Shown here piece by piece: positions 1-64,000 of a stretch of 64,000 bases of DNA (positions are counted from its first letter, which is position 1; every line of letters begins with the position of its first letter). The notes beneath the pieces were generated by a model. It worked only from the letters and a program-made list of their open reading frames with translations. It was not told the DNA's origin and did not search any database. A program made the position numbers and the translations under genes. The stretch is from positions 8,742,001 through 8,806,000 of the forward strand of contig NZ_CP109104.1 in assembly GCF_035917675.1 (NCBI RefSeq), written 5' to 3'. This stretch comes from Streptomyces sp. NBC_01775. Lineage in GTDB: Bacteria > Actinomycetota > Actinomycetes > Streptomycetales > Streptomycetaceae.

Positions 1-2
1 GG

Positions 3-263
3 TCCCTGGCCGATCTCATCGCGATCGTGGGCGACCCTGCTCGCGTGTCGACGATCGCCGACCACACCAACGCGCAGCGCCTGGGCGCGCGTCTGGCCAA
101 CGCGGAGAACGACTCCACACTCCTCGCCGAAGCGGGCGAACTCGGCCGGCAAGGCCGCTACACACCGCGCATTGAGCGGACCTACCCGCTCGAACGGATC
201 GCGGAAGCGCACACGTACGCCGAGCGCGGACGCACGCGGGGGAAGATCGTGGTCCGCGTCTGA
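3..263 (+). CDS. Zinc-type NAD(P) oxidoreductase, C-terminal end
   Basis: The reading frame is open from the window edge, so this is only the last 86 codons of a gene that begins upstream. The end resembles the C-terminus of quinone-oxidoreductase/alcohol-dehydrogenase-like (MDR superfamily) proteins: a Rossmann-side segment 'LADLIAIVGDPARVSTIAD', then 'YPLERIAEAHTYAERGRTRGKIVVRV', the usual 'A.A....G...GK.V..V' ending of this family. The substrate cannot be judged from this piece. A strong stem-loop follows 17 bp after the stop. Confidence 0.8.
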   Translation, partial: SLADLIAIVGDPARVSTIADHTNAQRLGARLANAENDSTLLAEAGELGRQGRYTPRIERTYPLERIAEAHTYAERGRTRGKIVVRV

Positions 264-280
264 GCTTGTCCCGCCGTTCG

Positions 281-312
281 GGGCTTCCCGCGGCTTCGGC
301 CGCGGGAAGCCC
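281..312 (+). terminator. Hairpin terminator after the oxidoreductase
   Basis: A perfect 14-bp GC-rich stem (281-294 with 299-312) closes on a TTCG tetraloop. It lies just after the oxidoreductase stop and before transposase debris, so it most likely ends that transcript. There is no U-tract, as is common in Streptomyces. Confidence 0.75.
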
Positions 313-420
313 GCACCTGGTTCGCCGCGCACGGCATCACTGCGATTGACCGTGTCGTGACGGACAACGGTGCCTGCTACCGTGCGCCGTCCTTCAGCGC
401 CGTCCTTCAGCGCCGCCCTC
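312..420 (+). mobile_element. IS481-type transposase fragment
   Basis: The frame starting at 312 reads 'RTWFAAHGITAIDRVVTDNG' followed by ACYRAP. This is the integrase-core stretch around the second catalytic Asp of IS481-family transposases ('W F..HGI...RV.TDNG.CY'). Neither a start nor the rest of the DDE domain is present. The frame runs into a direct repeat of about 13 bp (CGCCGTCCTTCAG) around 390-415 and then loses similarity. It is a dead remnant, and 412-480 holds nothing recognisable. Confidence 0.7.
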
Positions 421-480
421 GCCGGCAGCCTGCGACAGGTCGGATCGGACGAGGTCTTTCGGAGCCGGGGCTGCTCGGGA

Positions 481-1272
481 TCAGTCCCGGTAGTCGGGGG
501 CGACACGCTCGACGAGCCGGAGCAGTGCCGACCAGGCAAGCTCGTACCCCTTTTCGTCCTGGAGGTCGGAGCTGTCGTCCTCGCCGGAGAGTTGGCGCGC
601 TGTGAGTTCGCAGATGTCGGGAGGGGGCGTGACGAGCTTCGCTCCGCCTGCCATGGCCACGGTCTGGATCTCGCATGCCTTGTCCAGGTAGTACATGCGC
701 AGGAAGGCCTGGGCCGGTGTTTCGCCGACGGTCAGCAGGCCGTGGTTGCGCAGGATCATCGCCGGGTGGTCGCCGAGGTCGGCGACCAGGCGTTTCTGTT
801 CGGCGAGGTTGAGGGCGACGCCTTCGTAGTCGTGGTATCCGACCTTGCCGTAGAACTCCATGGAGATCTGGTTCAGCGGGAGCAGGCCGTGCTCCTGGGC
901 CGCGACAGCACACCCGGCCTTGGTGTGAGTGTGCAGGACGCAGTGGGCGTCGGGCCGGGCGGCGTGGACGGCGCTGTGAATGACGAAACCGGCGGGGTTG
1001 ACGGGATGAGGGGTCTCCTCGACAGGGTGACCGGCCAGGTCGATCTTGACGAGGTTCGACGCGGTGATCTCCTCGAAGAGCAGGCCGTAGGGGTTGATCA
1101 GGAAGTGGTGCTGCGGTCCGGGGATCCGGGCGGAGATATGCGTGAAGATCAGGTCGGTCATCCGGAAGTGCGCTACCAGGCGGTAGACCGCGGCGAGTTC
1201 GCGGCGCAGCCGCAGCTCCTCGTCGGGGGTGGCTTCGGGGGTCTGGCCGGCGCGGAGCGTCGGATCAGTCAC
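481..1272 (-). CDS. Class II aldolase/adducin family protein
   Basis: This 263-residue protein has the fold of L-fuculose-1-phosphate aldolase and L-ribulose-5-phosphate 4-epimerase. Zinc ligands are visible as the HTHT pair in 'VLHTHTKAGCAV' and the later His in 'LRNHGLLTVGE', with a 'THISARIPG' segment near the N-terminus. The GTG start at 1272 overlaps the stop of the upstream dehydrogenase gene by 4 bp (GTGA), so translation is probably coupled. Members act on small phosphorylated sugars or on hydroxy-acid and oxo-acid substrates by retro-aldol cleavage or decarboxylation; the substrate is not set by sequence. Pairing with a D-2-hydroxyacid dehydrogenase and a symporter suggests uptake and breakdown of a small carboxylic or sugar acid. 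Confidence 0.85.
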   Translation of the reverse strand: MTDPTLRAGQTPEATPDEELRLRRELAAVYRLVAHFRMTDLIFTHISARIPGPQHHFLINPYGLLFEEITASNLVKIDLAGHPVEETPHPVNPAGFVIHSAVHAARPDAHCVLHTHTKAGCAVAAQEHGLLPLNQISMEFYGKVGYHDYEGVALNLAEQKRLVADLGDHPAMILRNHGLLTVGETPAQAFLRMYYLDKACEIQTVAMAGGAKLVTPPPDICELTARQLSGEDDSSDLQDEKGYELAWSALLRLVERVAPDYRD

Positions 1273-2246
1273 AGGGTGCCTCCTTCGGTGGCTGGGGTGA
1301 CGACCGGGGTGAGGGGACGCCCGGTGCGATGCCAGGCGATGACGTTCTCGGCCGGGCGCTCGACATAGGCGCGCCGCGAGGCGTCGGACAAGAAAGCGAT
1401 GTGCGGGGAGAGCAGCAGGCCGGGGTGGGTGCGCAGAGGGTCGTCCTGGTCCGGGGGTTCGGTGGGGAGGACGTCGAGGGCTGCTCCGGCGAGTTTGCCG
1501 GTGTCCAGGGAGTCCAGGAGCGCGGCGTGGTCGATCAGGCCACCGCGTGCGACGTTGACCAGGAAGCTGCCGGCCGGCATGCGGTCGAGCTCCGCGCGGC
1601 CGATGAGGTTGCGGGTGGCGTTGTTGAGCGGGGCATGCAGGGAGAGCACGTCGCTGCATGCCAGCAGGGTGTCCATATCGGTCCGCTGAACCGTGGCCGG
1701 CCCGTGTTCGGGGCTCAGCGGATCGTAGGCGGCGACGCGGCCGAAGATCGGTGCGGCCAGCTCGGCGAGGCGGGTGGCGATGCGGCCCATGCCCACCAGG
1801 CCGAGCGTCAGCTCGTCGGCCCGGCGGGGCAGCCGTGGCAGGTCGGTGGTCCAACCGCCCCGGCGCACCGCTGCGTCGGCTTGCGGAAATCCACGCACCA
1901 GCGCCAGGGCTGCGGCGAGCGCGTGGACGGCGACTTCCTCGGTGGCCGCGTCGGGCAGGTTGCACACCCACAGGCCGCGGGCACGTGCCGCCTCGGCGTC
2001 GACCATGTCGTAACCGGCCGAGCACGTGGCCAGGATACGGAGGTTGGGAAGCCGGTCGAGAAGGTCCGCGTCGATGCGGGCGTACCCGACGAGGAGGGCG
2101 ACCGCGTCCGAGGCCGCTCGGGCGATGGCGTCCGGGCTCGCGCTGTCGGCGATCCGTACGTCGAAGCCCGCCTCGGTCAACTTCGTCACCCCGGGGGTCG
2201 GATCCAGGTCGTCGAGATCGGTGAAGACGGCCAGGGGGCCGGTCAT
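1269..2246 (-). CDS. D-2-hydroxyacid dehydrogenase (CtBP-like)
   Basis: A 325-residue NAD-dependent dehydrogenase. The dinucleotide-binding loop is 'LGLVGMGRIATRLA'. The catalytic Arg-Glu-His triad of the family is visible: Arg in 'VNVARGGLID', Glu in 'DVLPTEPP' and His in 'LLSPHIAFLSD'. It should interconvert a D-2-hydroxy acid and a 2-oxo acid in the cytoplasm. An AAGGAG sits 5 bp before the ATG. Its end overlaps the aldolase start, and the symporter gene lies 52 bp upstream on the same strand, giving a three-gene operon. Exact substrate unknown. Confidence 0.88.
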   Translation of the reverse strand: MTGPLAVFTDLDDLDPTPGVTKLTEAGFDVRIADSASPDAIARAASDAVALLVGYARIDADLLDRLPNLRILATCSAGYDMVDAEAARARGLWVCNLPDAATEEVAVHALAAALALVRGFPQADAAVRRGGWTTDLPRLPRRADELTLGLVGMGRIATRLAELAAPIFGRVAAYDPLSPEHGPATVQRTDMDTLLACSDVLSLHAPLNNATRNLIGRAELDRMPAGSFLVNVARGGLIDHAALLDSLDTGKLAGAALDVLPTEPPDQDDPLRTHPGLLLSPHIAFLSDASRRAYVERPAENVIAWHRTGRPLTPVVTPATEGGTL

Positions 2247-2298
2247 GCCAACTCCTTAGAGGTATGGACAGCCAATGAAACCGGCTGGTGGTACAGCG

Positions 2299-3777
2299 TC
2301 AGACAGTGGTGGTTGCGGGGGCTGCCGAGGTGCCGGCCGACTCGCCCGCCACGCGGCGGCGCCACCCCTCGACGACCGCTTCCTCGGTCGGTTTGGTGAC
2401 AAGGCTGACGGTCACGTAGGCGACGAGGCTGGCGAGCAGGCCGTAGTAGATCGGCTCGTTGGCGAGGAGCCCGTCCGTCACCATAAAGGTGATCACGGTG
2501 GTGCCGCCCACGACCATCGAGGTCAGAGCACCCTGGAGGTTTCCGCGCCTCCAGACCAGGCCGCCGAGGATGGGGATCAGCAGACCGCCGACGAGCAGGT
2601 CGTATGCCGCGGTGAGGGCTGCCATGACGTCGCCGAGTGCGCAGGCGATGGCCATGGAGGTCACGCCGAGGATGGCGATGGCGAGTCGGTTGGAGGCGAC
2701 CTCGTCGCTCTCCTCCGGATCGGCGGCGGCCTCGGCCTTGTGGCGGCCGAGGCGGCGCAGCCGGGCCCAGATGTCGTTGTTGGCCACGGTGGCGGAGGCG
2801 ATCAGGGCGCCACTGGCGGTGGACATCATCGCGGACAGGGCAGCGGCCAGGACCAGTCCCTTGATCCCGGGAGGCAGGGTGTGCTTGACGATAGCGGCGA
2901 ACGCTTGGTCGGCGCTGGCCAGCCGGGGGTGGAGCACCTTGGTGGCCATGCCGATGAAGGCGCCGGCCAGGGCGTAGACGAGGCAGAAGGCCCCGGCAGC
3001 GGTGCCGCCCCACACGGCGACCTTTTCGCTGCGGGCGGTGAAGACCCGCTGCCAGATGTCCTGCCCGATGAGCATGCCGAAGGTGTAGATCAGCACATAG
3101 GTGAAGATTGTCTGCCCGCCGATGGAGGTCGGGGACAGGTAGCCGTGCGGCAGCTGGTCGCCCATGGCGGCGAAGCCGCCGGCCTTGACCACCGCGATGG
3201 GCAGCAGCAGGAGGAGCACGCCCACGCTCTTGACCACGAACTGCACCATGTCGGTGAGCGTGATGGACCACATGCCTCCGAGCACCGAGTAGCCGACGAC
3301 GATTGTGCCGCCGATGACGATCGCGGCCCAGCGCGGTACGTCGAACAGCACGTCGAAGACGCTGGCATAGGCGATCGTCGAGGTCACGACCAGCATGAGC
3401 GTGTACATCCACATCACCACGCCTGAGATGACGCTGGCGGCGTCGCCATAGCGCAGCGAGAGCATCTCGGCGACCGTGTACACGCGCAGCCGGGCGATCC
3501 GGGCGGAGAAGAAGATGCTCAGCGCCAGCAGCCCCAGCCCGATGGCGAAGACCATGGCGGCACCGGAGATCCCGTAGCTGTAGCCCAGGCCCACACCGCC
3601 GACGGTGGAGGCCCCGCCGAGGACGATGGCGGCCATCGTGCCCGTGTACATCAGCGGGCCCAGCCGCCGTCCGGCGACCAGGAACTCGCTCTTGGAAGCG
3701 GCGCGCTTCTTGCCCCACCAGCCCGCGCCGACAAGGCCCAGCAAGTATCCGGTCATGACGAGGTAGTCGACGGCCAT
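2299..3777 (-). CDS. Sodium:solute symporter (SSS family)
   Basis: A 492-residue integral membrane protein with about 13 hydrophobic segments. It shows SSS hallmarks: the 'FLVAGRRLG' segment after TM1, and the 'GQDIWQRVF' and 'AAALSAMMSTASGALIASAT' motifs in the middle. I chose the ATG at 3777 over one at 3804 because GGAGG sits 5 bp upstream of it. It imports a small organic solute with Na+. As first gene of the operon with the dehydrogenase and aldolase, and divergent from a PucR regulator, it most likely brings in the substrate those enzymes process. The last ~40 residues form a polar cytoplasmic tail. Confidence 0.88.
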   Translation of the reverse strand: MAVDYLVMTGYLLGLVGAGWWGKKRAASKSEFLVAGRRLGPLMYTGTMAAIVLGGASTVGGVGLGYSYGISGAAMVFAIGLGLLALSIFFSARIARLRVYTVAEMLSLRYGDAASVISGVVMWMYTLMLVVTSTIAYASVFDVLFDVPRWAAIVIGGTIVVGYSVLGGMWSITLTDMVQFVVKSVGVLLLLLPIAVVKAGGFAAMGDQLPHGYLSPTSIGGQTIFTYVLIYTFGMLIGQDIWQRVFTARSEKVAVWGGTAAGAFCLVYALAGAFIGMATKVLHPRLASADQAFAAIVKHTLPPGIKGLVLAAALSAMMSTASGALIASATVANNDIWARLRRLGRHKAEAAADPEESDEVASNRLAIAILGVTSMAIACALGDVMAALTAAYDLLVGGLLIPILGGLVWRRGNLQGALTSMVVGGTTVITFMVTDGLLANEPIYYGLLASLVAYVTVSLVTKPTEEAVVEGWRRRVAGESAGTSAAPATTTV

Positions 3778-3998
3778 CAGGTCCTCCGATTCGCTGCGGC
3801 CCACGCCTGAGCGCGACGCCGAGTGGCTGCTGTGGGGGGACAGCAGCTGCGCGCCGGGCCACGGGAGCGGGCGGACGCGGCAGTGCTGACGAGGGGGGAT
3901 GCCGGGGCGGGGGTGGTGCCCTCTTGATCGGAGAACCTATCCACGGTTCACACTGGCACTGAAGTGTAGGGTTTATCCAAAATGAACTCGTTCGCTGG

Positions 3999-5651
3999 AT
4001 GAATCCCGCACTTCTGCGCGACGTTGCCGGGTTGGAAGGATCACTCTTCGTGGCCGAGACCGACCAGCTCTCCGTTCCCCTCAGCATGCTGCTCGCCAAT
4101 CCCGCACTGGGTCTGAGCCAGATCGCCGGTCCGGCCGAGGACCGCCTCATCAGCACGGTCGGTACCACCGAGGTCGAGGACCCCACGCCCTACCTCGTCG
4201 GCGGCGAGCTCCTCCTCACCGCGGGGGTTCGTCTCCCGCACGAGCCGGACGGCATCGACAACTACGTGACCCGCGTCGTCGCCGCCGGGGTGGCAGCGCT
4301 GGGCTTCGGTGTGGTCCCTGTGCATCAGGAGGTTCCCGCCGAGCTCATCGCCGCCTGCGACCGCCACGGGCTGCCGCTGCTGCGTCTGCCGCCCCACACC
4401 CCCTTCGTGGCCGTCGGTCAGGCCACGTACGACGCCATCGCCGAGATCCGCAACAGCGAACTGAGAATGATCTCCAAGGCGCAGTCGGCTCTCGCTTCCG
4501 CCGCGGCCCGGCCGGATGCGCTCCAGGCCGTGTTGCAGCAGCTCAGCGCCCATACCGAGGCCGGGTCGGTACTCTTCGACGCCCAGGGCAACGAACTGTT
4601 CAGCGCGGGCCGCCGCCCTGCGGCCCCCGGCCCTCAGCTCCTGCGTGACCTTGCCGTACGTACCATCGCCCGCTCCACCGGGAACCATGCGAAGGGCAGA
4701 CCGCCGCCCCCCGCGGCGGCGGCTCACCACCACGAAGGCATCCACCTGACCGTGCACACCCTGCCCGGCACGGACGGCGCCGCTACCCCACTCGCCCTCG
4801 GCCAGGCCGCCGCCACAGCCCCGACCCTGGTCCACCGCCAGGTGACCAGCATGGCGACCGTGCTGCTGTCTCTGCTCACGAGCCCCAGCCACGCCCTCGG
4901 CACCGACGCTCACAGCATCGGCGCACTCGTACGGCTCATGCTCGGGGCCACCCCTGCCGAGGTCGCGCCCGCACTCGTCCCTGACGAGGAGACCTTGGGC
5001 GAACATTGGGTCGTCGTCCATGGCCGCCACCTCCTGGCACGGTCCACTCTTGTAGGCCGGTCCTGCGAAGACCCGGCCCAACTCGTTGCTCTGGGCACCG
5101 CACTTGGCACTCCCTACCTGCACATCGACCGCGCGAGCCTGCGAGCACTGATCCCCAGCGCACCGGACGCCCAGCCGGTCGCCCCCGCGCAGGCCGCCGC
5201 CCTCGGGTGGACCCTCGGCTTCAGCGCGCCTGTACCGGTGACAAAGCTGCCCAGCGCAGACACTCAGGCCGAACGCGCGCTGGAGCGGGCCATCGCCAGT
5301 GAGGCACCGGCGGTCATCCATCACGCTGACGCACGCACTCCCCACACCCTGGTCGCCGCCACCGACGCGCGGGAACACGCCCGCGCCCGATTCGCCCCGC
5401 TCTCCCAAGCCGCGGCACCCGGCGCCGCTGTCCTCCTCGGCACCCTGCGCACCTGGCTGACCTTCCACGGAACCTGGGACCGCACAGCAGCCGCTCTGGA
5501 CATCCACCGCAACACCGTGCGCCACCGTCTGGCACGGGTCGCCGAACTCCTCGACGTCGATCTCCAGGATCCGGATGTCCGCATGGAACTCTGGTTCGCT
5601 CTCCACTGGCTGCCCGACGACGAGTTCGCCGGGCGGCGGGGCACCACATGA
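3999..5651 (+). CDS. PucR-family transcriptional regulator
   Basis: The 550-residue product has the N-terminal PucR ligand-response domain (roughly residues 25-150) and a C-terminal helix-turn-helix of the PucR/CdaR type, 'WLTFHGTWDRTAAALDIHRN' followed by TVRHRLARV. Such regulators respond to purine, amino-acid or organic-acid catabolites and usually activate neighbouring catabolic genes. It is divergent from the symporter operon across about 220 bp, so those three genes are its likely targets. A GTG at 4050 is preceded by GGAAGGA and may be the true start. A proline-rich loop near residue 230 is a lineage-specific linker. Confidence 0.85.
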   Translation: MNPALLRDVAGLEGSLFVAETDQLSVPLSMLLANPALGLSQIAGPAEDRLISTVGTTEVEDPTPYLVGGELLLTAGVRLPHEPDGIDNYVTRVVAAGVAALGFGVVPVHQEVPAELIAACDRHGLPLLRLPPHTPFVAVGQATYDAIAEIRNSELRMISKAQSALASAAARPDALQAVLQQLSAHTEAGSVLFDAQGNELFSAGRRPAAPGPQLLRDLAVRTIARSTGNHAKGRPPPPAAAAHHHEGIHLTVHTLPGTDGAATPLALGQAAATAPTLVHRQVTSMATVLLSLLTSPSHALGTDAHSIGALVRLMLGATPAEVAPALVPDEETLGEHWVVVHGRHLLARSTLVGRSCEDPAQLVALGTALGTPYLHIDRASLRALIPSAPDAQPVAPAQAAALGWTLGFSAPVPVTKLPSADTQAERALERAIASEAPAVIHHADARTPHTLVAATDAREHARARFAPLSQAAAPGAAVLLGTLRTWLTFHGTWDRTAAALDIHRNTVRHRLARVAELLDVDLQDPDVRMELWFALHWLPDDEFAGRRGTT

Positions 5652-5874
5652 CACCCGCCCCGCCCTGCCCCCGCAGGGTGTGCGGTGCCGGCCCGGCGTC
5701 TGCACCACCTGCCATCAGCCCCTGCCCAGCAGGATCCCAGGATCCAGACAGACCTGACGGATTCCTATCAGGGAGGGGTTTGTCATGGACGTTGTGTGAC
5801 GGCTGGGAGCTGTCCGGCGGATCTTGCCGTGGTCGGGCTGTTGAGGCCCAGTCTGACTTCATTAGGATCGCGGT

Positions 5875-6270
5875 GTGTTCGAGTACCACGGCTGGATCAC
5901 GGTCAGGGAGACCTCGGTTGATGACGACGATGACGTCCGGCTGCGGCAGGTCGTGGATGACCTTCGGCTTCGCATCGCCAAGATGGCCAGTCCCTATCTC
6001 CTTGACCTCAGGTGGATGAACGGCGAGCCGTTCATCCACCTGGGAGGCCATTCCAATCACCGTTCGTCACCTGATGTCCTGGACCTGTTCGAGCATGTCG
6101 CGAAGGTTGCTCCTGGCTCCTACGGCCTCCTGCATATTCGCGATGACGAGGACCCGGCCCATGAGAACGAGGTACGCGTGCTCAGGCTCGCTCGGGGCAC
6201 GGTCACGCAGCGCACAGAGGCGCTGCTGTCCCCGTGTATCCCGACGCTGGAAGACCCCTTCACAGATTAG
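5875..6270 (+). CDS. Imm7-like immunity protein (orphan)
   Basis: A 131-residue acidic protein starting at GTG. It begins 'FEYHGWITVRE' and carries 'SYGLLHIRDDEDP' and 'LSPCIPTLEDPF', the pattern I associate with immunity protein 7 of bacterial polymorphic toxin systems. Immunity proteins bind and neutralise the toxic domain of a kin-discrimination toxin. No cognate toxin lies directly beside it; the WXG/DUF6973-like gene 1.6 kb downstream is the nearest candidate but may be unrelated. An unattached immunity gene fits protection against neighbours' toxins. The family call is from memory of its motifs. Confidence 0.6.
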   Translation: MFEYHGWITVRETSVDDDDDVRLRQVVDDLRLRIAKMASPYLLDLRWMNGEPFIHLGGHSNHRSSPDVLDLFEHVAKVAPGSYGLLHIRDDEDPAHENEVRVLRLARGTVTQRTEALLSPCIPTLEDPFTD

Positions 6271-6276
6271 GCCGCC

Positions 6277-6474
6277 TACTTCCCCTGGCGAAGCCACAGG
6301 CTGATCGAGGCACGGGTCCCGCGCGCCCACACCGAGGTCCTCACCGAAACCGACGGAGGAGAGCACCGCATCCGGCTGGGCGCCTTTCGCAGCAGCACCC
6401 GCACCCACCACAAGCAGCAGAAACTCACCGCTGAGCAGACCCGCGAAGCCCGCGGCGTAGGCCTGCTTGGGTAA
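6277..6474 (+). pseudogene. Gene fragment, possibly helicase-associated domain
   Basis: In the frame ending at a TAA at 6474, the translation after the immunity gene contains 'HRIRLGAFRSSTRTHHKQQK' then LTAEQ and ends GLLG. This loosely resembles the helicase-associated repeat seen at the end of Streptomyces DEAD-box-like proteins. There is no start codon or ribosome site and the piece is short, so I treat it as a remnant with uncertain parent. Confidence 0.3.
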
Positions 6475-6502
6475 GTGGGCCCTGGCGCGCGAGCCCGGTG
6501 TT

Positions 6503-6895
6503 TCAGTGGTCGGGGTTGTGCCGTAGCTCTGCGGCCGGTCCGCTCCGGTGGCGTCGCCGTCGGTGTATGTGCACGGCGACGGCTGGTGCGGCGGTGCCGG
6601 CCCCCCATGCCAGGAGCTGCCCGGCCCCGCTCAACCGGGCCTTCCGGGCGTGTTCGCACACGGGTGTGAGATAGGGGTGCCCAGAGGGGGTCTTGAGCGT
6701 GTGGGGGGAGAGGAGGGATCCGCATTCCTCCCGCACCGTCGCACTCGGGTCGGCGGGATCCTCGTTCGCGCGGAACGGCACCAGCACCACGATGATCGAG
6801 GCGAGGAGCAGCAGCACGGGGATGGACCACAGTACGAGGTTCACCGCCGGCCTCTTCCACCGCTGCGGTATTCGTTGTGCTCCGGCCATCGTCAT
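6503..6895 (-). CDS. Small membrane protein, unknown function
   Basis: A 130-residue protein I do not recognise. Residues 17-40 form a clear transmembrane helix (NLVLWSIPVLLLLASIIVVL). A weaker hydrophobic Ala/Gly segment at about 92-112 could be a second helix, followed by a His/Arg-rich tail. Between them lies a loop with two cysteines (C59 and C80) that could pair outside the cell. GGAGG and AGGGG lie upstream of the start; ATG codons at 6895 and 6889 are both possible. It stands alone, with no operon context. Confidence 0.5.
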   Translation of the reverse strand: MTMAGAQRIPQRWKRPAVNLVLWSIPVLLLLASIIVVLVPFRANEDPADPSATVREECGSLLSPHTLKTPSGHPYLTPVCEHARKARLSGAGQLLAWGAGTAAPAVAVHIHRRRRHRSGPAAELRHNPDH

Positions 6896-7294
6896 TGCCC
6901 CTGTTCCTCCCCGCCGAGTGCTTCCTGCGCCCGGATGCGCACAGGCGCACCGGCCTCATACCGGAGCTGGTTTCCTGGCGGCTCACCTCGCCGGCTACGT
7001 GACAGGCGGTCAGCGCGGCAGGCTCCCGCAACGCGACTTGCACACTCACGCTCAGCGTAGCCACCGACGACAGCCCCCGGCCGCGGCCCGATCCTGCGCG
7101 GTCACTCGGCACTATGGCACGCCCCCGACCGGGACAGGCCTCCGGCTCCGCTCCCAGCCCGTCTTCTCCGGCCCTCTTCCTGTCAGGTTCCAGGAGCCAC
7201 ATGGGTGCCGTCTCCTCAGCAGGCTCACGCGTCGCTGCGCTCGACTGGCGCCACCGGTACGGGGATACCATGACCACGTCACGGGACGTCAAGG
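6896..7294. other. Intergenic region without a supported gene
   Basis: About 400 bp separates the small membrane-protein gene from the WXG-type unit. Frames here are short and have no family signature. It must hold the promoters for both flanking transcripts, but I see no close match to a -35/-10 pair. Confidence 0.5.
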
Positions 7295-7831
7295 ATGGTC
7301 AGCTGGGGGCTTACGTTGGACTCGTTCAAGGCAGAGTGGGGTGCTCTGGTCTCGCAGGCCCAGGAGGGGCAGAACGCGCGGATGCAGCTCAATTCCGCGG
7401 CTCCGGCGGGCGGCGGGGGCACCGGGCCCGGTGGGGCCGACCGGCTGGCCTCGGACCCCGCGACGAAGAAGGCCTCGGCGAAATATGTCGACGAGCAGCT
7501 GCTCCCGCACCTGCGCAGCGCGGGCCGGATGGGCGGAGTGCCCTCGGACGGCCCGGCACCGGGGATGTTGGGCAGCGAGCGGGCCCAGCCCGGCGGCACG
7601 ATGCAGGACTGGGAGGCATGGCAGGGCGTCGAGCACGTGCTGCGGCAGTGGGGCAAGCAGGTCCGCAACCTCGAACAGCGGCTCCAGGGCGAGAGGGACG
7701 CGCTGCGCGGGGCCAGGGTGCTCTTCCAGTCGCGGGACGGCCTCGTGCACAACTCCCTCGTGTCCGGCTCGGATCCCTACATGCCGACTCTTCCCGGCAA
7801 CGAGCCCACCGGCCTGCGGCCGGCCGGATAA
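7295..7831 (+). CDS. WXG-operon companion protein, unknown function
   Basis: A 178-residue soluble, helical, polar protein lying 19 bp before the toxin-like gene. The C-terminal half is a helix with 'EHVLRQWGKQVRNLEQRLQG', ending in a Pro/Gly-rich tail. This arrangement of a ~180-residue helical protein before a WXG100/LXG-type protein is common in Streptomyces and may encode a partner or chaperone for secretion. The ATG at 7295 has a poor ribosome site. A TTG at 7316 preceded by GGGGG at good spacing is an equally good start and would remove 7 residues. Confidence 0.6.
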   Translation: MVSWGLTLDSFKAEWGALVSQAQEGQNARMQLNSAAPAGGGGTGPGGADRLASDPATKKASAKYVDEQLLPHLRSAGRMGGVPSDGPAPGMLGSERAQPGGTMQDWEAWQGVEHVLRQWGKQVRNLEQRLQGERDALRGARVLFQSRDGLVHNSLVSGSDPYMPTLPGNEPTGLRPAG

Positions 7832-7850
7832 GGGCAGGCGGATCCGGGCG

Positions 7851-9116
7851 ATGACACTCACCTTCCGCGACATCATGACCGCCGACGCCAGTGAACTGGA
7901 TGATGCCGCAGCGGCCTTCCGGCGCATGGGCAAGCGCTTCGGAGAGCTGCACACCGACTACGACACCCGCGTGCGCGGCCAGGTGTCCAACAGCTCCTGG
8001 TCGGGCCTGGCGAAAGTGAGCTACGACGGGGTCGCCCGCGTCTCCTCGGGCCAGTTCGGCGCTGCCAAGCGCCAGGCACAGAACATCGCCACCTTGCTGA
8101 CCAAGGCGTACGACGACCTGGCGGACAGGAAGCGGACCCTCGGCAGGCGGGTGAAGGCCGCCGAGAAGGACAAGATGAGTGTGGACGGGGACGGGAGAGT
8201 CACCCTCGACACCACCAAGCTCAACGAGGGCGAACGCGTGGCCAGAGGCCACGACCACACCTACGCAGAGGCCCTCGACGAAGAGGTCGCGAAATGGCAG
8301 GCCCGTATCGACGCGGCTGTCGAAGCCGTCAACGACACGGACGCCGCGATAAAAAAGACCCTCATCGCCGCTGTCAAACCACCGGACGGTCGCGCGGCCG
8401 GAGCACACGGGTTCAACCCCGACAAAGTCGAGTACACGCCCCCGGGAACCAGACAGGATCTGGACCGGATCCTGCGCGACTACCAGGTCGACCCCGACCC
8501 GGGCGGCGTGGTCGAGTACCCCCGCAACTGGATCCTGCACGCAGGCGCCGGGCTCCTGGGGATGAACGAGAGTGTCACGGCGCGGGAGGCGGACATGCTC
8601 GACGGGCTGGGCCTCAACGGCCTGGAGGGCTTCAAGGACGTACAGGGCAAGGCGTTCGACACCGCCGATGACCGGTTCGCGCCCGAGATACGAAACGGCG
8701 CGCCGAACAAGAACGACAACCACAACGACGCTTTCCGCCACACCTACTGGAACGCGCTGATGACGAAGAAGTACGGCGCGGAGTGGACCGAGAAGTACGC
8801 CACCACCCATGAAACCAGGCCCGGCAACCAGCCCGAGCGCGAAGCCATGGACCTCTACAACAACGAGATCGGCAGACGCATCGCCCAAGACAACCCCGAC
8901 GCGAGCGATGAGGAACTCGCCGACCTGGTGGAGAAGGCTGTGCGCAAGGGTGACACGGTCGTAGTCGATCATGGCGGAGGCCGTCTCGCCTTCAGCGACC
9001 AGATCAGCTCCCGCGAGACGGGCGAACCCAAGCTCCAGCCTCCCGAGAGGCAGCAACCCAACAAGTCCAGCGACGTGGGTGGCGGCTCGGCAGTCGGTGA
9101 CGACAGCGGTAGCTGA
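7851..9116 (+). CDS. Putative WXG100-type polymorphic toxin with DUF6973-like domain
   Basis: The 421-residue protein has two parts. Residues 1-150 are a helical-hairpin, ESX/WXG100-like N-terminus ('SNSSWSGLAKVSYDG' supplies the W.G turn), the usual export module of type VII-secreted toxins. Residues 240-370 carry a conserved His-rich domain with 'HNDAFRHTYWNALM', 'HETRPGN' and 'EAMDLYNNEIGRRIA', which I match to DUF6973, found at the C-terminus of many polymorphic toxins; the His/Asn/Glu cluster could be catalytic, but the activity is not established. It probably forms an operon with the preceding gene. No obvious dedicated immunity gene follows. Confidence 0.65.
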   Translation: MTLTFRDIMTADASELDDAAAAFRRMGKRFGELHTDYDTRVRGQVSNSSWSGLAKVSYDGVARVSSGQFGAAKRQAQNIATLLTKAYDDLADRKRTLGRRVKAAEKDKMSVDGDGRVTLDTTKLNEGERVARGHDHTYAEALDEEVAKWQARIDAAVEAVNDTDAAIKKTLIAAVKPPDGRAAGAHGFNPDKVEYTPPGTRQDLDRILRDYQVDPDPGGVVEYPRNWILHAGAGLLGMNESVTAREADMLDGLGLNGLEGFKDVQGKAFDTADDRFAPEIRNGAPNKNDNHNDAFRHTYWNALMTKKYGAEWTEKYATTHETRPGNQPEREAMDLYNNEIGRRIAQDNPDASDEELADLVEKAVRKGDTVVVDHGGGRLAFSDQISSRETGEPKLQPPERQQPNKSSDVGGGSAVGDDSGS

Positions 9117-9161
9117 ACTTGCTGCTTACCTGAATCGACCCCGCCGACCTCCAGTCCGCGT

Positions 9162-9744
9162 TACTGCTCGTATGCCCAGGCGGGGCCGGTGGCGGTGGTG
9201 GTCTGCCGGTAGACCACCACCGGGATCGGTCCGACGCCGGGCCGCATCCGGGAGAGGTACAGCAGGCCGTCGGGTGCTCGACCTCGTGAAGGATCAGCCG
9301 GGCGAGGCCACGCTCGTAGACCGTGATGATGGTGGCGCCGTCGAGCGCGGTGGTCTCCACGGTGATCCTCAGCGGGCGGGGCACCAGGCCGCGGACGTCG
9401 AAGAAGGACGGGCAGCCTTCCTACTGCTCGTCCATTTCGTCGCAGGCTGCGGTGATGCGGGGATTGAGGAGCACGATCGGCCTGGCGCCCGGCTCGGCGG
9501 GCCGTACGGTCGCGGCTGCGCGGCCGATGCCGATCTGTGGGGCGCGAGTCCCATGCCCTTGCCGGAGAAGTCGTGTGCCTGGGCGATGCGGTCCGCCGCC
9601 TGGGACAGCTGGTCGAGGACGTCCGTCGCGGCGTCCTGCCCGGCGGGCAGGACGAAGGGCGTCGGCGGGCTCGACGAGGATGCCGGTGCCGTGCTGGACG
9701 ACGCCGAGGTCCCGCATGCGCCGGCTGGGCTGCACCTCGCTCAC
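9162..9744 (-). pseudogene. def: Peptide deformylase, multiply disrupted
   Basis: Reading minus-strand frames in turn recovers an almost whole peptide deformylase: motif 1 as 'APQIGIG', motif 2 as 'EGCPS' and motif 3 as the zinc-binding 'HEVEH'. At least four lesions block expression: two roughly compensating frameshifts near 9663 and 9545, an in-frame TAG directly before EGCPS (around 9422), and a frameshift just after HEVEH near 9285. Beyond it the frame continues 'DGLLYLSRMRPG' to a TAA at 9162. Streptomyces often carry several def genes, so this is a dead extra copy. Its ATG overlaps the stop of another broken gene. Confidence 0.85.
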
Positions 9745-10075
9745 TTCAACTCCTCCGTGTCCGCGTCTGGTTCGGGCCGGGCCCGGAACTTCCGCTCCAG
9801 ACGGTACCGGGCGTGCAGCGCGGGGGCGGACGTCGACCAGGCGAAGACGCGGTGCCCCCGTCGTCGTGTCGGCTGGGCGCAGTCCGCAGCGGCAGGGCCT
9901 CGGCGGTCATGGACGTCTCGGTGCCCCACACCACCGGGTCTTGGCCGGCGGGGAAGCCCAGCGTCACCTCCAGGTGCTCGGTGGGCAGTCGTACCGCCCG
10001 CCGGAACCACCGGCCCCACCGACTCGCCAGGGCAGAGCGGGAGAGGATGCGGTCGCTGGTGGCCCGGATGGCTGG
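9741..10075 (-). pseudogene. Conserved hypothetical gene, frameshifted
   Basis: Two minus-strand frames join into one ~105-residue protein: 'RWGRWFRRAVRLPTEHLEVT' with LGFPAGQDP in one, then 'HRVFAWSTSAPALHARYRLE' in the other. The switch falls in a G-run near 9858, so a one-base insertion is the likely lesion. It ends by overlapping the deformylase ATG by 4 bp, so the pair was probably an operon that has decayed together. Function unknown; the upstream limit is uncertain because no good start is visible. Confidence 0.55.
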
Positions 10076-10140
10076 TTCGGCTGCGGCCTCAGCGCCAGCC
10101 GTGGTTGGGTCGCGGGGGGCTTTTGAAGGGGCGGTCCGGC

Positions 10141-10386
10141 GTGGATGAAGTTGAGACGGTCGACGAGTACGTCGCGGAGATCGATGCGGCGGTGTATGCG
10201 GATCCGAAGCGTGCGGCTCGTTTGCGGGAGCTGCATGAGGCTGCGGAGACCACGGTGTCGGTCGATGAGATGCGGTCGATCTCGGCGGAGATGGCTGAGC
10301 TGCAGCGCGAGGGCTTGGCGGAGTTGAACGAACGCCGGGTGGCCGCGGGGCTGCCGACGTGGAAGCCACAGCCTCCGCAGGTGTGA
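10141..10386 (+). CDS. Small acidic helical protein, unknown function
   Basis: An 81-residue protein beginning at GTG, with GAAGGGG about 8 bp upstream. It is strongly helical and charged ('DEYVAEIDAAVYADPKRAAR', 'AEMAELQREGLAELNERR'), suggesting a coiled coil. There is no family I can name. The same frame is open far upstream, but only as a shadow of the broken deformylase region. Confidence 0.45.
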   Translation: MDEVETVDEYVAEIDAAVYADPKRAARLRELHEAAETTVSVDEMRSISAEMAELQREGLAELNERRVAAGLPTWKPQPPQV

Positions 10387-10428
10387 GTGCAGGTTGTTGA
10401 CGGCCGGGTGCGTGTGCATCCGGCCGTT

Positions 10429-10947
10429 TCATGCGGCGGGGCCAGCGGTGGGGAGGTCGCCGATATCAGGTGGATGGTTCCGCCAGTAGCGGCGTTCGTT
10501 CTCCTGCCAGAGGGCGGTGAAGAACGGTGGAAGCTGGTCGGGTGGGTCGTCGCGGGGGCAGACGAGGGCATGGGGGATGCGGCAGATAGTGCCAGCGGGT
10601 AGGGACTGGGTGCCGGTGTCGATGGCTATGCCGTCGTCGGCGATGGTCCAGCGGTGTCCAGCGGGGACGATGTGCGAGGGCACGGGCATGTCGGGTTCGA
10701 GGAGGACCCACCGGTTGTAGCCGGTCTCATGCCGGTCTTGGAGTGTGTCGCAGTGGCGGCAGCGGGGTTCGACAGGTGGGGGCGGTCCGGTGGCGCCTTC
10801 TTCGAGGGCTTGCTCGTTGTCGCAGTGTGTTTGGAGGTGGGACCAGCAGGGTGTGCACTGCTGGCCGTGAGGGCTGCCGCGGTCGGTGACGGTGGGGTGG
10901 GGTTGTCGGCATGTGCGGCAGCGAGGTTCGGCTTGAGGGTCGGCCAT
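10429..10947 (-). CDS. Zinc-ribbon protein, DUF6083-like
   Basis: A 172-residue protein with CxxC pairs typical of zinc ribbons: 'CRTCRQ' near residue 10, 'CTPC' about 25 residues later, and 'CRHCD' near 63. The C-terminal half ('HRWTIADDGIAIDTG', 'PAGTICRIPHALVCP') resembles the Streptomyces DUF6083 family. The frame extends to an ATG at 11001; I chose the ATG at 10947 because the zinc ribbon follows it closely, though neither has a clear ribosome site. Such proteins often sit near mobile or regulatory genes; role unknown. Confidence 0.6.
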   Translation of the reverse strand: MADPQAEPRCRTCRQPHPTVTDRGSPHGQQCTPCWSHLQTHCDNEQALEEGATGPPPPVEPRCRHCDTLQDRHETGYNRWVLLEPDMPVPSHIVPAGHRWTIADDGIAIDTGTQSLPAGTICRIPHALVCPRDDPPDQLPPFFTALWQENERRYWRNHPPDIGDLPTAGPAA

Positions 10948-11262
10948 GCAGGCAGGGTGCGGCGTGAGGGTTTGTGCTGGTAGGGCGCATGCTGGTCGCA
11001 TCGGGTGCGTTGGGTGGGCGCTGTGAGCTGGGCTTCGTCCCGGTGGTTTTGTCGTGAATCATCAGTCTCGCCGGCGGTGGCTCATCTTCGACACCCACAC
11101 AAGCCCCGGACACGGTTTGCGGTCGGGGGCTTCGTCGCGCTGTCAGTCGTTGTGTCGCATGCACTGCTGGAAGCCCAGACTGCGGCGAAGGACCTGATGT
11201 GAGTCCCATGGAAGCTGCGCTCGCCGGCCTCCATACGCGCCCACGCGAGCGAGGGGAAGTAC

Positions 11263-11610
11263 ATGTACCGAGAGTTCATCACTCCCGAGGACCTGGACGT
11301 CTTCCAGAGGCTGGATACCTGGCCGGAGACGATGGATGACGGTTCACGGCTTCTGACCTTCTCCTACGAGAGCGGCGAACACCTCACCTTCGCCTACAGC
11401 CCGCTGGGCAGATCCATCCACCTTCGGTGGACCAGCCGTACGGGAGCAACAGTCCTCGACGCTTTCCGCGAGAGCGCCACCGAACTGATCATCCGGGCGG
11501 ACCCGGAGAAGAAGTACATCATCACCCGTTTCGACATGGGCGACTGCAGCGGAGAATTCCGCCTACAGACCAGCCCAGCGGTCACGATCGTCGATCGCCT
11601 GCTGTTCTGA
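11263..11610 (+). CDS. Hypothetical protein, 115 residues
   Basis: An acidic, probably beta-rich cytoplasmic protein ('LLTFSYESGEHLTFAYSPLG', 'YIITRFDMGDCSGEF'). GAGGGG lies 6 bp before the ATG, supporting expression. I do not recognise the family; size, charge and beta content resemble small immunity proteins, but no toxin gene is adjacent. It is followed by fragments of an NmrA gene and an IS701 transposase. Confidence 0.5.
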   Translation: MYREFITPEDLDVFQRLDTWPETMDDGSRLLTFSYESGEHLTFAYSPLGRSIHLRWTSRTGATVLDAFRESATELIIRADPEKKYIITRFDMGDCSGEFRLQTSPAVTIVDRLLF

Positions 11611-11670
11611 CACTGGATCGGGCCTGGGCCAACAGCGGGTCGGGGCCGCAGATGACACGGCGCCCCTGGC

Positions 11671-12000
11671 GACATCGGGGCCATCGCGGCCGACGCCTTC
11701 GACGCTCCGGCCGACTACCTGGGGCGCACCATTGAGATCGCCGGAGACGAGCTGACCGGCCCGCAGATGGCCGAGGTCTTCGGCCGCGCCGCCGGCCGCC
11801 CCGTGCGCTTCGTCTCCCAGCCGATCGAGGAGGTCCGCGCCCAGAGCGAGGAGATGGCTGTCATGTTCGACTGGTTCAACACGGTGGGCTTCAGAGCGGA
11901 CCTGACCGACCTGCGCGGCCGTCACCCACACCTGACGACGCTGGAGGACTGGATGAGCGAGCACTGGTCGGCACCCGCAGAACCAACGCCGACTGTCTGA
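11671..12000 (+). pseudogene. NmrA-like NAD(P)-binding protein, C-terminal fragment
   Basis: The frame reads 'DIGAIAADAFDAPADYLGRT' then IEIAGDELTGPQ and ends at a TGA at 12000. This matches the C-terminal third of NmrA/HSCARG-type sugar-epimerase-fold proteins ('A....F..P..Y.GR...IAGD.LT'). The Rossmann N-terminus is missing, with unrelated sequence upstream, so the gene has been truncated. The ATG at 11767 is internal and unlikely to be used. Confidence 0.7.
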
Positions 12001-12149
12001 CACGCGCGTTGAGGCTGGGAGGCTGGAAGGCCGAGAGTCTGGCAGCCCGTTGACGTCGGTAGCCCGTCGAGCGCGACATCGGCGCCCCCGCTTTCGACGG
12101 TGCGAATCGTTCCTGCGGTGAACGTCTTCGGCTGTGCGGGCGACCGTGG

Positions 12150-12411
12150 CCCGCAACGCTGGGCAAGGTGGGCGACTGCCAGGTCGGCGGCAGTGTTCAC
12201 GCTGCTTCCGACACCGCCTCCTGCCTGTTGTCCTGGCGGTTGTTCCTGCCCGCCTCCTGGGGCATGCCCGTGGCGGATCGGCCGCATCCCCGAGGACGCA
12301 CACCAGCGTCCCAAGTGGCAGCTCGCGCGGGAGACGCTCGATGAGTTCGCCGGTGGCGGGCTACGGCCGGCTGTCCTGGTCGCGGATACCGGGTACGGCC
12401 GCTTCGGGTGA
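12150..12411 (+). mobile_element. IS701-family transposase fragment, frameshifted
   Basis: Two plus-strand frames together give IS701 transposase similarity: 'KVGDCQVGGSVHAASDTASC' with 'SWRLFLPASW', then after a shift near 12275 'RRIGRIPEDAHQRPKWQLAR' followed by ETLDEFAGGGLRPAVLVADTGYG. The second part is the region around a catalytic Asp (VADxGYG). Both ends are missing. The surrounding 12001-12591 has no other gene. Confidence 0.7.
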
Positions 12412-12591
12412 GGCCTGTGCGCCCCTGTGCATCAGGTTCACCACATGGTGTAGACGGTCCCAGTTCGCGCCGTCTCGCTGGTTGCCTTCGCCGAGTATCG
12501 AGGACGGCCCGCGCGCCGTGCAGGGGGCGTTCTCCGTGCTCGTCGGCACGCCCGGCCGCACGCACCGTCCCGACAACAGAAAACGACTCAT

Positions 12592-13368
12592 ATGCATTTG
12601 ACCCCGCATGAGCAGGAGCGCTTGCTGGTTCACGTCGCGGCCGATGTGGCGCAGAAGCGTCGCGACCGGGGCCTGCTCCTCAACTACCCCGAGACGATGG
12701 CTCTGTTGACCGCATACGTCTTCGAGTCGGCGCGCGACGGCAAGACCGTCAGCGACATCATGGATGCGGGCCGGCAGGTGCTCACCCGTGACGACGTGAT
12801 GGCCGGTGTCCCGGAGATGATCAAGAACATCCAGGTGGAGGCCACTTTCCCGGACGGCACCAAGCTGGTCACCATCCACGACCCCCTCCCGGAGGCCACG
12901 GAGGAGCCCGAGGTCTACCCGGGCAAGGTCGAGCACCCCCGGCCGCCGCGCAATCCGGGGTGCCCGGTCGACTGCGCCGATGACAAGGGCCCGTCCGCCT
13001 GCTGCGATGAGTGCGCGGACACGGCCTCCTGGTACGGGGCGATCGAGTTCAACAAGACCTTGAACGCCGACAAGAAGACGATCAAGGTCAAGAACACTGC
13101 GGACCGTCCCGTTCAGGTTGGCTCCCACTATCACTTCGCCGAGGTCAACCCGGAGCTCAAGGTCGTGGAGAGCTCGGAGGGCAAGCCCGTGACCTACGGA
13201 CTGCTGAAGGACTGCGAGGACGCCAAGGGCAGGCGCCTCAACATCGCTGCGGGGACGTCAGTGCGCTTCGAGCCGGGCGATGAGTGCTGCGTCGAGCTGG
13301 TGAAGATCCAGGGCGATGCCCAGGACGACCTGTCCCAGATCAAAGGACTGCGCGAGGAGACTTTCTGA
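12592..13368 (+). CDS. ureAB: Urease gamma-beta fusion subunit
   Basis: The 258-residue protein fuses urease gamma (residues 1-100, '[20 protein letters not shown]') to beta (about 147-258, '[13 protein letters not shown]', '[11 protein letters not shown]'). With UreC it forms the nickel urease that hydrolyses urea to ammonia and carbamate. The linker is odd: residues 121-141 hold five cysteines (C124, C128, C137, C138, C141), a possible metal or disulfide site, and C232/C233 lie in the beta part. The start has no strong ribosome site. The stop overlaps the ureC ATG by one base (TGATG), so the two are translationally coupled. Confidence 0.93.
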
Positions 13369-15425
13369 TGGCTGGCCCGCAGGAGCCGAGCAACAACCCG
13401 CCGGAAGCCAAGCGGAACAACAAGCTCAAGCGGAACAACAAGCTGAAGCGGGCGGATTACGCCGCCTTGTACGGGCCCACCACCAAGGACCGCGTCCGCC
13501 TCGCCGACACCGACCTCACTGTGGAGATCGAGGCCGACTGGAGCGGAGGGCCGGAGTACAGCGGCAACGAGATGATCTTCGGTGGCGGCAAGGTGATCCG
13601 CGAATCGATGGGGATGTCGCACATCCCCAGGGACGGGGGCGGGGACGAGTCGCGTAAGCCCGTGGACACGGTCATCACCGGTGCGCTGATTCTCGACTGG
13701 TGGGGCGTGGTCAAGGCTGACGTGGGCATCCGCGACGGCAGGATCGCGGCCATCGGCAAGGCGTACAACCCCGAGACGATGGACCCGATCCAGAACTTCG
13801 AGAAGCCGACCCGTAACCGTGCCGATCAGGCCGATACGGTGCCGCAGACGGTGGAGCCGACGAACTTCGTGGTCGGCCCGAACACCGAGGCGATCTCCGG
13901 CAACGGGCGGTTCCTCACCGCGGGCGGTGTGGACACCCATGTCCACTTCATCTGCCCCGAAGAGATCCACGAGGCCCTTGCCTCGGGCGTTACCACGCTC
14001 ATCGGCGGCGGTACCGGCCCGGCCGAGGGCAGCACGGCCACCACGGTGACGCCGGGCCCGTGGCACATCACCCGGACGTTCGAGGGGCTTGACGAGTATC
14101 CGGTCAACGTCGGCCTGCTCGGCAAGGGCAGCACGATGAGCAAGGAGGCACTCAACGAGCAGGTGGACGCCGGGGTCTGCGGCCTCAAGATCCACGAGGA
14201 CTGGGGCGCCACACCCGCCGTGATCAACAACGCGCTGGAGGTCTGCGAGGAGCGGAACATCCAACTTGCCTTGCACGCGGACTCGTTGAACGAGTCCGGC
14301 TTCCTGGAAAGCACCCGCGACGCCTTCACGAACACAACGGACGGCAAGAAGCGCTCGATCCACATCTTCCACGTCGAGGGCGCCGGTGGCGGTCACGCGC
14401 CGGACATGATCGAGCTGGTCAAGGAAGAGAACGTCCTTCCCGCCTCGACCAACCCGACCCGCCCGCTGACGGTGAACACCGTCAAGGAACACATCGACAT
14501 GATGGTGATCTGCCACCATCTCAACCCGGACATCCCTGCGGACATGGCATTCGCCGACTCCCGCCTCCGGCCCTCCACCATGGCCGCGGAAGATCTCCTG
14601 CACGACATGGGTGCCATCTCGATGATGTCTTCCGATGCCCAGGCGATGGGCCGCATCGGCGAGATGATCATGCGGACCTGGCAGACCGCGCACGTCATGA
14701 AGTGCCGCTACGGTCCCCTCCCGGAGGACCTCGAGTACGCGAAGATCCGCACGGCTGAGGACGATGAGAAGGCCAAGCACTCGTACAACGACGACGAACT
14801 GATCCCGAGCGACAACTACCGGGCGCGCCGCTATATCGCCAAGTACACCATCAACCCGGCGATCACCCACGGCATCGACGACCACGTCGGTTCCGTGGAG
14901 ACCACGAAGCTGGCCGATCTGGTGCTGTGGGAGCCGAAGTTCTTCGGGGTCAAGATCCACATGGTCCTCAAGGGCGGGCAGCTCGCCTACGCGCAGGTCG
15001 GCGACGCCAACGCGTCGATCACGACGCCACAGCCCTACCTGCCGCGGCAGGTCTGGGGCTCCACCGGCCGCGCCCCGGGAAGCAACTCGTACAACTTCGT
15101 GGCCGACAAGCAGGTAGCACTCCGGCTGAACGGCGGGACCGAACCGGCCAAGGAGACGAACGGCGAGACCGGACCGGCTAATCCGCACGAAGGTCTCGGC
15201 CTCGGCAAGACCTTCGTGGAGATCAAGAGCACCCGGAAGGTCACCAAGGCGCACATGAAACTGAACAACACGATTCCTGAGAGCCTCAGGGTCGACCACA
15301 ACAGCTTCGAGGTCACCATCGGCGGCGCCACCACGGGGGATTCCCGCACCGTGCTCGACGGCGCGACCGTACCGCGCACTTACGTCAACGACCTGCCCAT
15401 GGCACAGCGCTACTTCCTCTTCTGA
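13368..15425 (+). CDS. ureC: Urease alpha subunit, enlarged
   Basis: At 685 residues it is about 115 longer than standard UreC (~570). Active-site residues are kept: nickel ligands H191 and H193 ('DTHVHF'), the carbamylated lysine K274 and H276 ('GLKIHEDWG'), H303, H335 ('[13 protein letters not shown]'), flap C382/H383 ('ICHHLNPD') and D423 ('SSDAQAMGR'). Two usually invariant stretches are altered: HTDTLNESGF is [10 protein letters not shown] and HTEGAGG is HVEGAGG. Extra sequence includes a basic N-terminal tandem repeat (KRNNKL twice), a loop at 84-100, another at 135-168, and an insert at 590-640 before the canonical 'PMAQRYFLF' end. A GAGGAG precedes the start. Confidence 0.95.
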
Positions 15426-15437
15426 CCCCACCCCGTG

Positions 15438-15468
15438 CCCGGCCGCCGACGCCGTGTCCGCGGCCGGG
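15438..15468 (+). promoter_or_regulatory. Stem-loop between ureC and ureF
   Basis: A perfect 9-bp GC-only stem (15438-15446 with 15460-15468) with a 13-nt loop lies 12 bp after the ureC stop. It could lower readthrough so that accessory proteins are made in smaller amounts than the structural subunits, or protect the upstream mRNA end. Confidence 0.45.
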
Positions 15469-15512
15469 CCGCGGTGCAACATCCGACCCCTGTGAAAGGC
15501 AGCCGCTCACCC

Positions 15513-16187
15513 ATGAGCCGTGCCGCACTGCTCCTGCTGGCCGACGGCCGCTTCCCCGCCGGCGGGCACGCCCATTCCGGCGGCGTCGAGGCCGCGGTCG
15601 CCCACGGAGCCGTACACGACACCGACAGCCTGGAGGCGTTCTGCCGCGGGCGCCTGCACACCACCGGCCTGACGGCGGCCGGCCTGGCCGCCGCGGCCAC
15701 CGGCGGACATGACCCGCTGCTGCTGGACGACGCCGCCGACGCCCGTACGCCCGTCCCCGCGCTGCGCGCCGTCTCCCGCAGGCTCGGCCGGCAGCTGATG
15801 CGCGCGGCACGGGCCACCTTCCCCTCTGCCGAGCTCGAACGTCTGGCCGCCGAACGCACCCAGGGCGCCCACCAGCCCGTCGTCCTGGGCCTGACCGTCC
15901 GCGCCGCCGGGCTCGCACCGGTGGATGCCGCCCGTGCCGCCGCCTACGAGAGTGCCGGTGGCCCGGCCACGGCCGCAGTGCGCCTGCTGAGCCTCGACCC
16001 CCTCGATGCCTCGCGCCTGCTGGCACGTCTCGGCGCCGAGACCGACGACGTCGCAACGGCAGCCGCCGAGGCCGCGGCCCGCGTGGAGACCGAGGGCATC
16101 GACGCCCTGCCCTCGGCGTCCTCGCCCCTGCTGGACATCACCGGAGAGCAGCACGCCGCCTGGACCGTCCGGCTCTTCGCCTCCTGA
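15513..16187 (+). CDS. ureF: Urease accessory protein UreF
   Basis: A 224-residue, all-helical, Ala-rich protein with the UreF opening '[20 protein letters not shown]' followed by EAAVAHGAV. UreF binds the UreD-apo-urease complex and acts with UreG in GTP-dependent nickel insertion and lysine carbamylation. It lies 87 bp after ureC and 80 bp before ureG. The ATG was preferred over an upstream in-frame extension because the similarity starts immediately after it. Confidence 0.9.
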
Positions 16188-16267
16188 TCACCCTGCCCGA
16201 ACGCCCGAACCCGAACGCCCGAACCCTAACGCCGATCCCAACCGCTCGATTCCCCAACGGAGTTGCC

Positions 16268-16953
<686 letters not shown>

Positions 16954-16957
<4 letters not shown>

Positions 16958-17808
16958 CCCTCACCGCCCCACTCGCCAAGCACCAGCACCCCAACGAGCC
17001 GGACCTGTGCGCTGCCGACCCCCGGAACGCGGCCGGACACCCGGACGGGGTGTGGGCCACCGCCCGCATCCGCGCCGCACACAACGGACGCGTCACCACA
17101 CTCCCGCAACTGCGCAGCGACGGCCCCTTCCACCTCCGGCGCATGCGCACCGACGGGAATGCAGCCGCGGTAGGGATCATCGGCGCGATGAGCGCCCCAC
17201 TGGGCGGCGACCGGCTCACCCTCGACGTCACCGCCGAGGATCGCGCAGAGCTGGAGGTGACCACGGCGGCTGCCACACTCGCTCTGCGCGGCCCCACCGC
17301 CGCGGCGGCCACCTACGACGTGCGACTCACCGTCGGGGAACACGCCCGCCTGCGCTGGCTGCCGCAGCCGCTGATCAGCGCCGCAGGCAGCAACCTGCGC
17401 CAGACCTACGCCGTCGAACTCGCCGCCACCGCACGGCTGGTGCTACGCGAAGAGCAACTCCTGGGCCGCGCCGACGAGGAGCCCGGCCACCTCGTCAGCC
17501 GAATCCTGGTCCGCCGCGCCGGACACACACTGCTCGACCAGCACACGGCATACGGGAGCCCGGAGCCCGGCTGGGACGGCCCGGCCGTCCTGAACGGACA
17601 CCGCGCCGTCGGCCAACTTCTGCTCGTCGGCCCGGAGACGGACACCCAGCACGACCCTGTCCTGCTCCGGGAGGGCGCCAAGAACGGGTGCGCTGTCCTC
17701 ACACCGCTGGCCGGCGGTGCGGCCCTCCTCGCCACAGCCGTGGCACCGACCTCCTCCGTGCTGCGCGAGCTGCTCGACGAGGCGCACGCACACGTCCTCG
17801 GGAAATAG
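16954..17808 (+). CDS. ureD: Urease accessory protein UreD/UreH
   Basis: A 284-residue beta-rich protein, weakly conserved as usual for UreD. Typical features are '[20 protein letters not shown]', '[20 protein letters not shown]' and '[20 protein letters not shown]'. It is the scaffold that first binds apo-urease and tunnels nickel from UreG. It is the last gene of the operon, and its position confirms a complete set (ureAB-C-F-G-D) without ureE. Confidence 0.88.
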
Positions 17809-17994
17809 CGCGGGCAGCATTCGCGCCTTGCCGTATTCACCGTTGCCCGGTAGACCCTCTGGCTGCGGTTTCTGCCTCCGCCGGATGGGTACCGAGCGGT
17901 GCAACGCGGGGTGCGGAGTGGGGGAGGGAGGGTGGATCAGGGGGTGGCTTGGGGGTGTTCCGGGCAGAGGCAGTGGACGACGGAGGCGTTCGGA

Positions 17995-18585
17995 TCATTC
18001 GCCTGGCAGAGCGTTTTCCAGGAGGACCTCTGCTGCTGCCCGCGCGTGCCGTCCGTAGTCCGCGTCGCTCAGCACCATGGCGCGGCTGGCGGCCCCGTCC
18101 GCGAGAGTGACGAGTTGTTCGGCGAGTGCGGCGGGCTCTCGGCAGCCCAGTTCCGTTACCAGTGCAGTTACCAGCCGCACCATCAGCAGCTTCTGTTCGC
18201 GGGCGTAGGAGTGGACCGCGCTCTGCGGGTCGGGGAACTCTGCGGCGGCGTCGATGAACGGGCATCCGCGTACGGGAGCCGCGTCCGCCGCGGGCGGGAC
18301 GAACAGCGCGAGGATCCGTTCTCTCGCCGGGATGTCCTCGCGAGTCAGCGCGCTCTCCAGGGTGTGACCCGTCGAGGCGAGGTCTTGAAGATGGGCGATG
18401 ACCAGGTCGTTCTTGGTCCGAAAGTGCGCGTAGAGGGTGCGCTTGGACACCGGTGCCTGCTCTGCGACCTGTTCCATGCCGGTCGCGTTGATCCCTTGGG
18501 TCGCGAACAGCTGGGCGGCGGCGGCCAGGATGCGTTCGCGCCCCCCGCGTCCCTGCCGTCGAGAAGCCGTCGTCACCGTACTCAT
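17995..18585 (-). CDS. TetR-family regulator
   Basis: A 196-residue repressor-type protein. The N-terminal TetR helix-turn-helix is clear ('ERILAAAAQLFATQGINATG' then MEQVAEQAPVSKRTLYAHFRTK). The helical C-terminal ligand domain holds two cysteines (GCPFIDAA and ELGCREP) that might sense electrophiles or oxidants. It is divergent from a nitroreductase gene; near-identical palindromes lie in the shared region, so it likely represses itself and the nitroreductase. Confidence 0.9.
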   Translation of the reverse strand: MSTVTTASRRQGRGGRERILAAAAQLFATQGINATGMEQVAEQAPVSKRTLYAHFRTKNDLVIAHLQDLASTGHTLESALTREDIPARERILALFVPPAADAAPVRGCPFIDAAAEFPDPQSAVHSYAREQKLLMVRLVTALVTELGCREPAALAEQLVTLADGAASRAMVLSDADYGRHARAAAEVLLENALPGE

Positions 18586-18592
18586 GAGGGAA

Positions 18593-18610
18593 GTATACGT
18601 TCTCGTTTAC
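18593..18610. promoter_or_regulatory. TetR operator 1 (imperfect palindrome)
   Basis: GTATACG-TTCT-CGTTTAC lies 7 bp upstream of the tetR ATG. It is the same as operator 2 except for one base in the left arm and the 4-bp centre, and would block tetR transcription when bound. Confidence 0.7.
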
Positions 18611-18645
18611 TTCGGAGGGGGTGGCTTGCTAAGGTCGCTCCGCAG

Positions 18646-18663
18646 GTAAACGCATTCGTTTAC
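18646..18663. promoter_or_regulatory. TetR operator 2 (perfect palindrome)
   Basis: GTAAACG-CATT-CGTTTAC has perfect 7-bp arms and ends 24 bp before the nitroreductase ATG. Its near copy at tetR, with centres 53 bp apart, marks both as binding sites of the adjacent regulator. Confidence 0.75.
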
Positions 18664-18687
18664 TTGAGCGTCCTTGAGGAGAGTTCC

Positions 18688-19377
18688 ATGAGCGGGCTGG
18701 TTTCCACCGAGCTGAGCGACTACGCGGAGAAGCTGATACGCGGTCGCCACGCGACACGCGCGTTCCGCCCCGAGGCCGTGCCCGAGGACACGATGCGCGC
18801 GATCTTCTCTCTTGCCGGCACCGCGCCGTCCAACTCCAACGCGCAACCGTGGCGGGTCGAGGTGGTCAGCGGTGCAAGGCGCGAACGCCTGGCGGACGCC
18901 TTGCGGGCGGCCCACGCCGAACAGCGCACCTCGGCCGATTTCCCGTACTCCGAGGGCATGTACGCCCCCGTCCACCAGGAGCGGCGGGCGGCGTTCGGCG
19001 CCGGTCTGTACGGAGTGCTGGGCATCGGCCCTGACGACCACGCGGCACGCGCGGCCTACGATGCGGAGAGCCTGCGCTTCTACGGGGCACCACATGCCGC
19101 GTTCCTGTTCGTGACCGGCGACGGCGGGGCGCGACTGGCTGCCGACGCCGGCGTTTACATGCAGACGCTGCTCCTGGCCATGGCCGCATACGGCGTGGAC
19201 AGTTGCCCGCAGGGACTGCTCAGCTTCTACTCCGAAACCATCCGGACCGAACTCGGTGCCACCGAAGGAAAGTTGCTCGTGGGTATCTCTTTCGGCTACG
19301 CCGACGAGAGCGCGCCGGTGAACCGAGTCACGACCGAGCGGGCCGCCCTCGAAACAACTACCGCCTTCCACGTCTAG
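18688..19377 (+). CDS. Nitroreductase family protein
   Basis: A 229-residue FMN-dependent reductase. FMN-contact motifs are 'RGRHATRAFRPEAVP' and 'APSNSNAQPWRVEVV', with 'YMQTLLLAMAAYGVDSCPQG' in the middle. Members reduce nitro groups, quinones or enones with NAD(P)H. GAGGAG lies 6 bp before the ATG. The TAG stop lies inside the terminal repeat of a MITE-like element, so the natural C-terminus may have been altered by that insertion. Expression should be induced when the divergent TetR protein binds its ligand. Confidence 0.9.
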   Translation: MSGLVSTELSDYAEKLIRGRHATRAFRPEAVPEDTMRAIFSLAGTAPSNSNAQPWRVEVVSGARRERLADALRAAHAEQRTSADFPYSEGMYAPVHQERRAAFGAGLYGVLGIGPDDHAARAAYDAESLRFYGAPHAAFLFVTGDGGARLAADAGVYMQTLLLAMAAYGVDSCPQGLLSFYSETIRTELGATEGKLLVGISFGYADESAPVNRVTTERAALETTTAFHV

Positions 19378-19639
19378 TGCCGTGACCGGCAATGTTTGCC
19401 CGGAAGGAGCGTCGTCGTGGGGGAGCGTGCGATCGCGAGGCGGCCGGAAGTCCTCGATCGGGGTCTGCCCTGCTCTGGGGGCACCTCCCGGCCGAAGGCC
19501 GGGGGAGAAGCTGAGAGCTTGGGGAAGGAGCTACCAGGGCTTTGGGCCAACGCCGCTGGGGGCACCCCCTGCTCGGAGAGCTTGGGGGAAGGCGTGCCGG
19601 ACGACGCGACAGGGCAAAGCTTGCCGGGAGGGGCACTAG
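19374..19639. repeat. MITE-like element, 266 bp
   Basis: The ends are inverted repeats of 28 bp with a few mismatches: CTAGTGCC....CCGGCAA..TTTGCCC at 19374-19401 and its reverse complement at 19612-19639. Between them lie two Streptomyces-type hairpin modules ('GGGGGCACC...GGGGGA', around 19480-19510 and 19559-19590). There is no coding frame of note. CTAG at both outer ends may be a target duplication. The 153 bp after it, up to the Lrp gene, holds nothing recognisable. Confidence 0.7.
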
Positions 19640-19792
19640 CAACTTATCGCCAGGATTTCCGGCGCAAGACACTAGCTGTATCGATCACGCGCGTGCTTGT
19701 GTGCACTGTCGGCGCAAGTCCGGCCTCGGGACCGATGCGCGAGTAGCTCTCGGCGTGATCAACCGCCTTCGCATGCGCCCGCTGCTCACATG

Positions 19793-20818
19793 TCAGGACG
19801 CGGCCAGCACCTCGGTGTTGGGTGCCACATGCCCAACACTTCGCCCCTCGCCGTCCAGCAGCCGCCCCATCTGCTTGACGGTGTGCAGGCAAGCGGCCCG
19901 GTCCACGACGGTGAGATGAGGGGAGCGCTCGCTGATAACCGCCTCCAGCCGAGGCAGATCTCCGAGCGACCGTAGCCAGACCATCAGCAGCAGATTCCGC
20001 TGCCCCGCCAGAGCGCAGCACAGCCGCACATCCGGCAGCGCGGCAAGCGAACGCGCCGTGGGCTCCAGATGCTGCGGCGGCACGCTTGCCCAGAGCACCG
20101 CGGTGTCCGGCCACCCCGTGATGGACTGCGCCACCTCGCAGCGCAGCCGCAGCAGCCGGTTCGCGAGCAGGTGCTTGACTCGGCGGCGCGCGGTGGGCTC
20201 GCTGATCCCGGCGCGGTCGGCCAGCAGGGTGAAGGGCATGCGGCCGTCCTCGTGCAGCAGCCGGTACAGCTCCCGGTCGACCCCGTCCACCCGCACGGCG
20301 CCCGCGGTCACGGGCTGGGCGTCGGCCGACTCCAGCGCATGTTGCTGCGATCGCTCCAGGCTGCGCAGCCGCCATCGGCTTGCCTCGCTGTAGCCCGCGG
20401 TCCGCATCTCCGCGCGGTACGCCTGGACACCGGGTATCGGGCCGATGCTACGGCGCAGATACGCGGATACCTCCGCTGGTGTCCGCAGCGCAATCACGAC
20501 CAGCAACCCGTACGGCCCGGTGATGTGGTGGACGTAGCGGACTTGAGGCTCTGGGCTCAGCGCCGCCGCGATGTGGTCCAGCCGCCCCGGAGCGCACTCG
20601 ATCTCGACATAGGCCATGCAGAACTCGCTGTGCAGCGCTGGGCCGACTACGCACGTCACCCAAGCCAGTCCGGTCCCTGTCAGCCGCTCCCAGCGGCGCG
20701 CGACGGTCACCGGGTCGAGTTCGAGCGCCCGCCCCAACTGGGCCCACGAGGCCCGCGGGGTGACCTGGAGCGCATTGATCAGCGCCAGGTCCTTTTCGTC
20801 GACGTGATCCTGCAACAT
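19793..20818 (-). CDS. Lrp/AsnC-family regulator, double-module
   Basis: At 341 residues it is twice the usual ~150-residue Lrp. Two winged-helix modules are visible: residues 6-45 ('VDEKDLALINALQVTPRASW' onward) and about 177-220 ('VDGVDRELYRLLHEDGRMPF' onward), each followed by a RAM-type sensor segment. Fused AsnC pairs occur in actinobacteria. GAGAGAAGC precedes the ATG at 20818; the frame is open far upstream only as a shadow of the divergent gene. It lies divergent from the PLP enzyme / permease / D-acylase operon and probably controls it in response to an amino acid. Confidence 0.85.
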   Translation of the reverse strand: MLQDHVDEKDLALINALQVTPRASWAQLGRALELDPVTVARRWERLTGTGLAWVTCVVGPALHSEFCMAYVEIECAPGRLDHIAAALSPEPQVRYVHHITGPYGLLVVIALRTPAEVSAYLRRSIGPIPGVQAYRAEMRTAGYSEASRWRLRSLERSQQHALESADAQPVTAGAVRVDGVDRELYRLLHEDGRMPFTLLADRAGISEPTARRRVKHLLANRLLRLRCEVAQSITGWPDTAVLWASVPPQHLEPTARSLAALPDVRLCCALAGQRNLLLMVWLRSLGDLPRLEAVISERSPHLTVVDRAACLHTVKQMGRLLDGEGRSVGHVAPNTEVLAAS

Positions 20819-20959
20819 GCTTCTCTCTATCACGGCATTCCCTCCACCGACACCCCCGTCTGTCGGTGGATGTGACGGATTACTGCGTATCGGCGGCATC
20901 TTCGCGGAGCTCGCCCACTCTGGTTGCCGTAAGAGCTTCGAAGGAGGTCGCGGATCGCC

Positions 20960-22393
20960 ATGCACGCGGACATCGACGAAAACAAGAACCGAGACGAGAG
21001 CAGAGAAGACGGAGGCCTCAGCAGCGGGCACCCGCACGGCCAGCACCGGGCCGGCGCTCCCGGCCGGCGTGATCGGGTCGTCCGCGCGGCGGTCCGGTCC
21101 AAGCTGGTCAGCTCCGCCCACCTGGTGACCGGCTTCGTCGACGCCGACGGCGTCCGGGCGTCCGTGCACGACCTGCACCAAGCCTTCGGTGACGCCCCAG
21201 TACTGCACACCTTCGCCGCCAAAGCCGCCTCCCTCGTCCCCGTCCTGCGGCTCCTGGCCGATTGCGGCATGGGCTGCGAGGTCGCCAGCCCCGGCGAACT
21301 GCGCCTCGCGCTCGCCGCCGGATTCACGCCGTCCACGATCGTCCTGGACTCGCCTGCCAAGACCCGTGAAGAGATCCGTCAGGCGCTCGCCCTCGGCGTA
21401 GCACTCAACGCGGACAACCTCGATGAACTGCGGCGCATCGATGCCCTGCGCCCCGCCGACTCGGCATCCGTCGTCGGCCTGCGCGTCAATCCGCAGGTGG
21501 GTACCGGCTCCATCGGCGCGATGAGCACCGCCACCACCACCTCCAAGTTCGGGGTCGCACTGCGCGACCCCGGCGCTCACGAGAGCGTGGTACGGGCCTT
21601 CGCCGAGCGTCCTTGGCTGACCCGGCTGCACGCCCATGTCGGCTCCCAGGGGTGCCCGCTGGACCTCATCGCAACGGGCATCAAGGAGACGTACGAACTC
21701 GCCGAGGAAATCAACGCTGCCGTCGGCCGGCGGCAGGTGACGAGCCTCGACATCGGCGGCGGACTGCCGGTCAACTTCGACGACGACACCGTCCGCCCCA
21801 CCTACGCCGACTACGTCGGGGCGCTGCGCGCCGCCGTGCCCGACCTGTTCGACGGCCGGTATGCGCTGGTTACCGAGTTCGGCCGGTCCCTGCTCGCCAA
21901 GAACGGATTCATCGCCGCACGGGTGGAATACGTCAAGGACGCGGGAGGCCGCCGTATAGCCATCACTCACGCCGGTGCGCAGATCGCCACCCGCACCGTC
22001 TTCATGCCGGACGCCTGGCCGCTGCGGGTGAGCGCGTTCGACGCCGACGGTCGCCCCAAGGAAGGCCCGGCGCTCGTGCAGGACATCGCGGGGCCGTGCT
22101 GCTTCGCGGGCGACGTCGTTGCCCACGCCCGCGAACTACCCGAACTGCGCCCGGATGACCTCGTGGTGCTTCACGACACGGGCGCGTACTACTTCTCCAC
22201 CCCTTGGGCGTACAACAGCCTGCCGCGGCCCGCCGTGCACGGCTTCACCATCGCCGATGACGACACGGTGCACTTCGTGCCAGTACGTCACGCGCAGTCC
22301 TTGGACGAGGTTGTCGCAGAGAGCGGCCTGGCCAACGCAGACGCGCTGCTCGGACAGCCTGCGCCTGCCCTTCCCGTACCGGCCTCGCACTGA
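20960..22393 (+). CDS. Fold-type III PLP enzyme (Y4yA / DAP-decarboxylase-like)
   Basis: A 477-residue protein of the alanine-racemase/ornithine-DAP-decarboxylase superfamily. The PLP lysine is in 'LHTFAAKAASLVPVLRLL'; other conserved segments are 'GCEVASPGELRLAL', 'LHAHVGSQGCPLDL', the phosphate-binding 'SLDIGGGLPVNF' and 'TEFGRSLLAKNGF'. The C-terminal barrel has 'GPCCFAGDVV' and 'HDTGAYYFSTPWAYNS'. It should decarboxylate, racemise or eliminate from an amino acid. AGGAGG sits upstream of the ATG; the first ~40 residues are polar and not conserved. With the D-amino-acid deacylase downstream it may process D-amino acids. Confidence 0.8.
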   Translation: MHADIDENKNRDESREDGGLSSGHPHGQHRAGAPGRRDRVVRAAVRSKLVSSAHLVTGFVDADGVRASVHDLHQAFGDAPVLHTFAAKAASLVPVLRLLADCGMGCEVASPGELRLALAAGFTPSTIVLDSPAKTREEIRQALALGVALNADNLDELRRIDALRPADSASVVGLRVNPQVGTGSIGAMSTATTTSKFGVALRDPGAHESVVRAFAERPWLTRLHAHVGSQGCPLDLIATGIKETYELAEEINAAVGRRQVTSLDIGGGLPVNFDDDTVRPTYADYVGALRAAVPDLFDGRYALVTEFGRSLLAKNGFIAARVEYVKDAGGRRIAITHAGAQIATRTVFMPDAWPLRVSAFDADGRPKEGPALVQDIAGPCCFAGDVVAHARELPELRPDDLVVLHDTGAYYFSTPWAYNSLPRPAVHGFTIADDDTVHFVPVRHAQSLDEVVAESGLANADALLGQPAPALPVPASH

Positions 22394-22475
22394 TCCTCAC
22401 TCAGCACAGCCCCGGGTTCCGCCTTCACTCAAACGACGCTTGCCAGCCCAGCAATCCGAACAGGAGGACATCATC

Positions 22476-23912
22476 ATGAGCGAGGTGAACACCACGAGCG
22501 GGAGAAGCCCGTCGGTGAGCGACGCGCCGAGCGGGCGGCCCGGACTCCGCACGGTCATCACCGTCGTGGCCATCGCAGGTTTGCTCCTGTCTGCGGTCGC
22601 CGCCCCATTTGCGCAGGCACCGACGCTATGGGGACTGGTGCCGATCGTCCTCTTCTGCGCACTCGCGCTGCTCGGCATGGACATCGTGGTGGCCACCGTC
22701 GTCGCGGTGATCTCGGCGCTGCTGCTCATGCTGCCCAGCCCGGCAGAGGCGGGCTCGCTGCTCGGTGACTCGCTCGGTGACGACATCACCGTGATCGGCT
22801 TGGTGATCATGCTCGGAGCCGGGGTTGGTGAGGTCTTGCGCACTACCGGGATCGCCGCCACCATCGTGCAGGGCGTGATGCGCGTTGTCCGAAACCGCGG
22901 CCGGGGTGCCGCGACGCTCGGGGTGATGGTCTCGTGCCTCATCCTGGTCGCAAGCCTGGGCACTCTGGCGGGGGCGCTGGCCATCGCTGCACCGCTGCTG
23001 CTGCCGATCGTTGCACGGCTCGGCTTCACGCGGTCCGCGACTGCGTCGATGATGTTCATCGGGGGCGGTGCGGGTCTGGCGCTCGCGCCGTTCGTCGGGT
23101 CCAACCTCGCCATCATGGATGCGGCGGAAGTCGGCTACCTGCAGTACCTGTTGTACGGCGGCGGACCAGTGGCCGCATTGTCGCTGGTGGCGGGTCTGGT
23201 GATCGTGCCGTGGATGCAGCGGCGCACGCAGCACACCGACGACTACTACGACACGGCGGAATTGGGCGCTACCGACGATGGCCGAGGGCCGCGTAGCGGC
23301 GTGGCCACCGCGGCCTTTGGTGTCGCGTTGATCGGCAGCCTGGTCTACGCGGTCATCTCCGAGGCCGGCATCACGTTCCCGCTGTTCGCGTTGCCGACGC
23401 TGGGGATCGTGGCCGGCCTGGCCGGCGGGCTCAGCCCAACCAAGATCGCTTCCACCATGTACACGGGCGCGGCGCGACTGATCCATGTGTTTCTGCTGTT
23501 CTGGCTGCTCGCGATGCTGTTCGCCGGCATCGACGCGCTGAAGCCGTTCCAGGTCATCCTTGCCACCTACGGCCACGACCTGCAGGGGCTGTCGCCCTTC
23601 GCTTTCGCCCTGGTCATCGCGGTACTCGGCTGGGTCGGTGTGCCCGGTGCCACCGCGGCGCAGGTCGTGCTGCTGGACAAGGTCTTCGGTGCGCTCGCCG
23701 CCAGCGTCGGAATCCCCGCCGGTGGGTGGGTCGTCGTGTTGCTGTTCGCGTCCAAAGCGGACACCTACGGGCCCTTCCCGAACCCCAACATGATCTCGGC
23801 GATGAGCCTGGCCAGGTCGGAAAGCCTGAAGAACATCTTCTACACCGGCCTCCTGGTGCTCGTGCCGGCGTGCACGATGTACGCGATCATCCTCTTCTTC
23901 GTAACCCGTTAG
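22476..23912 (+). CDS. Ion-transporter-superfamily permease (GntP/NhaC-like)
   Basis: A 478-residue membrane protein with 11-12 predicted helices and an AGGAGG ribosome site. Paired helical hairpins with Gly-rich breaks ('IMLGAGVGEVLRTTGIAATI', 'VASLGTLAGALAIAAPLLLP', 'WVGVPGATAAQVVLLDKVFG') resemble the gluconate/citrate/NhaC-type ion transporter fold. It probably carries an organic anion or amino-acid derivative with H+ or Na+. Its place between a PLP enzyme and an N-acyl-D-amino-acid deacylase suggests that N-acyl or free D-amino acids are the cargo. Confidence 0.75.
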   Translation: MSEVNTTSGRSPSVSDAPSGRPGLRTVITVVAIAGLLLSAVAAPFAQAPTLWGLVPIVLFCALALLGMDIVVATVVAVISALLLMLPSPAEAGSLLGDSLGDDITVIGLVIMLGAGVGEVLRTTGIAATIVQGVMRVVRNRGRGAATLGVMVSCLILVASLGTLAGALAIAAPLLLPIVARLGFTRSATASMMFIGGGAGLALAPFVGSNLAIMDAAEVGYLQYLLYGGGPVAALSLVAGLVIVPWMQRRTQHTDDYYDTAELGATDDGRGPRSGVATAAFGVALIGSLVYAVISEAGITFPLFALPTLGIVAGLAGGLSPTKIASTMYTGAARLIHVFLLFWLLAMLFAGIDALKPFQVILATYGHDLQGLSPFAFALVIAVLGWVGVPGATAAQVVLLDKVFGALAASVGIPAGGWVVVLLFASKADTYGPFPNPNMISAMSLARSESLKNIFYTGLLVLVPACTMYAIILFFVTR

Positions 23913-23920
23913 AGGGCAGC

Positions 23921-25507
23921 ATGTCCGAATTCGACATCGTGATAAATGGCGGGGACGTCGTCGACGGTACCGGTGCCCCGATGCGGCGGCTCAACATCGG
24001 CATCGCCAGGGGCCGGATCAGGGAACTGAGCGGCAACACCCTGACCGGAACCCGAAGCATCGACGCCACCGGGCAGATGGTGGCACCCGGGTTCATCGAC
24101 CTGCACTCGCACGCCGACTACACGCTGGAGAGCACTCCCCAGGCGGCCACCCAAGTCCACCAGGGCGTGACCACACTGGTGACCGGAAACTGCGGACATT
24201 CGCCATTCCCGTTCGAGGACCTCGACCTGATACGACGAGCGAGCAACTTCGACGATCGGGAGCTCAGTTGGGACTGGACCGACGCCACCGGGTTCCGGAA
24301 AGCCATCGACGGCGTCATGCCGGCGGTGAACGTCGGGTTGCAGATCGGGCACAACGCCGTACGGCTGGCGGTCCTCGGGGACGAGGACCGCCAGCCGACC
24401 GAGGCGGAACTCAACCAGATGTGCGGGCTCATCAAGGACGCGGCGATCGAAGGAGCGGTCGGCTTCTCCACCGGGTTGATCTACGCCCCGGGGGTGTTCG
24501 CAAGTGCCGATGAGGTGCGCGCGCTCGTCGCCACGTCGGCCTCCGCCGGGCTGCTCTACTCGACGCACATCCGCAACGAGACGTCGGCGCTGACCGATGC
24601 GGTGCGCGAGGCGATCGAGACGGCCGAGTATTCCGGGGCGCGACTGGAGATCTCGCATCTCAAGGCAATGGGGCCAGAGAACCACGGTTCGGTCGTCCGA
24701 GCGCTCACGCTCATCGACGAGGCGCGCGAGCGCGGCGTCGATGTCACCGCCGACGTGTACCCGTACACGGCGTCCAGCACCTCGCTCGTGTCCCGGCTGT
24801 CGGCGTGGGCGGTCGACGGCGGCAAAGACGCTCTGCTGGCGCGGCTCTCCGACGCCACCACCCGGGATCGCATCGCGACCGAATTGCGAGCCAGGTTCGG
24901 GCGAGACATCGCCCCGGAGGGGCTCGTCATCGCGGATCTGCCCGAGGGCCCGTACAGCGGCAGCATCGGAGCATCTGCCGCCGAGATCGGCCGAGCGGAA
25001 GGGACCGACCCGGCCGAGGCGGCGCTACGGGTCCTGGAAAAGCACGACGCGAACGTCCTGATCGTCAACCACGCAATGTGCGAGGAGGACGTCAGCACCG
25101 TGCTCCGTCATCCGCAGGTGTCCGTGGCCAGCGACGGGTGGACCATGACGGAACAGGGTGCGGGACAGCCGCATCCGCGCAGTTTCGGCACCTTCGCGCG
25201 AGTACTTGGTCGATATGTGCGCGAGCGTGGGATTCTCTCGCTCGAGGACGCCGTGCGCAAGATGACTTCTCTGCCGGCATCCCGCATCCAGATGACCAAC
25301 CGAGGAGTCCTCCGAGCCGGCAAGGTGGCCGACATCGCGGTGTTCGACCCCGGCACAATCATCGACAACTCCACCTTCGAGAAACCGTGGGCGCTGGCGA
25401 CCGGCTGCTCGACCGTGCTGGTGAACGGTGTCCCCACCCTCCTCGACGGGAGCCTCACCGGTTGGACCGGGGGACAGGTGCTCAGCGCCCCGCCGGACAC
25501 ACCCTAG
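23921..25507 (+). CDS. N-acyl-D-amino-acid deacylase (D-aminoacylase)
   Basis: The 528-residue amidohydrolase begins with a small beta domain then 'GFIDLHSHADYTL' (metal HxH). The D-aminoacylase metal cysteine is in 'VTGNCGHSPFP', further ligands in 'YSTHIRNE' and 'LEISHLKAMGPENHG', and the catalytic Asp in 'SVASDGWTM'. It hydrolyses N-acyl-D-amino acids to a free D-amino acid and carboxylate. The start lies 8 bp after the permease stop with an AGGGC site, so they are co-transcribed. The end overlaps transposon debris by 4 bp. Confidence 0.9.
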   Translation: MSEFDIVINGGDVVDGTGAPMRRLNIGIARGRIRELSGNTLTGTRSIDATGQMVAPGFIDLHSHADYTLESTPQAATQVHQGVTTLVTGNCGHSPFPFEDLDLIRRASNFDDRELSWDWTDATGFRKAIDGVMPAVNVGLQIGHNAVRLAVLGDEDRQPTEAELNQMCGLIKDAAIEGAVGFSTGLIYAPGVFASADEVRALVATSASAGLLYSTHIRNETSALTDAVREAIETAEYSGARLEISHLKAMGPENHGSVVRALTLIDEARERGVDVTADVYPYTASSTSLVSRLSAWAVDGGKDALLARLSDATTRDRIATELRARFGRDIAPEGLVIADLPEGPYSGSIGASAAEIGRAEGTDPAEAALRVLEKHDANVLIVNHAMCEEDVSTVLRHPQVSVASDGWTMTEQGAGQPHPRSFGTFARVLGRYVRERGILSLEDAVRKMTSLPASRIQMTNRGVLRAGKVADIAVFDPGTIIDNSTFEKPWALATGCSTVLVNGVPTLLDGSLTGWTGGQVLSAPPDTP

Positions 25508-25621
25508 GTGTGTTGTTCGGGGAGGTTGGTGATGCGGCTTGCTGGGGTGTGGCCGCTGATTCCGGCGTGGGGTCGGTGGTAGTTGTACCAGTCCAGCCAG
25601 TCGGGGAAGGCTGCCTGTCCC
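25504..25621 (-). mobile_element. IS481-family transposase, C-terminal fragment
   Basis: The minus strand reads 'GQAAFPDWLDWYNYHRPHAG' then ISGHTPASRITNLPEQHT and a TAG. This is the typical C-terminal end of IS481 transposases (W...YN..RPH..L....P..R). The rest of the element is missing; the cut abuts a different element on the other strand. Confidence 0.75.
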
Positions 25622-26150
25622 TGGTCAGCGTGGACTCCACCACCGCCCGTGCCCACCATGACGCGGCCGGAATGGTCGGAGACGAGGAGGTCCTTGCCGC
25701 CTTGGAGAAGGCCGCCGAGGCCGAAGAAGGGGCACGCGAAAGGCGTGAAAGCGGCGCAAGGAGCAGGCTGCAGCCGAAGCTGCCGAGGAGGTGACCCCAG
25801 CCGAGGAGGCCGAGCCCGATCCGGAGCACGAGGAGCGCGGCCGGCGCCGGGCGCGATTGAAGGCGGCAGCCCTGGGCCGCTCCCGCGGAGGCCTGACCAC
25901 CAAGGTTCACCTGTCGGCCGACCGGCGCTGCCGTCCGCTGCCGTTCGTGATCACCCCCGGGCAGGCCGCCGACAGCCCGCAGTTTTCCGCCGTGCGGGCC
26001 AGGGTGCGGGTCCGCGGGCCGGTCGGACGTCCGCACACCCGGCCCGGCGCCGTGGCGTGGCCGGAGACAAGGCGTACTCCTCCCGAGCCAACCGCGCCCA
26101 TCTACGGAAACGGAAGATCAAGGCGGTGATCCCAGAGAAGGCGGACCAGG
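25622..26150 (+). mobile_element. IS5-family transposase, decayed fragment
   Basis: Successive plus frames give IS5-type transposase pieces: 'VSVDSTTARAHHDAAGM' (catalytic Asp), then 'LGRSRGGLTTKVHLSADRRC' and RPLPFVITPGQAADSPQF, then 'GDKAYSSRANRAHLRKRKIK'. An early stop at about 25794 and further frame changes show that it is dead. It is joined at about 26150 to the truncated SMI1-like gene on the opposite strand, so it seems to have inserted there and cut that gene. Confidence 0.75.
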
Positions 26151-26530
26151 AGAGGCCGAGCAGGCCCCAGAAGGTGCACTCGGTGTCCAGCTCTATGAGG
26201 TGCCAGGGACGGGTCCGTGGGTTCGTCGGGGTGCAGCCAGCAGCCGATCCACCCCTTTCCGCCCTCCGCCACGAGCTTGACGTACTTGGCCATCTCCGCG
26301 GTTCCGGCGTTGACGGCCTGTATCTCCGGGTTCGCCAGTCCCATCTCGCTCCGATAGCTGGTGTCCAGGAGCGGGTGGACCTCTCCCGCCTCGAGGAAGT
26401 CAAGGTCGAGCAGGTCGCTGAAGTCGTTCCGGCCTTCCCACTGCGCCACCAGCAGCACGCGCAGATCGTCGGGTATGGGGCGGCCGTCCAGCCGCTCGCG
26501 GGAGAACTCGGCGAGCCGTTCGTCGTACAT
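26150..26530 (-). pseudogene. SMI1/KNR4-like protein, truncated and frameshifted
   Basis: From the ATG at 26530 the product starts 'MYDERLAEFSRERLDGRPIP' and continues to 'GKGWIGCWLHPDEPTDPSL'. The frame then shifts near 26200 to 'LIELDTECTFWGLLGLS' before hitting the IS5 fragment. The pattern (a helical start, then a W.G....P...LDTEG.FW-like strand) resembles SMI1/KNR4 immunity-type proteins. It is not functional as it stands. Confidence 0.5.
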
Positions 26531-26645
26531 ACGCCCTCTCCGGGGGGCGAAGCAAGATCGCGTCAACGTAACAGCGGTGTCTGACAAGAGGTTGGGTATG
26601 CCGGCGACTGCCCACCACCCCCGTGATCCGGACTCAGAACAGGTC

Positions 26646-26963
26646 CTAGTGCTGGGAGCCCACCGTCCACGACCAGAGCTTCTCGGGGTTTCGCACTGCC
26701 CAGATGTGTCTGATCCGGTCGCCTGCGATATCGAACGCGTACACCGTCACGGTGACGCCGTTCTGCTGAGCCACCAGACCTGGCTGGCCGTTGACCGTAC
26801 GTTCCAGGATCGTCAGGCCGGCTGCCCAACGGGCATTGGCAAAGCCGCGCGCGATTCGCTCGGCGCCTTCGACCGGGCGGAGCGCGGCGCTGACGAGACC
26901 GCCGCCGTCGCTGCTCGCCGTGACATCCGGGTCGAGGAGACCGATGAGCGCTTCGATGTCTCC
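26646..26963 (-). pseudogene. ECF41/SigJ-type sigma factor, C-terminal fragment
   Basis: The minus frame reads 'GDIEALIGLLDPDVTASSDG' then GGLVSAALRPVEG and ends 'IRHIWAVRNPEKLWSW'. This is the SnoaL-like C-terminal extension that defines ECF41/SigJ sigma factors. The sigma2 and sigma4 regions are missing; similarity stops at about 26963. A remnant with no start. Confidence 0.75.
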
Positions 26964-27060
26964 CCAGATTCTCCCCAGGAGCGACCGGGGCGGATCGTCG
27001 AGATCGGGCCTCAGAAGTCTGCCGTGGATCTCAAGGTCAAGGCGACGTATAGCCTGGTGG

Positions 27061-27165
27061 AATGCTTCCAGAAGTCACAGCCACCCGCTATGTCACACCC
27101 TTGCGGGAGGGTGGCTCGCTCCCCGGGATCGTCGAGGCCGACGACCTGGGTACTTACGTCATGTA
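27061..27165 (+). pseudogene. HipA-family kinase, N-terminal fragment
   Basis: A short frame from ATG 27061 reads 'MLPEVTATRYVTPLREGGSL' then PGIVEADDLGTYVM and stops at a TAG. This is the start of the actinobacterial HipA-like kinase family, which normally continues for ~270 residues ('...GLYV.KFRGAGQG'). The gene was cut right after the first beta-sheet, leaving 34 codons. Confidence 0.65.
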
Positions 27166-27755
27166 GGTTCCCGGGGGAGGGCGCTGAGCTGCGATTTTGG
27201 CTGAGATCGCAGCCCTGACCTTGGGCGATGTCTCTTACAGGGGCTTTCAGGCTCGCACGTGTCTATGCGGCCGGAACTCCCCATGGACTCCCCGGCAGAG
27301 GGCCATTCTCCCCAGAAACTCCCCAGGGTCGGGGCGAGCGGCCCTCTGCCCGGAGACGCTGTGAGACCCGCAGCCTGGCGGTCACTGTGATGTGTGCTGT
27401 CCTCGGGTTTCCGCGTTCCCCGCCTTCGTGGCGGGTCGGTCGCCAACTGCGGCAGCCTCTGCGGCGCTCTTCTCGGCCATGACGGTTGGCCGGTGCACCG
27501 GGTGGGATCGTCTGCGGCGCCGGAGAGCGCCGCTTCCCGGGCCCGGCCCACCATGTGGCGACCTGTGCGGGGTTTCTGGGCTGGGCGCAACTCGAGCGAT
27601 CCCGCCGTACATCGCCCCTGATGAACTCCTCCGCTGAGAAGGCAGCGCTCGGACGGTCGGTCCTGGGCTCTGACGCATACTCGTCACGACGACAGCCGGT
27701 ACGTCGCGAACCACTCGGCCACAGCGGCGTGAGGTTGGCGTACCGACCTCGCAGT
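27166..27755. other. Intergenic region without a supported gene
   Basis: About 590 bp between the HipA fragment and trmO. Several frames are open on both strands, but they are low-complexity Arg/Pro/Gly-rich products with no domain and no ribosome site. I see no tRNA fold and no convincing terminator. Confidence 0.5.
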
Positions 27756-28244
27756 TCAACGCTCTGTGTCATCACGCCAGTAGTCCTGGAGCATCTCGCC
27801 TGGCCAGGACGGCTGTGTTACGGGACCGAGCGGAAGCATTTCCTCGAAGACGGCAACGAGGTCGAGGATGGGCGTGCCGTCGTCGGCGTCGAGGTCTGTG
27901 ACCCGGAGGTCGCGTCCTTCGACGCCGAGCAGCCTCGGGAACGAGATGCCGAGCCGGGCGGGGCGCCGGTGGTTGTGGTGGACGAAGGTGCCCGTGGCGG
28001 GCCATGCCGGATTGTCCCGGGGAGAGCGGGCGTGCAACGCGACGTCGTCAGGGGAGCCGGCGCTGAAGTGCCACACGACTTGGAGGTGACTGAACTCCTC
28101 GATGCCCTGGAGAGTCTCCGTGGGGTACTCGGGAGCGAGCCTGATGATGGACTCGACGCCGCCCTTGAAGTCGTCGAGGCGGTTCGTGTGGCCCCCGACT
28201 ACGGTGGCGATGACCGGGACCTCGATGTTCTGGGACAAGTGCAT
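27756..28244 (-). CDS. TrmO/TsaA-like tRNA m6t6A methyltransferase
   Basis: A ~160-residue beta-barrel protein of the TrmO (YaeB/VirR) family: 'EYPTETLQGIEEFSHLQVVW' then HFSAG, and the SAM-binding 'FVHHNHRRPARLGISFPRLL' followed by GVEGRDLRVTDLDADDGTPILD. TrmO methylates N6 of t6A37 in tRNA-Thr(GGU). It departs from the consensus PRRPN/GRRPN motif (here HNHRRP). The ATG at 28244 has GAGGAG immediately before it, too close for use; the TTG two codons later (28238) has the right spacing and is probably the real start. Confidence 0.78.
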   Translation of the reverse strand: MHLSQNIEVPVIATVVGGHTNRLDDFKGGVESIIRLAPEYPTETLQGIEEFSHLQVVWHFSAGSPDDVALHARSPRDNPAWPATGTFVHHNHRRPARLGISFPRLLGVEGRDLRVTDLDADDGTPILDLVAVFEEMLPLGPVTQPSWPGEMLQDYWRDDTER

Positions 28245-28315
28245 CTCCTCGAGCGTTCGCAGCGCCGCGGAGCGCGTGAAACGCGAGGTCGCGCGGCCTC
28301 CCTGGTGTGATGCAG

Positions 28316-29692
28316 TCAGACTACGCGGGCGAGCACTCCTCGGGCCCGCTCGTCGATTTCGGCAGCCGCGCTGATCCCGCGGTTCCGGTACGGGGACAGC
28401 ATGCGCCGCATGGTGACCGCGCTTTCGCGTGTCCTGCCGGACTGGACTCCCTCCATTGCGTCCAGCGCTTGGCTCCAGACGTGACACGCGGCTTCGACGC
28501 TGCCCTGTTGTGCTTCCAGGGCGCCTAGGAATCCGAGCGTTACCGCGTGTGTCCGGCCGAAGGCGCCGGCGTTCCGAGTGCGGACGCTGCGCCAGAACTC
28601 GGTTTCGGCTCCGCGAAGGTCGCCGAGGACCCAGAGGGTGCGAGCGGTCTCGTGGGCGAGCGATGCCTCTGAGAAGAACCAGACCCGGCTGGGCTCCTCG
28701 TGCCCGGGCTCGGCTGCGGCCAGGTCGTTCTCGGCGAGAAGAAGGGCTTCTCTGGCCTCGCGCTGCTGGCCGTTCGCGGCGAGGCTGCGAGCGCGAACGA
28801 CTCCGAGCAAGGCGCGCTCTCGTGGGACCGCCAGGGTGTAGCGTCCTCGGTCGACCGAGGCGCTGGAGAGATCGACACCCCGCTTCGAGTAGCCGAGGTC
28901 GGTGGCCTGGTGCGCCATGGCGCGGAGAACGTGTCCTGCCAACGGCTCGTCGTCGGCTTCGGCTGCCAGTTTGACGGCGAGAGTGAAGTATCGGCGGGCG
29001 TCCTCGTGCTGGGAGGAATCGAAGGACATCCAGCCTGCGAGGTAGACCGCCTCCGCCGCTGCCGCGTACAAGCGACTGCGCGTCTGGTCGCTGGCGAATG
29101 TTCCGCCCAGGTAGGCCGCGATGTCGTCGTGAATGTACTGGTGCAGGGCGGTTCGGCCATCGAGGCCGCCCTGACGCTGGTCGCGCCGGGAGAAGAACTC
29201 CGTCATCTCGCGAACGGCGTTGATCTCCGACATCCCGACTCGGCGACCTGTCGTCGCGGTGCGTGTCTTGGCGCGATCCGGGGCTTCGTCCCACCACGTC
29301 CGGTGGGGGAGGGCGAGCCCGCTTACCGAGTAGGTAGCCCCGGCCAGCAGCCGACGACGTTCCACGTTGTTACTCCCGAGGTCGACGAGCGCGGTCAGCG
29401 TATCGACGTGCCACTCCGAGACAGCCGGTAGGCCCGGCGTGCCTAGTCCGATCTCGCCGGGAGTGATGGGGCGTTGGAGTCGGCGGGACAGGGCCTCGCA
29501 CAAGATACGAGGCGCACTGCCCGAAGGTTGCGTCCCCGCGATCCACATGGCGATGTGGGAGCGCGTAACGCCGGTCAACTCCGCAGCGCCGGACTCGGTG
29601 GCGACTCGAACCACCGCAGCGGCGAGCTTCGGCTGTGACCAGCCGGTTTCCGCGATGACGGCGGCCAATTGCTCGTTCCGTTCACGCGCCAT
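28316..29692 (-). CDS. XRE/TPR-type regulator
   Basis: A 458-residue protein with an N-terminal helix-turn-helix (residues ~7-80, 'WSQPKLAAAVVRVA...VTRSHIAMWIAGTQP') and helical repeats from about 180 to the end of TPR type ('AAAEAVYLAGWMSFDSSQHE', 'ARSLAANGQQREAREALLLA'). This layout is a large Streptomyces family of regulators, often beside small membrane or signalling genes. It is divergent from the 29831 gene across 138 bp and is the closest candidate controller of the biosynthetic operon downstream. Ligand unknown. Confidence 0.8.
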   Translation of the reverse strand: MARERNEQLAAVIAETGWSQPKLAAAVVRVATESGAAELTGVTRSHIAMWIAGTQPSGSAPRILCEALSRRLQRPITPGEIGLGTPGLPAVSEWHVDTLTALVDLGSNNVERRRLLAGATYSVSGLALPHRTWWDEAPDRAKTRTATTGRRVGMSEINAVREMTEFFSRRDQRQGGLDGRTALHQYIHDDIAAYLGGTFASDQTRSRLYAAAAEAVYLAGWMSFDSSQHEDARRYFTLAVKLAAEADDEPLAGHVLRAMAHQATDLGYSKRGVDLSSASVDRGRYTLAVPRERALLGVVRARSLAANGQQREAREALLLAENDLAAAEPGHEEPSRVWFFSEASLAHETARTLWVLGDLRGAETEFWRSVRTRNAGAFGRTHAVTLGFLGALEAQQGSVEAACHVWSQALDAMEGVQSGRTRESAVTMRRMLSPYRNRGISAAAEIDERARGVLARVV

Positions 29693-29830
29693 GGTGCGTC
29701 CCTGCTCAGAAAACGATCTTTGACGGGTTTGACGGCGTCGAGAGCCGCTCGGGGATACCGACCCACCGTGCTCAACGGTTTGCTCTGTGTCAACGACACC
29801 CCCAAGTGCCCCTGCCCCGAGAGGAATCCG

Positions 29831-30409
29831 GTGAACAGCACTCAGCCGTCTGCCACCGCCATCCAACAAGGCAGCGCGCGCCTCTTCCAACAGCGTGCCG
29901 ACGCCAACATGCTCATGCCGGGTCCGGGGCGGCTGGAAGGGGAGCGGGGCTTCGGCCGGAGCCTGTTCTCCGATTCCGTTCGGGCGGATCCCGATCCGAG
30001 TCTCACCGCCATGAGGAGACGTCGCGCGAACCTCGGGCACAGGATTGCCGCGCTGAGGGGACAGGGCCGGGTGGCGCGGGTCTGCCTGTATGCGCGTGCC
30101 ATGAGCGATGCGGAGGTCCCCGCGCGGTCGCTTGAGGCGGTAAGTGTCTTTGCCGCACAGGAAGGGTGGCATGCCCGAACCGGCCGGGTATTCACAGATC
30201 AGGCCGGGCCTTCTTCTCCGACTGCCCGACCGGGCTGGATCCGTGTGCAGCAGCATGTGCGCTCCGGCTACGCCGACGGTGTCGTCGCACTGACTCATTC
30301 CGCGATCTCCCTGCGCTGCGACGAGTACGAGACGCAGCTTCAGTGGTTCGCGGATCACTTCGGGTTCATCGCTCTCGTGCATCCCGAGATCCCGTTGGGC
30401 CAGCGGTGA
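29831..30409 (+). CDS. Resolvase-fold-like protein, unknown function
   Basis: A 192-residue product beginning at GTG with GAGG 8 bp upstream. The C-terminal ~110 residues ('RVARVCLYARAMSDAEVPAR', 'FADHFGFIALVHPE') resemble the catalytic-domain fold of serine recombinases ('...YAR.S') but lack a clear nucleophile Ser context and any DNA-binding domain, so it is unlikely to be an active recombinase. The N-terminal 60 residues are variable. It overlaps the ATPase gene by 4 bp. Confidence 0.55.
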   Translation: MNSTQPSATAIQQGSARLFQQRADANMLMPGPGRLEGERGFGRSLFSDSVRADPDPSLTAMRRRRANLGHRIAALRGQGRVARVCLYARAMSDAEVPARSLEAVSVFAAQEGWHARTGRVFTDQAGPSSPTARPGWIRVQQHVRSGYADGVVALTHSAISLRCDEYETQLQWFADHFGFIALVHPEIPLGQR

Positions 30410-30882
30410 CGGCGGCAGTGGTGGAGCCTCTCGACGTGGGTCCGCCTGTCCCCGTCGAAGGGGTCCGCGATGACCTGGGTCTCCGGATCATGCGCACTCC
30501 CAGGGCGCCCAGCGCGGCTGTGCCTGACCACGAGGCCCGTTGGGTCGAGCGCTGCCGACGGATCGGCACCGAGAAACTGCGGCTGTGGGGCATGCCGAGC
30601 CTGATCGATGATGCTCAGCTTCTGATCAGCGAACTGGTCACCAACGGCCTGCAACACGGCGATGGAAGCAGCGACCTCGGCGTGCGGTTCGTCGTCACCG
30701 CCGGCCGCCTGCTGGTCGCCGTCGAGGACGGCTCGCCCGGTAAAGCGCAAGTGCGCCATGCCGCAGCGCACGACGAGGCCGGCAGAGGAATGTTCCTGGT
30801 GGCCGCGCTCGCCACGCAGTGGGGCGTCAGCCCGGACGGCTCCACCACCTGGTTCTCCCTTGCGGTTGAAGGGAGGAGCTGA
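30406..30882 (+). CDS. HATPase_c anti-sigma-type ATP-binding protein
   Basis: A 158-residue single-domain GHKL ATPase. The N-box is 'LLISELVTNGLQHGDGS', the G1 box 'VAVEDGSPGKAQV' and the G2 box 'DEAGRGMFLVAALATQWGV'. Streptomyces hold dozens of such RsbW/SpoIIAB-like proteins that bind sigma or anti-anti-sigma partners. Start GTG overlaps the previous stop (GTGA); its stop overlaps the next ATG by one base, so the three are one operon. The partner is not visible here. Confidence 0.85.
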   Translation: MTAAVVEPLDVGPPVPVEGVRDDLGLRIMRTPRAPSAAVPDHEARWVERCRRIGTEKLRLWGMPSLIDDAQLLISELVTNGLQHGDGSSDLGVRFVVTAGRLLVAVEDGSPGKAQVRHAAAHDEAGRGMFLVAALATQWGVSPDGSTTWFSLAVEGRS

Positions 30883-31253
30883 TGGCCAACGACTCCGTGT
30901 CCCTGACTGTGCTCACGGGAGACGAGCTGGCGGCCGACCGCTTCCCCGACTTGCCCGTGCGGCTCGTACTCAACGCGGCATTCGCGGAAGAAGACCGGGA
31001 GGGGCGTCCCGCGCGGGTGGAGGTTCGGATGCGGCCTGACCGTCTGGCGGATCTGGCCCACCGCGTGAAGGCAGCCCAGACCGCACTGGCGATCCAGGCG
31101 CGCCGCCGCGCGGAGGCGGAGTCAGTCCAAGAGGAACGAGAACGGGCAACGCATGTGGCGCTGCGCAGCGCGCCGCCGACCGACACCGATCTGCTGAAGC
31201 GGGTCCTGGTGTGCCTCGGCGGAGTCATTCCCCCCGCAGCCACCAGCGCGTAG
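30882..31253 (+). CDS. Hypothetical protein, 123 residues
   Basis: A polar protein coupled to the ATPase gene (TGATG overlap). The middle is a charged helix ('LADLAHRVKAAQTALAIQAR' then RRAEAESVQEERER), probably coiled coil, followed by a short hydrophobic tail (LLKRVLVCLGGVIPP). I cannot assign a family. It could act with the ATPase as a regulatory partner. Confidence 0.6.
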   Translation: MANDSVSLTVLTGDELAADRFPDLPVRLVLNAAFAEEDREGRPARVEVRMRPDRLADLAHRVKAAQTALAIQARRRAEAESVQEERERATHVALRSAPPTDTDLLKRVLVCLGGVIPPAATSA

Positions 31254-31310
31254 CAGAACGCAGAAGCCGCGAACCCTCGGCCCGAAAGACACCGAGAAGT
31301 ACGCGAAGCG

Positions 31311-31379
31311 ATGAAACGCATCACACCCCACCACGCCGAACCCAACCCCGAACTCCAGAGCACCCCACCGGAGGAATAG
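31311..31379 (+). CDS. 22-residue micro-ORF directly before lanB
   Basis: ATG at 31311 preceded by GAGAAG-like sequence; the translation is MKRITPHHAEPNP followed by ELQSTPPEE, and it stops at TAG 31377-31379, two bases before the lanB ATG. The last codons (CCG GAG GAA) contain the lanB ribosome site. It is either a translational-coupling leader, controlling access to that site, or a very small precursor peptide with one Ser and two Thr that LanB could modify. The sequence alone cannot choose. Confidence 0.35.
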   Translation: MKRITPHHAEPNPELQSTPPEE

Positions 31380-31381
31380 AG

Positions 31382-34300
31382 ATGGTGCAGTGGACGGATC
31401 CCAAGCACACGAGCACGGCCGCCCGTGACCCGTACTTCCTCGACGCACGGTGCTGTGAGCTGGAGGGGACGGAGCACGCGCTGCGCGGGATGTTCGACGA
31501 CCGGGTGCTTCCGCGCCGCACCGGCACCCCCGATCGGCTGGGATACCAGTGCGCCGAGCCGGTACTGATCCGGGTGGCCCACCTCGCCCTGCTGGAGCTG
31601 CCGCCCTGGCCGGACCTCGGCGATCCGCGGCAGGGGACCGCGTGGGTGCGGAAGGTGTGGTCGCTTCCCGGGGTACGGGACGCGGTGGAGCACGCCAGTC
31701 CGGATCTGGCCCGCCAACTCGACCAGCTCGGCTCCGTCGTCGCTCCGGCGCGGCAGGTGCGCCGCAGCGTGCTCGCACTCGCGGGCTACATGCTGCGCAT
31801 GAAGGGGCGCCCCACCCCATTCGGGCTGCTCGCCGGCGTCACCGAAGGTCGCTTCCTCGACGCGACGGAGACCGGGGCCGGGGCGGGGACCACGGCGTGC
31901 TGGGGGCCGGCACACCGGGCCAAGGCGTGGCCCGGCGCCGGATGGCTGGCCGAGGTCATCAACGACCTGGAGGCGTCCCCTGCCGTCCGGCGCCGCCTGA
32001 AGGTCAAGGCCAACAACGTCTGCGAGCGCCGTGGGGAGCGGCTTGTCGTGCCCTGGACGCCCCGGCCCACCCGGGCCCGGACCACGTCGGTCTGCGAGCG
32101 CTCCGTGTACGCGACACCGCTGGCCTCGGCGGCACTGCACTTGGCCCGCCAGCCGATCGGGTTCGCCGATCTGGCGGCGAAGGTCCAGGCCGAACATCCC
32201 GCCGCCGCCAATGAGAAGGTGGAGACGGTGCTGCACGAGATGATCGAGCAGCGACTGCTGCTGACAAGCGCGTACCCGGCGGCCACAGAACCCGACCCGT
32301 TGGGACACGTGCTCAGCGAGATGCGCCGAGCCGGCCTTGAGGACCTCCCGCTGGTACGCCGCCTCGGACAGATCCACGCCCTGATCTCCCAGCATGACGA
32401 GGCACCGGCTGCCCGGGCAGCCGATCTGCGCCGCGCGCTGACGCGGCGGATGAACGAAGCGCACGACACCCCGTCGCCGCTCGCCCTGGATCTGCGCGTG
32501 GACGGGAAGGTCGAACTGCCCGGGGCCGTCGCCCGCGAGATCGAATCCGCGGTCACCGCGCTGACCCGCGTCAGCCCTCATCCACACGGCACCCCCGCGT
32601 GGCGCCGCTACCACCAGCGCTTCCTGGAACGCTACGGGCACAGGGCATGGGTGCCGGTGACCGAACTTGTGGACCCCGACATCGGCCTCGGGCTGCCGGA
32701 GGGCTACCTGGGGGCCGAACCGTCCCCGAGCCCGGAGTGGACGCCCCGCGACAAGAAACTCGTCGCGCTCGCCCAGTCCGCCGCCCGGGACGGCATCCGC
32801 GAGATCGAACTGGACGAGCACCTCCTCTGGACCCTCACAAGCGGCGATCCCGAGCGCATGCGGGCACCCGCCCACATCGAAGCAGCCTTCGAGGTCCACG
32901 CCCGCACTCCACACGACATCGACCGGGGGGTCTACTCGGTCACGCTGACCAACGTCTCGCGGGCCTGGGGAACCATGACGGGAGGCCGCTTCACCAGCCT
33001 GCTGGAGAGCGACGGCCGGGCATCCGCGATGGTCGAAGCGCTGCGCGGCCTGCCCACCACCGACCCGGACGCCCTCATCGCTCAGGCGTCCAGCACCTCC
33101 CTGCGACCCGACGCCGCGCACATCACACGGGTACCTCAACTGCTCTCGGCGACCGTGTCGGTCTCCGAACACCGCGAGGACGAGCCAGGAACCCTCACGC
33201 TCTGCGACCTCGCCGTCATGGCGGACGCGCAACGCATCCACCTGGTCTCCCGCTCCACCGGACGGCCAGTCGAAGTCGCCACGCTCCATCCCCTGCAACT
33301 GGAGGTCCACACACTCCCGGTCATCCGCTTCCTCACCGAGATCAGCAGGGCCCGCGCCGTCGGTCTGCGCGGTTACACCACCTTCGACTGGGGCGCAGCC
33401 GTCTGCCTGCCCTACCTGCCCGGCGTCCGCTACGGCCGCGTGCTGCTCTCCCGGCCTCGCTGGCGGCTGGAAGAGGAGGATCTGCCCAGCCGCGACGCGA
33501 CGACGGTGGAGTGGGAGCAGGCACTGGCCGAGCTACGCGAACGGCTCGGACTGCCCTCCGTGGTCCGCGTCTCCTACGTCGACGAGCGCCTGGTGCTCGA
33601 CCTCGACGAGCCCCTCCACCGCGCGCTGCTGCGCAGGCAGGTCGAACGCGCACGTATCGCTCCGCTCACCTTCGACGAGGCCCCCGCCGACCGGGCCCGG
33701 GAGTGGATCGGGGGACGACCGCACGAGATCGTCGCCCTCCTCAAGGCGAGCCCGCAGGCCCGGCAATGGCCTTCCACCGACCCGGCCACCGCCGTCCGCC
33801 GACGGCCCCGTGTCCCGCAGCCTCCCGGCACAACGGACCGCTTGTGCCTGCTGTGGCCGGGACGCCCACGCCGTCAGCAGGAGATCGTCGCCCGTCACCT
33901 CCCACACCTGCTGAGTGACCTCAGCGACGCGCTGCCCGGTCCTCCTCGGTGGTGGTACCGCTGCGGGCGGGACCACCTGCTGCTCACCCTCGTCCTCCCT
34001 GACCGTGCGGCGTTCGGGGAAGCCGCCCATCGCGTCGGCGAATGGGCCGGTGGCCTGAGCGACACCGGGATGCTGGCGGGAGACGGACTCAGGTATGTGG
34101 CCTACCGCCCCGAATACCGCCGGTGGGGCGAGGCGGACGCGCTCACGGCAGCCGAGCACGTTCTGGCTGCCGACTCCGCGGTCTTCGCCCACCAACTCCG
34201 GGACAACCACCATCCCGACACACGCGTCCTGGCCGCGTCCAACATGGTCACCACCGCGCAGGCATTCCTAGGCGGGCCCGACCACGCGGCGCACTGGCTG

Positions 34301-34609
34301 GTCGAACACCTCCCGAAACAGACCCGGCCCCACCTTCCCCGCGCCTTCGTGGCGGAGACCATCCGAAGCACGAAGGACTGGGCACCAGACGGCTCGGCCG
34401 AGGCGCACCGGCAGTCCGTGACCTTGCTGTACCGCGCCGTATGCGACCGCGCCCCCGACGTCGAGCCGGACCTCGTGCTCACCGAGCTGCTGTACGAACA
34501 CCACCTGCGAGCCCACGGCCCGAACCAAGAGCGTGAACAAGACTGCTGGCACCTCGCCCGTGCCGCCGCCCTGTCCTACCAGGCCCGCAGCCGACAACCG
34601 GCGCGATGA
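31382..34609 (+). CDS. Lantibiotic dehydratase, full-length LanB type
   Basis: The 1075-residue protein has both LanB parts: the N-terminal glutamylation domain (about 45-780, with 'MKGRPTPFGLLAGVTEGRF' near residue 140) and the C-terminal elimination/ThT-like domain (about 810-1065, 'WWYRCGRDHLLLTLVLPDRA' onward). Class I dehydratases use glutamyl-tRNA to activate Ser/Thr of a peptide and then eliminate glutamate to give Dha/Dhb; relatives (PEARLs) add amino acids to peptide ends. No LanC cyclase or normal precursor is nearby; instead nucleotide-modifying enzymes follow, so the substrate may be atypical. A GGAGG site lies just before the ATG. Confidence 0.88.
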   Translation: MVQWTDPKHTSTAARDPYFLDARCCELEGTEHALRGMFDDRVLPRRTGTPDRLGYQCAEPVLIRVAHLALLELPPWPDLGDPRQGTAWVRKVWSLPGVRDAVEHASPDLARQLDQLGSVVAPARQVRRSVLALAGYMLRMKGRPTPFGLLAGVTEGRFLDATETGAGAGTTACWGPAHRAKAWPGAGWLAEVINDLEASPAVRRRLKVKANNVCERRGERLVVPWTPRPTRARTTSVCERSVYATPLASAALHLARQPIGFADLAAKVQAEHPAAANEKVETVLHEMIEQRLLLTSAYPAATEPDPLGHVLSEMRRAGLEDLPLVRRLGQIHALISQHDEAPAARAADLRRALTRRMNEAHDTPSPLALDLRVDGKVELPGAVAREIESAVTALTRVSPHPHGTPAWRRYHQRFLERYGHRAWVPVTELVDPDIGLGLPEGYLGAEPSPSPEWTPRDKKLVALAQSAARDGIREIELDEHLLWTLTSGDPERMRAPAHIEAAFEVHARTPHDIDRGVYSVTLTNVSRAWGTMTGGRFTSLLESDGRASAMVEALRGLPTTDPDALIAQASSTSLRPDAAHITRVPQLLSATVSVSEHREDEPGTLTLCDLAVMADAQRIHLVSRSTGRPVEVATLHPLQLEVHTLPVIRFLTEISRARAVGLRGYTTFDWGAAVCLPYLPGVRYGRVLLSRPRWRLEEEDLPSRDATTVEWEQALAELRERLGLPSVVRVSYVDERLVLDLDEPLHRALLRRQVERARIAPLTFDEAPADRAREWIGGRPHEIVALLKASPQARQWPSTDPATAVRRRPRVPQPPGTTDRLCLLWPGRPRRQQEIVARHLPHLLSDLSDALPGPPRWWYRCGRDHLLLTLVLPDRAAFGEAAHRVGEWAGGLSDTGMLAGDGLRYVAYRPEYRRWGEADALTAAEHVLAADSAVFAHQLRDNHHPDTRVLAASNMVTTAQAFLGGPDHAAHWLVEHLPKQTRPHLPRAFVAETIRSTKDWAPDGSAEAHRQSVTLLYRAVCDRAPDVEPDLVLTELLYEHHLRAHGPNQEREQDCWHLARAAALSYQARSRQPAR

Positions 34610-34688
34610 GGGTCCCGTCCCCCCCCATCGCCTCATGACTTCTCCCTCTCGGTGAGCGCCCCTCTGCCCGAGTGGTTCGCCGGAGGAG

Positions 34689-34740
34689 GAGAGGGGCCTC
34701 TCGCCACTCGCGCCATCGGTAGGCGAGGAGCCGCGGCTCC
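34689..34740 (+). promoter_or_regulatory. Two short hairpins upstream of the TS-like gene
   Basis: The 207-bp gap after lanB holds two tight palindromes: GAGAGG/CCTCTC at 34689-34702 and GGAGCCG/CGGCTCC at 34727-34740. They may form RNA structures that attenuate or stabilise the message before the TS-like gene. Confidence 0.35.
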
Positions 34741-34816
34741 CCCCGAAATGGCCCACCCAGTCCCTGGGGGAGAGCCGCACGACTACCCGCTGGACGAAAC
34801 CGAAAGGACACGCATC

Positions 34817-35836
34817 TTGACTGTGACGTCTTCCTTCCGCAGCGTCGAAGGCGCCTACCTGGCGCTGCTCACGCAGGCGACCGACCAGTACGAGCAGCAC
34901 ATTGCGGCCCGGGGCAACGAGGCCCACGAGGTCATCGGCGTCGGCTTCCGGCTGTCCGACCCCCGGCAGCGCCTCGCGTATTTGGTGACACGCAAGGTCA
35001 ACCCGGTCTTCCAGTTCGCCGAGGCGCTCTGGCACTTGGCCGGCCGCCGCGACCTGGAGATGATCGGCCACTACGCGCCGTCCATGCGCTCCAGCTCCGT
35101 TGACGGCGCCTCCCTCCACGGCTCCTCCTACGGCCACACGCTCTTCAACCCCGCTGATGGCGACACAGTCTCACCCTTCGACCGGGTCCTGGAGCTGCTG
35201 CGTACCGAGACCGACAGCAAGCGCGGGTACCTCCCGGTCTTCTCCGCAGCCGAGCTGGCCGTCAGTGACAACCCTGACGTGGCCTGTCTGGCCGGGCTGC
35301 ACCTGCTCGCGCGCGGTGGACGTCTGCACATGGTGTGCAACATGCGGGCCAACGATCTGGACCGCGGACTGCTCAGTGACGTGTTCAGCTTCACGATGAT
35401 TCAGGAGTACGCAGCGGTCCAACTCGGTCTGGAACTGGGGGCATACACCCACTTCATCGGTTCGGCCCACGTCAACGACCGGGATTCCGAGCGCGTCAAA
35501 AAGGTCCTGGACGAGGCGGACTTGCGCCGCCACCCCCAGCACTTCCCCTTCCCCGCGATGCCGGCGGAGACCACGCCCGGCGTCATCGCGCGCGTCCTCG
35601 AACACGAGGAGCTGCTGCGCACCGACACGGTCCGCTACAGCGCGGACGACATCGCACAGCTGGACATGCACGCGTACTGGCAGCAGGCAGTGCTGCTGTT
35701 CGAAGTGCACCGGCAGGTCCAGCATGAACGGACCGCCACCGTGAGCCGGGACGTACTGGACGCGCTGCATCCGGGCCTGCGCTGGCTGCTCGGGCACCGC
35801 TGGTCGTCCTTCGCGGCCGAGGGAGCCGAGCGGTGA
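34817..35836 (+). CDS. Thymidylate-synthase paralogue, predicted CMP/dCMP hydroxymethylase
   Basis: A 339-residue ThyA-fold protein starting at TTG with GAAAGGA 8 bp upstream. Aligned by eye to E. coli ThyA it keeps the folate/dUMP glutamate (E69, 'FAEALWHLAG'), the nucleophile C157 ('DVACLAGLHLL'), R177 and D180 ('MRANDLD') and H218. The pyrimidine-reading Asn177 is Asp here (D188 in 'RGLLSDVFSF'), the switch found in T4 dCMP hydroxymethylase and MilA, which act on cytosine. ThyA Tyr209 is Asn (N220). I infer C5-hydroxymethylation of CMP or dCMP with methylene-tetrahydrofolate. A 4-bp overlap joins it to the NDK-like gene. Confidence 0.75.
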   Translation: MTVTSSFRSVEGAYLALLTQATDQYEQHIAARGNEAHEVIGVGFRLSDPRQRLAYLVTRKVNPVFQFAEALWHLAGRRDLEMIGHYAPSMRSSSVDGASLHGSSYGHTLFNPADGDTVSPFDRVLELLRTETDSKRGYLPVFSAAELAVSDNPDVACLAGLHLLARGGRLHMVCNMRANDLDRGLLSDVFSFTMIQEYAAVQLGLELGAYTHFIGSAHVNDRDSERVKKVLDEADLRRHPQHFPFPAMPAETTPGVIARVLEHEELLRTDTVRYSADDIAQLDMHAYWQQAVLLFEVHRQVQHERTATVSRDVLDALHPGLRWLLGHRWSSFAAEGAER

Positions 35837-36372
35837 ACCGACCATCGGAGAGCGGCTCCGTGGTGGAGGGCATCGACTTCTCCCACTGGGCGGTTGTCCT
35901 GTGCAAGCCGGACGCGGTGGACCGCACGCTCGTGGACACGGTCCTCGAACGCATCACGGCTGCCGGTGTCACCCTCGTCAGCCGCCGGGACCTCGTTGCG
36001 CGCGCGTGGCAGGCCCACGTCCATTACTGGGATCTGCTCGTTGACGCCGACTGGTTCCCCGGCCGCGACATTCCCGCCTGTCTGGACGCGATATACGCCG
36101 ACCAGCCCGTCACGGTCGCCCTGGCGCGCGGCGAGCCCGGCATCCACTCCCGTCTGCGGCAGACGCTCGGCCACTTCGACCCGACCCAGGCCGAGCCCGG
36201 CACGATCCGGGGCGACCTCGGAAACGACAGTCTCCAAGCCGCCCTTGCAGAGAAGCGCCTCGTACACAACCTCGTGCACACCTCGGACGACCCCGCTGCC
36301 GCGCGCCGGGACTTCGGTACCTGGTTCGGCGCCGGCCGCCGCGAACTCCTGGCACCTGCCGCTCCGAGGTAA
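35833..36372 (+). CDS. Nucleoside-diphosphate-kinase-like protein
   Basis: The 179-residue protein has NDK motifs: 'VVLCKPDAVDR' (ATP lysine), 'FDPTQAEPGTIRGDLG' and the phospho-histidine region 'NLVHTSDDP' (canonical N..HGSD). Active residues seem kept, while the loop between is longer than in housekeeping Ndk (~137 residues). It could phosphorylate the modified nucleotide diphosphate made in this pathway. Start GTG overlaps the TS-like stop. Confidence 0.8.
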   Translation: MNRPSESGSVVEGIDFSHWAVVLCKPDAVDRTLVDTVLERITAAGVTLVSRRDLVARAWQAHVHYWDLLVDADWFPGRDIPACLDAIYADQPVTVALARGEPGIHSRLRQTLGHFDPTQAEPGTIRGDLGNDSLQAALAEKRLVHNLVHTSDDPAAARRDFGTWFGAGRRELLAPAAPR

Positions 36373-36424
36373 ATCACACCCAGCCAGGCGTACGTGACTC
36401 CCTCTCCCACCTCTGGAGGACTCC

Positions 36425-37603
36425 ATGAACGCTCCCGTAGCCTCACCCCGCCGTGCTCTCCCGATCCTGTCCCCCGAACAGATCGGCGGCCTGAAACCGG
36501 CTCTCGCCGACGTGATCGAGTACCGCAAGTCCGGACTGTCGCTGAACTGGATCGTCGGCTGCCCGCTGGAGTGCGGGTACTGCGTACGGCACCTCTTCGA
36601 CAACTTCGAGATGAAGATCCCCCGGCGCCTCATGAGCGACGAAGAAGCCGCCGCCCGCCTGACCGGACACCCCTACTTCCGGGCGCACAAGACGCCCCTC
36701 CAGCTCCTGAACCGCGCCACCGACCCGATGCTCCCCGTCGTGAAGCCGCACCTGTTCCGCTTACTGCGCACGCTGGACGATCAGGGCCTGACCAATCACG
36801 TCCTGATCATTACGCGATGGCGGGTGGCCCCCGAGGACTGCGCGACCCTCAACAGCTTCGCCCACCTGCGCCTGACCGTGCTGGTCACCCACTCCAACAT
36901 CGCAGACCCGGCCATCGAGCCGGTGGACTCCACCATCGCCGCACAGAGCCTGCGCACCCTGCACGAGCACGCCGAGCGCTACCGCACCGTCCTGTACTGG
37001 CGGCCGATCGTGCCGGGCCTCAACGACTCCGAGGCCGACATCGAGCGAGCTCGTGACCTTTCCCAGCACGCGCACGCAACCGTCTTCACGGGCCTGTTCT
37101 TCCGGAACGAGATCGCCGCGTACTACGAGGCACACGGTCTGGACATGCCGTACGAGGACACCGCCCGGCGCAAGATCATGCCCGAGGCCGCCGAGCAGCG
37201 GATCCTCGACGCCTTCGAGCAGGACGCATCCTGGGGAGCCCTGTTCCGCAAGACCTCGTGCGGTGTCGCCTACGCACACGGGGAGGCCGACTACAACGGG
37301 CACTACGGCATCCGCGAGCTGTGCGACATCTGCCCTGTCGAGCAGATCGCGAGGTGCCAGGCCGCCTGGGTCCAGCCGGACCTGAAGGCCGTCACGCAGG
37401 AGGCGCGCGAACTCGGCGCGGCCGGCCAGGTAGAGGTCAATGACCGTGCCATCGTCGTCGAAGGACTGGACGAACCGCCGCGCTACTACCTCCAGCACGG
37501 CTTCGGCTACCAGTGCCACGACCGAGCCAAGCCCCACCACTACCGCCAGCACGGCCGAGCCGACATCGGCTGGGAGGCGGAGAACGGACACCCGACCACA
37601 TGA
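36425..37603 (+). CDS. Radical SAM enzyme
   Basis: A 392-residue protein with the SAM/4Fe-4S motif C46-x3-C50-x2-C53 ('GCPLECGYC'). It resembles the spore-photoproduct-lyase/Rv2578c-like branch. The C-terminal region has further cysteines ('ELCDICPVEQIARC', ~305-320, and a late 'YQCHDRA'), which could hold a second cluster. GGAGG precedes the ATG. It would generate a 5'-deoxyadenosyl radical to alter a nucleotide or peptide; the substrate is unknown. It overlaps the DnaQ-like gene by 4 bp. Confidence 0.82.
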   Translation: MNAPVASPRRALPILSPEQIGGLKPALADVIEYRKSGLSLNWIVGCPLECGYCVRHLFDNFEMKIPRRLMSDEEAAARLTGHPYFRAHKTPLQLLNRATDPMLPVVKPHLFRLLRTLDDQGLTNHVLIITRWRVAPEDCATLNSFAHLRLTVLVTHSNIADPAIEPVDSTIAAQSLRTLHEHAERYRTVLYWRPIVPGLNDSEADIERARDLSQHAHATVFTGLFFRNEIAAYYEAHGLDMPYEDTARRKIMPEAAEQRILDAFEQDASWGALFRKTSCGVAYAHGEADYNGHYGIRELCDICPVEQIARCQAAWVQPDLKAVTQEARELGAAGQVEVNDRAIVVEGLDEPPRYYLQHGFGYQCHDRAKPHHYRQHGRADIGWEAENGHPTT

Positions 37604-38202
37604 ACTTCTCCTCCTGGCCCGCGCTGCTCGTCGTCGACGTCGAGGGCAACGGCACCAACCCGCCCGACCTGGTCGAGGTCGCCGCGCTCCCCGTCCGCGA
37701 CGGACAGCCCGACGAGAGCACCGCGGGCGCCTGGCTGACCAAGCCGAACCGTCCCGTGACACCGTTCGCCACCCGGGTGCACGGCCTGACCAACCAGGTA
37801 CTGGAAGACAAGCCGGGCTGGGAGGAGATCAAGGGCGCGGTCCACGCGTTCCTGGGCACGGCGTGGATCGCCGCGCACAACGCACACGTGGACCACCGAG
37901 TCCTCTCCGCGCACCTCCCGCAGTGGCAGCCGGCCGGGGTCATCGACACGCTCCGGCTGGCCAAGGCCACCTATCCCGACCTGGCCAAATATGACCTCGA
38001 CACCCTGATCGAGCACGTCGAACCGGACCTGAGCCAGGCCCCTGCCCAGCGCCATCGGGCGACGTTCGACACGTACGCGACCGCGCAACTCCTCATCGCC
38101 ATGGCCGGCCGGTACGAGAGCTGGGACCAGCTCGTGGCCGTCGCCGTCCCGCCCGGCCTGCCCGGCGCCCCCGAACCAGAACAGGAGCCCACCCTGTGGT
38201 GA
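37600..38202 (+). CDS. DnaQ-family 3'-5' exonuclease
   Basis: The 200-residue single-domain DEDD nuclease shows Exo I 'VVDVEGNG' (D13, E15), Exo II 'HNAHVDHRVL' and Exo III 'HRATFDTYATAQLL'. It resembles proofreading and RNase T/oligoribonuclease enzymes. In this setting it might trim RNA (for example a tRNA end) or release nucleotides for modification. Starts with ATGA overlap to the radical SAM gene and overlaps the P-loop gene by 7 bp. Confidence 0.85.
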   Translation: MNFSSWPALLVVDVEGNGTNPPDLVEVAALPVRDGQPDESTAGAWLTKPNRPVTPFATRVHGLTNQVLEDKPGWEEIKGAVHAFLGTAWIAAHNAHVDHRVLSAHLPQWQPAGVIDTLRLAKATYPDLAKYDLDTLIEHVEPDLSQAPAQRHRATFDTYATAQLLIAMAGRYESWDQLVAVAVPPGLPGAPEPEQEPTLW

Positions 38203-38813
38203 CCGCACCGAGCCCCACGCATATCGGCGTGATGGGCGCCCACTCCACCGGCAAGACCACGCTGCTCAAGCGCATTGAGAGGGAACTTCGTGGCCACGGC
38301 ATCACCGTGGCCCGTACCGGCAAGCTCGGTCGCCGCGCCGCAAGCCTCGGTCTGCCCAAGATGCAGCACCACACCGCAGCCTCCACCGAGTGGGTCATCG
38401 CGCAGGGCATCGCTGACGAAATAGCCGCAGCCACCCCGCGCTCCGAGCACGCTGAACCCCTCCAGGTCGTCCTCGCCGACCGCGCCGCCTGGGATGCCCT
38501 TGCCTACTACCGCGCAGCCCAGGTATGGCGCCGGGACCGCCCGAACCAACCGGAGCACGACCGGCTGACACTCCTCGCCTCGACTCAGGCACCGAAGTAC
38601 AGCCTCCTCCTGGCGACGGTCCTCGACCCCGCTCTCTCCGTCGCGGGCAAGCACGACCACGACGGCCGCTACCGCACATTGGTGGACCGGCACACCCACA
38701 GGCTGCTCGCCGAGCAGGACATCCCGCACGAACGCGTGACGAGCGACCCCGACAGCCAGACACACGCCGTCGAGCTGGCGCTTCAGCTCTGCCTTACCGA
38801 GGCCACGCCGTGA
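38196..38813 (+). CDS. P-loop NTPase / nucleotide-kinase-like protein (AAA_28)
   Basis: A ~205-residue protein with Walker A 'GAHSTGKTT' and a Walker-B/DR motif 'VVLADRAAWDALAYYRAAQ', as in NadR-type and AAA_28 nucleotide kinases. It may phosphorylate a nucleoside or nucleotide, feeding the NDK-like enzyme. Two tandem GTG codons (38196, 38199) are possible starts with AGGAG 8 or 11 bp upstream. It overlaps the AKR gene by 4 bp. Confidence 0.75.
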   Translation: MVTAPSPTHIGVMGAHSTGKTTLLKRIERELRGHGITVARTGKLGRRAASLGLPKMQHHTAASTEWVIAQGIADEIAAATPRSEHAEPLQVVLADRAAWDALAYYRAAQVWRRDRPNQPEHDRLTLLASTQAPKYSLLLATVLDPALSVAGKHDHDGRYRTLVDRHTHRLLAEQDIPHERVTSDPDSQTHAVELALQLCLTEATP

Positions 38814-39580
38814 GCAGCCCACCGCCTGCGGGCACCCTCACCATCGCCGGGAAAACCGTCTCCCGGCTGGGCTTCGGCACCATGCGCCTCACCGGCCCTG
38901 GCACCTGGGGCGACCCGGCCGACCGAGGCAAGGCCCTCGACCTGCTCCGTCAGGCCGTCCATACCTACGGCATCACCCACATCGACACCGCCGATGCCTA
39001 CGGGCCCCACACCGTCGAGCACCTACTCAAGGACGCCCTGCACCCCTACCCCAGGGACCTGCTGATCGCGACCAAGGTCGGCATGCTCCGTACAGCGCCC
39101 AACGAATGGACACCGCACGGGCACCCCGTCTACCTCCGGGCCAGCGTAGAAGCGAGCCTGCGCCGCCTCGCCGTGGACCGACTCGAACTCTGCTACCTCC
39201 ACCGCATCGATCCGCAGATCCCTCTCGACGACCAGATCGCCGTGATGGAAGCCCTCCAGGACGAAGGCAAGATCGGCCACATCGGACTGTCCAAGGTCAC
39301 ACCCGACGACATCCTCGCGGTGGCACAGGACCTGCCCATCGCTGCCGTGCAGAACGTCCTCAACCTCACCGACCACTCGGACCCAGCAGTGGAACTCTGC
39401 CGGAACTTGGACATCCCCTACGTGCCGTACCGGCCCCTCGGCGCCGGCCACCTCGCCCACACACAGGGAATCCGCACAGCCCTTCGTTGGCTGCTCGAAC
39501 TCGGCGACCACGTCGCACCCATTCCCAGCACCAGCCGACCGAAGCACCTCGAACAGATCGTGGCGTCCGTGGCCGAATAA
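38810..39580 (+). CDS. Aldo/keto reductase
   Basis: A 256-residue NADPH-dependent AKR. The catalytic tetrad is visible: Asp and Tyr in 'HIDTADAYGPHTVEHLL', Lys in 'LLIATKVGML' and His in 'CYLHRIDPQ'. The C-terminal cofactor site is 'IPSTSRPKHLEQI'. It is shorter than many AKRs (~300) but complete. As the last gene of the run it likely performs a reduction in the same pathway. Confidence 0.88.
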   Translation: MSSPPPAGTLTIAGKTVSRLGFGTMRLTGPGTWGDPADRGKALDLLRQAVHTYGITHIDTADAYGPHTVEHLLKDALHPYPRDLLIATKVGMLRTAPNEWTPHGHPVYLRASVEASLRRLAVDRLELCYLHRIDPQIPLDDQIAVMEALQDEGKIGHIGLSKVTPDDILAVAQDLPIAAVQNVLNLTDHSDPAVELCRNLDIPYVPYRPLGAGHLAHTQGIRTALRWLLELGDHVAPIPSTSRPKHLEQIVASVAE

Positions 39581-39732
39581 CTCACCAGTTCGGCAAGGTG
39601 ATCACCGTAAACTGAGTAGCTGGTGGCGCAGTGCTCCTGGGTTCGTCGACGTCAGCGCGGAGCAAGTGCGGGAAACAGACCCGTGAGACGCCCCATTCCA
39701 CCCGACGACCGCCGCCGCGATGATGTCTGCTC

Positions 39733-40503
39733 ATGAAGGAACTTGTTCTCGCCTTGGTGGCTGCGGTGTTCGGACTAGCTGGCACAGTCGTTGGTGCCCG
39801 TGCCGCGAAGAAGGGAGCGTTGATCAGTGCGGAAGTTACCTTGCAGCAAGTTCGCGACCAAGCCGACGTAGATCAAGCCCATTGGCTTCGGCAACAGCGG
39901 CTTCAGGCGTACGAAGGTTTCCTTGCGGCCTGGGACGAGTGCCTCCGCATCATTGACTCCGTGGGTCTTCCTGGGAGCTCCGACTCGCCGGGAATCAACC
40001 CGCTGAAGGAGGCTACTGGCCGTATGGCAGAACGCGCTAGGCGGATCGACATCCTAGGCCCAGCCGAGGTGGCTAGGGCAGCGAAAGAGCTCGCCGTCAG
40101 TATTCGGCGCGACGTGGACCTAGCCACCAAACTCATGGAGCTCGCAGAGTCGCAGCGGCCGGCAGCCGAAAGCATTACCACCGGGACATTACCAGCGATG
40201 GCCTCCGCTGTTGAGGCCATGGAGGAGGCTACGAGGCAGATGCAAGAGCTTACGGCGGAGGCAATCGAGGACGCTCGAGTGCCTCCTGGAGCGGACGCAA
40301 TGTTCGATGCATTCGAACGGGCCGAGGGTCTCGCTAACGTTGCAATCACTCAGGCGCACGCGGGCAATGATGAATTTGCCGTCTTCCTTGAGCAAGCGAC
40401 TGCGCTCGTCGCCGAGCTCAAGAGCAATCAAGAAGCCCGCGAGGGTATTCGCGAGCGGTTCACGACCGCAGCGCGGTACACGCTTGATTCCGCAACTTCA
40501 TGA
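39733..40503 (+). CDS. Membrane-anchored helical protein, unknown function
   Basis: A 256-residue protein whose first 22 residues ('MKELVLALVAAVFGLAGTVV') form a membrane anchor; the remainder is a long, charged, Ala/Glu-rich helix array, probably coiled coil ('LQQVRDQADVDQAHWLRQQR', 'AVEAMEEATRQMQELTAEAI'). Base composition is lower in GC than its neighbours, with many A/T-ending codons, suggesting foreign origin. No ribosome site is evident. Family not recognised. Confidence 0.55.
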   Translation: MKELVLALVAAVFGLAGTVVGARAAKKGALISAEVTLQQVRDQADVDQAHWLRQQRLQAYEGFLAAWDECLRIIDSVGLPGSSDSPGINPLKEATGRMAERARRIDILGPAEVARAAKELAVSIRRDVDLATKLMELAESQRPAAESITTGTLPAMASAVEAMEEATRQMQELTAEAIEDARVPPGADAMFDAFERAEGLANVAITQAHAGNDEFAVFLEQATALVAELKSNQEAREGIRERFTTAARYTLDSATS

Positions 40504-40707
40504 GCATGGCGCCGGATGCCGACTCATGACGCGCTGAGAGACCAGGAGCTTGGAAGATGCGAGCACGCCTCGGCAGGTCAACCCGATCCGCCGGTGCAGC
40601 AGCGTCGAGGTGCGGCCGCGGGTTGCCTATGTGCAGGTAGCCCCGAGGCTATTGAGCGCCCGAGATCGCATCCGGGCGGCTCGGCGAGGTGCTGTTCTGG
40701 TCGAAAC

Positions 40708-41541
40708 TCAGCCGTGCGTCGAGTTTTCCGCCAGCATGACGATCAGGCGTGATCCGGGGGCCGCTAGGGGAAGGAACGCCAGGGCGCGTATCGTCATGAT
40801 CTTTTCGGGTTGTTCCGGATGCCGCATACGTCGGTTGCGTTGGTCTGGATGTGCGCAGGAGACCTGGGTCCGCCACAACTCGCGGGCGCCCTCGCTGCGG
40901 TCGAGGAGGTCATCACACAGGCGGGCGAGCGTGTCGTTGTGGGGTTGGAGCGCGAGCGCGTAGCGGAGTCGGGCGAGGGCGGGAAGTGCCCAGTCTTCCC
41001 GCCAGTTGACCAGGTACTCGCGTGCTTCTGGGCTGAAGAGGCTCACCATCACGTTGGCCCGTTCAGCTTCCGAGCCGGCCGCGATCCAGGGAAACCACTT
41101 CGCGTACGCCGCGTTGAAGCCGGTGACGTCCCAGCTCTGGTTCAGGACGAAGGCCGGGTGGGGGAGCATCCTGTCGAGCACGAGGCGCAGGTCCTGGCCA
41201 GCGGTGTCGTTGGTAGCGGGACGTGTGGGGGGCGGGGGGTGACCGAGGGCCAGGTGGAAGAGGACCGCGCGTTCGGTCTTGTCCAGGCGCAGCAGGTTCG
41301 CCAGGCGCTGGAGGAAGTCCTCTGAGAAGCGCCGGGGCTCGCCGCGCTCCAGCTCCTGGTACCACGTGAGGCTCACGTTGGTGAGGGTGGCTACGTCCCG
41401 TTGGGTCAGTCCGGACTTAGTTCGCCGACGGGTGCTGTCGATTCCCGGGACGCGGGTGTGATCAAGGCGCTCGCGCCAGGCGCGAAGGAATGCTCCCAGC
41501 TCCACGCCCTGCCGCTCTGTGTCGTGGTCTCGCTCACGCAT
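40708..41541 (-). CDS. XRE regulator with MmyB-like ligand domain
   Basis: A 277-residue protein. An N-terminal HTH_31-type motif ('SGLTQRDVATLTNVSLTWYQ' then ELERG) is followed from about residue 110 by the MmyB-like sensor ('PHPAFVLNQSWDVTGFNAAY', 'ANVMVSLFSPEAREYLVNWR'). Members control methylenomycin-type and redox genes and bind small, possibly fatty-acid, ligands. It stands alone, divergent from the ImmA/IrrE gene across about 250 bp. Confidence 0.88.
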   Translation of the reverse strand: MRERDHDTERQGVELGAFLRAWRERLDHTRVPGIDSTRRRTKSGLTQRDVATLTNVSLTWYQELERGEPRRFSEDFLQRLANLLRLDKTERAVLFHLALGHPPPPTRPATNDTAGQDLRLVLDRMLPHPAFVLNQSWDVTGFNAAYAKWFPWIAAGSEAERANVMVSLFSPEAREYLVNWREDWALPALARLRYALALQPHNDTLARLCDDLLDRSEGARELWRTQVSCAHPDQRNRRMRHPEQPEKIMTIRALAFLPLAAPGSRLIVMLAENSTHG

Positions 41542-41789
41542 TAGTCGCCTCTCCGGTGTTGGTGAGGGTCATGAGCCGCCTCCTTTCGGTCGTCGAAAGA
41601 GCACGTCCACAGATTTTCCCTGTACACGGCAACGAAGTGGACTTTTGCGCTCCGAACGGGTGAAGGCGCAGCGTTCTCCGATCAGGAGAGGTGCCACTCA
41701 AAGTGAGTCTTCCTTCTGGGCACCATGGCGTCCGCGTACGGAGCCCTTGCGGTGTCCGTACGCCTTTGTCAGGTCAGGAGGACGAGGAC

Positions 41790-42350
41790 ATGTGGCGTTT
41801 TCCCCGACAGCTTCGGGCCCCGCACACGGTGGGCGCCGGGGAACGGGAGGTGAGAAGGCGTATCCGGCACCTGATGCGGAGGCTGGACGTCCAGCCTCCG
41901 CTGAGTGTGCGGGAACTGTGCCAGGCGGTGGCGGCCGACCGTGGCCGGGCCATCGAGTTGCGGGCTCACCCGCTGCCTGCCTGCGGGCCGCATGGCCTCT
42001 GGCTGAAGCTGCCGACCGTCGACGTGGTGCTCTATCAGGAGTGCACCAGCCGCATACACCAGGACCACATCCTGCTCCACGAGCTGGGTCACATCCTCGC
42101 AGGCCACCAGGGGCGCCGGGACGTGGAGGGCCTTCGGTACCTCTTCCCCGCACTCGCACCCGAACTGGTCGAACAGGTCCTGCAGCGCCACACCTGTGTC
42201 GAGCCGGAGGAGCGCGAGGCAGAACTGATCGCCACGATCATCGGGGAATGGGCCTCGGTGCTCGACGTCCTCGTGCCGCCCGCCCGCACCGTTGACCCCT
42301 CGGCGGCCCGCGTGCGGAGCATCCTGGGAGACCACGGAGGCTGGCAGTGA
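41790..42350 (+). CDS. ImmA/IrrE-type metallopeptidase
   Basis: The 186-residue protein carries the gluzincin motif 'HELGHILAGH'. ImmA/IrrE enzymes cleave XRE-type repressors on stress signals. The partner gene downstream (4-bp overlap) encodes a membrane protein, and an XRE regulator lies next to it, the usual Streptomyces trio. GGAGGACGAGGAC precedes the ATG. The target could be the XRE proteins at either side; this is inference. Confidence 0.85.
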   Translation: MWRFPRQLRAPHTVGAGEREVRRRIRHLMRRLDVQPPLSVRELCQAVAADRGRAIELRAHPLPACGPHGLWLKLPTVDVVLYQECTSRIHQDHILLHELGHILAGHQGRRDVEGLRYLFPALAPELVEQVLQRHTCVEPEEREAELIATIIGEWASVLDVLVPPARTVDPSAARVRSILGDHGGWQ

Positions 42351-43498
42351 CGCTGGTTCTCTTCGCGGTCATGAACCTGGGCGCGCTCTGGAGGGTGGTC
42401 CAGGCCCTCCGTACGCCGCACGACCGCGCCCTGCGCGCACTCGCCCTGTGTCTGGTCTGCGCCTGCGCCGGTTACGCCCTCGCCGTTCCCGACGGCACGG
42501 GAGACCTCGCCGCGCTCGCCGGGGACTCGGTGCCCGAGCACCGCTGGGCGAAGACCGCCCAGTACCTGCTGGTGATGGCCTGCTGCTACACCCTGATGTG
42601 CTTCTACCTGCACTCCTCCAACGCCCCGAAGGCGCAGCGCAGAGCCCGGTACGAGGGAGCGGTGCTCGCAGCGGTGATGGCCGCGCTCGTCGGACTTGCT
42701 GCCTCGGCCCCGCACGGCGCGCTCACCAGAAGCTACGCCGAGGCCGATATGCGCCTCTGGCCGGTCCTCGGGTTCTACGGCCTCACCGGCCTCTACCTCG
42801 GATACTCCATGGGCGCGGCCTGCTGGTGGACCATCACCCACGCGCGGATCTCTCATCGGCCCCATTCCACGGGTCTGTGGCTGGCGGGCAGCGGGATGGG
42901 GGCCATGGCGTTGGCCTGCGCCGGCCACATCGTCGTCATGACCACCCGGGCCCTGGGCGGCACCGCGCCGTGGACGCCGGTGGCGGTTCTGGTCCTGGCG
43001 CTCGGGGTGCTCACTTTCGTCACCGGCCTCGCTTATCCGGCAGTCCACCTCCGCATGGCGGGCGCACTGCTGTGGTGTCGGCGCATCCGTGCGTACCGCC
43101 GCCTGGAGCCGCTGTGGTGCCTGCTGACGCACACCGGGCCCGCTTCTTCCCCCGCCGCATCCTCGGGTCGCTCCGGCCGGGGTGTGCACCGGCGCCTTCA
43201 CCACAGAATCATCGAGTGCCGCGACGGACTCGTTCGCATGAGTCCACAGCTCGCCGAACCCGATGCGGAGTCGCCATCCGAGCGATCACCGGATTCCCTG
43301 GCCGCACGATTGATCCAGGCGTGCGAGTCGGAATCCCTCCAGCGTGACGACAGGCTTCCGGCTGTCAGCCTGGCCCTTCCCGCGGAGCGGGACCACGGGA
43401 GTGAACTGCACGCTCTCCTTCGACTGGCCGACAGCGTGCGCGCACAGTCAGCCGGTGCGCTGGCCAGGCCGAAGGGATGGCTGGCAGGCCGTCAGTGA
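42347..43498 (+). CDS. MAB_1171c-type integral membrane protein
   Basis: A 383-residue protein with about seven hydrophobic helices in residues 1-235 ('ALRALALCLVCACAGYALAV', 'YLLVMACCYTLMCFYL', 'VLVLALGVLTFVTGLAYPAV') and a cytoplasmic tail that ends 'ALARPKGWLAGRQ'. This matches the actinobacterial MAB_1171c/DUF6545 family, almost always beside an ImmA/IrrE peptidase. A role in sensing or export is suggested, but the function is not established. Confidence 0.75.
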   Translation: MTLVLFAVMNLGALWRVVQALRTPHDRALRALALCLVCACAGYALAVPDGTGDLAALAGDSVPEHRWAKTAQYLLVMACCYTLMCFYLHSSNAPKAQRRARYEGAVLAAVMAALVGLAASAPHGALTRSYAEADMRLWPVLGFYGLTGLYLGYSMGAACWWTITHARISHRPHSTGLWLAGSGMGAMALACAGHIVVMTTRALGGTAPWTPVAVLVLALGVLTFVTGLAYPAVHLRMAGALLWCRRIRAYRRLEPLWCLLTHTGPASSPAASSGRSGRGVHRRLHHRIIECRDGLVRMSPQLAEPDAESPSERSPDSLAARLIQACESESLQRDDRLPAVSLALPAERDHGSELHALLRLADSVRAQSAGALARPKGWLAGRQ

Positions 43499-43501
43499 AA
43501 C

Positions 43502-44425
43502 TCAGCCCGCGGAGGGCCCAGGAGGCCGTCCCGGCTCTGGCGGCTTACGCGGCTCAGCGGCGGGATTCGTGTTCTGGAACTCCTCCGCGATCCGGGTGAT
43601 CTCGGCGATCAGGTCTGCCGGCAGTCCTTCGTTGCCGAGTCCGCGTGCGGCCAGGGCGCTGATGGAGCCCTGCTTGAACGCGGCGAGGGCCTTGAGCCCT
43701 TCAACCACCTGGCGCACGGCTTCTTCGTCAGAGGCGAAGAACAATCTGCTGACGCCGAAGTAGTCCGCCAGCCCGGCGAGGACCACATCAGGGGCTCCGG
43801 TTCGGTTCCCTGTGCGCAACGCGCTGATGCCTTCGGCGTCGACGACCGCCGCTTCCGCAGAGGCGTTGACGCCGTCGGCGATCTGCTGATCGGTGGGCGG
43901 CTCTGCATCGCGCCGGGTGTTTTCCAGCAGGTAGTCGATCTTCTCCCCGAGCGACACCGGCATCGCGGAGCCGCCGCTCCCGCCGGTATCGGGCTCGCGG
44001 GCTTCGTTGCCGAAGCTGCGCTCCTGGGCAGCCAGGAGAACTTCGACGCCGACGCCGTACGCCGTAGCCAGAGCGGGGACGTAACGCTCCTTAAGGCGAC
44101 GTACGCCCCGCTCCGCCCCCGTGACGGGGCCTGCGCTCTTCGTGCCCGTGATCTGCACCGTCTCGTAGCGGTAGAGCCCTGCGTCGCACCGAAGGTCGGC
44201 GAGGTCGGGAAGCCCGGCCCGGGGGAACAGGGCATCGAGGTTCTTACCGAGGGCTCGGGCCAGGGCGGGCAGTTTCTCCGGGTCCGGAGATGTCGGGCCG
44301 TCCGCCTCCCACCCGGCGATCGAGGACACCGCCACACCGACTTCAGCTGCCACGTCGCCCTGGGAAAGCTCCGCAGCGCGGCGCACCGCGCGTACGCGGG
44401 CTCTGTCGAAGTGGCGGGCGGGCAT
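43502..44425 (-). CDS. XRE regulator with repeated helix-turn-helix modules
   Basis: The 307-residue protein starts with a standard HTH ('MPARHFDRARVRAVRRAAEL' then SQGDVAAEVGVAVSSIAGWE). A degenerate second unit follows ('RRLKERYVPALATAYGVGVE') and a third, EspR-like unit at about 175-250 ('EKIDYLLENTRRDAEPPTDQ' ... 'LAGLADYFGVSRLFFASDEE'). The ATG at 44425 has GAGG 6 bp upstream and was preferred to 44536. It borders the mobile module, and the region upstream holds a consensus promoter and palindromes. Confidence 0.8.
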   Translation of the reverse strand: MPARHFDRARVRAVRRAAELSQGDVAAEVGVAVSSIAGWEADGPTSPDPEKLPALARALGKNLDALFPRAGLPDLADLRCDAGLYRYETVQITGTKSAGPVTGAERGVRRLKERYVPALATAYGVGVEVLLAAQERSFGNEAREPDTGGSGGSAMPVSLGEKIDYLLENTRRDAEPPTDQQIADGVNASAEAAVVDAEGISALRTGNRTGAPDVVLAGLADYFGVSRLFFASDEEAVRQVVEGLKALAAFKQGSISALAARGLGNEGLPADLIAEITRIAEEFQNTNPAAEPRKPPEPGRPPGPSAG

Positions 44426-44465
44426 CACACCTCGCGTTTCGTCGCACTGAAAGAAATTCGATCCG

Positions 44466-44494
44466 TTGACATTGCGTGTGGGTCGCAATAGTTT
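44466..44494 (+). promoter_or_regulatory. Consensus-like promoter, plus strand
   Basis: TTGACA at 44466-44471 and TAGTTT at 44489-44494 with exactly 17 bp between, the best vegetative-type promoter match I noticed in the window. It points away from the XRE gene, and no gene starts within 500 bp. Confidence 0.55.
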
Positions 44495-44501
44495 CAGCCT
44501 A

Positions 44502-44512
44502 GCGAAATTCGC
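44502..44512. promoter_or_regulatory. Palindrome at the transcription start, possible XRE operator
   Basis: GCGAA-A-TTCGC falls where the preceding promoter would start transcription. Related AAATTCG-type sequence occurs at 44454-44460. A plausible binding site of the adjacent XRE protein. Confidence 0.4.
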
Positions 44513-44881
44513 GACACTGTGCAGGCCCTTCCCCATCGGTGATCGCGGCCTTGGGTCTCGCCGAGAGCGCGTCCTCCTCTCGCTCGGTCAACGCCCCGCG
44601 TTCCGCACGCGGTGCCCCGACCGCAGAGAGGGAGGCCCACGAGCCGCGCAGCTCGGGGCAAGGGGCATGGCCCGATCGCGGACGCCGCGAACCCCGATGT
44701 GCGCGGGCTCGCTGTGAGAGGTCAGCCACTGTGCCGACGACCCCTGCTATCGGCTGGAGTGTTGGCGGACCTGCACATATGTTGCTGGTCCCTCGGCGAG
44801 AGCCGCCGGGGCCGAGGTGCGAGGAGGCGAACCCAGGAGCCGCTTCACGATCAACACACGGGACGCGCCAGGGGGATGAGA

Positions 44882-44916
44882 CCGGCGCCCGGAAGTTAGC
44901 CGCTTCCGGGCGCCGG
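44882..44916. terminator. Strong hairpin, probable terminator
   Basis: A perfect 14-bp GC-rich stem (44882-44895 with 44903-44916) with a 7-nt loop, about 100 bp before the plasmid-type operon. It could end a transcript from the promoter at 44466 (about 415 nt) and insulate the rep operon. The rest of 44513-45017 has only low-complexity frames. Confidence 0.65.
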
Positions 44917-45017
44917 ACCGCCACCCCGAAGGGCGCGGATTCATCACCGGGGCGGGCCGGCTGACCTTTTCGACGAGAGCGGCCGTCCCTCCCCGCCTAC
45001 AAGCGAGGGATTATCGC

Positions 45018-45377
45018 ATGCCCGAATTTCCCGGCGGAAGGACGACCGCTGCTCCGGCCCCCGAGGGCGCGGCAGCTACCGGTGCGTCTCGCCAGCAGCG
45101 GCTGGCCGAGCTGCTTGCCGACATGGTGCCCGGCGCCCGAACCATCCGCGTCTCGCAGCGCGAGCCGGACCGAAACTGGCCCACCCCCAACGCCCGCGCC
45201 TACGACGGGCAGGGGCGGCTGCTGACCCTGAACCGCGCCCAGCGGCTTACCGCTGCCCGCTGGGTCATCCGGGCCAGTCCGGAGCTGGACTGGGACGAGC
45301 CGCACGACCTCGACCTCGCCTCTGGCACTCTGCGGCCCACGGCCGAGGGATACGGCGCTGTCGTCGGGGGGTGCTGA
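45018..45377 (+). CDS. Hypothetical protein of the plasmid-like module
   Basis: A 119-residue protein with a GAGGGA ribosome site, two bases before the Rep start. 'RTIRVSQREPDRNWPTPNAR' and 'LNRAQRLTAARWVIRASPEL' suggest a small compact domain found upstream of rep genes on actinobacterial elements. Function unknown; position suggests a replication or regulation helper. Confidence 0.6.
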   Translation: MPEFPGGRTTAAPAPEGAAATGASRQQRLAELLADMVPGARTIRVSQREPDRNWPTPNARAYDGQGRLLTLNRAQRLTAARWVIRASPELDWDEPHDLDLASGTLRPTAEGYGAVVGGC

Positions 45378-45379
45378 GC

Positions 45380-46336
45380 ATGGCCCGGATCCGCACGCTC
45401 AAGCCCGAGGCGTTCGCCTCCGAGTCGCTCGCCGAGGTGAGCATCGCCGCTGAGCGGACCTTCTTCGGCCTGCTGACGCAGTGCGATGACCACGGCCGCT
45501 TCCGGGACCAGCCCGCCGTCATCGCTGGGCTCCTGTGGTCCCTGCGCCCCGAGCACGGGCCGGTCGGCGTCGAGGACGACCTGTCCCAGCTCGCGGTGGC
45601 GGGGCTGATCTGCCGCTACGAGGTCGACGGCAAGCGGCACCTGCACATCCTCACCTTCCAGCGCCACCAGAGGATCAACCGGCCCAGCGGCGTCCGTCAT
45701 CCCGACTGCCCGCTCCACGATGCCGAGCGGCCTTCCACCGACGATGCGGCGCAGACTGCGGGAGCCCTCACGGAGTCCTCGTTGAAGGATCACGGAGGGC
45801 TCACGGAGGACTCAGTGAGCCCTCACGGAGCAGTGCGTGAGGACTCCGTGAACGGCGAAACAGCAGGTCAGCTCGCATTCAGTGAGGGCTCAGTGAGTCC
45901 TCACGGAGGAGGTGGTGAGTCCTCAGTGAGCCCTCATGGTCCGGATCTAGGACCTAGGAACGTGGATCTAGGATCTTCCCCTTCGGGGGGCGCTTCCGCG
46001 CCCGCACCGGAGTCCGCCTCCACCCAGCAGCTCATCGGCGAGTACGCCGCCTCCTGCGCACACCGCCCGCCGAACGGGGTGCTCGGACACCTCGGCCGCG
46101 AGGTCGCCAAGCTGCTCAAGGAGGGCATCGACCCGGAGCACATCCGCGCCGGGCTGGCCCTCCACCGGGTGAAGGGGCTGCATCCGAGCACGCTGCCGAG
46201 CCTGGTGAACGAGGCGATGAACGCCACCGGGCCGAGCGGTGGCTTGGTGCGGCCGGAATCTGCGAATACCGTGCGCGGTCACCGGGCCTGGGCCAACCCC
46301 GCCGACCCTGCCGCCGCCTACGCCGAGGAGCTGTGA
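45380..46336 (+). CDS. Replication initiator, phage-O/DnaD-like
   Basis: The 318-residue protein begins with the winged-helix seen in phage replisome organisers ('MARIRTLKPEAFASESLAEV' ... 'LLTQCDDHGRFRDQP', 'ILTFQRHQRINRPSG'). Residues ~115-205 are a flexible linker with repeated SVSPHG/EDSV units. The C-terminal ~100 residues are helical ('LGREVAKLLKEGIDPEHIRA' onward), probably binding the loader encoded next. The linker DNA is a cluster of palindromic repeats likely to be its own binding sites. The stop overlaps the loader ATG by one base. Confidence 0.7.
   Translation: MARIRTLKPEAFASESLAEVSIAAERTFFGLLTQCDDHGRFRDQPAVIAGLLWSLRPEHGPVGVEDDLSQLAVAGLICRYEVDGKRHLHILTFQRHQRINRPSGVRHPDCPLHDAERPSTDDAAQTAGALTESSLKDHGGLTEDSVSPHGAVREDSVNGETAGQLAFSEGSVSPHGGGGESSVSPHGPDLGPRNVDLGSSPSGGASAPAPESASTQQLIGEYAASCAHRPPNGVLGHLGREVAKLLKEGIDPEHIRAGLALHRVKGLHPSTLPSLVNEAMNATGPSGGLVRPESANTVRGHRAWANPADPAAAYAEEL
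45767..45940. repeat. Iteron-like repeats inside rep, candidate replication origin
   Basis: TCACGGA occurs at 45768, 45790, 45801, 45823 and 45901, and in inverse orientation (TCCGTGA) at 45845. AGTGAG lies at 45814, 45881, 45892 and 45925, so that the units form overlapping palindromes such as CTCAGTGAG. The spacing is about one to several helical turns. Confidence 0.6.
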
Positions 46337-47043
46337 TGCGCGATACCGACGCCCAGCCCGTCGGCGGCATCGCACGCCGCCTGACCGGCATCCTCAAGTC
46401 CCGGGGCATCGACCCGAACGCTCCGGTGTCCGACGAGGCCGAGCCCAGCCCCGGGCTGGAGGCGGCCCAGGCCCGCATCCCGGCCCGCTACCAGGACGCC
46501 GTCGCCGACCACCCCGCCGTCGACGCCTGGGTGAGCGAGGTGGCCGCCGCCGGGCGCCGGGGCCCGGACGGATCCCCGGGGATCGCCCAGGGCCGGTCGC
46601 TGCTGATCGTCGGCACCACCGGCACCGGCAAAACCCACCAGGCGTACGGCGCGGTCCGCAGCCTGCTGGCGGCCGGGGTCCGCCTGCGATGGAAGGCGAC
46701 CACCGCCGCCGACCTCTACGCCGAACTGCGGCCCCGGCAGGGGAGCGACGGCGAGCGGGAGCTGCAGGACCTGGCCCGCTGCCCGCTGCTGATCATCGAC
46801 GACCTCGGCGCCGCGAAGGCCAGCGAGTGGACCGAGGAGATCACGATGCGGCTGATCGACCGCCGCTACACGCAGATGCTCCCGACCCTGGTGACCACCA
46901 ACCTCGGCATGAGCGACCTGCGCGCCCACATCGGGGATCGCGTCGCCTCCCGGCTGACCGAGATGACCGACAAGGTCATCCTCGACGGCCCGGACCGCAG
47001 AAGGGCCCTTGCGGCCGAGCGCCGCCGCCTCACCGCCGTCTGA
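46336..47043 (+). CDS. DnaC/IstB-like AAA+ helicase loader
   Basis: A 235-residue ATPase: Walker A 'LLIVGTTGTGKTHQAYGAVR', Walker B 'LLIIDDLGAAKASEW', sensor 1 'LPTLVTTNL' and an arginine-finger region 'GDRVASRLTEM'. It loads the replicative helicase onto DNA opened by the initiator. TGATG coupling with rep and a GAGGAG site confirm joint expression. Confidence 0.88.
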   Translation: MRDTDAQPVGGIARRLTGILKSRGIDPNAPVSDEAEPSPGLEAAQARIPARYQDAVADHPAVDAWVSEVAAAGRRGPDGSPGIAQGRSLLIVGTTGTGKTHQAYGAVRSLLAAGVRLRWKATTAADLYAELRPRQGSDGERELQDLARCPLLIIDDLGAAKASEWTEEITMRLIDRRYTQMLPTLVTTNLGMSDLRAHIGDRVASRLTEMTDKVILDGPDRRRALAAERRRLTAV

Positions 47044-47138
47044 CCTTCTCCGCGCGACCAACGGTCCGCCTCCCTTCACGCACCAACCCCCGGGCCGCGC
47101 CTGCCCGAACGCGCCCGGGGCCGATCGGAGACACCCCC

Positions 47139-47696
47139 ATGCACCAGACCGACACCGCCGAGCCGCGCACCCTCGGCGACCACACCTGGCACAACCAGGC
47201 CACCTGCCTGTCCACTACGACCAACCCGGTCGACCCGGAGATCTTCTTCCCCGAGCCGGACGAGATGGACCGCATCCACGCCGCCAAGGCCCTGTGCGCC
47301 CAGTGCCCGGTCCGCCGGACCTGCCTGGATGCCGCCTTGGAGGCGGGGGATCGCGAGGGCATCCGGGGAGGGATGACCGAGGAGGAACGCGAGCCGCTGC
47401 ACAGCAAGCTCCACCTGCGCCTCGACTACGCCCGCGTCAACGCCACCCTGGCCGGTCGCGACATCCACCTCACCGATGCCGAACGTCGCGCGACCGTCCG
47501 CACCGCTTACCAGAAGGGCATCCCGGCCGAGTATCTTGCCCGCCTGCTGAAGATCACCGAGGAGCACGCTGAGAAGCGCTACCGCCAGGTGCGCCGCGAG
47601 ATCCGCAACAGCTCGGTCGACGCCACGGGCGACCAGACCCTGGCCACCGCCCCGACCGCGCCGACCGCCCGCGACAACCTCGGGACGGCCGCGTGA
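47139..47696 (+). CDS. WhiB-family iron-sulfur regulator
   Basis: A 185-residue WhiB-like protein. Four cluster cysteines are visible: one in 'NQATCLSTT', then 'ALCAQCPVRRTCLDAALE', followed by the G[VI]RGG turn 'REGIRGGMTEEER'. The C-terminal extension (90-160) is unusual for Wbl proteins and contains a helix-turn-helix-like stretch ('ERRATVRTAYQKGIPAEYLA'). Plasmid- and phage-borne WhiB proteins modulate host development or their own operon. The stop overlaps the SpdB-like start (GTGA). Confidence 0.9.
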   Translation: MHQTDTAEPRTLGDHTWHNQATCLSTTTNPVDPEIFFPEPDEMDRIHAAKALCAQCPVRRTCLDAALEAGDREGIRGGMTEEEREPLHSKLHLRLDYARVNATLAGRDIHLTDAERRATVRTAYQKGIPAEYLARLLKITEEHAEKRYRQVRREIRNSSVDATGDQTLATAPTAPTARDNLGTAA

Positions 47697-48604
47697 CCCA
47701 CATCGACGCGATACCGGTGCGCATCACCGGCTGGGACCGCGCCGCCATCGTCACCCTCGGCGCCGCCGGGTGCGCGCTGTCCTACGACGCGCTGCAGCAG
47801 ATGGCCGTCGCCATCCACATCCGGGGACTGCTCACCTACCTCTTCCCCTTCGTCATCGACGGTTTCATCGGCTACGGCGTCCGCGCGGTGCTGGTGATGC
47901 GCAGCGCCTCCCTCGGCGCTCGCTGCTACGTGTGGGCCCTGTTCGGCGTCGCCACCGCCGCGAGCATCTGGGCCAACGCCCTGCACGCCGTCCGCCTCAA
48001 CGACCGGGCCCCGGGCGGCGGCGGTCTCCAGCTCGGGGACGTTGCGGTCGGCGTACTGTCCACACTCGCCCCGCTGGCCCTGGCCGGAGCCGTCCACCTC
48101 TACATCCTCATCGCCCGCCGCGCCGCACAGCCCGGACACCCGGACACGGCCGGTGCGGATACCTCCGTCGTCCGTACCGAGCGGGTCACCGATGTCCCGG
48201 CGGACAGCGGGTCCGTCCGGGGCGCGACGGAGAACCCGGAGGGTCGGCGCGGACAGCCGGACACCGGCTCCGAAGACGCACCAGAGCACAAGGGACGCGA
48301 CGCTGTCCTCGGCGGAGAGCCGGACGCGAGATCCGGTCACCCTGCCCCGAACGGGACGCCCGCCCCGGGCCCGTCGGCGGGCAACGGCGATGCGGAGACG
48401 GGCTCCCCGTCCGCTCCCGGTGAGACCGAGGACCTGCTGCCGATCGCCCGCCGCGCGGTGTCCGAGGCCGGGAAGCTGACCCGTCAGGTGGTCGCCGACG
48501 CCATCCGGGGACAGGGGATCCCGCTGTCCAACGACCGGCTGACCGAGCTGATGCAGCAACTCCGCACCGAAGCGGGCAACCGGACACTCCGCTCCACCGG
48601 CTGA
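47693..48604 (+). CDS. SpdB-like DUF2637 membrane protein
   Basis: A 303-residue protein: four transmembrane helices in residues 1-145 ('AAIVTLGAAGCALSYDALQQ', 'GLLTYLFPFVIDGFIGYGVR', 'LGDVAVGVLSTLAPLALAGA') typical of DUF2637, then a disordered Pro/Gly/Asp-rich linker, and a C-terminal helical domain ('LTRQVVADAIRGQGIPLSND') that looks like a small winged-helix. Proteins of this type act in plasmid spread between mycelial compartments in Streptomyces. Confidence 0.8.
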   Translation: MTHIDAIPVRITGWDRAAIVTLGAAGCALSYDALQQMAVAIHIRGLLTYLFPFVIDGFIGYGVRAVLVMRSASLGARCYVWALFGVATAASIWANALHAVRLNDRAPGGGGLQLGDVAVGVLSTLAPLALAGAVHLYILIARRAAQPGHPDTAGADTSVVRTERVTDVPADSGSVRGATENPEGRRGQPDTGSEDAPEHKGRDAVLGGEPDARSGHPAPNGTPAPGPSAGNGDAETGSPSAPGETEDLLPIARRAVSEAGKLTRQVVADAIRGQGIPLSNDRLTELMQQLRTEAGNRTLRSTG

Positions 48605-48748
48605 CCGCCGCGAACCCGCCCGGCGGACACCCCGCCCGGTCACCCCGGACACCGGTCACCCAGTCACTCCGGAACCGGCAGCGGGGTGCCCGCCCCACCC
48701 GGTCACACCACCGCCCCCAGCCCAACCGCCTCCACCCGGGAGACCCCA

Positions 48749-48973
48749 GTGCGTGCCACCCCGCCGTCCACCGAGGAGATCGAGGTGTGGCTCGCCGTCC
48801 TGCGCGCACACGGCCACCTGCACTGCGCCGAAGCCGGCCCCGACGGGACCTGGACGGTGCGGCGGACACCGTCGAGCGCCCCACACACGCTGCACCACCC
48901 CGTCCTCGCCCTCGACTACATCGCCGCCGTGCTGCGCGACGTCCGGGTCGAAGCCGGAGACGGCGCCCGATGA
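48749..48973 (+). CDS. Small hypothetical protein of the mob operon
   Basis: A 74-residue protein starting at GTG with GGGAG about 7 bp upstream. It opens 'RATPPSTEEIEVWLAVLRAH' and ends 'ALDYIAAVLRDVRVEAGDGA'. Its stop overlaps the mobC ATG by 4 bp. Function unknown. Confidence 0.55.
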   Translation: MRATPPSTEEIEVWLAVLRAHGHLHCAEAGPDGTWTVRRTPSSAPHTLHHPVLALDYIAAVLRDVRVEAGDGAR

Positions 48974-49569
48974 CGACGCCGAACAACCCCACCACCCCGC
49001 CCGGGGGTCTGCCGTACGACCAGCCGGCACGAGGCCGAGCAAGCTATACCTTGCGAAACTCCCTCGACGGCGGGGCCGTCGAGGGAGTTTCGCAAGGGCA
49101 TGCCCCCACCCCCACAATGGCGGGGGAGGCCCGGCACCAGGGGGCGCCGCAGCCGAGGGGGGAGATGCCGCCGAGCGCCGCCGTCGAGACACGCATGCGC
49201 CCGCGCCTTCGCCAGTCCCAGCAGCGCGACCGCGTGCGCAGCGTCCGCCTGACCGCCGACGAACTCACCGACGTTCAGCGCGCCGCCGAAGCGATGGGCC
49301 TGCGGGTCGCCGGATTCCTCGCCGACGCCGCAGTCGCCGTGGCCCGCGCCCAGGACGGTCCGCACACCTGGCTGATGGACCAGCGCGCTCTCGTCGAGGA
49401 GCTGATGCGCGCCTCCGCCCAGCTCGCCCGCGTCGGCAACAACCTCAACCAAGTCGCCCGCGCGCTCAACAGCGGCGGCGAGACCCCATACGCCGAAGAC
49501 GCCCTCGCTCGCGTGCTGCGGGCCGCAGCCCGCGTCGAGGCCGCCGCCACCGAGATCGCGAAGCGCTGA
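48970..49569 (+). CDS. MobC-like relaxosome protein
   Basis: Up to 199 residues; the conserved ribbon-helix-helix/MobC region spans about 80-199 ('RDRVRSVRLTADELTDVQRA', 'ELMRASAQLARVGNNLNQVA' then RALN). MobC binds near oriT and helps the relaxase melt it. The first ~75 codons are unconserved and contain the long oriT-like hairpin, so translation may really start downstream (ATG at 49117 or 49166). The ATG at 48970 overlaps the preceding stop. Confidence 0.8.
   Translation: MTTPNNPTTPPGGLPYDQPARGRASYTLRNSLDGGAVEGVSQGHAPTPTMAGEARHQGAPQPRGEMPPSAAVETRMRPRLRQSQQRDRVRSVRLTADELTDVQRAAEAMGLRVAGFLADAAVAVARAQDGPHTWLMDQRALVEELMRASAQLARVGNNLNQVARALNSGGETPYAEDALARVLRAAARVEAAATEIAKR
49049..49097. other. 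Probable oriT: 22-bp perfect inverted repeat
   Basis: Two 22-bp arms (49049-49070 and 49076-49097), identical when inverted, with a 5-nt loop CGGGG. A C-rich tract GCATGCCCCCACC follows directly. It lies just upstream of the conserved part of mobC and about 480 bp before the relaxase gene, where oriT hairpins of mobilizable elements usually sit. Too long and too early in the operon for a terminator. Confidence 0.6.
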
Positions 49570-49574
49570 CCACC

Positions 49575-51308
49575 GTGGTGCCCGACATCTCCCTCGGCGG
49601 CCGGACCTACGGCCTGCTGGCCTACCTCTACGGTCCCGGCCGCCGCGACGAACATTTCGATCCGCATCTGGTCGCCTCCTGGCAGCCGGAGCTGGCCCCC
49701 GATCCGGGACGCGATCCGACCGCGACGCTCAAGCAGTTGCAGGAGCGCCTCGACCTGCCGGTCCAGGCAATGCCAGAACACCGCCGCCCCAAGCGGCACG
49801 TGTGGCACTGTCCCGTCCGCGCCGACCCCGGCGACCGGCACCTCTCGGATGCCGAGTGGGCCGAAGTCGCCCGCCGAGTCGTCCACGCCACCGGCATTGC
49901 CGAAGACGGCGACGAACACGCCTGCCGCTGGATCGCCGTACGCCACGCGGAGGACCACATCCATATCGTCGCCACCCTCAAACGCGAGGACGGCCGCTCC
50001 CCACGGCGGCACCACGACTACAACCGCACCCAGGCTGAATGCCGCCAGATCGAGAAGGACTTCGGCCTGCGCCAGCTCAACCCGGGGGACCGCACCGCCG
50101 CGAAGCAGCCCACCAGCGCCGAGCGAGCCAAGGCCGAACGCGCGGGCCGTACCGACACCGCCCGCGAACTCCTACGCGACCACGTCCGCCAGGCCATGGC
50201 CGGTGCCGCCGACGAAACCGAGTTCTTCGACCGGCTGGCGGAGGCCGGAGTACGCCTCGACCGGCGGCTCGCTCCCTCCGGCGACGTCCTCGGGTACAAG
50301 GTCGCCCTCCCCGGCGACCGCAACCGCGCGGGCGAGCCGATCTGGTTCTCCGGCTCCCGCCTGGCCCCCGACCTTTCCCTCCCCAAGATCCGCAGGCGCC
50401 TGGACGGCCCGGAAGATGCCGACGACCCGCTCGCCGACAGCCATCCCCGCCAGCGTGACGGACCGGCGCGAGCCCGCCGCGCCGCCACCGGCATCATCGA
50501 GCGCACCACCACGGCCTACACCGACAGCGACGAAGCCGAGGCCGCCGCGCAGCTCTCCGGCCTCGGCGAAGTCCTCGACGCCGTCGCCCAGACCTCTCCG
50601 GCCTCCACCCGGCAGCAGGCGACCGAAGCTGCCCGCGCCTTCGAACGCGCCACCCGCTTCCACACCCGCGCCGAACGCGCCGACGACCGCGCGGTCCGCT
50701 CGGCCGCGCGCGGCATCATCCAGGCCGGCAACGCCCTGGGCCGAGGCGAGGACGGCGGCACGACCGCAATGCTGCTGTCCACCCTGGTCCTGGCCACCAT
50801 CGCCGCCGCCCGCTGGCACGCCGCCCGCCGACACCACCAGCAAGCAGCCGCCGCCCGGCAGGCCACCGTCCAGCTCCGGGCCGCCTACCGCACCGCCGCG
50901 ACCCCGCCGATGCGCGCGATGCGGGCGCAAGGTCGCCGCTTGCCCGAGCGCGTACGGGCCCGTCATACCGGCACGGTCGAAGTCGCTCTTCCCGGCCGCA
51001 CCGGCAGTCTTCGCCGCGAGGGCGGATGGGACGCGCTGGTTGCCACCCTCGACCAGGCCGAGCGCGCCGGACACGACCCCGAAACCCTGCTGCAGAAGGC
51101 CGTCGAATGGCGCGAGCTGAACACCGCCGAGAGCGTCACCGACGTCCTGGTCTGGCGCCTGCGGCGCCTCGGACGGCTCCCCGCGGACCCGTCACAGCCC
51201 GGCGCCGACACCCGGACCACGAAACAACAGCCCCAGCCAGCACGGACACACGCCGCCACCCCGACGACCCAGAACCCCACCCCTCCCGAGCACCGACGAA
51301 GGCGCTGA
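49575..51308 (+). CDS. Relaxase/mobilization nuclease
   Basis: A 577-residue protein beginning at tandem GTG codons, 5 bp after mobC. It opens 'PDISLGGRTYGLLAYLYGPG' and holds the metal HxH motif in 'HAEDHIHIVATLKREDGRSP' with 'HDYNRTQAECRQIEKDFGL', as in MobA/MOBP-type actinobacterial relaxases. It nicks oriT and stays covalently bound during transfer. The C-terminal part (300-577) is helical with a membrane-like stretch ('AMLLSTLVLATIAAARW', ~395). No DNA translocase gene is in the window. Confidence 0.88.
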   Translation: MVPDISLGGRTYGLLAYLYGPGRRDEHFDPHLVASWQPELAPDPGRDPTATLKQLQERLDLPVQAMPEHRRPKRHVWHCPVRADPGDRHLSDAEWAEVARRVVHATGIAEDGDEHACRWIAVRHAEDHIHIVATLKREDGRSPRRHHDYNRTQAECRQIEKDFGLRQLNPGDRTAAKQPTSAERAKAERAGRTDTARELLRDHVRQAMAGAADETEFFDRLAEAGVRLDRRLAPSGDVLGYKVALPGDRNRAGEPIWFSGSRLAPDLSLPKIRRRLDGPEDADDPLADSHPRQRDGPARARRAATGIIERTTTAYTDSDEAEAAAQLSGLGEVLDAVAQTSPASTRQQATEAARAFERATRFHTRAERADDRAVRSAARGIIQAGNALGRGEDGGTTAMLLSTLVLATIAAARWHAARRHHQQAAAARQATVQLRAAYRTAATPPMRAMRAQGRRLPERVRARHTGTVEVALPGRTGSLRREGGWDALVATLDQAERAGHDPETLLQKAVEWRELNTAESVTDVLVWRLRRLGRLPADPSQPGADTRTTKQQPQPARTHAATPTTQNPTPPEHRRRR

Positions 51309-51385
51309 AGGCACGGCGCAAAGGGCTGGACGAGACCGATCTCGCCTGTTAGGGCTGGTCAGAGGAACACAAGGAGCCGATGCGC

Positions 51386-51787
51386 ATGACCACCGAAGAA
51401 CTCCACCACTCCAGAACCATCCTCCCGGAGACGACGCCTGGCGACGACCCGCTGCTGCGACTGCAAGAAGCGAGCGAACCAGACGACTCCACCTGGACAT
51501 ACACCACCACCCACCCGTGCCCGATCACCATCACCGGCATCACCGTGATGTGCGCGAAGTGCGGCGCCCGCCGCGACTGGATGGTCATCTGCGACCGCCG
51601 CAACCAGATCTTCCTCCGCTGCCGCTGCGCCCACGAGTGGCACGAGCCCGAGCTGACCCGCGTCGACTACCAGGCCATGGCAGGCGAAGGCGGCCAGAAA
51701 TATCCGAGCCTCGACGCAGTCGTACGGGATGCCGGATACGACGGCACGCTGGCCGGCACTTACCTTCCCGCCGATCGGACTCCGTGA
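51386..51787 (+). CDS. Zinc-ribbon hypothetical protein
   Basis: A 133-residue acidic protein with 'MCAKCGARRDWMVICDRRNQ' and 'LRCRCAHEWHEP', a four-cysteine zinc ribbon. AAGGAG is 3 bp from the ATG at 51380 but 9 bp from that at 51386, which I therefore prefer. It follows the relaxase by 77 bp and is probably the last gene of the mob module. Function unknown. Confidence 0.65.
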   Translation: MTTEELHHSRTILPETTPGDDPLLRLQEASEPDDSTWTYTTTHPCPITITGITVMCAKCGARRDWMVICDRRNQIFLRCRCAHEWHEPELTRVDYQAMAGEGGQKYPSLDAVVRDAGYDGTLAGTYLPADRTP

Positions 51788-51894
51788 GGGTCGGCCCGAG
51801 GGCGCTTGGAGCACGACCGACCTCGTGAGCGTGATCTCGTGGCTCGACGCCGGGCGGACCCCGGGCGTGTGAGAGGTCGTTTCATCCTGTTGTT

Positions 51895-52221
51895 TCATCG
51901 CGAGATGCGGCTTTGAGGTGCTGGTGATGAGTCGCGCCAGGAGATGGTGTTCTCCCCGGTGAGGCGGCGGGCCATGAGGTCGGTCATGGCGAGGTGGGTC
52001 ATGGCCTCGGAGCGATGCGGGCGGGTCTCGTAGTCGAGGGCCAGGCAGCGGTGGAGCATCAGCCAGCCGTAGGTTCGCTTGACCGCCCAGCGCTTCTGGA
52101 TCTGCGTGAAGCCCCTGCTTCCGGAGTGGCGTTGAGCGATTTCGAGGTCGATGCCGAGAGTGACGGCGTGCTCGATGAAGTGCTGGCGGTAGCCGCCGTC
52201 GACCCATTTGGTCGGAGCAGC
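51895..52221 (-). mobile_element. IS5-family transposase, C-terminal fragment
   Basis: The minus strand reads 'VDGGYRQHFIEHAVTLGIDL' then EIAQRHSGSRGFTQIQKRWAVKRTYGWLML and ends with SWRDSSPAPQSRISR and TGA. This is the last third of an IS5-group transposase including the catalytic Glu neighbourhood (KRWAVKRTYGWL, where E usually occupies the second K position). The 5' part is missing; it marks one border between the mobilizable core and the metal-resistance genes. Confidence 0.78.
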
Positions 52222-52266
52222 CTGACCTGATCGAACCCATCGTCGTCACGCCGACCACGGCCTCCC

Positions 52267-52659
52267 TCACCGAGGCCTCGCTCGTCTGTTCACAGGCAGG
52301 GTGACGCCGGCCTCGCGGAGCAGGGCGGTGAGGTCGTCCGGGATTGGCATAGGTGTGGTGAGCCCTGCCCGGGTGCGGCCCGTGTTGCCGTCCGGGTACT
52401 TTCCGGCGGCAGATCCGGGGGCGGCTACTGCCAGGCGGACGAACTGGCCGAGGAGTTCGCGTAGGTCACGTTCGCGGACGGCAAGACGGATCATCACCGC
52501 GTGGGTCCGGGTATGGGGGCCGGGCCAGGGCTGGGACAAGATGTGGGCCCGCTCGGCGGCCCGCCACCGGCCCTCCGTGGGCCCCGGGCTGCGGGCGGCG
52601 GACATCTCGGTGTTGAAGACCTCACGCAGGGCGGGCGGCATCGGGGCGCGGCGGAGCAC
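52267..52659 (-). CDS. DUF3703 family protein
   Basis: A 130-residue protein with 'GRWRAAERAHILSQPWPGPH' and 'KYPDGNTGRTRAGLTTPMPI', the DUF3703 signature (W..ERAHIL.Q......H, GNTG....PMP.P). I chose GTG at 52659 because GGAGG lies 6 bp before it; the frame is open to 52680. DUF3703 genes usually accompany metal-resistance regulators; here it is divergent from cmtR and shares its operator region. Function unknown. Confidence 0.75.
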   Translation of the reverse strand: MLRRAPMPPALREVFNTEMSAARSPGPTEGRWRAAERAHILSQPWPGPHTRTHAVMIRLAVRERDLRELLGQFVRLAVAAPGSAAGKYPDGNTGRTRAGLTTPMPIPDDLTALLREAGVTLPVNRRARPR

Positions 52660-52687
52660 AGCAGACCTCCAATAGTTCAAGGAGTGC

Positions 52688-52703
52688 TGAATTCAAGCAT
52701 TCA
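52688..52703. promoter_or_regulatory. Candidate CmtR operator
   Basis: TGAAT-TCAAGC-ATTCA is an inverted repeat with a 6-bp spacer in the 59-bp divergent region, 16 bp upstream of the cmtR ATG. Its architecture matches the short A/T inverted repeats bound by CmtR/SmtB proteins. Confidence 0.55.
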
Positions 52704-52718
52704 TGTATCGTCCTGTCC

Positions 52719-53057
52719 ATGCTGACCCTCGCGACTGACCTGGACGCCCTGACCCGCTTCGGCCGGGCCCTGGCCGACCCGATCCGCTGCCGCCTGCTGC
52801 TCGCACTGCGCGAGGCTCCGGCTTACCCGTCCGATCTCGCCGACTCGCTTGCCATCTCCCGCACCCGGCTCTCCAACCACCTGGCCTGCCTGCGCGACTG
52901 CGGCTTGGTCACCGCCGTCCCCGACGGGCGCCGCACCCGCTACGAACTCGCCGATGCCCGCCTGGGCCACGCACTGGACGACCTGCGCAATGCCGTGATC
53001 GCCGTCGAGGCGGACCGCACTTGCCCGGACGCGGAAGCCAAGGGGTGTTGCCCGTGA
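52719..53057 (+). CDS. cmtR: CmtR-like ArsR/SmtB metal sensor
   Basis: A 112-residue winged-helix repressor. The recognition helix carries 'RLSNHLACLRDCGLV', the Cys-x3-Cys pair that binds Cd/Pb in mycobacterial CmtR, and the C-terminus 'EADRTCPDAEAKGCCP' supplies the third ligand plus an extra Cys pair. On binding Cd(II) or Pb(II) it should leave DNA and allow expression of the CDF exporter, whose GTG start overlaps its stop (GTGA). Confidence 0.85.
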   Translation: MLTLATDLDALTRFGRALADPIRCRLLLALREAPAYPSDLADSLAISRTRLSNHLACLRDCGLVTAVPDGRRTRYELADARLGHALDDLRNAVIAVEADRTCPDAEAKGCCP

Positions 53058-53767
53058 CCGCGATATCCCTCGGCCCTTCCCCGGCACGGCGCGATGCCCT
53101 CACCCGCCGGATACGGCTGCTGGTGGCCGCCACGATCACCTACAACGTCATCGAGGCGCTCGTCGCGCTCACGGCAGGGACGCTTGCCTCCTCCACCGCG
53201 CTGGTCGGCTTCGGCCTCGACTCCGTCATCGAGGTCTCCTCAGCCGCCGCGGTCGCCTGGCAATTCTCCGCCTCCGACCACGCGATACGAGAGGCCCGCG
53301 AGCACCGCACCCTGCGGATCATCGCCGTCTCCTTCTTCGGACTCGCGCTCTACGTGAGCATCGATGCCGTCCGTGCACTGGCCGGCACCGGCGAGGCCGA
53401 CCGCTCAACCCCCGGCATCGTCATCGCCGCCCTGTCGCTGGCGGTCATGCCGTTTCTGTCCACCGCCCAGCGCCGCGCGGGGCGCGAACTGGGCTCCGCC
53501 TCTGCCGTCGCCGACTCCAAACAGACCCTGTTGTGCACCTACCTGTCCGCCGTGCTCCTGGTCGGTCTGATCCTCAACGCCACCCTCGGCTGGTCCTGGG
53601 CCGACCCCCTCGCCGCCCTGGTCATTGCCGCCATCGCCGTGAAGGAGGGCCGCGACGCCTGGCAAGGCAAGGGATGCTGCGCGGCCCCGGCCGCCGCCGC
53701 GAGCCCCGTAAGGCAGCAGGAAACGAACGCCTGCGGCTGCCACCCCGGCTGCGACTGCTGCAACTGA
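53054..53767 (+). CDS. Cation diffusion facilitator-type metal exporter
   Basis: A 237-residue membrane protein with six helices; TM2 has 'STALVGFGLDSVIEVSSAAA' (the metal-site Asp) and TM5 'LGWSWADPLAALVIAAIAVK' (second Asp). The usual C-terminal cytoplasmic domain is replaced by a short Cys-rich tail, 'GKGCCAAP' and 'NACGCHPGCDCCN', likely a metal-collecting segment. With CmtR it forms a Cd/Pb/Zn-type efflux unit. Confidence 0.85.
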   Translation: MTAISLGPSPARRDALTRRIRLLVAATITYNVIEALVALTAGTLASSTALVGFGLDSVIEVSSAAAVAWQFSASDHAIREAREHRTLRIIAVSFFGLALYVSIDAVRALAGTGEADRSTPGIVIAALSLAVMPFLSTAQRRAGRELGSASAVADSKQTLLCTYLSAVLLVGLILNATLGWSWADPLAALVIAAIAVKEGRDAWQGKGCCAAPAAAASPVRQQETNACGCHPGCDCCN

Positions 53768-53854
53768 ACACCCACCGAGCTCCGCGGGCACCCAACGGAA
53801 ATGTGAAACAGGCACTGCGCGGCTGACCTGTCGACGGTCCCCTGGGCTACATCG

Positions 53855-55110
53855 TCACGGTGACTCCCGCTGCGGGTAGCCGATCACTTGCGAGGGCTGG
53901 CTTCTGAGCGCCAGGAGCGCCCCGGCGAAGGACAGGCCCGCTATGGCGAGGAAGAGATGGACGTGTCCCCCAAGAGGGCTGGCGAGGGCGGACGCGATGA
54001 AGGGGGCGAGGCCGGTGGCGAGGGTGATGGGGGCGCTGAGGAGTCCTGTGAGGCGGCCGTAGTGGCGAGTGCCCCAGCGGTCTGTGACGGCCGTGGCTTG
54101 GAGGAGGGTGAGGTTGCCGCGCACCATCCCTGCGGCCATGGACAGGGCTATGAGTATCGGTAGGGGACCAGGTACGAGTGCGAGAGCTGCGGTGGTGGCG
54201 CCTCCGGCCGCGATCAGGATGACCGTGCGCGCGGCGACGCCGGTGCGGCGGGTGAGCGGAGCGTATCCGAGGCGGCCGAGGGTTTGTCCGAGGCCGCCGA
54301 GTCCGAGGACCCAGGCCGCTTGGGTCGGTGTGGCGCCGCGCTCGGTCACGAGGGGGACCAGCCCGATGACGACGGCGTAGACGGTGAGCGCGGACAACGT
54401 CATCGCCGCGGTGAGCATCAGGAAGGGACCCGTGCGGGCAACGGAGCTGCGGCCGGGCTCGATCGAACCTCCGGTGGAGGGTGTTGGTGCCGAGGGCCAG
54501 AACCCGTGCAGGGCCAGAGCGTGGGCGGGGATGGTGACGGCGGCGAGGACGGCGGCTAGTACGAGATACGCGGTCCGCCAGCCCAGGTGTTGGGCGAGGG
54601 CCGCGGACAGCGGGGCGAACAGCGTGCTGGCGAGCCCGCCGACGAGGGTGACGATCGTCAGGGCGCGCACGCTGTCGGGCCCCCACCAGCGAGTGAGGGC
54701 CGCGAACGCGGGCGGGTAGAAGGTGGCGGCCATCGCGACGCCCGCGCACAACCAGGCCGCGACGAAGACCACGAGGTTCTGGGCGGTGGCGATGGCCAGC
54801 ACGCAGGCCGCGCCGAGGACGGACCCGGTGGTCATGACCGCGCGGGGGTCGTGCCGGTCGAGGACGCGGCCTATCGGTATACCCGCCAGAGCGGAGATGA
54901 GCGGTGCGGCGGAGAAGGCGCCGGTGGCGGCATTCGTGGACCAGCCGGTGTCCTTGCTCAGGTGCGGCAGGAGCACGGGAAGGCGTAGTAGAGGATGCCC
55001 CAGCTCGTGATCTGGGTGACGCACAAGGCGGGAAGTGCGGCGCGGGGCCGCGACTCGATGCGGTTCTCGGCTCTGGTCGCGGCCTGCGTGCCTGGCTCCT
55101 GTCGCGGCAT
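53855..55110 (-). pseudogene. MFS transporter, single frameshift
   Basis: A 12-helix major-facilitator protein (~418 residues when joined). The first ~45 codons from ATG 55110 ('MPRQEPGTQAATRAENRIES' to 'TSWGILYYAFP') lie in one frame; the rest ('VLLPHLSKDTGWSTNAATGA' onward) in another. The break is at about 54979, where TTCCCGTG should be TTCCCCGTG: one C lost from a run. It could be a real mutation or a sequencing error. It lies 10 bp after the ArsO-like gene; MFS permeases beside such flavoproteins are common in actinobacterial ars loci. Confidence 0.8.
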
Positions 55111-55120
55111 GCCGGACCGG

Positions 55121-56479
55121 TCAGCAGCCGCCACCCGTCGCGGCGACGGGGGCACCGATCTGGAGGGTTGTCGGGGCGGCACAGCAGCCTCCACCCTCGG
55201 TCTGGGAGGTGTCGGGCTCGTCGAAGAGTCCGGAGCCGCCACACACCCCCGTCTCTGCCAGGATCAACTCGACGCGGGCAGCGGCCTCGTGGTCCCCTGC
55301 GAGCGCCGCAGCCACCGAGCGGGCCTGCTCATAGCCGGTCATGGCGAGGAACGTGGGGGCGCGGCCGTAGCTCTTCATGCCCAGCAGGTACACGTCCGGC
55401 TCAGGGTGGGACAGCTCCTTCGCACCGTGGGGGTAGACGGTGCCGCAGGAGTGGACGTTGGGGTCGATGAGCGGTGCCACCTCGACAGGCGCCTGGAGTC
55501 GTTCGTCCAGTCCGAGGTGGAGTTCGTTCAGGAAGGACAGATCGGGGCGGAGGCCGGTGAGCACGATTACCTCGTCGACGGGGTCGAGGCGTCGGCCGTC
55601 CTCGGCGACCAGGACGAGCTGGTCCCCGTCGCGCTCGACGGCCTGGGCGCGGAAGCTGGTGGTGGCGGTGGCGTGTCCGGCCTCGACGGCGGCCTTCGCG
55701 CGCAGGCCCAGTGCGCCACGTGCGGGGAGCTGGTCGGCCTCCCCGCCGCCGAAGGTGTCGCCGCCGAGGCCCCGCCGCAGCACCCAGACCGCGTGCGTGC
55801 CGGGCTCATCCTCCGCGAGCGTGGCGAGGGCGGCGAGCACGGTGAAGGCGGAGGCGCCGGAACCGACGACGGCCGTGCGCTTGCCCGCGTATCGGGCGCG
55901 TACGGCAGGGTCGTTGAGGTCCGGAACGCGGTAGGTGAGCCGGTCGGCGGCGGCACGTTCGCCGAGCGCCGGGAGGCCGTTGCCGCCGAGCGGGCTGGGC
56001 GTGCTCCAGGTGCCGGAGGCGTCGATCACGGCGCGTGCCAGAACGCGCCCCTCGGTGCCGTCGCGGCCGGTCAGGTGCAGAACGAAGGGCTGTTCCTCGC
56101 GTCCGCTGTCCACGACACGGTCGCGTCCGGTCCGGGAGACGCCGGTGACGCGGGCGTCGTAGTGCACACGCTCGCCGAGCGTGTCGGCGAGCGGCTGGAG
56201 GTAGCGCGCGGCCCAGTCAGAGCCGGAGGGGTAGGAGCTTCCTTCGGGGCGCTCCCAGCCGGTGGGGGCGAGGAGCTTCTCGGCGGCCGGCGCGATGACC
56301 TCGTCCCAGGTGGAGAAGAGCCGCACGTGCCCCCACTCCCGTACTGCCGTACCCGCCACGGGACCGGCTTCCAGGACCAGCGGCTCGATGCCGCGTTCCA
56401 GCAGGTACGCGGCCGTGGCCAGGCCGATCGGTCCTGCGCCGATCACGGCGACGGGAAGGGCGGGGTGCTGCTCGGACAT
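55121..56479 (-). CDS. ArsO-like FAD/NAD(P) oxidoreductase
   Basis: A 452-residue flavoprotein of the monooxygenase/thioredoxin-reductase group. FAD site 'VAVIGAGPIGLATAAYLLER', NAD(P) site 'RTAVVGSGASAFTVLAALAT'. The C-terminus holds Cys-rich ends ('ETGVCGGSGLFDEPD', 'EGGGCCAAP', final GC) as seen in the arsenic-linked ArsO-type proteins. Its reaction is not firmly known. It is divergent from an ArsR gene and precedes the MFS transporter in one operon. Confidence 0.8.
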   Translation of the reverse strand: MSEQHPALPVAVIGAGPIGLATAAYLLERGIEPLVLEAGPVAGTAVREWGHVRLFSTWDEVIAPAAEKLLAPTGWERPEGSSYPSGSDWAARYLQPLADTLGERVHYDARVTGVSRTGRDRVVDSGREEQPFVLHLTGRDGTEGRVLARAVIDASGTWSTPSPLGGNGLPALGERAAADRLTYRVPDLNDPAVRARYAGKRTAVVGSGASAFTVLAALATLAEDEPGTHAVWVLRRGLGGDTFGGGEADQLPARGALGLRAKAAVEAGHATATTSFRAQAVERDGDQLVLVAEDGRRLDPVDEVIVLTGLRPDLSFLNELHLGLDERLQAPVEVAPLIDPNVHSCGTVYPHGAKELSHPEPDVYLLGMKSYGRAPTFLAMTGYEQARSVAAALAGDHEAAARVELILAETGVCGGSGLFDEPDTSQTEGGGCCAAPTTLQIGAPVAATGGGC

Positions 56480-56508
56480 GGGGAGTCCCCCTCATTGCTG
56501 ATTCGAGA

Positions 56509-56518
56509 TTCATCGATG
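56509..56518. promoter_or_regulatory. ArsR box in the arsO-arsR divergent region
   Basis: TTCATCGATG lies in the 89-bp gap between arsO and arsR1, 51 bp before the arsR1 ATG. Its core matches the arms of the larger palindrome upstream of arsR2 (58237-58262), suggesting binding by the same or related ArsR proteins. A TTGACA on the minus strand nearby (56553-56558) could be the arsO -35. Confidence 0.45.
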
Positions 56519-56568
56519 TAGCGAGATGGAGTCTGGCACTTTGCATCGACGAGTGTCAATATTGAGGC

Positions 56569-56928
56569 ATGTCGAAGCTGAAGGACCGAGCGGCGGCCGA
56601 GCCGGACCGCGTAGAAGGCGTAGTGCCCTGTTGCCCGCCGCTGAACTCCCCGGACATCTCCCGGGAGGACGCGGAGACGATGGCGGCGATGTTCAAGGCC
56701 CTCGGGGAACCGATCCGGGTGCTGCTCTTCTCCCGGGTCGCCTCGCACCCGGACGGCGAGGTGTGCGTGTGCGACCTCGGTGACCTGGGGGTTGGCCAGC
56801 CCACCGTCTCCCACCACCTGAAGAAGCTCCGTGACGCGGGCCTCGTCGTCTCCGAGCGGCGCGGGACGTGGGTCTACTACCGCGTGGCTCCCGGGGTTCT
56901 GTTGCGGATGGGTGCGATCACGCGCTGA
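56569..56928 (+). CDS. arsR: ArsR-family arsenic sensor 1
   Basis: A 119-residue winged-helix repressor with the classical As(III) site in the recognition region, 'GEVCVCDLGDLGVGQPTVSH' then HLKKLRD, plus an N-terminal Cys pair (PCCPP). Arsenite binding to the CVC motif releases the repressor from DNA. It is divergent from the arsO-like/MFS operon and likely controls both directions. Confidence 0.93.
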   Translation: MSKLKDRAAAEPDRVEGVVPCCPPLNSPDISREDAETMAAMFKALGEPIRVLLFSRVASHPDGEVCVCDLGDLGVGQPTVSHHLKKLRDAGLVVSERRGTWVYYRVAPGVLLRMGAITR

Positions 56929-56950
56929 GCGTGGCTCCGCGGTCGGGGTG

Positions 56951-58069
56951 TCACTCCGCCAGGATGATCGGCCGCTGCGTCTCTTCGAGTTCGCGCAGCA
57001 GGCCGACGGCGAGCATCACGGCGGCCAGCGCGTTGGCCTTGGTGTACTGCGTGGGGCCGACTGCGTGGGACGTCGCGTGCCGGGAATAGTGCTCGGGGAC
57101 CGGATCCGGAGGCCCGTCGAAGTTGACGCAGGCGGCATGGACGCTGGTGTGGATGCAGTAGGACCGGAACTGGCCGATTGCGGTGCCCAGGGCGGCCTTC
57201 GGCATCCCCTTCTTGACGCTCCCGTACGTGATCCTCTTCCCGTTCCGCAGCGCGGGGTCCGCTCGGGCGACGGCGCGCAAGGTGGTGTCCCACACGGAGG
57301 TAGACAGGGCCTGCGCGGCAGCGCAGCGGCCTTCGGCGATCAAGGCCAGGCAGTCGTTCACATGTGCGGCGTGAGCGGTCAGGTCTGTCCGGGTGATCGC
57401 CTTGATGGCGCTGCGGCAGTCCTCAATGACGGTGGCGGCGCGCTCTTCGAGGACGGTGCGCCGGGCGGCGGCATCCTCCTCGGCGGCCAGCTCGCGGATG
57501 ACCTCGGCAGACGGTACCCAGGCCAGTGGTATGCCGTCCTCCAGGATCCGCAGGACCGCATCGAAGTCGAGATCTTCGCCCCGCCAGTTGCGCGGGAGCA
57601 GCAGCTCCATCCGCTCGGTGAGGGCGGACCATCGGCTGTTCAGCTTCCGGGCGAAATCGAAGGCGCCGCTCCTCCCCATCGGCGCACCGGGCATCAGGTG
57701 ACGGAGGTCCAGGCCGTGCAGAGGGCCGCGGAAGGTCTCCTGAGCACCGGAGTGGCGCATGAACTCCTCGGCGGCGGACGTGAAGCGTGTCCCCAGCAGT
57801 GCCCCGCTGGTGAGGTTGAAGGCGGGAGTGAGCGACTTCCGGAGCTTGGCGTGAGCGGTCCCGAACGTGGAGATGGCCGCAGCCTGACGCATGGCCATCC
57901 CGACGGCGCTGCCTCCGGCGACTCGGAAGCCGGTGGTGGCGAAGGAGTCCGTGAGCCCTGTGGCGCCGTGCCCGGGGTGGCGCCTCCTGGAGCCGGAGGC
58001 GGGAGCCGGTTCGGCAGGGGCTTCCGGCTCCTCGGGGAGTTCGTCGTCCTGCGGCTGTTCACCTGTCAT
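56951..58069 (-). CDS. Unknown protein inside the arsenic island
   Basis: A 372-residue protein I do not recognise. It is helical, with an acidic Pro/Glu N-terminal tail (residues 1-40), a Gly/Ala segment ('FRVAGGSAVGMAMRQAAAIS'), a middle region rich in Arg/Glu ('LPRNWRGEDLDFDAVLRILE') and a C-terminal hydrophobic helix ('ALAAVMLAVGLLRELEETQ'). The frame extends to 58243; I chose ATG 58069 with GGGAG 10 bp upstream. It lies convergent with arsR1 and divergent from arsR2, so it could share the arsR2 operator, but no arsenic link can be read from its sequence. Confidence 0.6.
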   Translation of the reverse strand: MTGEQPQDDELPEEPEAPAEPAPASGSRRRHPGHGATGLTDSFATTGFRVAGGSAVGMAMRQAAAISTFGTAHAKLRKSLTPAFNLTSGALLGTRFTSAAEEFMRHSGAQETFRGPLHGLDLRHLMPGAPMGRSGAFDFARKLNSRWSALTERMELLLPRNWRGEDLDFDAVLRILEDGIPLAWVPSAEVIRELAAEEDAAARRTVLEERAATVIEDCRSAIKAITRTDLTAHAAHVNDCLALIAEGRCAAAQALSTSVWDTTLRAVARADPALRNGKRITYGSVKKGMPKAALGTAIGQFRSYCIHTSVHAACVNFDGPPDPVPEHYSRHATSHAVGPTQYTKANALAAVMLAVGLLRELEETQRPIILAE

Positions 58070-58236
58070 GGCAGAGCGCTCCCACTTCTTCAGTGACGTG
58101 ATGATATGTCCGCAGTCCCGCATGTGTTCCAGGATTTGCGTAAGTTCCGGACGGGTGAGAGGTATTCCGGGATGAGCGCGCGGGCAGCCGCTGTGTGGAC
58201 GTCCGTATAAGGGTGGGGCGCTTCTATCGCCAAGCC

Positions 58237-58262
58237 CGTTCATCGTCTATCGTCGATGAACG
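58237..58262. promoter_or_regulatory. ArsR operator abutting arsR2 start codon
   Basis: CGTTCATCG and CGATGAACG form perfect 9-bp arms around an 8-bp spacer, ending on the base before the arsR2 ATG. Binding would directly cover the start; there is no room for a ribosome site, which suggests a leaderless message. Confidence 0.65.
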
Positions 58263-58607
58263 ATGAAAGCTGTCGAGCCTCTGGACCGTCCCACCGCCGA
58301 GGAGTACGCCTCCTGGTTCAAGGCGTTGGCCGATGCCACCCGAATCCAGATCGTCTCGCTGCTTGCCCGGCTCGGGCGGGAGATGACCGTCGGAGAGATC
58401 GTCGAGGCCGTGGGGGTGGGGCAGTCGACCATCTCCCAGCACCTCAAACAGCTCGCCGCGGTCGGTTTCGTCCGTGTGGAGCGGGTGCGGACGGCCAGCT
58501 ACTTCCGGATCAACGAGGAGTGCGTGAGCTGTTTCCCCTCCGCCGCCGACGTCGTGATGGGCCGCCCCGCACCCGTACGGCCGGGCGCCGAATCCGATAA
58601 GGAGTGA
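58263..58607 (+). CDS. arsR: ArsR-family arsenic sensor 2
   Basis: A 114-residue ArsR protein ('WFKALADATRIQIVSLLARL', 'GVGQSTISQHLKQLAAVGFV'). It lacks the CVC motif; instead two cysteines lie near the C-terminus ('EECVSCFPSA'), a location seen in ArsR repressors with alternative arsenical sites. It overlaps the arsM-arsN upstream region, and its stop falls inside the ribosome site area of that gene, so they are co-transcribed. No ribosome site precedes its ATG. Confidence 0.9.
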   Translation: MKAVEPLDRPTAEEYASWFKALADATRIQIVSLLARLGREMTVGEIVEAVGVGQSTISQHLKQLAAVGFVRVERVRTASYFRINEECVSCFPSAADVVMGRPAPVRPGAESDKE

Positions 58608-58612
58608 TCCCC

Positions 58613-59875
58613 ATGCCTCAGCACGAGTCCAGCGGTACCCCGCATGCGGAAGAAGTCACGGCTCGCTACGGCGCGCTGGCCGAGGCGGCGCGGGCCGGCG
58701 AGGCGGTCGTGGACTGCGGCGAGGAAGCTTTTGCCGCAGGCCGGTTTGGGGTCGCGGGATACGAGGGGGACGAGGGCGTTGGCGTGTTGCCGGAGGGGGC
58801 GGTGCGGGCCAGTTTGGGGTGTGGAAATCCGGTGGCGGTGGCCGAACTGGTGCCGGGGGAGCGGGTGCTGGATCTGGGTTCGGGTGGCGGGATCGATGTG
58901 CTGCTCTCGGCTCGCCGGGTCGCGCCGGGCGGACTCGCCTACGGGGTGGACGCCACCCCGGGGATGGTCGCTCTGGCTCAGGAGCACGCACGGGAGGCCG
59001 GGGTGGACAACGTCCGCTTCCTGCACGGCCGGATCGAACAGATCCCGCTGCCGGACGGGCATGTGGACGTCGTGCTCTCCAACTGCGTGATCAGCCTGTC
59101 CGCCGACAAGCCCCGCGTGCTGGCAGAGGCGTACCGGGTGTTGCGCTCCGGAGGCCGCTTCGGCATCAGTGACGTCCTCGCCCACCCCGGACTCGACCCC
59201 GAGGAGCGGGAAGAGGCCGAACGGAGAGTCGGGTGCACCGGGGGCACACTGACGGCGGATGAGTATCGCGCTCAGCTTCTGGCGGCGGGCTTCACCGACA
59301 TCCGCATCACGCCGACCGCCGAGGCCGGCGCAGGGCTGCACTCCGCGCTCGTTCGGGCGGACAAGCCCCCGGCCCCCGACGGCTTCACCCTGCGGCCGAT
59401 GCGGGAGAGAGATGCCGGGCGGGTGCTGGAGCTGTACCGGGCGGGGATCGAGGAGGGCCAGGCGACCTTCGAGACCGAGCCGCCGAGCTGGGAGGCGTTC
59501 GATACGGGCAAGCTGGCGCTGCACCGGTACGTCGCCGTCGAAGAGGCCAGCGGGGAGGTGGTCGGCTGGGTCGCCGCGGGGCCCACGTCCTCGCGTGCGG
59601 TGTACGCCGGGGTGGCCGAGCACTCCGTCTACGTCGCGCCCGAAGAGCGCAGCAAGGGGGTGGCTCGGGCGCTGGTCGAGGCGCTGGTGGCCTCGACCGA
59701 GGCGGCCGGGATCTGGACGGTGCAGTCCAGCGTCTTCCCGGAGAACACCGCGAGCCTCGCGCTGCACGAGCGGGCCGGATTCCGGCAGGTCGGCCGCCGG
59801 GAGCGGATCGCGCAGCACCACGGGGTGTGGCGGGACACGGTGCTCATCGAACGCCGCAGCCCGTTGGTCGACTGA
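58613..59875 (+). CDS. arsM: ArsM-ArsN1 fusion: arsenite methyltransferase + GNAT
   Basis: A 420-residue bifunctional protein. Residues 1-255 are a SAM methyltransferase of ArsM type: 'VLDLGSGGGIDVLLSARRVA', with arsenic-binding cysteines in 'ASLGCGNPVAVAEL', 'VVLSNCVISLSADKP' and 'RRVGCTGGTLTADEY'. Residues ~262-420 are a GNAT acetyltransferase of the ArsN1/phosphinothricin-acetyltransferase group ('YVAPEERSKGVARALVEALV'). ArsM methylates As(III); ArsN1 enzymes N-acetylate arsinothricin or phosphinothricin. AAGGAG lies 8 bp before the ATG at 58613; an upstream GTG at 58604 is less likely. Confidence 0.9.
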   Translation: MPQHESSGTPHAEEVTARYGALAEAARAGEAVVDCGEEAFAAGRFGVAGYEGDEGVGVLPEGAVRASLGCGNPVAVAELVPGERVLDLGSGGGIDVLLSARRVAPGGLAYGVDATPGMVALAQEHAREAGVDNVRFLHGRIEQIPLPDGHVDVVLSNCVISLSADKPRVLAEAYRVLRSGGRFGISDVLAHPGLDPEEREEAERRVGCTGGTLTADEYRAQLLAAGFTDIRITPTAEAGAGLHSALVRADKPPAPDGFTLRPMRERDAGRVLELYRAGIEEGQATFETEPPSWEAFDTGKLALHRYVAVEEASGEVVGWVAAGPTSSRAVYAGVAEHSVYVAPEERSKGVARALVEALVASTEAAGIWTVQSSVFPENTASLALHERAGFRQVGRRERIAQHHGVWRDTVLIERRSPLVD

Positions 59876-59890
59876 GCCGCGGCCCGCCCC

Positions 59891-60955
59891 TCACGACAGC
59901 AGAGCGGCAATCTCGCGTACGGCGTCGCGCGCCGGGCGGCCGACGCCGATGAGGGTGGCGGAGGCCGGTCCGGTCCAGTCGCCGTAACCGAGCAGGTGCA
60001 GGCGGGGCTCGTCCAGTGCGCGGGTGCCCTCGGTTGGGATGCGGCCTCCGCTGCTTCGGAGTCCGAGCGGGGTGAGGTGGGCGAGGGCGGGGCGGAAGCC
60101 GGTGGCCCAGATGACCGCGTCCACTTCCTGGCGGGAGCCGTCCGTCCAGACGGGCCCGCTCGTGTCGCGGCGGGCGAACATCGGTCGCGCGGCGAGCAGT
60201 CCGCGATCCCGCTCTTCTCGTACGGGTGGGACGACGACGATGTCGCCGAGCGCGGCGACTCCGCCGGTGTCGGTGCGGCCGGCCTCCAGAGCGCGGCGCC
60301 GGGCGGTCGCGGCGTCGAAGAGGGCTCGGCCGTCGATGTCGTCGGGCAGCCAGCGTGGCGGGCGACGGGTCACCCACGTCAGGTCGATATCTTCGGGCGC
60401 GGCGAGGTCGGCGGCGATCTGCGCGCCGGAGTTGCCGCCGCCGACCACGACCACGCGCTGTCCGGAGAAGTCCTTGGGACTGCGGTAGTCGGCGGTGTGC
60501 AACTGCCGCCCCGCGAAGACACGTTGGCCGGGCACGGTGGGCCAGAACGGGCGCCACCAGGTGCCTGTCGCGCTGATGACCGTACGGGCGTACCAGTTAT
60601 CCGAGTCGTTCTCGACGCGGAGCAGTTCACCCTCGTCATGGACGCCGCGCACCGTGACCGGACGGTGGACGGGCAGCTCGTAGCGCTGTTCGTAGGCGGC
60701 CAGGTAGCGCACCGCGTGGGCGGCCTGCGGGTAGGGCTGATCCGGTTGGACGGGCATGGGGCGGCCGGGCAGCGAGGAGTAGGCGGCGGGGGAGAAGAGG
60801 TGCAGCGAGTCCCACATGTGTTGCCACGCGCCGCCGGTCCGCTCCTGCGCGTCCAGGACCGCGAAGTCGAGTCCGGCGCGGCGGAGGTGGTAACCGGCGG
60901 CGAGCCCTGCCTGGCCGCCGCCGATCACCACCACGTCGCGAACGGTCCCGCTCAT
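59891..60955 (-). CDS. FAD-dependent NAD(P) oxidoreductase (ars-linked)
   Basis: A 354-residue flavoprotein with 'VVVIGGGQAGLAAGYHLRRA' (FAD) and 'RVVVVGGGNSGAQIAADLAA' (NAD(P)H), plus the 'ATGFRPALAHL' ending motif typical of small flavin monooxygenases in ars operons. The ATG overlaps the ACR3 stop (ATGA), so it is translated with the pump. Possible roles are oxidation of trivalent organoarsenicals or thiol-redox support; unproven. Confidence 0.85.
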   Translation of the reverse strand: MSGTVRDVVVIGGGQAGLAAGYHLRRAGLDFAVLDAQERTGGAWQHMWDSLHLFSPAAYSSLPGRPMPVQPDQPYPQAAHAVRYLAAYEQRYELPVHRPVTVRGVHDEGELLRVENDSDNWYARTVISATGTWWRPFWPTVPGQRVFAGRQLHTADYRSPKDFSGQRVVVVGGGNSGAQIAADLAAPEDIDLTWVTRRPPRWLPDDIDGRALFDAATARRRALEAGRTDTGGVAALGDIVVVPPVREERDRGLLAARPMFARRDTSGPVWTDGSRQEVDAVIWATGFRPALAHLTPLGLRSSGGRIPTEGTRALDEPRLHLLGYGDWTGPASATLIGVGRPARDAVREIAALLS

Positions 60956-62340
60956 GAGGAGACGGCGCCCGGTACCGGCGCGTGGGCAGCCGCGCATGCC
61001 GCGCACTGCACCTTGCGCACCTCGGCCTCGTTCGGCGTGCCGAAGATCGGCCCGCGCCGGATGCGGCGGGTGCCGATCACGGCGTGTTCCTCGCACACGG
61101 CGGCGCCGCAGGTCTGGCACACCGCGACCGCTGCTTGTTCGCGCTGGTGCTGATGGCACTCAAGGCACTGCACGGGGATCAGCGCTCCTCTCGTGAGGCG
61201 GGCGAGGCGGTGGTGGTCGCTGCCTGGGGGGGCGAACTTGCGGCGCCAGGCGAGGGAGACGTACACGAGGGCGATGAGGACGGGGACCTCGATCAGCGGG
61301 CCGACGACTCCGGAGAGGGCTTGGCCGCTGGTGACGCCGAAGGTGGCGATGGCTACGGCGATGGCGAGTTCGAAGTTGTTGCCTGCGGCGGTGAAGGCGA
61401 GGGTGGCGGTGCGGTCGTAGGCCAGCCCGATCGCCTTGCCCAGGGCGAAGGTGCCGAACCACATGACGGCGAAGTACACCAGCAGCGGCAGCGCGATCCG
61501 CACGACATCGAGCGGCTGCGAGGTGATCGTCTTTCCCTGGAGAGCGAAGAGGATGACGATGGTGAACAGCAATCCGTAGAGCGCGAACGGGCCGATCTTC
61601 GGGAGGAAGCGGTTCTCGTAGCGCTCGGTACCCATCTTCTTCTCGCCGAGGCGGCGGGTGAGGTATCCGGCGAGGAGGGGGATGCCGAGGAAGATGACGA
61701 CGTTCAGCGCGATCTTCCACATGGAGATGTCCAGGTGCTGCCCCTCGCCCAGGCCCAGCCAGTTCGGCAGCAGGTCGAGGTAGAACCAGCCCAGCAGCCC
61801 GAATGCGATCACCTGGAAGACGGAGTTGAGGGCCACGAGGACGGCGGCGGCCTCGCGGTCGCCGCAGGCCAGGTCGTTCCAGATGATGACCATGGCAATG
61901 CAGCGGGCGAGCCCGACGATGATCAGTCCGGTGCGGTACTCCGGGAGGTCGGGCAGGAAGATCCAGGCCAACGCGAACATCACCGCCGGGCCCAGGACCC
62001 AGTTGATGACCAGCGAGGAGACCATCAGTTTCCGGTCGCCGGTGACGGTGTCGAGCTTGTTGTAGCGGACCTTGGCCAGCACCGGATACATCATGATCAG
62101 CAGGCCGAGCGCGATCGGCAGCGAGACCCCGCCGATCTCGACCTTGGACAGGACGTCGTTCAGCCCGGGAATCATCCGGCCGAGACCGAGGCCGACGGCC
62201 ATCGCCGCCAGAATCCATACGGCGAGGTAGCGGTCGAGGGTGGAGAGCTGCTTCGAGACGCTGGACCCTTCGCCGGATCCAGCAGCCGGGCTGCGGGTCG
62301 TGCCGGCACTGGTATCCGTGGTGGGTTCCGTCTGACTCAC
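60952..62340 (-). CDS. acr3: ACR3 arsenite efflux pump fused to zinc-ribbon domain
   Basis: A 462-residue protein starting at GTG (AGGAAGAGG upstream). Residues 30-385 are ACR3, ten helices with the signature 'GLARCIAMVIIWNDLACGDR' and 'FTAAGNNFELAIAVAIATFG'; it extrudes As(III). In frame after 'AWRRKFAPPGSDHHRL' comes a ~65-residue zinc ribbon with four Cys pairs ('VQCLECHQHQRE', 'AVCQTCGAAVCEEH', 'KVQCAACAAAH') like DUF2180 proteins, normally a separate gene; a GTG inside (GTG CAG TGC) could also start it alone. Confidence 0.88.
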   Translation of the reverse strand: MSQTEPTTDTSAGTTRSPAAGSGEGSSVSKQLSTLDRYLAVWILAAMAVGLGLGRMIPGLNDVLSKVEIGGVSLPIALGLLIMMYPVLAKVRYNKLDTVTGDRKLMVSSLVINWVLGPAVMFALAWIFLPDLPEYRTGLIIVGLARCIAMVIIWNDLACGDREAAAVLVALNSVFQVIAFGLLGWFYLDLLPNWLGLGEGQHLDISMWKIALNVVIFLGIPLLAGYLTRRLGEKKMGTERYENRFLPKIGPFALYGLLFTIVILFALQGKTITSQPLDVVRIALPLLVYFAVMWFGTFALGKAIGLAYDRTATLAFTAAGNNFELAIAVAIATFGVTSGQALSGVVGPLIEVPVLIALVYVSLAWRRKFAPPGSDHHRLARLTRGALIPVQCLECHQHQREQAAVAVCQTCGAAVCEEHAVIGTRRIRRGPIFGTPNEAEVRKVQCAACAAAHAPVPGAVSS

Positions 62341-62678
62341 GGGCAGGGCCTCTTCCTGTCGGTGGCGACAGTGATGCGCGCGGTCTCTGCCAGCTCCGTG
62401 AAGGCTCCGGCGAGCGAGGTCAGCACCTCGGGGCGGAGCTTGTAGTACGTGAACCGGCCGCACGGCTCGGTATCCACGACGCCCGCCTCGCGCAGCACCC
62501 GCAGGTGGTTGGAGAGGTTGGTCTGCCGGGCGCCGGTCTCCTCCACCAGGTGGGTGGTGCAGAGGGTCTCGCGGGCGAGCAGGGTCACGATCTCGTACCG
62601 CAGCGGGTCCGCGACCACCCGGATCAGGTCCGCGCCCTCGGGTGCCGGACTTACATCAGTCTTGGCTGACATCATCAT
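62337..62678 (-). CDS. arsR: ArsR-family arsenic sensor 3
   Basis: A 113-residue ArsR repressor ('VVADPLRYEIVTLLARETLC', 'GARQTNLSNHLRVLREAGVV', 'EPCGRFTYYKL'). Cysteines at 'ETLC', 'EPCG' and 'RPCP' could bind As(III). Three consecutive ATG codons form the start. It is first in the arsR-acr3-FAD operon (GTGA overlap) and divergent from arsC. Confidence 0.92.
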   Translation of the reverse strand: MMMSAKTDVSPAPEGADLIRVVADPLRYEIVTLLARETLCTTHLVEETGARQTNLSNHLRVLREAGVVDTEPCGRFTYYKLRPEVLTSLAGAFTELAETARITVATDRKRPCP

Positions 62679-62732
62679 GCACTGATATTCTCACATCACC
62701 AAGGAATGATGCCAGCGGGTGCTGATGTCAGC
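62665..62732. promoter_or_regulatory. Widely spaced inverted repeat in the arsR3-arsC promoter region
   Basis: GCTGACATCA (62665-62674, overlapping the arsR3 start) and its exact inverse TGATGTCAGC (62723-62732) flank the divergent promoters; the second also forms a local GCTGA/TCAGC palindrome from 62721. Likely ArsR binding sites allowing control in both directions. Confidence 0.5.
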
Positions 62733-62774
62733 GTCAGTGCGTGGTCCGCAGGTATCCATAGCGAAAGAGACGCC

Positions 62775-63197
62775 ATGCCCGACAAGCCCTCCGTCCTGTT
62801 CGTCTGTGTCCACAACGCCGGCCGCTCCCAGATGGCCGCCGCCTGGCTTACCCACCTCGCGGGGGACCGCGTCGAGGTCCGCTCGGCGGGCTCGGCTCCG
62901 GCGGACACGGTCAACCGCGCCGTGGTCGAGGCGATGCGCGAGGTCGGCATCGACATCGCCACCGAGACCCCCAAGGTGCTGACCGCCGACACGGTCCGGG
63001 CGTCCGACGTCGTGATCACCATGGGTTGCGGAGACGCCTGCCCCGTCTTCCCCGGCAAGCGCTACCTGGACTGGAAGCTCGACGACCCGGCCGGGGAGGG
63101 AGTCGAAGCAGTACGGCCCATCCGCGACGAGATCAAGACCCTCATCGAGACGCTGATCAGCGAGATCGCCCCCGAAGCCTCGGGGGCCACGAAGTGA
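62775..63197 (+). CDS. arsC: Arsenate reductase, thioredoxin-type ArsC
   Basis: A 140-residue LMW-phosphatase-fold reductase. The P-loop is 'FVCVHNAGRSQMAAAW' (C-x5-R), and the resolving cysteines are in 'ITMGCGDACPVFPGKRYLDW'. It reduces As(V) to As(III), which ACR3 then exports. Chosen start is ATG 62775 with GAAAGAG upstream, not the in-frame ATG at 62706. Confidence 0.93.
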   Translation: MPDKPSVLFVCVHNAGRSQMAAAWLTHLAGDRVEVRSAGSAPADTVNRAVVEAMREVGIDIATETPKVLTADTVRASDVVITMGCGDACPVFPGKRYLDWKLDDPAGEGVEAVRPIRDEIKTLIETLISEIAPEASGATK

Positions 63198-63246
63198 CCG
63201 CCCCAGGCCGGTGCTCTGGTGTCCGCGATGCCTTCTCCCGTAGTGC

Positions 63247-64000
63247 TCAACGGCCTTGCCGGTGCAGTTTCCTCACGACGTACGCTGCGTCGCGCCCCAC
63301 TCCCCGCACCGACGCGGAGGCGTTGGTGCGCTGATATTCGAGTCCCACATAGCCGAGCCCCCGTACGGCCGTGGAGATCCCGGCCCGCTGCAACGGGAAG
63401 CCCTCGGTGTCCAGTGCGCCCGCCCCGGCCAGGTAGCGCATGTCGGGTCGGTAGCCGGTGGCCAGGACGACCGTGTCGAGGTTCTCGCGCATCCCGTCCT
63501 GCCACTCGACGCTGTCCTCGTGGAGCCGGGTGAAGATCTTGCGGTGGTCGGGGTTTCCGGACTCCAGCGCCGCGCGATACCGCCCGTCGTCAATGATCGG
63601 CATCGACTTGCCGCCCAGCCACCGCCCGATCGGCGCGGAGTCGATCCCCGTCCGTGTCAGCCACCAGTGCAGATCCTGCCCCGCGATCCGTTGTGCCTGC
63701 CACCGCAGCGGCGCCCGGCTGGCCAGAGTCACCCGCGCCACCCCGGCGAGATCGGCGGCGATCTGCATCGCGGAGTTCCCGCCCCCGACCACCACCACGC
63801 GCTGCCCCTGGAACGCTCCCGGCGCCCGGTACTCGCATGCGTGCAGCACGGTGCCCGCGAACTCCCCGAGTCCGGGCAGCTCGGGCCGGTAGGGGTTCCC
63901 GAAGTACCCATTCGCCGCGATCACCGCCGACGCTTCGTACTCTGTGCCGTCCTCTGTCCGCGCTGCGAACCCGCCGTCGGGTGCCATCGCCACCGCCTCC
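63247..64000 (-). CDS. FAD-dependent oxidoreductase, 5' end beyond the window
   Basis: At least 250 residues of a flavin monooxygenase-like protein: 'VIAANGYFGNPYRPELPGLG', NAD(P) site 'RVVVVGGGNSAMQIAADLAG', and the 'VVLATGYRPDMRYL' motif. The C-terminus is in the window (stop at 63247); the FAD-binding start is outside. It is the third FAD enzyme in this island and lies convergent with arsC, 49 bp apart. Confidence 0.82.
   Translation of the reverse strand, partial: EAVAMAPDGGFAARTEDGTEYEASAVIAANGYFGNPYRPELPGLGEFAGTVLHACEYRAPGAFQGQRVVVVGGGNSAMQIAADLAGVARVTLASRAPLRWQAQRIAGQDLHWWLTRTGIDSAPIGRWLGGKSMPIIDDGRYRAALESGNPDHRKIFTRLHEDSVEWQDGMRENLDTVVLATGYRPDMRYLAGAGALDTEGFPLQRAGISTAVRGLGYVGLEYQRTNASASVRGVGRDAAYVVRKLHRQGR

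Follow-up and report, generated by a model that had tools for sequence, protein, structure and literature searches.

The window, by which we mean the whole 64,000-nucleotide stretch of Streptomyces sp. NBC_01775 that was analyzed, harbors six adjacent genes that recur as a unit in other genomes. We give an even chance to the reading that they form a mobile, previously undescribed module for nucleotide modification, most likely directed against phages, whose actinobacterial form would make a 5-hydroxymethylcytidine-derived nucleotide. The module probably yields an altered RNA or DNA building block. No description of this gene set was found in the literature at the level of titles and abstracts; an earlier comparative-genomics prediction is possible.

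The open reading frames of the window confirm seven genes, from a LanB-type dehydratase to an aldo/keto reductase (AKR), in the order claimed by an earlier sequence-only reading and all on the plus strand (Table 1). Gene content, order and strand were borne out by Pfam matches, motifs and coordinates, and NDK, Walker A, exonuclease, AKR and radical SAM cysteine motifs are all present. Overlaps were likewise found at four of the six junctions, yet with the starts chosen here each measures 4 bp rather than the 4–8 bp given before. The NDK/radical SAM junction is a 52 bp gap. The gene of the thymidylate synthase (TS)-like enzyme starts with TTG, preceded by the Shine-Dalgarno-like GAAAGGA, and has an in-frame GTG alternative at 34652; the gap to LanB is 207 bp, or 42 bp if the upstream start is used.

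Table 1. Features of the window around the gene run (coordinates of the seven-gene run follow our own choice of start codons).
Feature	Position	Strand	Supporting match or motif
NsdA-family HTH/TPR regulator	28316-30382	-	NCBIfam NsdA_fam_reg 6.7e-116
HATPase-domain protein, start uncertain	30490-30882	+	Pfam HATPase_c_2 2e-8 on longer frame 30166-30882
LanB-type dehydratase	31382-34609	+	Pfam LanB N-terminal domain E 2e-186, C-terminal 1e-16
TS-like gene, putative MilA-type CMP 5-hydroxymethylase	34817-35836	+	Pfam TS 1e-14
NDK-like protein	35833-36372	+	Pfam NDK 5e-19; motif NLVHTSD
Radical SAM enzyme	36425-37603	+	CPLECGYC, residues 46-53
DnaQ/DEDDh-type 3'-5' exonuclease-like protein	37600-38202	+	Pfam RNase_T/DnaQ 1e-16; motifs DVEG / AHNAHVD / HRATFD
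P-loop (AAA_28) kinase-like protein	38199-38813	+	Pfam AAA_28 9e-8; Walker A GAHSTGKT
Aldo/keto reductase (AKR)	38810-39580	+	Pfam AKR 7e-51; motif DTADAYG
DUF2637 protein, mobility-type	47693-48604	+	Pfam 1.6e-9
MobA/VirD2-like relaxase	48753-51308	+	Pfam 8.5e-8

The order TS-NDK-radical SAM-DnaQ-P-loop kinase-AKR was complete in 24 of the 37 related loci with enough sequence. The gene run is thus more than chance, since six of its seven genes recur in order elsewhere, whereas LanB does not: a LanB relative was found in none of 39 related loci, nor in any of the 33 with at least 5 kb of upstream sequence. Consequently, the co-occurrence of seven families proposed before holds for six of them and fails for LanB, and routine separation of the genes, which that reading had named as speaking against it, applies to LanB and not to the other six. 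Six LanB-like places exist in the window's own genome. Among 150 Streptomyces genomes the best LanB relatives (44–45% identical over the 433 residues searched) stand apart from the TS-like gene wherever both occur. Two other sampled genomes carry both the TS subfamily and a LanB match, about 1.5 Mb apart in G417 and on separate contigs in G477. We rejected LanB as a member of the module on its absence from all 39 loci together with the location of its relatives elsewhere, and LanB appears, from these comparisons, to be a neighbor outside the recurrent unit.

Upstream of the TS-like gene, 12 of 31 loci have a divergent HTH gene and 16 of 31 a HATPase-domain gene; LanB lies among variable genes that separate this regulator pair from TS. 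Because of this position downstream of the regulators, it is possible that LanB is co-expressed with the module in this strain. Like class I lanthipeptide dehydratases it carries both LanB domains; unlike them, it stands here without a recognized LanC-type gene or precursor nearby and is unlinked to the module in relatives. No LanC-like gene was recognized by eye in the gene list of the window, and of four small open reading frames that passed a loose filter over 27–36.5 kb none was precursor-like. Next to 19 LanB relatives, the short flanking sequences contained no homologue of the 123-aa gene at 30882-31253, and weak HATPase matches in five cases. The hybrid pathway originally proposed, in which LanB couples a modified cytosine nucleotide to an amino acid or peptide, draws on the shared strand, the modest gap, the regulator pair upstream of both parts and the lack of a detected lanthipeptide-like precursor near LanB. 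Against the absence from related loci, the separate location of the best relatives and the fact that the LanB/TS gap is the widest of the operon, we consider it highly improbable.

The TS-like enzyme is, by sequence, a MilA-type CMP 5-hydroxymethylase: its profile matched solved MilA at 5.6e-91, compared with 7e-14 for the best thymidylate synthase. MilA has a TS fold with a nucleophilic Cys, the ribose pair Lys133/Ala176 and the cytosine residue Asp186 (PMC5175136). The equivalents of MilA Cys155 (the nucleophile), Lys133, Ala176, Asp186 and His216, which are C157, K135, A178, D188 and H218 in the TS-like protein, are kept in all 32 aligned relatives; Gly takes the place of Ala176 in two deep prophage copies. 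Thus fold family, nucleophile, ribose pair and Asp186 are common to this enzyme and to MilA/BcmA of mildiomycin and bacimethrin biosynthesis. However, the ribose-binding Tyr218 of MilA is lost in the radical-SAM-linked forms, both in all 32 relatives (Asn in 25, Cys in three, Gly in three and Arg in one) and in 10 of 10 of a second set, while it is kept in loci L080, L087, L090 and L092. Since Tyr218 is replaced and the other residues are kept, the enzyme is MilA-like by its residues, with a predicted sugar pocket that is different. Unlike in the MilA/BcmA systems, no MilB-like partner was seen here, and kinases, a radical SAM enzyme and an exonuclease are present instead. Inspection by eye recognized a MilB-like hydrolase in L080 and L087 but none in a further set of loci, and the annotation of seven Streptomyces plasmid regions lists none. 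These residues back the earlier proposal of a C5-hydroxymethylated cytosine nucleotide as a likely early product.

The remaining proteins are compatible with further steps on such a nucleotide. The P-loop kinase, which matches the PHROG family 'thymidylate kinase' at 3.6e-12 (best PDB sequence match 0.056, nothing useful), and the NDK-like protein would be capable of raising it to the triphosphate, as had been suggested; NDK has one domain in the window copy, and 13 of 34 relatives carry two in tandem. Tailoring by radical SAM and AKR enzymes is also retained from that proposal, with its chemistry as the unexplained part. The radical SAM enzyme is the most widely shared member and Cys 279, 300, 303 and 311 are invariant in 24 aligned rows; it fell below the threshold of Pfam Radical_SAM (0.076) and a PDB sequence search gave no match. 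Its predicted structure has a mean pLDDT of 75, with residues 1-12 and 33-69, including the iron-sulphur motif, below 50. We judged the structure search uninformative: SkfB (3.5e-4) was the one PDB match below 0.001, among many generic folds. The second acidic residue of the exonuclease is Glu in six of nine rows. PADLOC matches of core proteins were confined to general DEDDh, PDC-S48 (3e-16) and weak mad8 (0.0056) families, and none matched TS, NDK, radical SAM or AKR.

The module is sparse, being present in about 14 of 295 Streptomyces genomes. Since a radical SAM search of a phylum-wide sample matched one of 296 genomes, the window's own, we used plasmids, viral contigs and a protein collection to trace how far it extends. 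One strain, ML694-90F3, is the source of two homologues and is mentioned in the literature on other topics only. The family is seen in hosts as far apart as Streptomyces, Rhizobiales and Nostoc. It is carried by mobile elements, with 27 plasmid records and nine viral-collection contigs, and three of four examined module-bearing contigs contain portal, capsid or tape-measure genes. The actinobacterial module resides on plasmids and in prophages, and the window has two mobility genes close to it (Table 1). Outside actinobacteria, plasmids and a Mu-like prophage carry a radical SAM-DnaQ-kinase core without TS. Of 14 non-Streptomyces records viewed, 12 have the three core genes side by side, in one case with radical SAM annotated as two pieces. 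Many copies of the core add an AKR or an HD-domain protein. TS and NDK were absent from all non-actinobacterial loci viewed. By sequence, the actinobacterial form is this core with CMP 5-hydroxymethylase and NDK placed before it as a front end. A phage DNA hypermodification pathway is not borne out: 50,697 phage records gave no radical SAM match, and the copies seen were in provirus-like contigs, plasmids and bacterial genomes only.

The neighborhood of the non-actinobacterial core points to defence, which the sequence-only reading had offered as an alternative. It adjoins CBASS, Gabija plus dGTPase, Shedu, Lamassu or SIR2-HerA genes, with PADLOC naming a CBASS cyclase, E1-E2 and phospholipase effector, GajA, GajB and dGTPase, SduA, LmuB, and SIR2 and HerA. 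Among 11 independent non-Streptomyces loci, the defence neighborhood was strong in six, moderate in two and little or absent in three. In a small control judged by gene name, six 36-kb stretches of the same plasmids contained no named anti-phage system; counted by names in this small set, defence genes occurred in 4/6 against 0/12 control half-stretches (Fisher 0.005). Around Streptomyces-type loci, such neighbors are few: for 111 proteins of 15 loci we found at least one JetA, at least one mad6-type and at least two generic kinase-type matches among the 25 of 40 matched families listed. We counted against the defence reading these few Streptomyces neighbors, the three loci with little or nothing, the lack of TS and NDK outside actinobacteria, the Glu of the exonuclease, the sparse occurrence, and upstream regulators similar to those that govern developmental or antibiotic genes.

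If the anti-phage reading is right, the TS-like enzyme would make 5-hydroxymethyl-CMP or act on CMP already altered in the sugar, and the P-loop kinase and NDK would raise the product to the triphosphate. The radical SAM enzyme and the AKR may change the base substituent or the sugar. Phage polymerases would incorporate the modified nucleotide and then stall, and the exonuclease might clear it from host ends or degrade blocked strands. Where TS is missing, the starting nucleotide could be an ordinary one or one made by the phage. LanB would play no part.

The main rival is a small nucleoside or nucleotide natural-product cluster, in which radical SAM and AKR enzymes turn hmCMP, made as in mildiomycin or bacimethrin, into an antimetabolite and DnaQ provides self-protection. 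The MilA-type enzyme, the NsdA-type and HATPase regulators, upstream DUF6415 genes named 'natural product biosynthesis protein' in the database, and ABC transporter-like genes downstream in four clustered loci (named by eye; an ABC-domain gene is also annotated once) all fit. However, the conserved six genes include no transporter, no MilB-like nucleotide hydrolase was annotated or recognized beside the module, and the TS-less core adjoins anti-phage systems on alphaproteobacterial plasmids, so that we regard this cluster as a tentative and rather doubtful explanation. The module might also sense or sanitize phage-made or damaged (hydroxymethylated) cytosine nucleotides instead of making a poison. 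The exonuclease, the kinase, the HD protein (weak dGTPase match, 4.5e-6) and Nudix/MazG genes annotated nearby fit nucleotide clean-up, a phage could supply the substrate of TS-less forms, and the defence P-loop kinase DndF has been proposed to sense phage-modified nucleotides (PMC10853773). Since the CMP hydroxymethylase of the actinobacterial form would make rather than remove such a nucleotide, this role seems unlikely.

Among known systems, the DefensePredictor set shares with the module TS-family and nucleotide-kinase domains whose part in phage defence has been validated; it includes thymidylate synthase, dNMP kinase and 5-hmdU kinase domains (PMC13092281). The text on them contains no occurrence of 'radical', 'exonuclease' or 'DnaQ', which sets these systems apart by description. 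DEDD diDNases are, like the module exonuclease, encoded on mobile elements; as far as the sections covered describe them, they occur in actinobacterial and clostridial genomic islands, 42% near defence systems, beside HTH or HIRAN genes and not in a radical SAM operon, and are thus set apart by description as well (PMC11706625). An analogy may also be drawn between two radical SAM enzymes in presumed antiviral nucleotide pathways, the one of the module and viperin with its prokaryotic relatives.

Viperin chemistry (ddhCTP) is an antiviral nucleotide pathway, and PADLOC includes viperin models. However, no PADLOC family matched the module enzyme, and the first viperin ranked only 30th in the weak fold list. 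One might speculate that the module is a second, independent 'viperin' of bacteria: a cytidine nucleotide altered twice (C5-hydroxymethyl by the TS-family enzyme, sugar by radical SAM) would poison polymerases, and the proofreading exonuclease of the module would be the antidote. We hold this specific version to be fairly unlikely; if true, the loss of the ribose-holding Tyr would mean that the hydroxymethylase acts on an already altered sugar.

Taken together, a MilA-type enzyme need not signal an antibiotic cluster, and the misleading LanB hybrid drops off the list of odd biosynthetic clusters. If the anti-phage reading is true, the six genes would represent a family of mobile anti-phage modules based on radical SAM chemistry, with hmCMP or a sugar-altered form of it as a concrete first intermediate to seek. 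New antiviral nucleotides have pharmaceutical interest, for which ddhCTP is an example.

The seven genes named by the sequence-only reading are all present on the plus strand of the window, and four of the six junctions overlap as claimed (by 4 bp each with the starts chosen here). The six enzymes of the module carry intact main motifs. The widest gap separates LanB from the rest (207 bp, or 42 bp with another start). A profile search of named genomes with the TS-like protein delivered 39 loci from Streptomyces, Actinacidiphila and one Kribbella, 37 of which comprise at least 6 kb downstream and were used for gene-order counts. Downstream of the TS-like gene, NDK was found in 34 of these, radical SAM in 33, DnaQ in 31, the AAA_28 kinase in 27 and AKR in 25. 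The complete six-gene set occurs in order in 24 loci; in several others the TS match is only partial. Two tandem NDK domains are encoded in 13 of the 34 loci (e.g., L004, L006, L012, L020, L033), and the active-site motif is present in each half of those inspected. LanB had been counted as a cluster member as well, yet a relative was found in none of the 39 loci, 33 of which have 5 kb or more of upstream sequence. LanB matches occur in 54 of 150 sampled Streptomyces genomes, and in G417 and G477, the two genomes besides the window's own with a LanB match and this TS subfamily, the two genes lie apart. The module itself is sparse: 42 of 295 Streptomyces genomes match the TS profile, about 14 of them (own genome included) with this subfamily by score, and seven of the other matches, on inspection, belong to other clusters.

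Among the 31 loci with 6 kb upstream of the TS-like gene, 12 possess an HTH regulator and 16 a HATPase gene. The interval between this pair and the TS-like gene is variable and holds, by eye and annotation, endonuclease/phosphatase-like, Nudix-like, methyltransferase and unassigned genes; the window's LanB is located inside it. No match was seen between the 123-aa gene preceding LanB and the DUF6415 proteins that four plasmids encode in this interval.

The TS-like profile finds MilA, a CMP 5-hydroxymethylase of solved structure, at 5.6e-91, compared with 7e-14 for the best-matching thymidylate synthase. In the available part of the MilA study, Lys133 and Ala176 are linked to ribose preference and Asp186 to cytosine substrates; the nucleophile is Cys155, with the ribose bound by His216 and Tyr218 (PMC5175136). 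By alignment, the corresponding K135, A178, D188, C157 and H218 of the window's protein are conserved in 32 of 32 relatives, whereas position 220 (MilA Tyr218) is Asn in 25, Cys in 3, Gly in 3 and Arg in 1. A second set retains the Tyr in L080 and L087 (beside a MilB-like gene, by eye) and in L090 and L092 (another class). None of its ten radical-SAM-linked proteins has it; among these are two deep prophage copies with Ala176 replaced by Gly. The sequence thus gives good support to CMP-type chemistry, with a sugar pocket that differs from that of MilA. Besides, L080 and L087, with a MilA-type gene and a MilB-like nucleotide hydrolase (by eye), might be bacimethrin-like clusters; L080 also holds ThiD-like and radical SAM genes, by eye. 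The second TS-like class (Streptomyces loci L090-L094; 33-37% identical to the window's) belongs to a different conserved cluster, in which genes for a HAD-type phosphatase, carbamoyltransferase-like protein, small P-loop kinase and methyltransferase were recognised by eye; L091 and L093 have NsdA-type regulators upstream, resembling the window's.

A form without the TS-like gene is found on plasmids and in a Mu-like prophage. A tblastn search of plasmids with an Agrobacterium radical SAM protein gave 27 records (18 non-Streptomyces), of which 14 of 18 non-Streptomyces and 7 of 9 Streptomyces records were viewed. Radical SAM, DnaQ and AAA kinase genes (the triad) are adjacent in 12 of these 14, including Nocardia, whose radical SAM gene is split in two by the annotation; the exceptions are Nostoc, which lacks a DnaQ gene at this place, and a copy in Roseibium with an IS element after it. 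After the triad, 8 of the 14 encode an HD-domain protein, which weakly matches the PADLOC dGTPase (4.5e-6), and 2 (Gluconobacter, Nocardia) an AKR. TS, NDK, radical SAM and DnaQ genes stand in a row on six Streptomyces plasmids. The radical SAM gene occurs in nine contigs of a viral collection and matched none of 50,697 phage records. Among four of these contigs examined for phage genes, L141, L121 and L122 hold portal, capsid or tape-measure genes, which in the L121 prophage (capsid and tape-measure) flank the module on both sides, and L146 an amidase only. The genome, 9.3 Mb in two contigs, contains the window at 8.742-8.806 Mb. Both the window and its kin show marks of mobility, which is not the same as defence.

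PADLOC models of anti-phage defence genes were applied to selected neighbour proteins (see table).

Coordinates and genes of the module, neighbouring defence genes and further observations
Locus	Position	Genes	Basis or remark
Window	31382-34609 (+)	LanB	upstream neighbour
Window	34817-39580 (+)	TS-like, NDK, radical SAM, DnaQ, AAA_28 kinase, AKR	module
Window	8-12 kb downstream of module	DUF2637 gene, relaxase gene	mobility-type
Window	12592-16957	urease-type operon	by eye
Window	52719-63200	apparent arsenic resistance: ArsR-type regulators, methyltransferase, low-molecular-weight phosphatase-type reductase	by eye
L157 (Streptomyces plasmid)	17639-21143	LanC-family gene, GrrM/OscB radical SAM maturase gene	downstream of module
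L098	3186-3389	small ORF beside relative of window's LanB	FDLD motif, Cys/Ser/Thr-rich end, both as in FxLD lanthipeptides
S. meliloti	beside triad	CBASS cyclase, E1-E2, phospholipase effector	PADLOC
A. vitis	beside triad	GajA, GajB, dGTPase	PADLOC
Rhizobium	beside triad	SduA, LmuB	PADLOC
S. chiapasense	beside triad	SduA, candidate family	PADLOC
L141 (Mu-like prophage)	directly upstream	SIR2, HerA	PADLOC
L140		dGTPase, DpdJ/Mokosh-like helicase, methylase-like gene	PADLOC
Labrenzia lineage		type IIG-like enzyme	PADLOC, 7e-28
Mesorhizobium		HamB-like helicase	PADLOC, 7e-45

Counting Labrenzia/Roseibium once and two Rhizobium plasmids once, eleven independent non-Streptomyces loci remain, with strong defence neighbours in six, moderate in two and little or none in three (in Gluconobacter a single match, weak at 6e-7; for Nostoc and Nocardia the verdict uses gene names from the annotation). 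The control consisted of 36-kb stretches elsewhere on six of the same plasmids, which contained no named anti-phage system and only a single VapC-type toxin gene. Counted by gene name, defence genes lie near the triad on 4 of 6 plasmids and in none of the 12 control halves (Fisher, one-sided, 0.005; the control is small and name-based).

The sequences show which enzyme classes are present and in what order, the MilA-type residues, the mobility and the surroundings of the TS-less form, and we propose with moderate confidence a role in defence, which the sequence-only reading had named as its alternative. In outline, the pathway would make hmCMP (5-hydroxymethyl-CMP) or a sugar-altered relative, to which the P-loop kinase and NDK would add phosphates and which radical SAM and AKR would alter; the product might poison phage polymerases, while DnaQ could protect the host or finish blocked strands. 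In TS-less forms, the substrate would have to come from the pool or the phage. Several observations count against this defence role. Streptomyces-type loci have little in the way of defence neighbours: of the 40 PADLOC families matched by 111 neighbours (15 loci), the 25 listed comprise a single JetA member plus kinase- or methylase-type families with at most two members each. Ten chosen proteins, mostly from the same 111, contributed nothing beyond TPR-, subtilase- and kinase-type matches. Six of 9 aligned rows have Glu as the second acidic residue of the exonuclease, no structure match of the radical SAM enzyme was informative on its role, and the module is sparsely distributed. A natural-product pathway is a possible, if doubtful, explanation, and nucleotide sensing or clean-up a rather unlikely one. 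The hybrid that would join the neighbouring LanB to the nucleotide-modifying genes is highly improbable, given the distribution of LanB.

In the literature covered, i.e., main texts of largely subscription-free papers, no description of this gene set was found. Viperins are among the nearest printed relatives. So are, according to the available parts of the sources, the validated TS/kinase domains of DefensePredictor (PMC13092281) and the DEDD diDNases of actinobacterial islands (PMC11706625). The module may represent a new, as yet unproven, variant within nucleotide-based defence.
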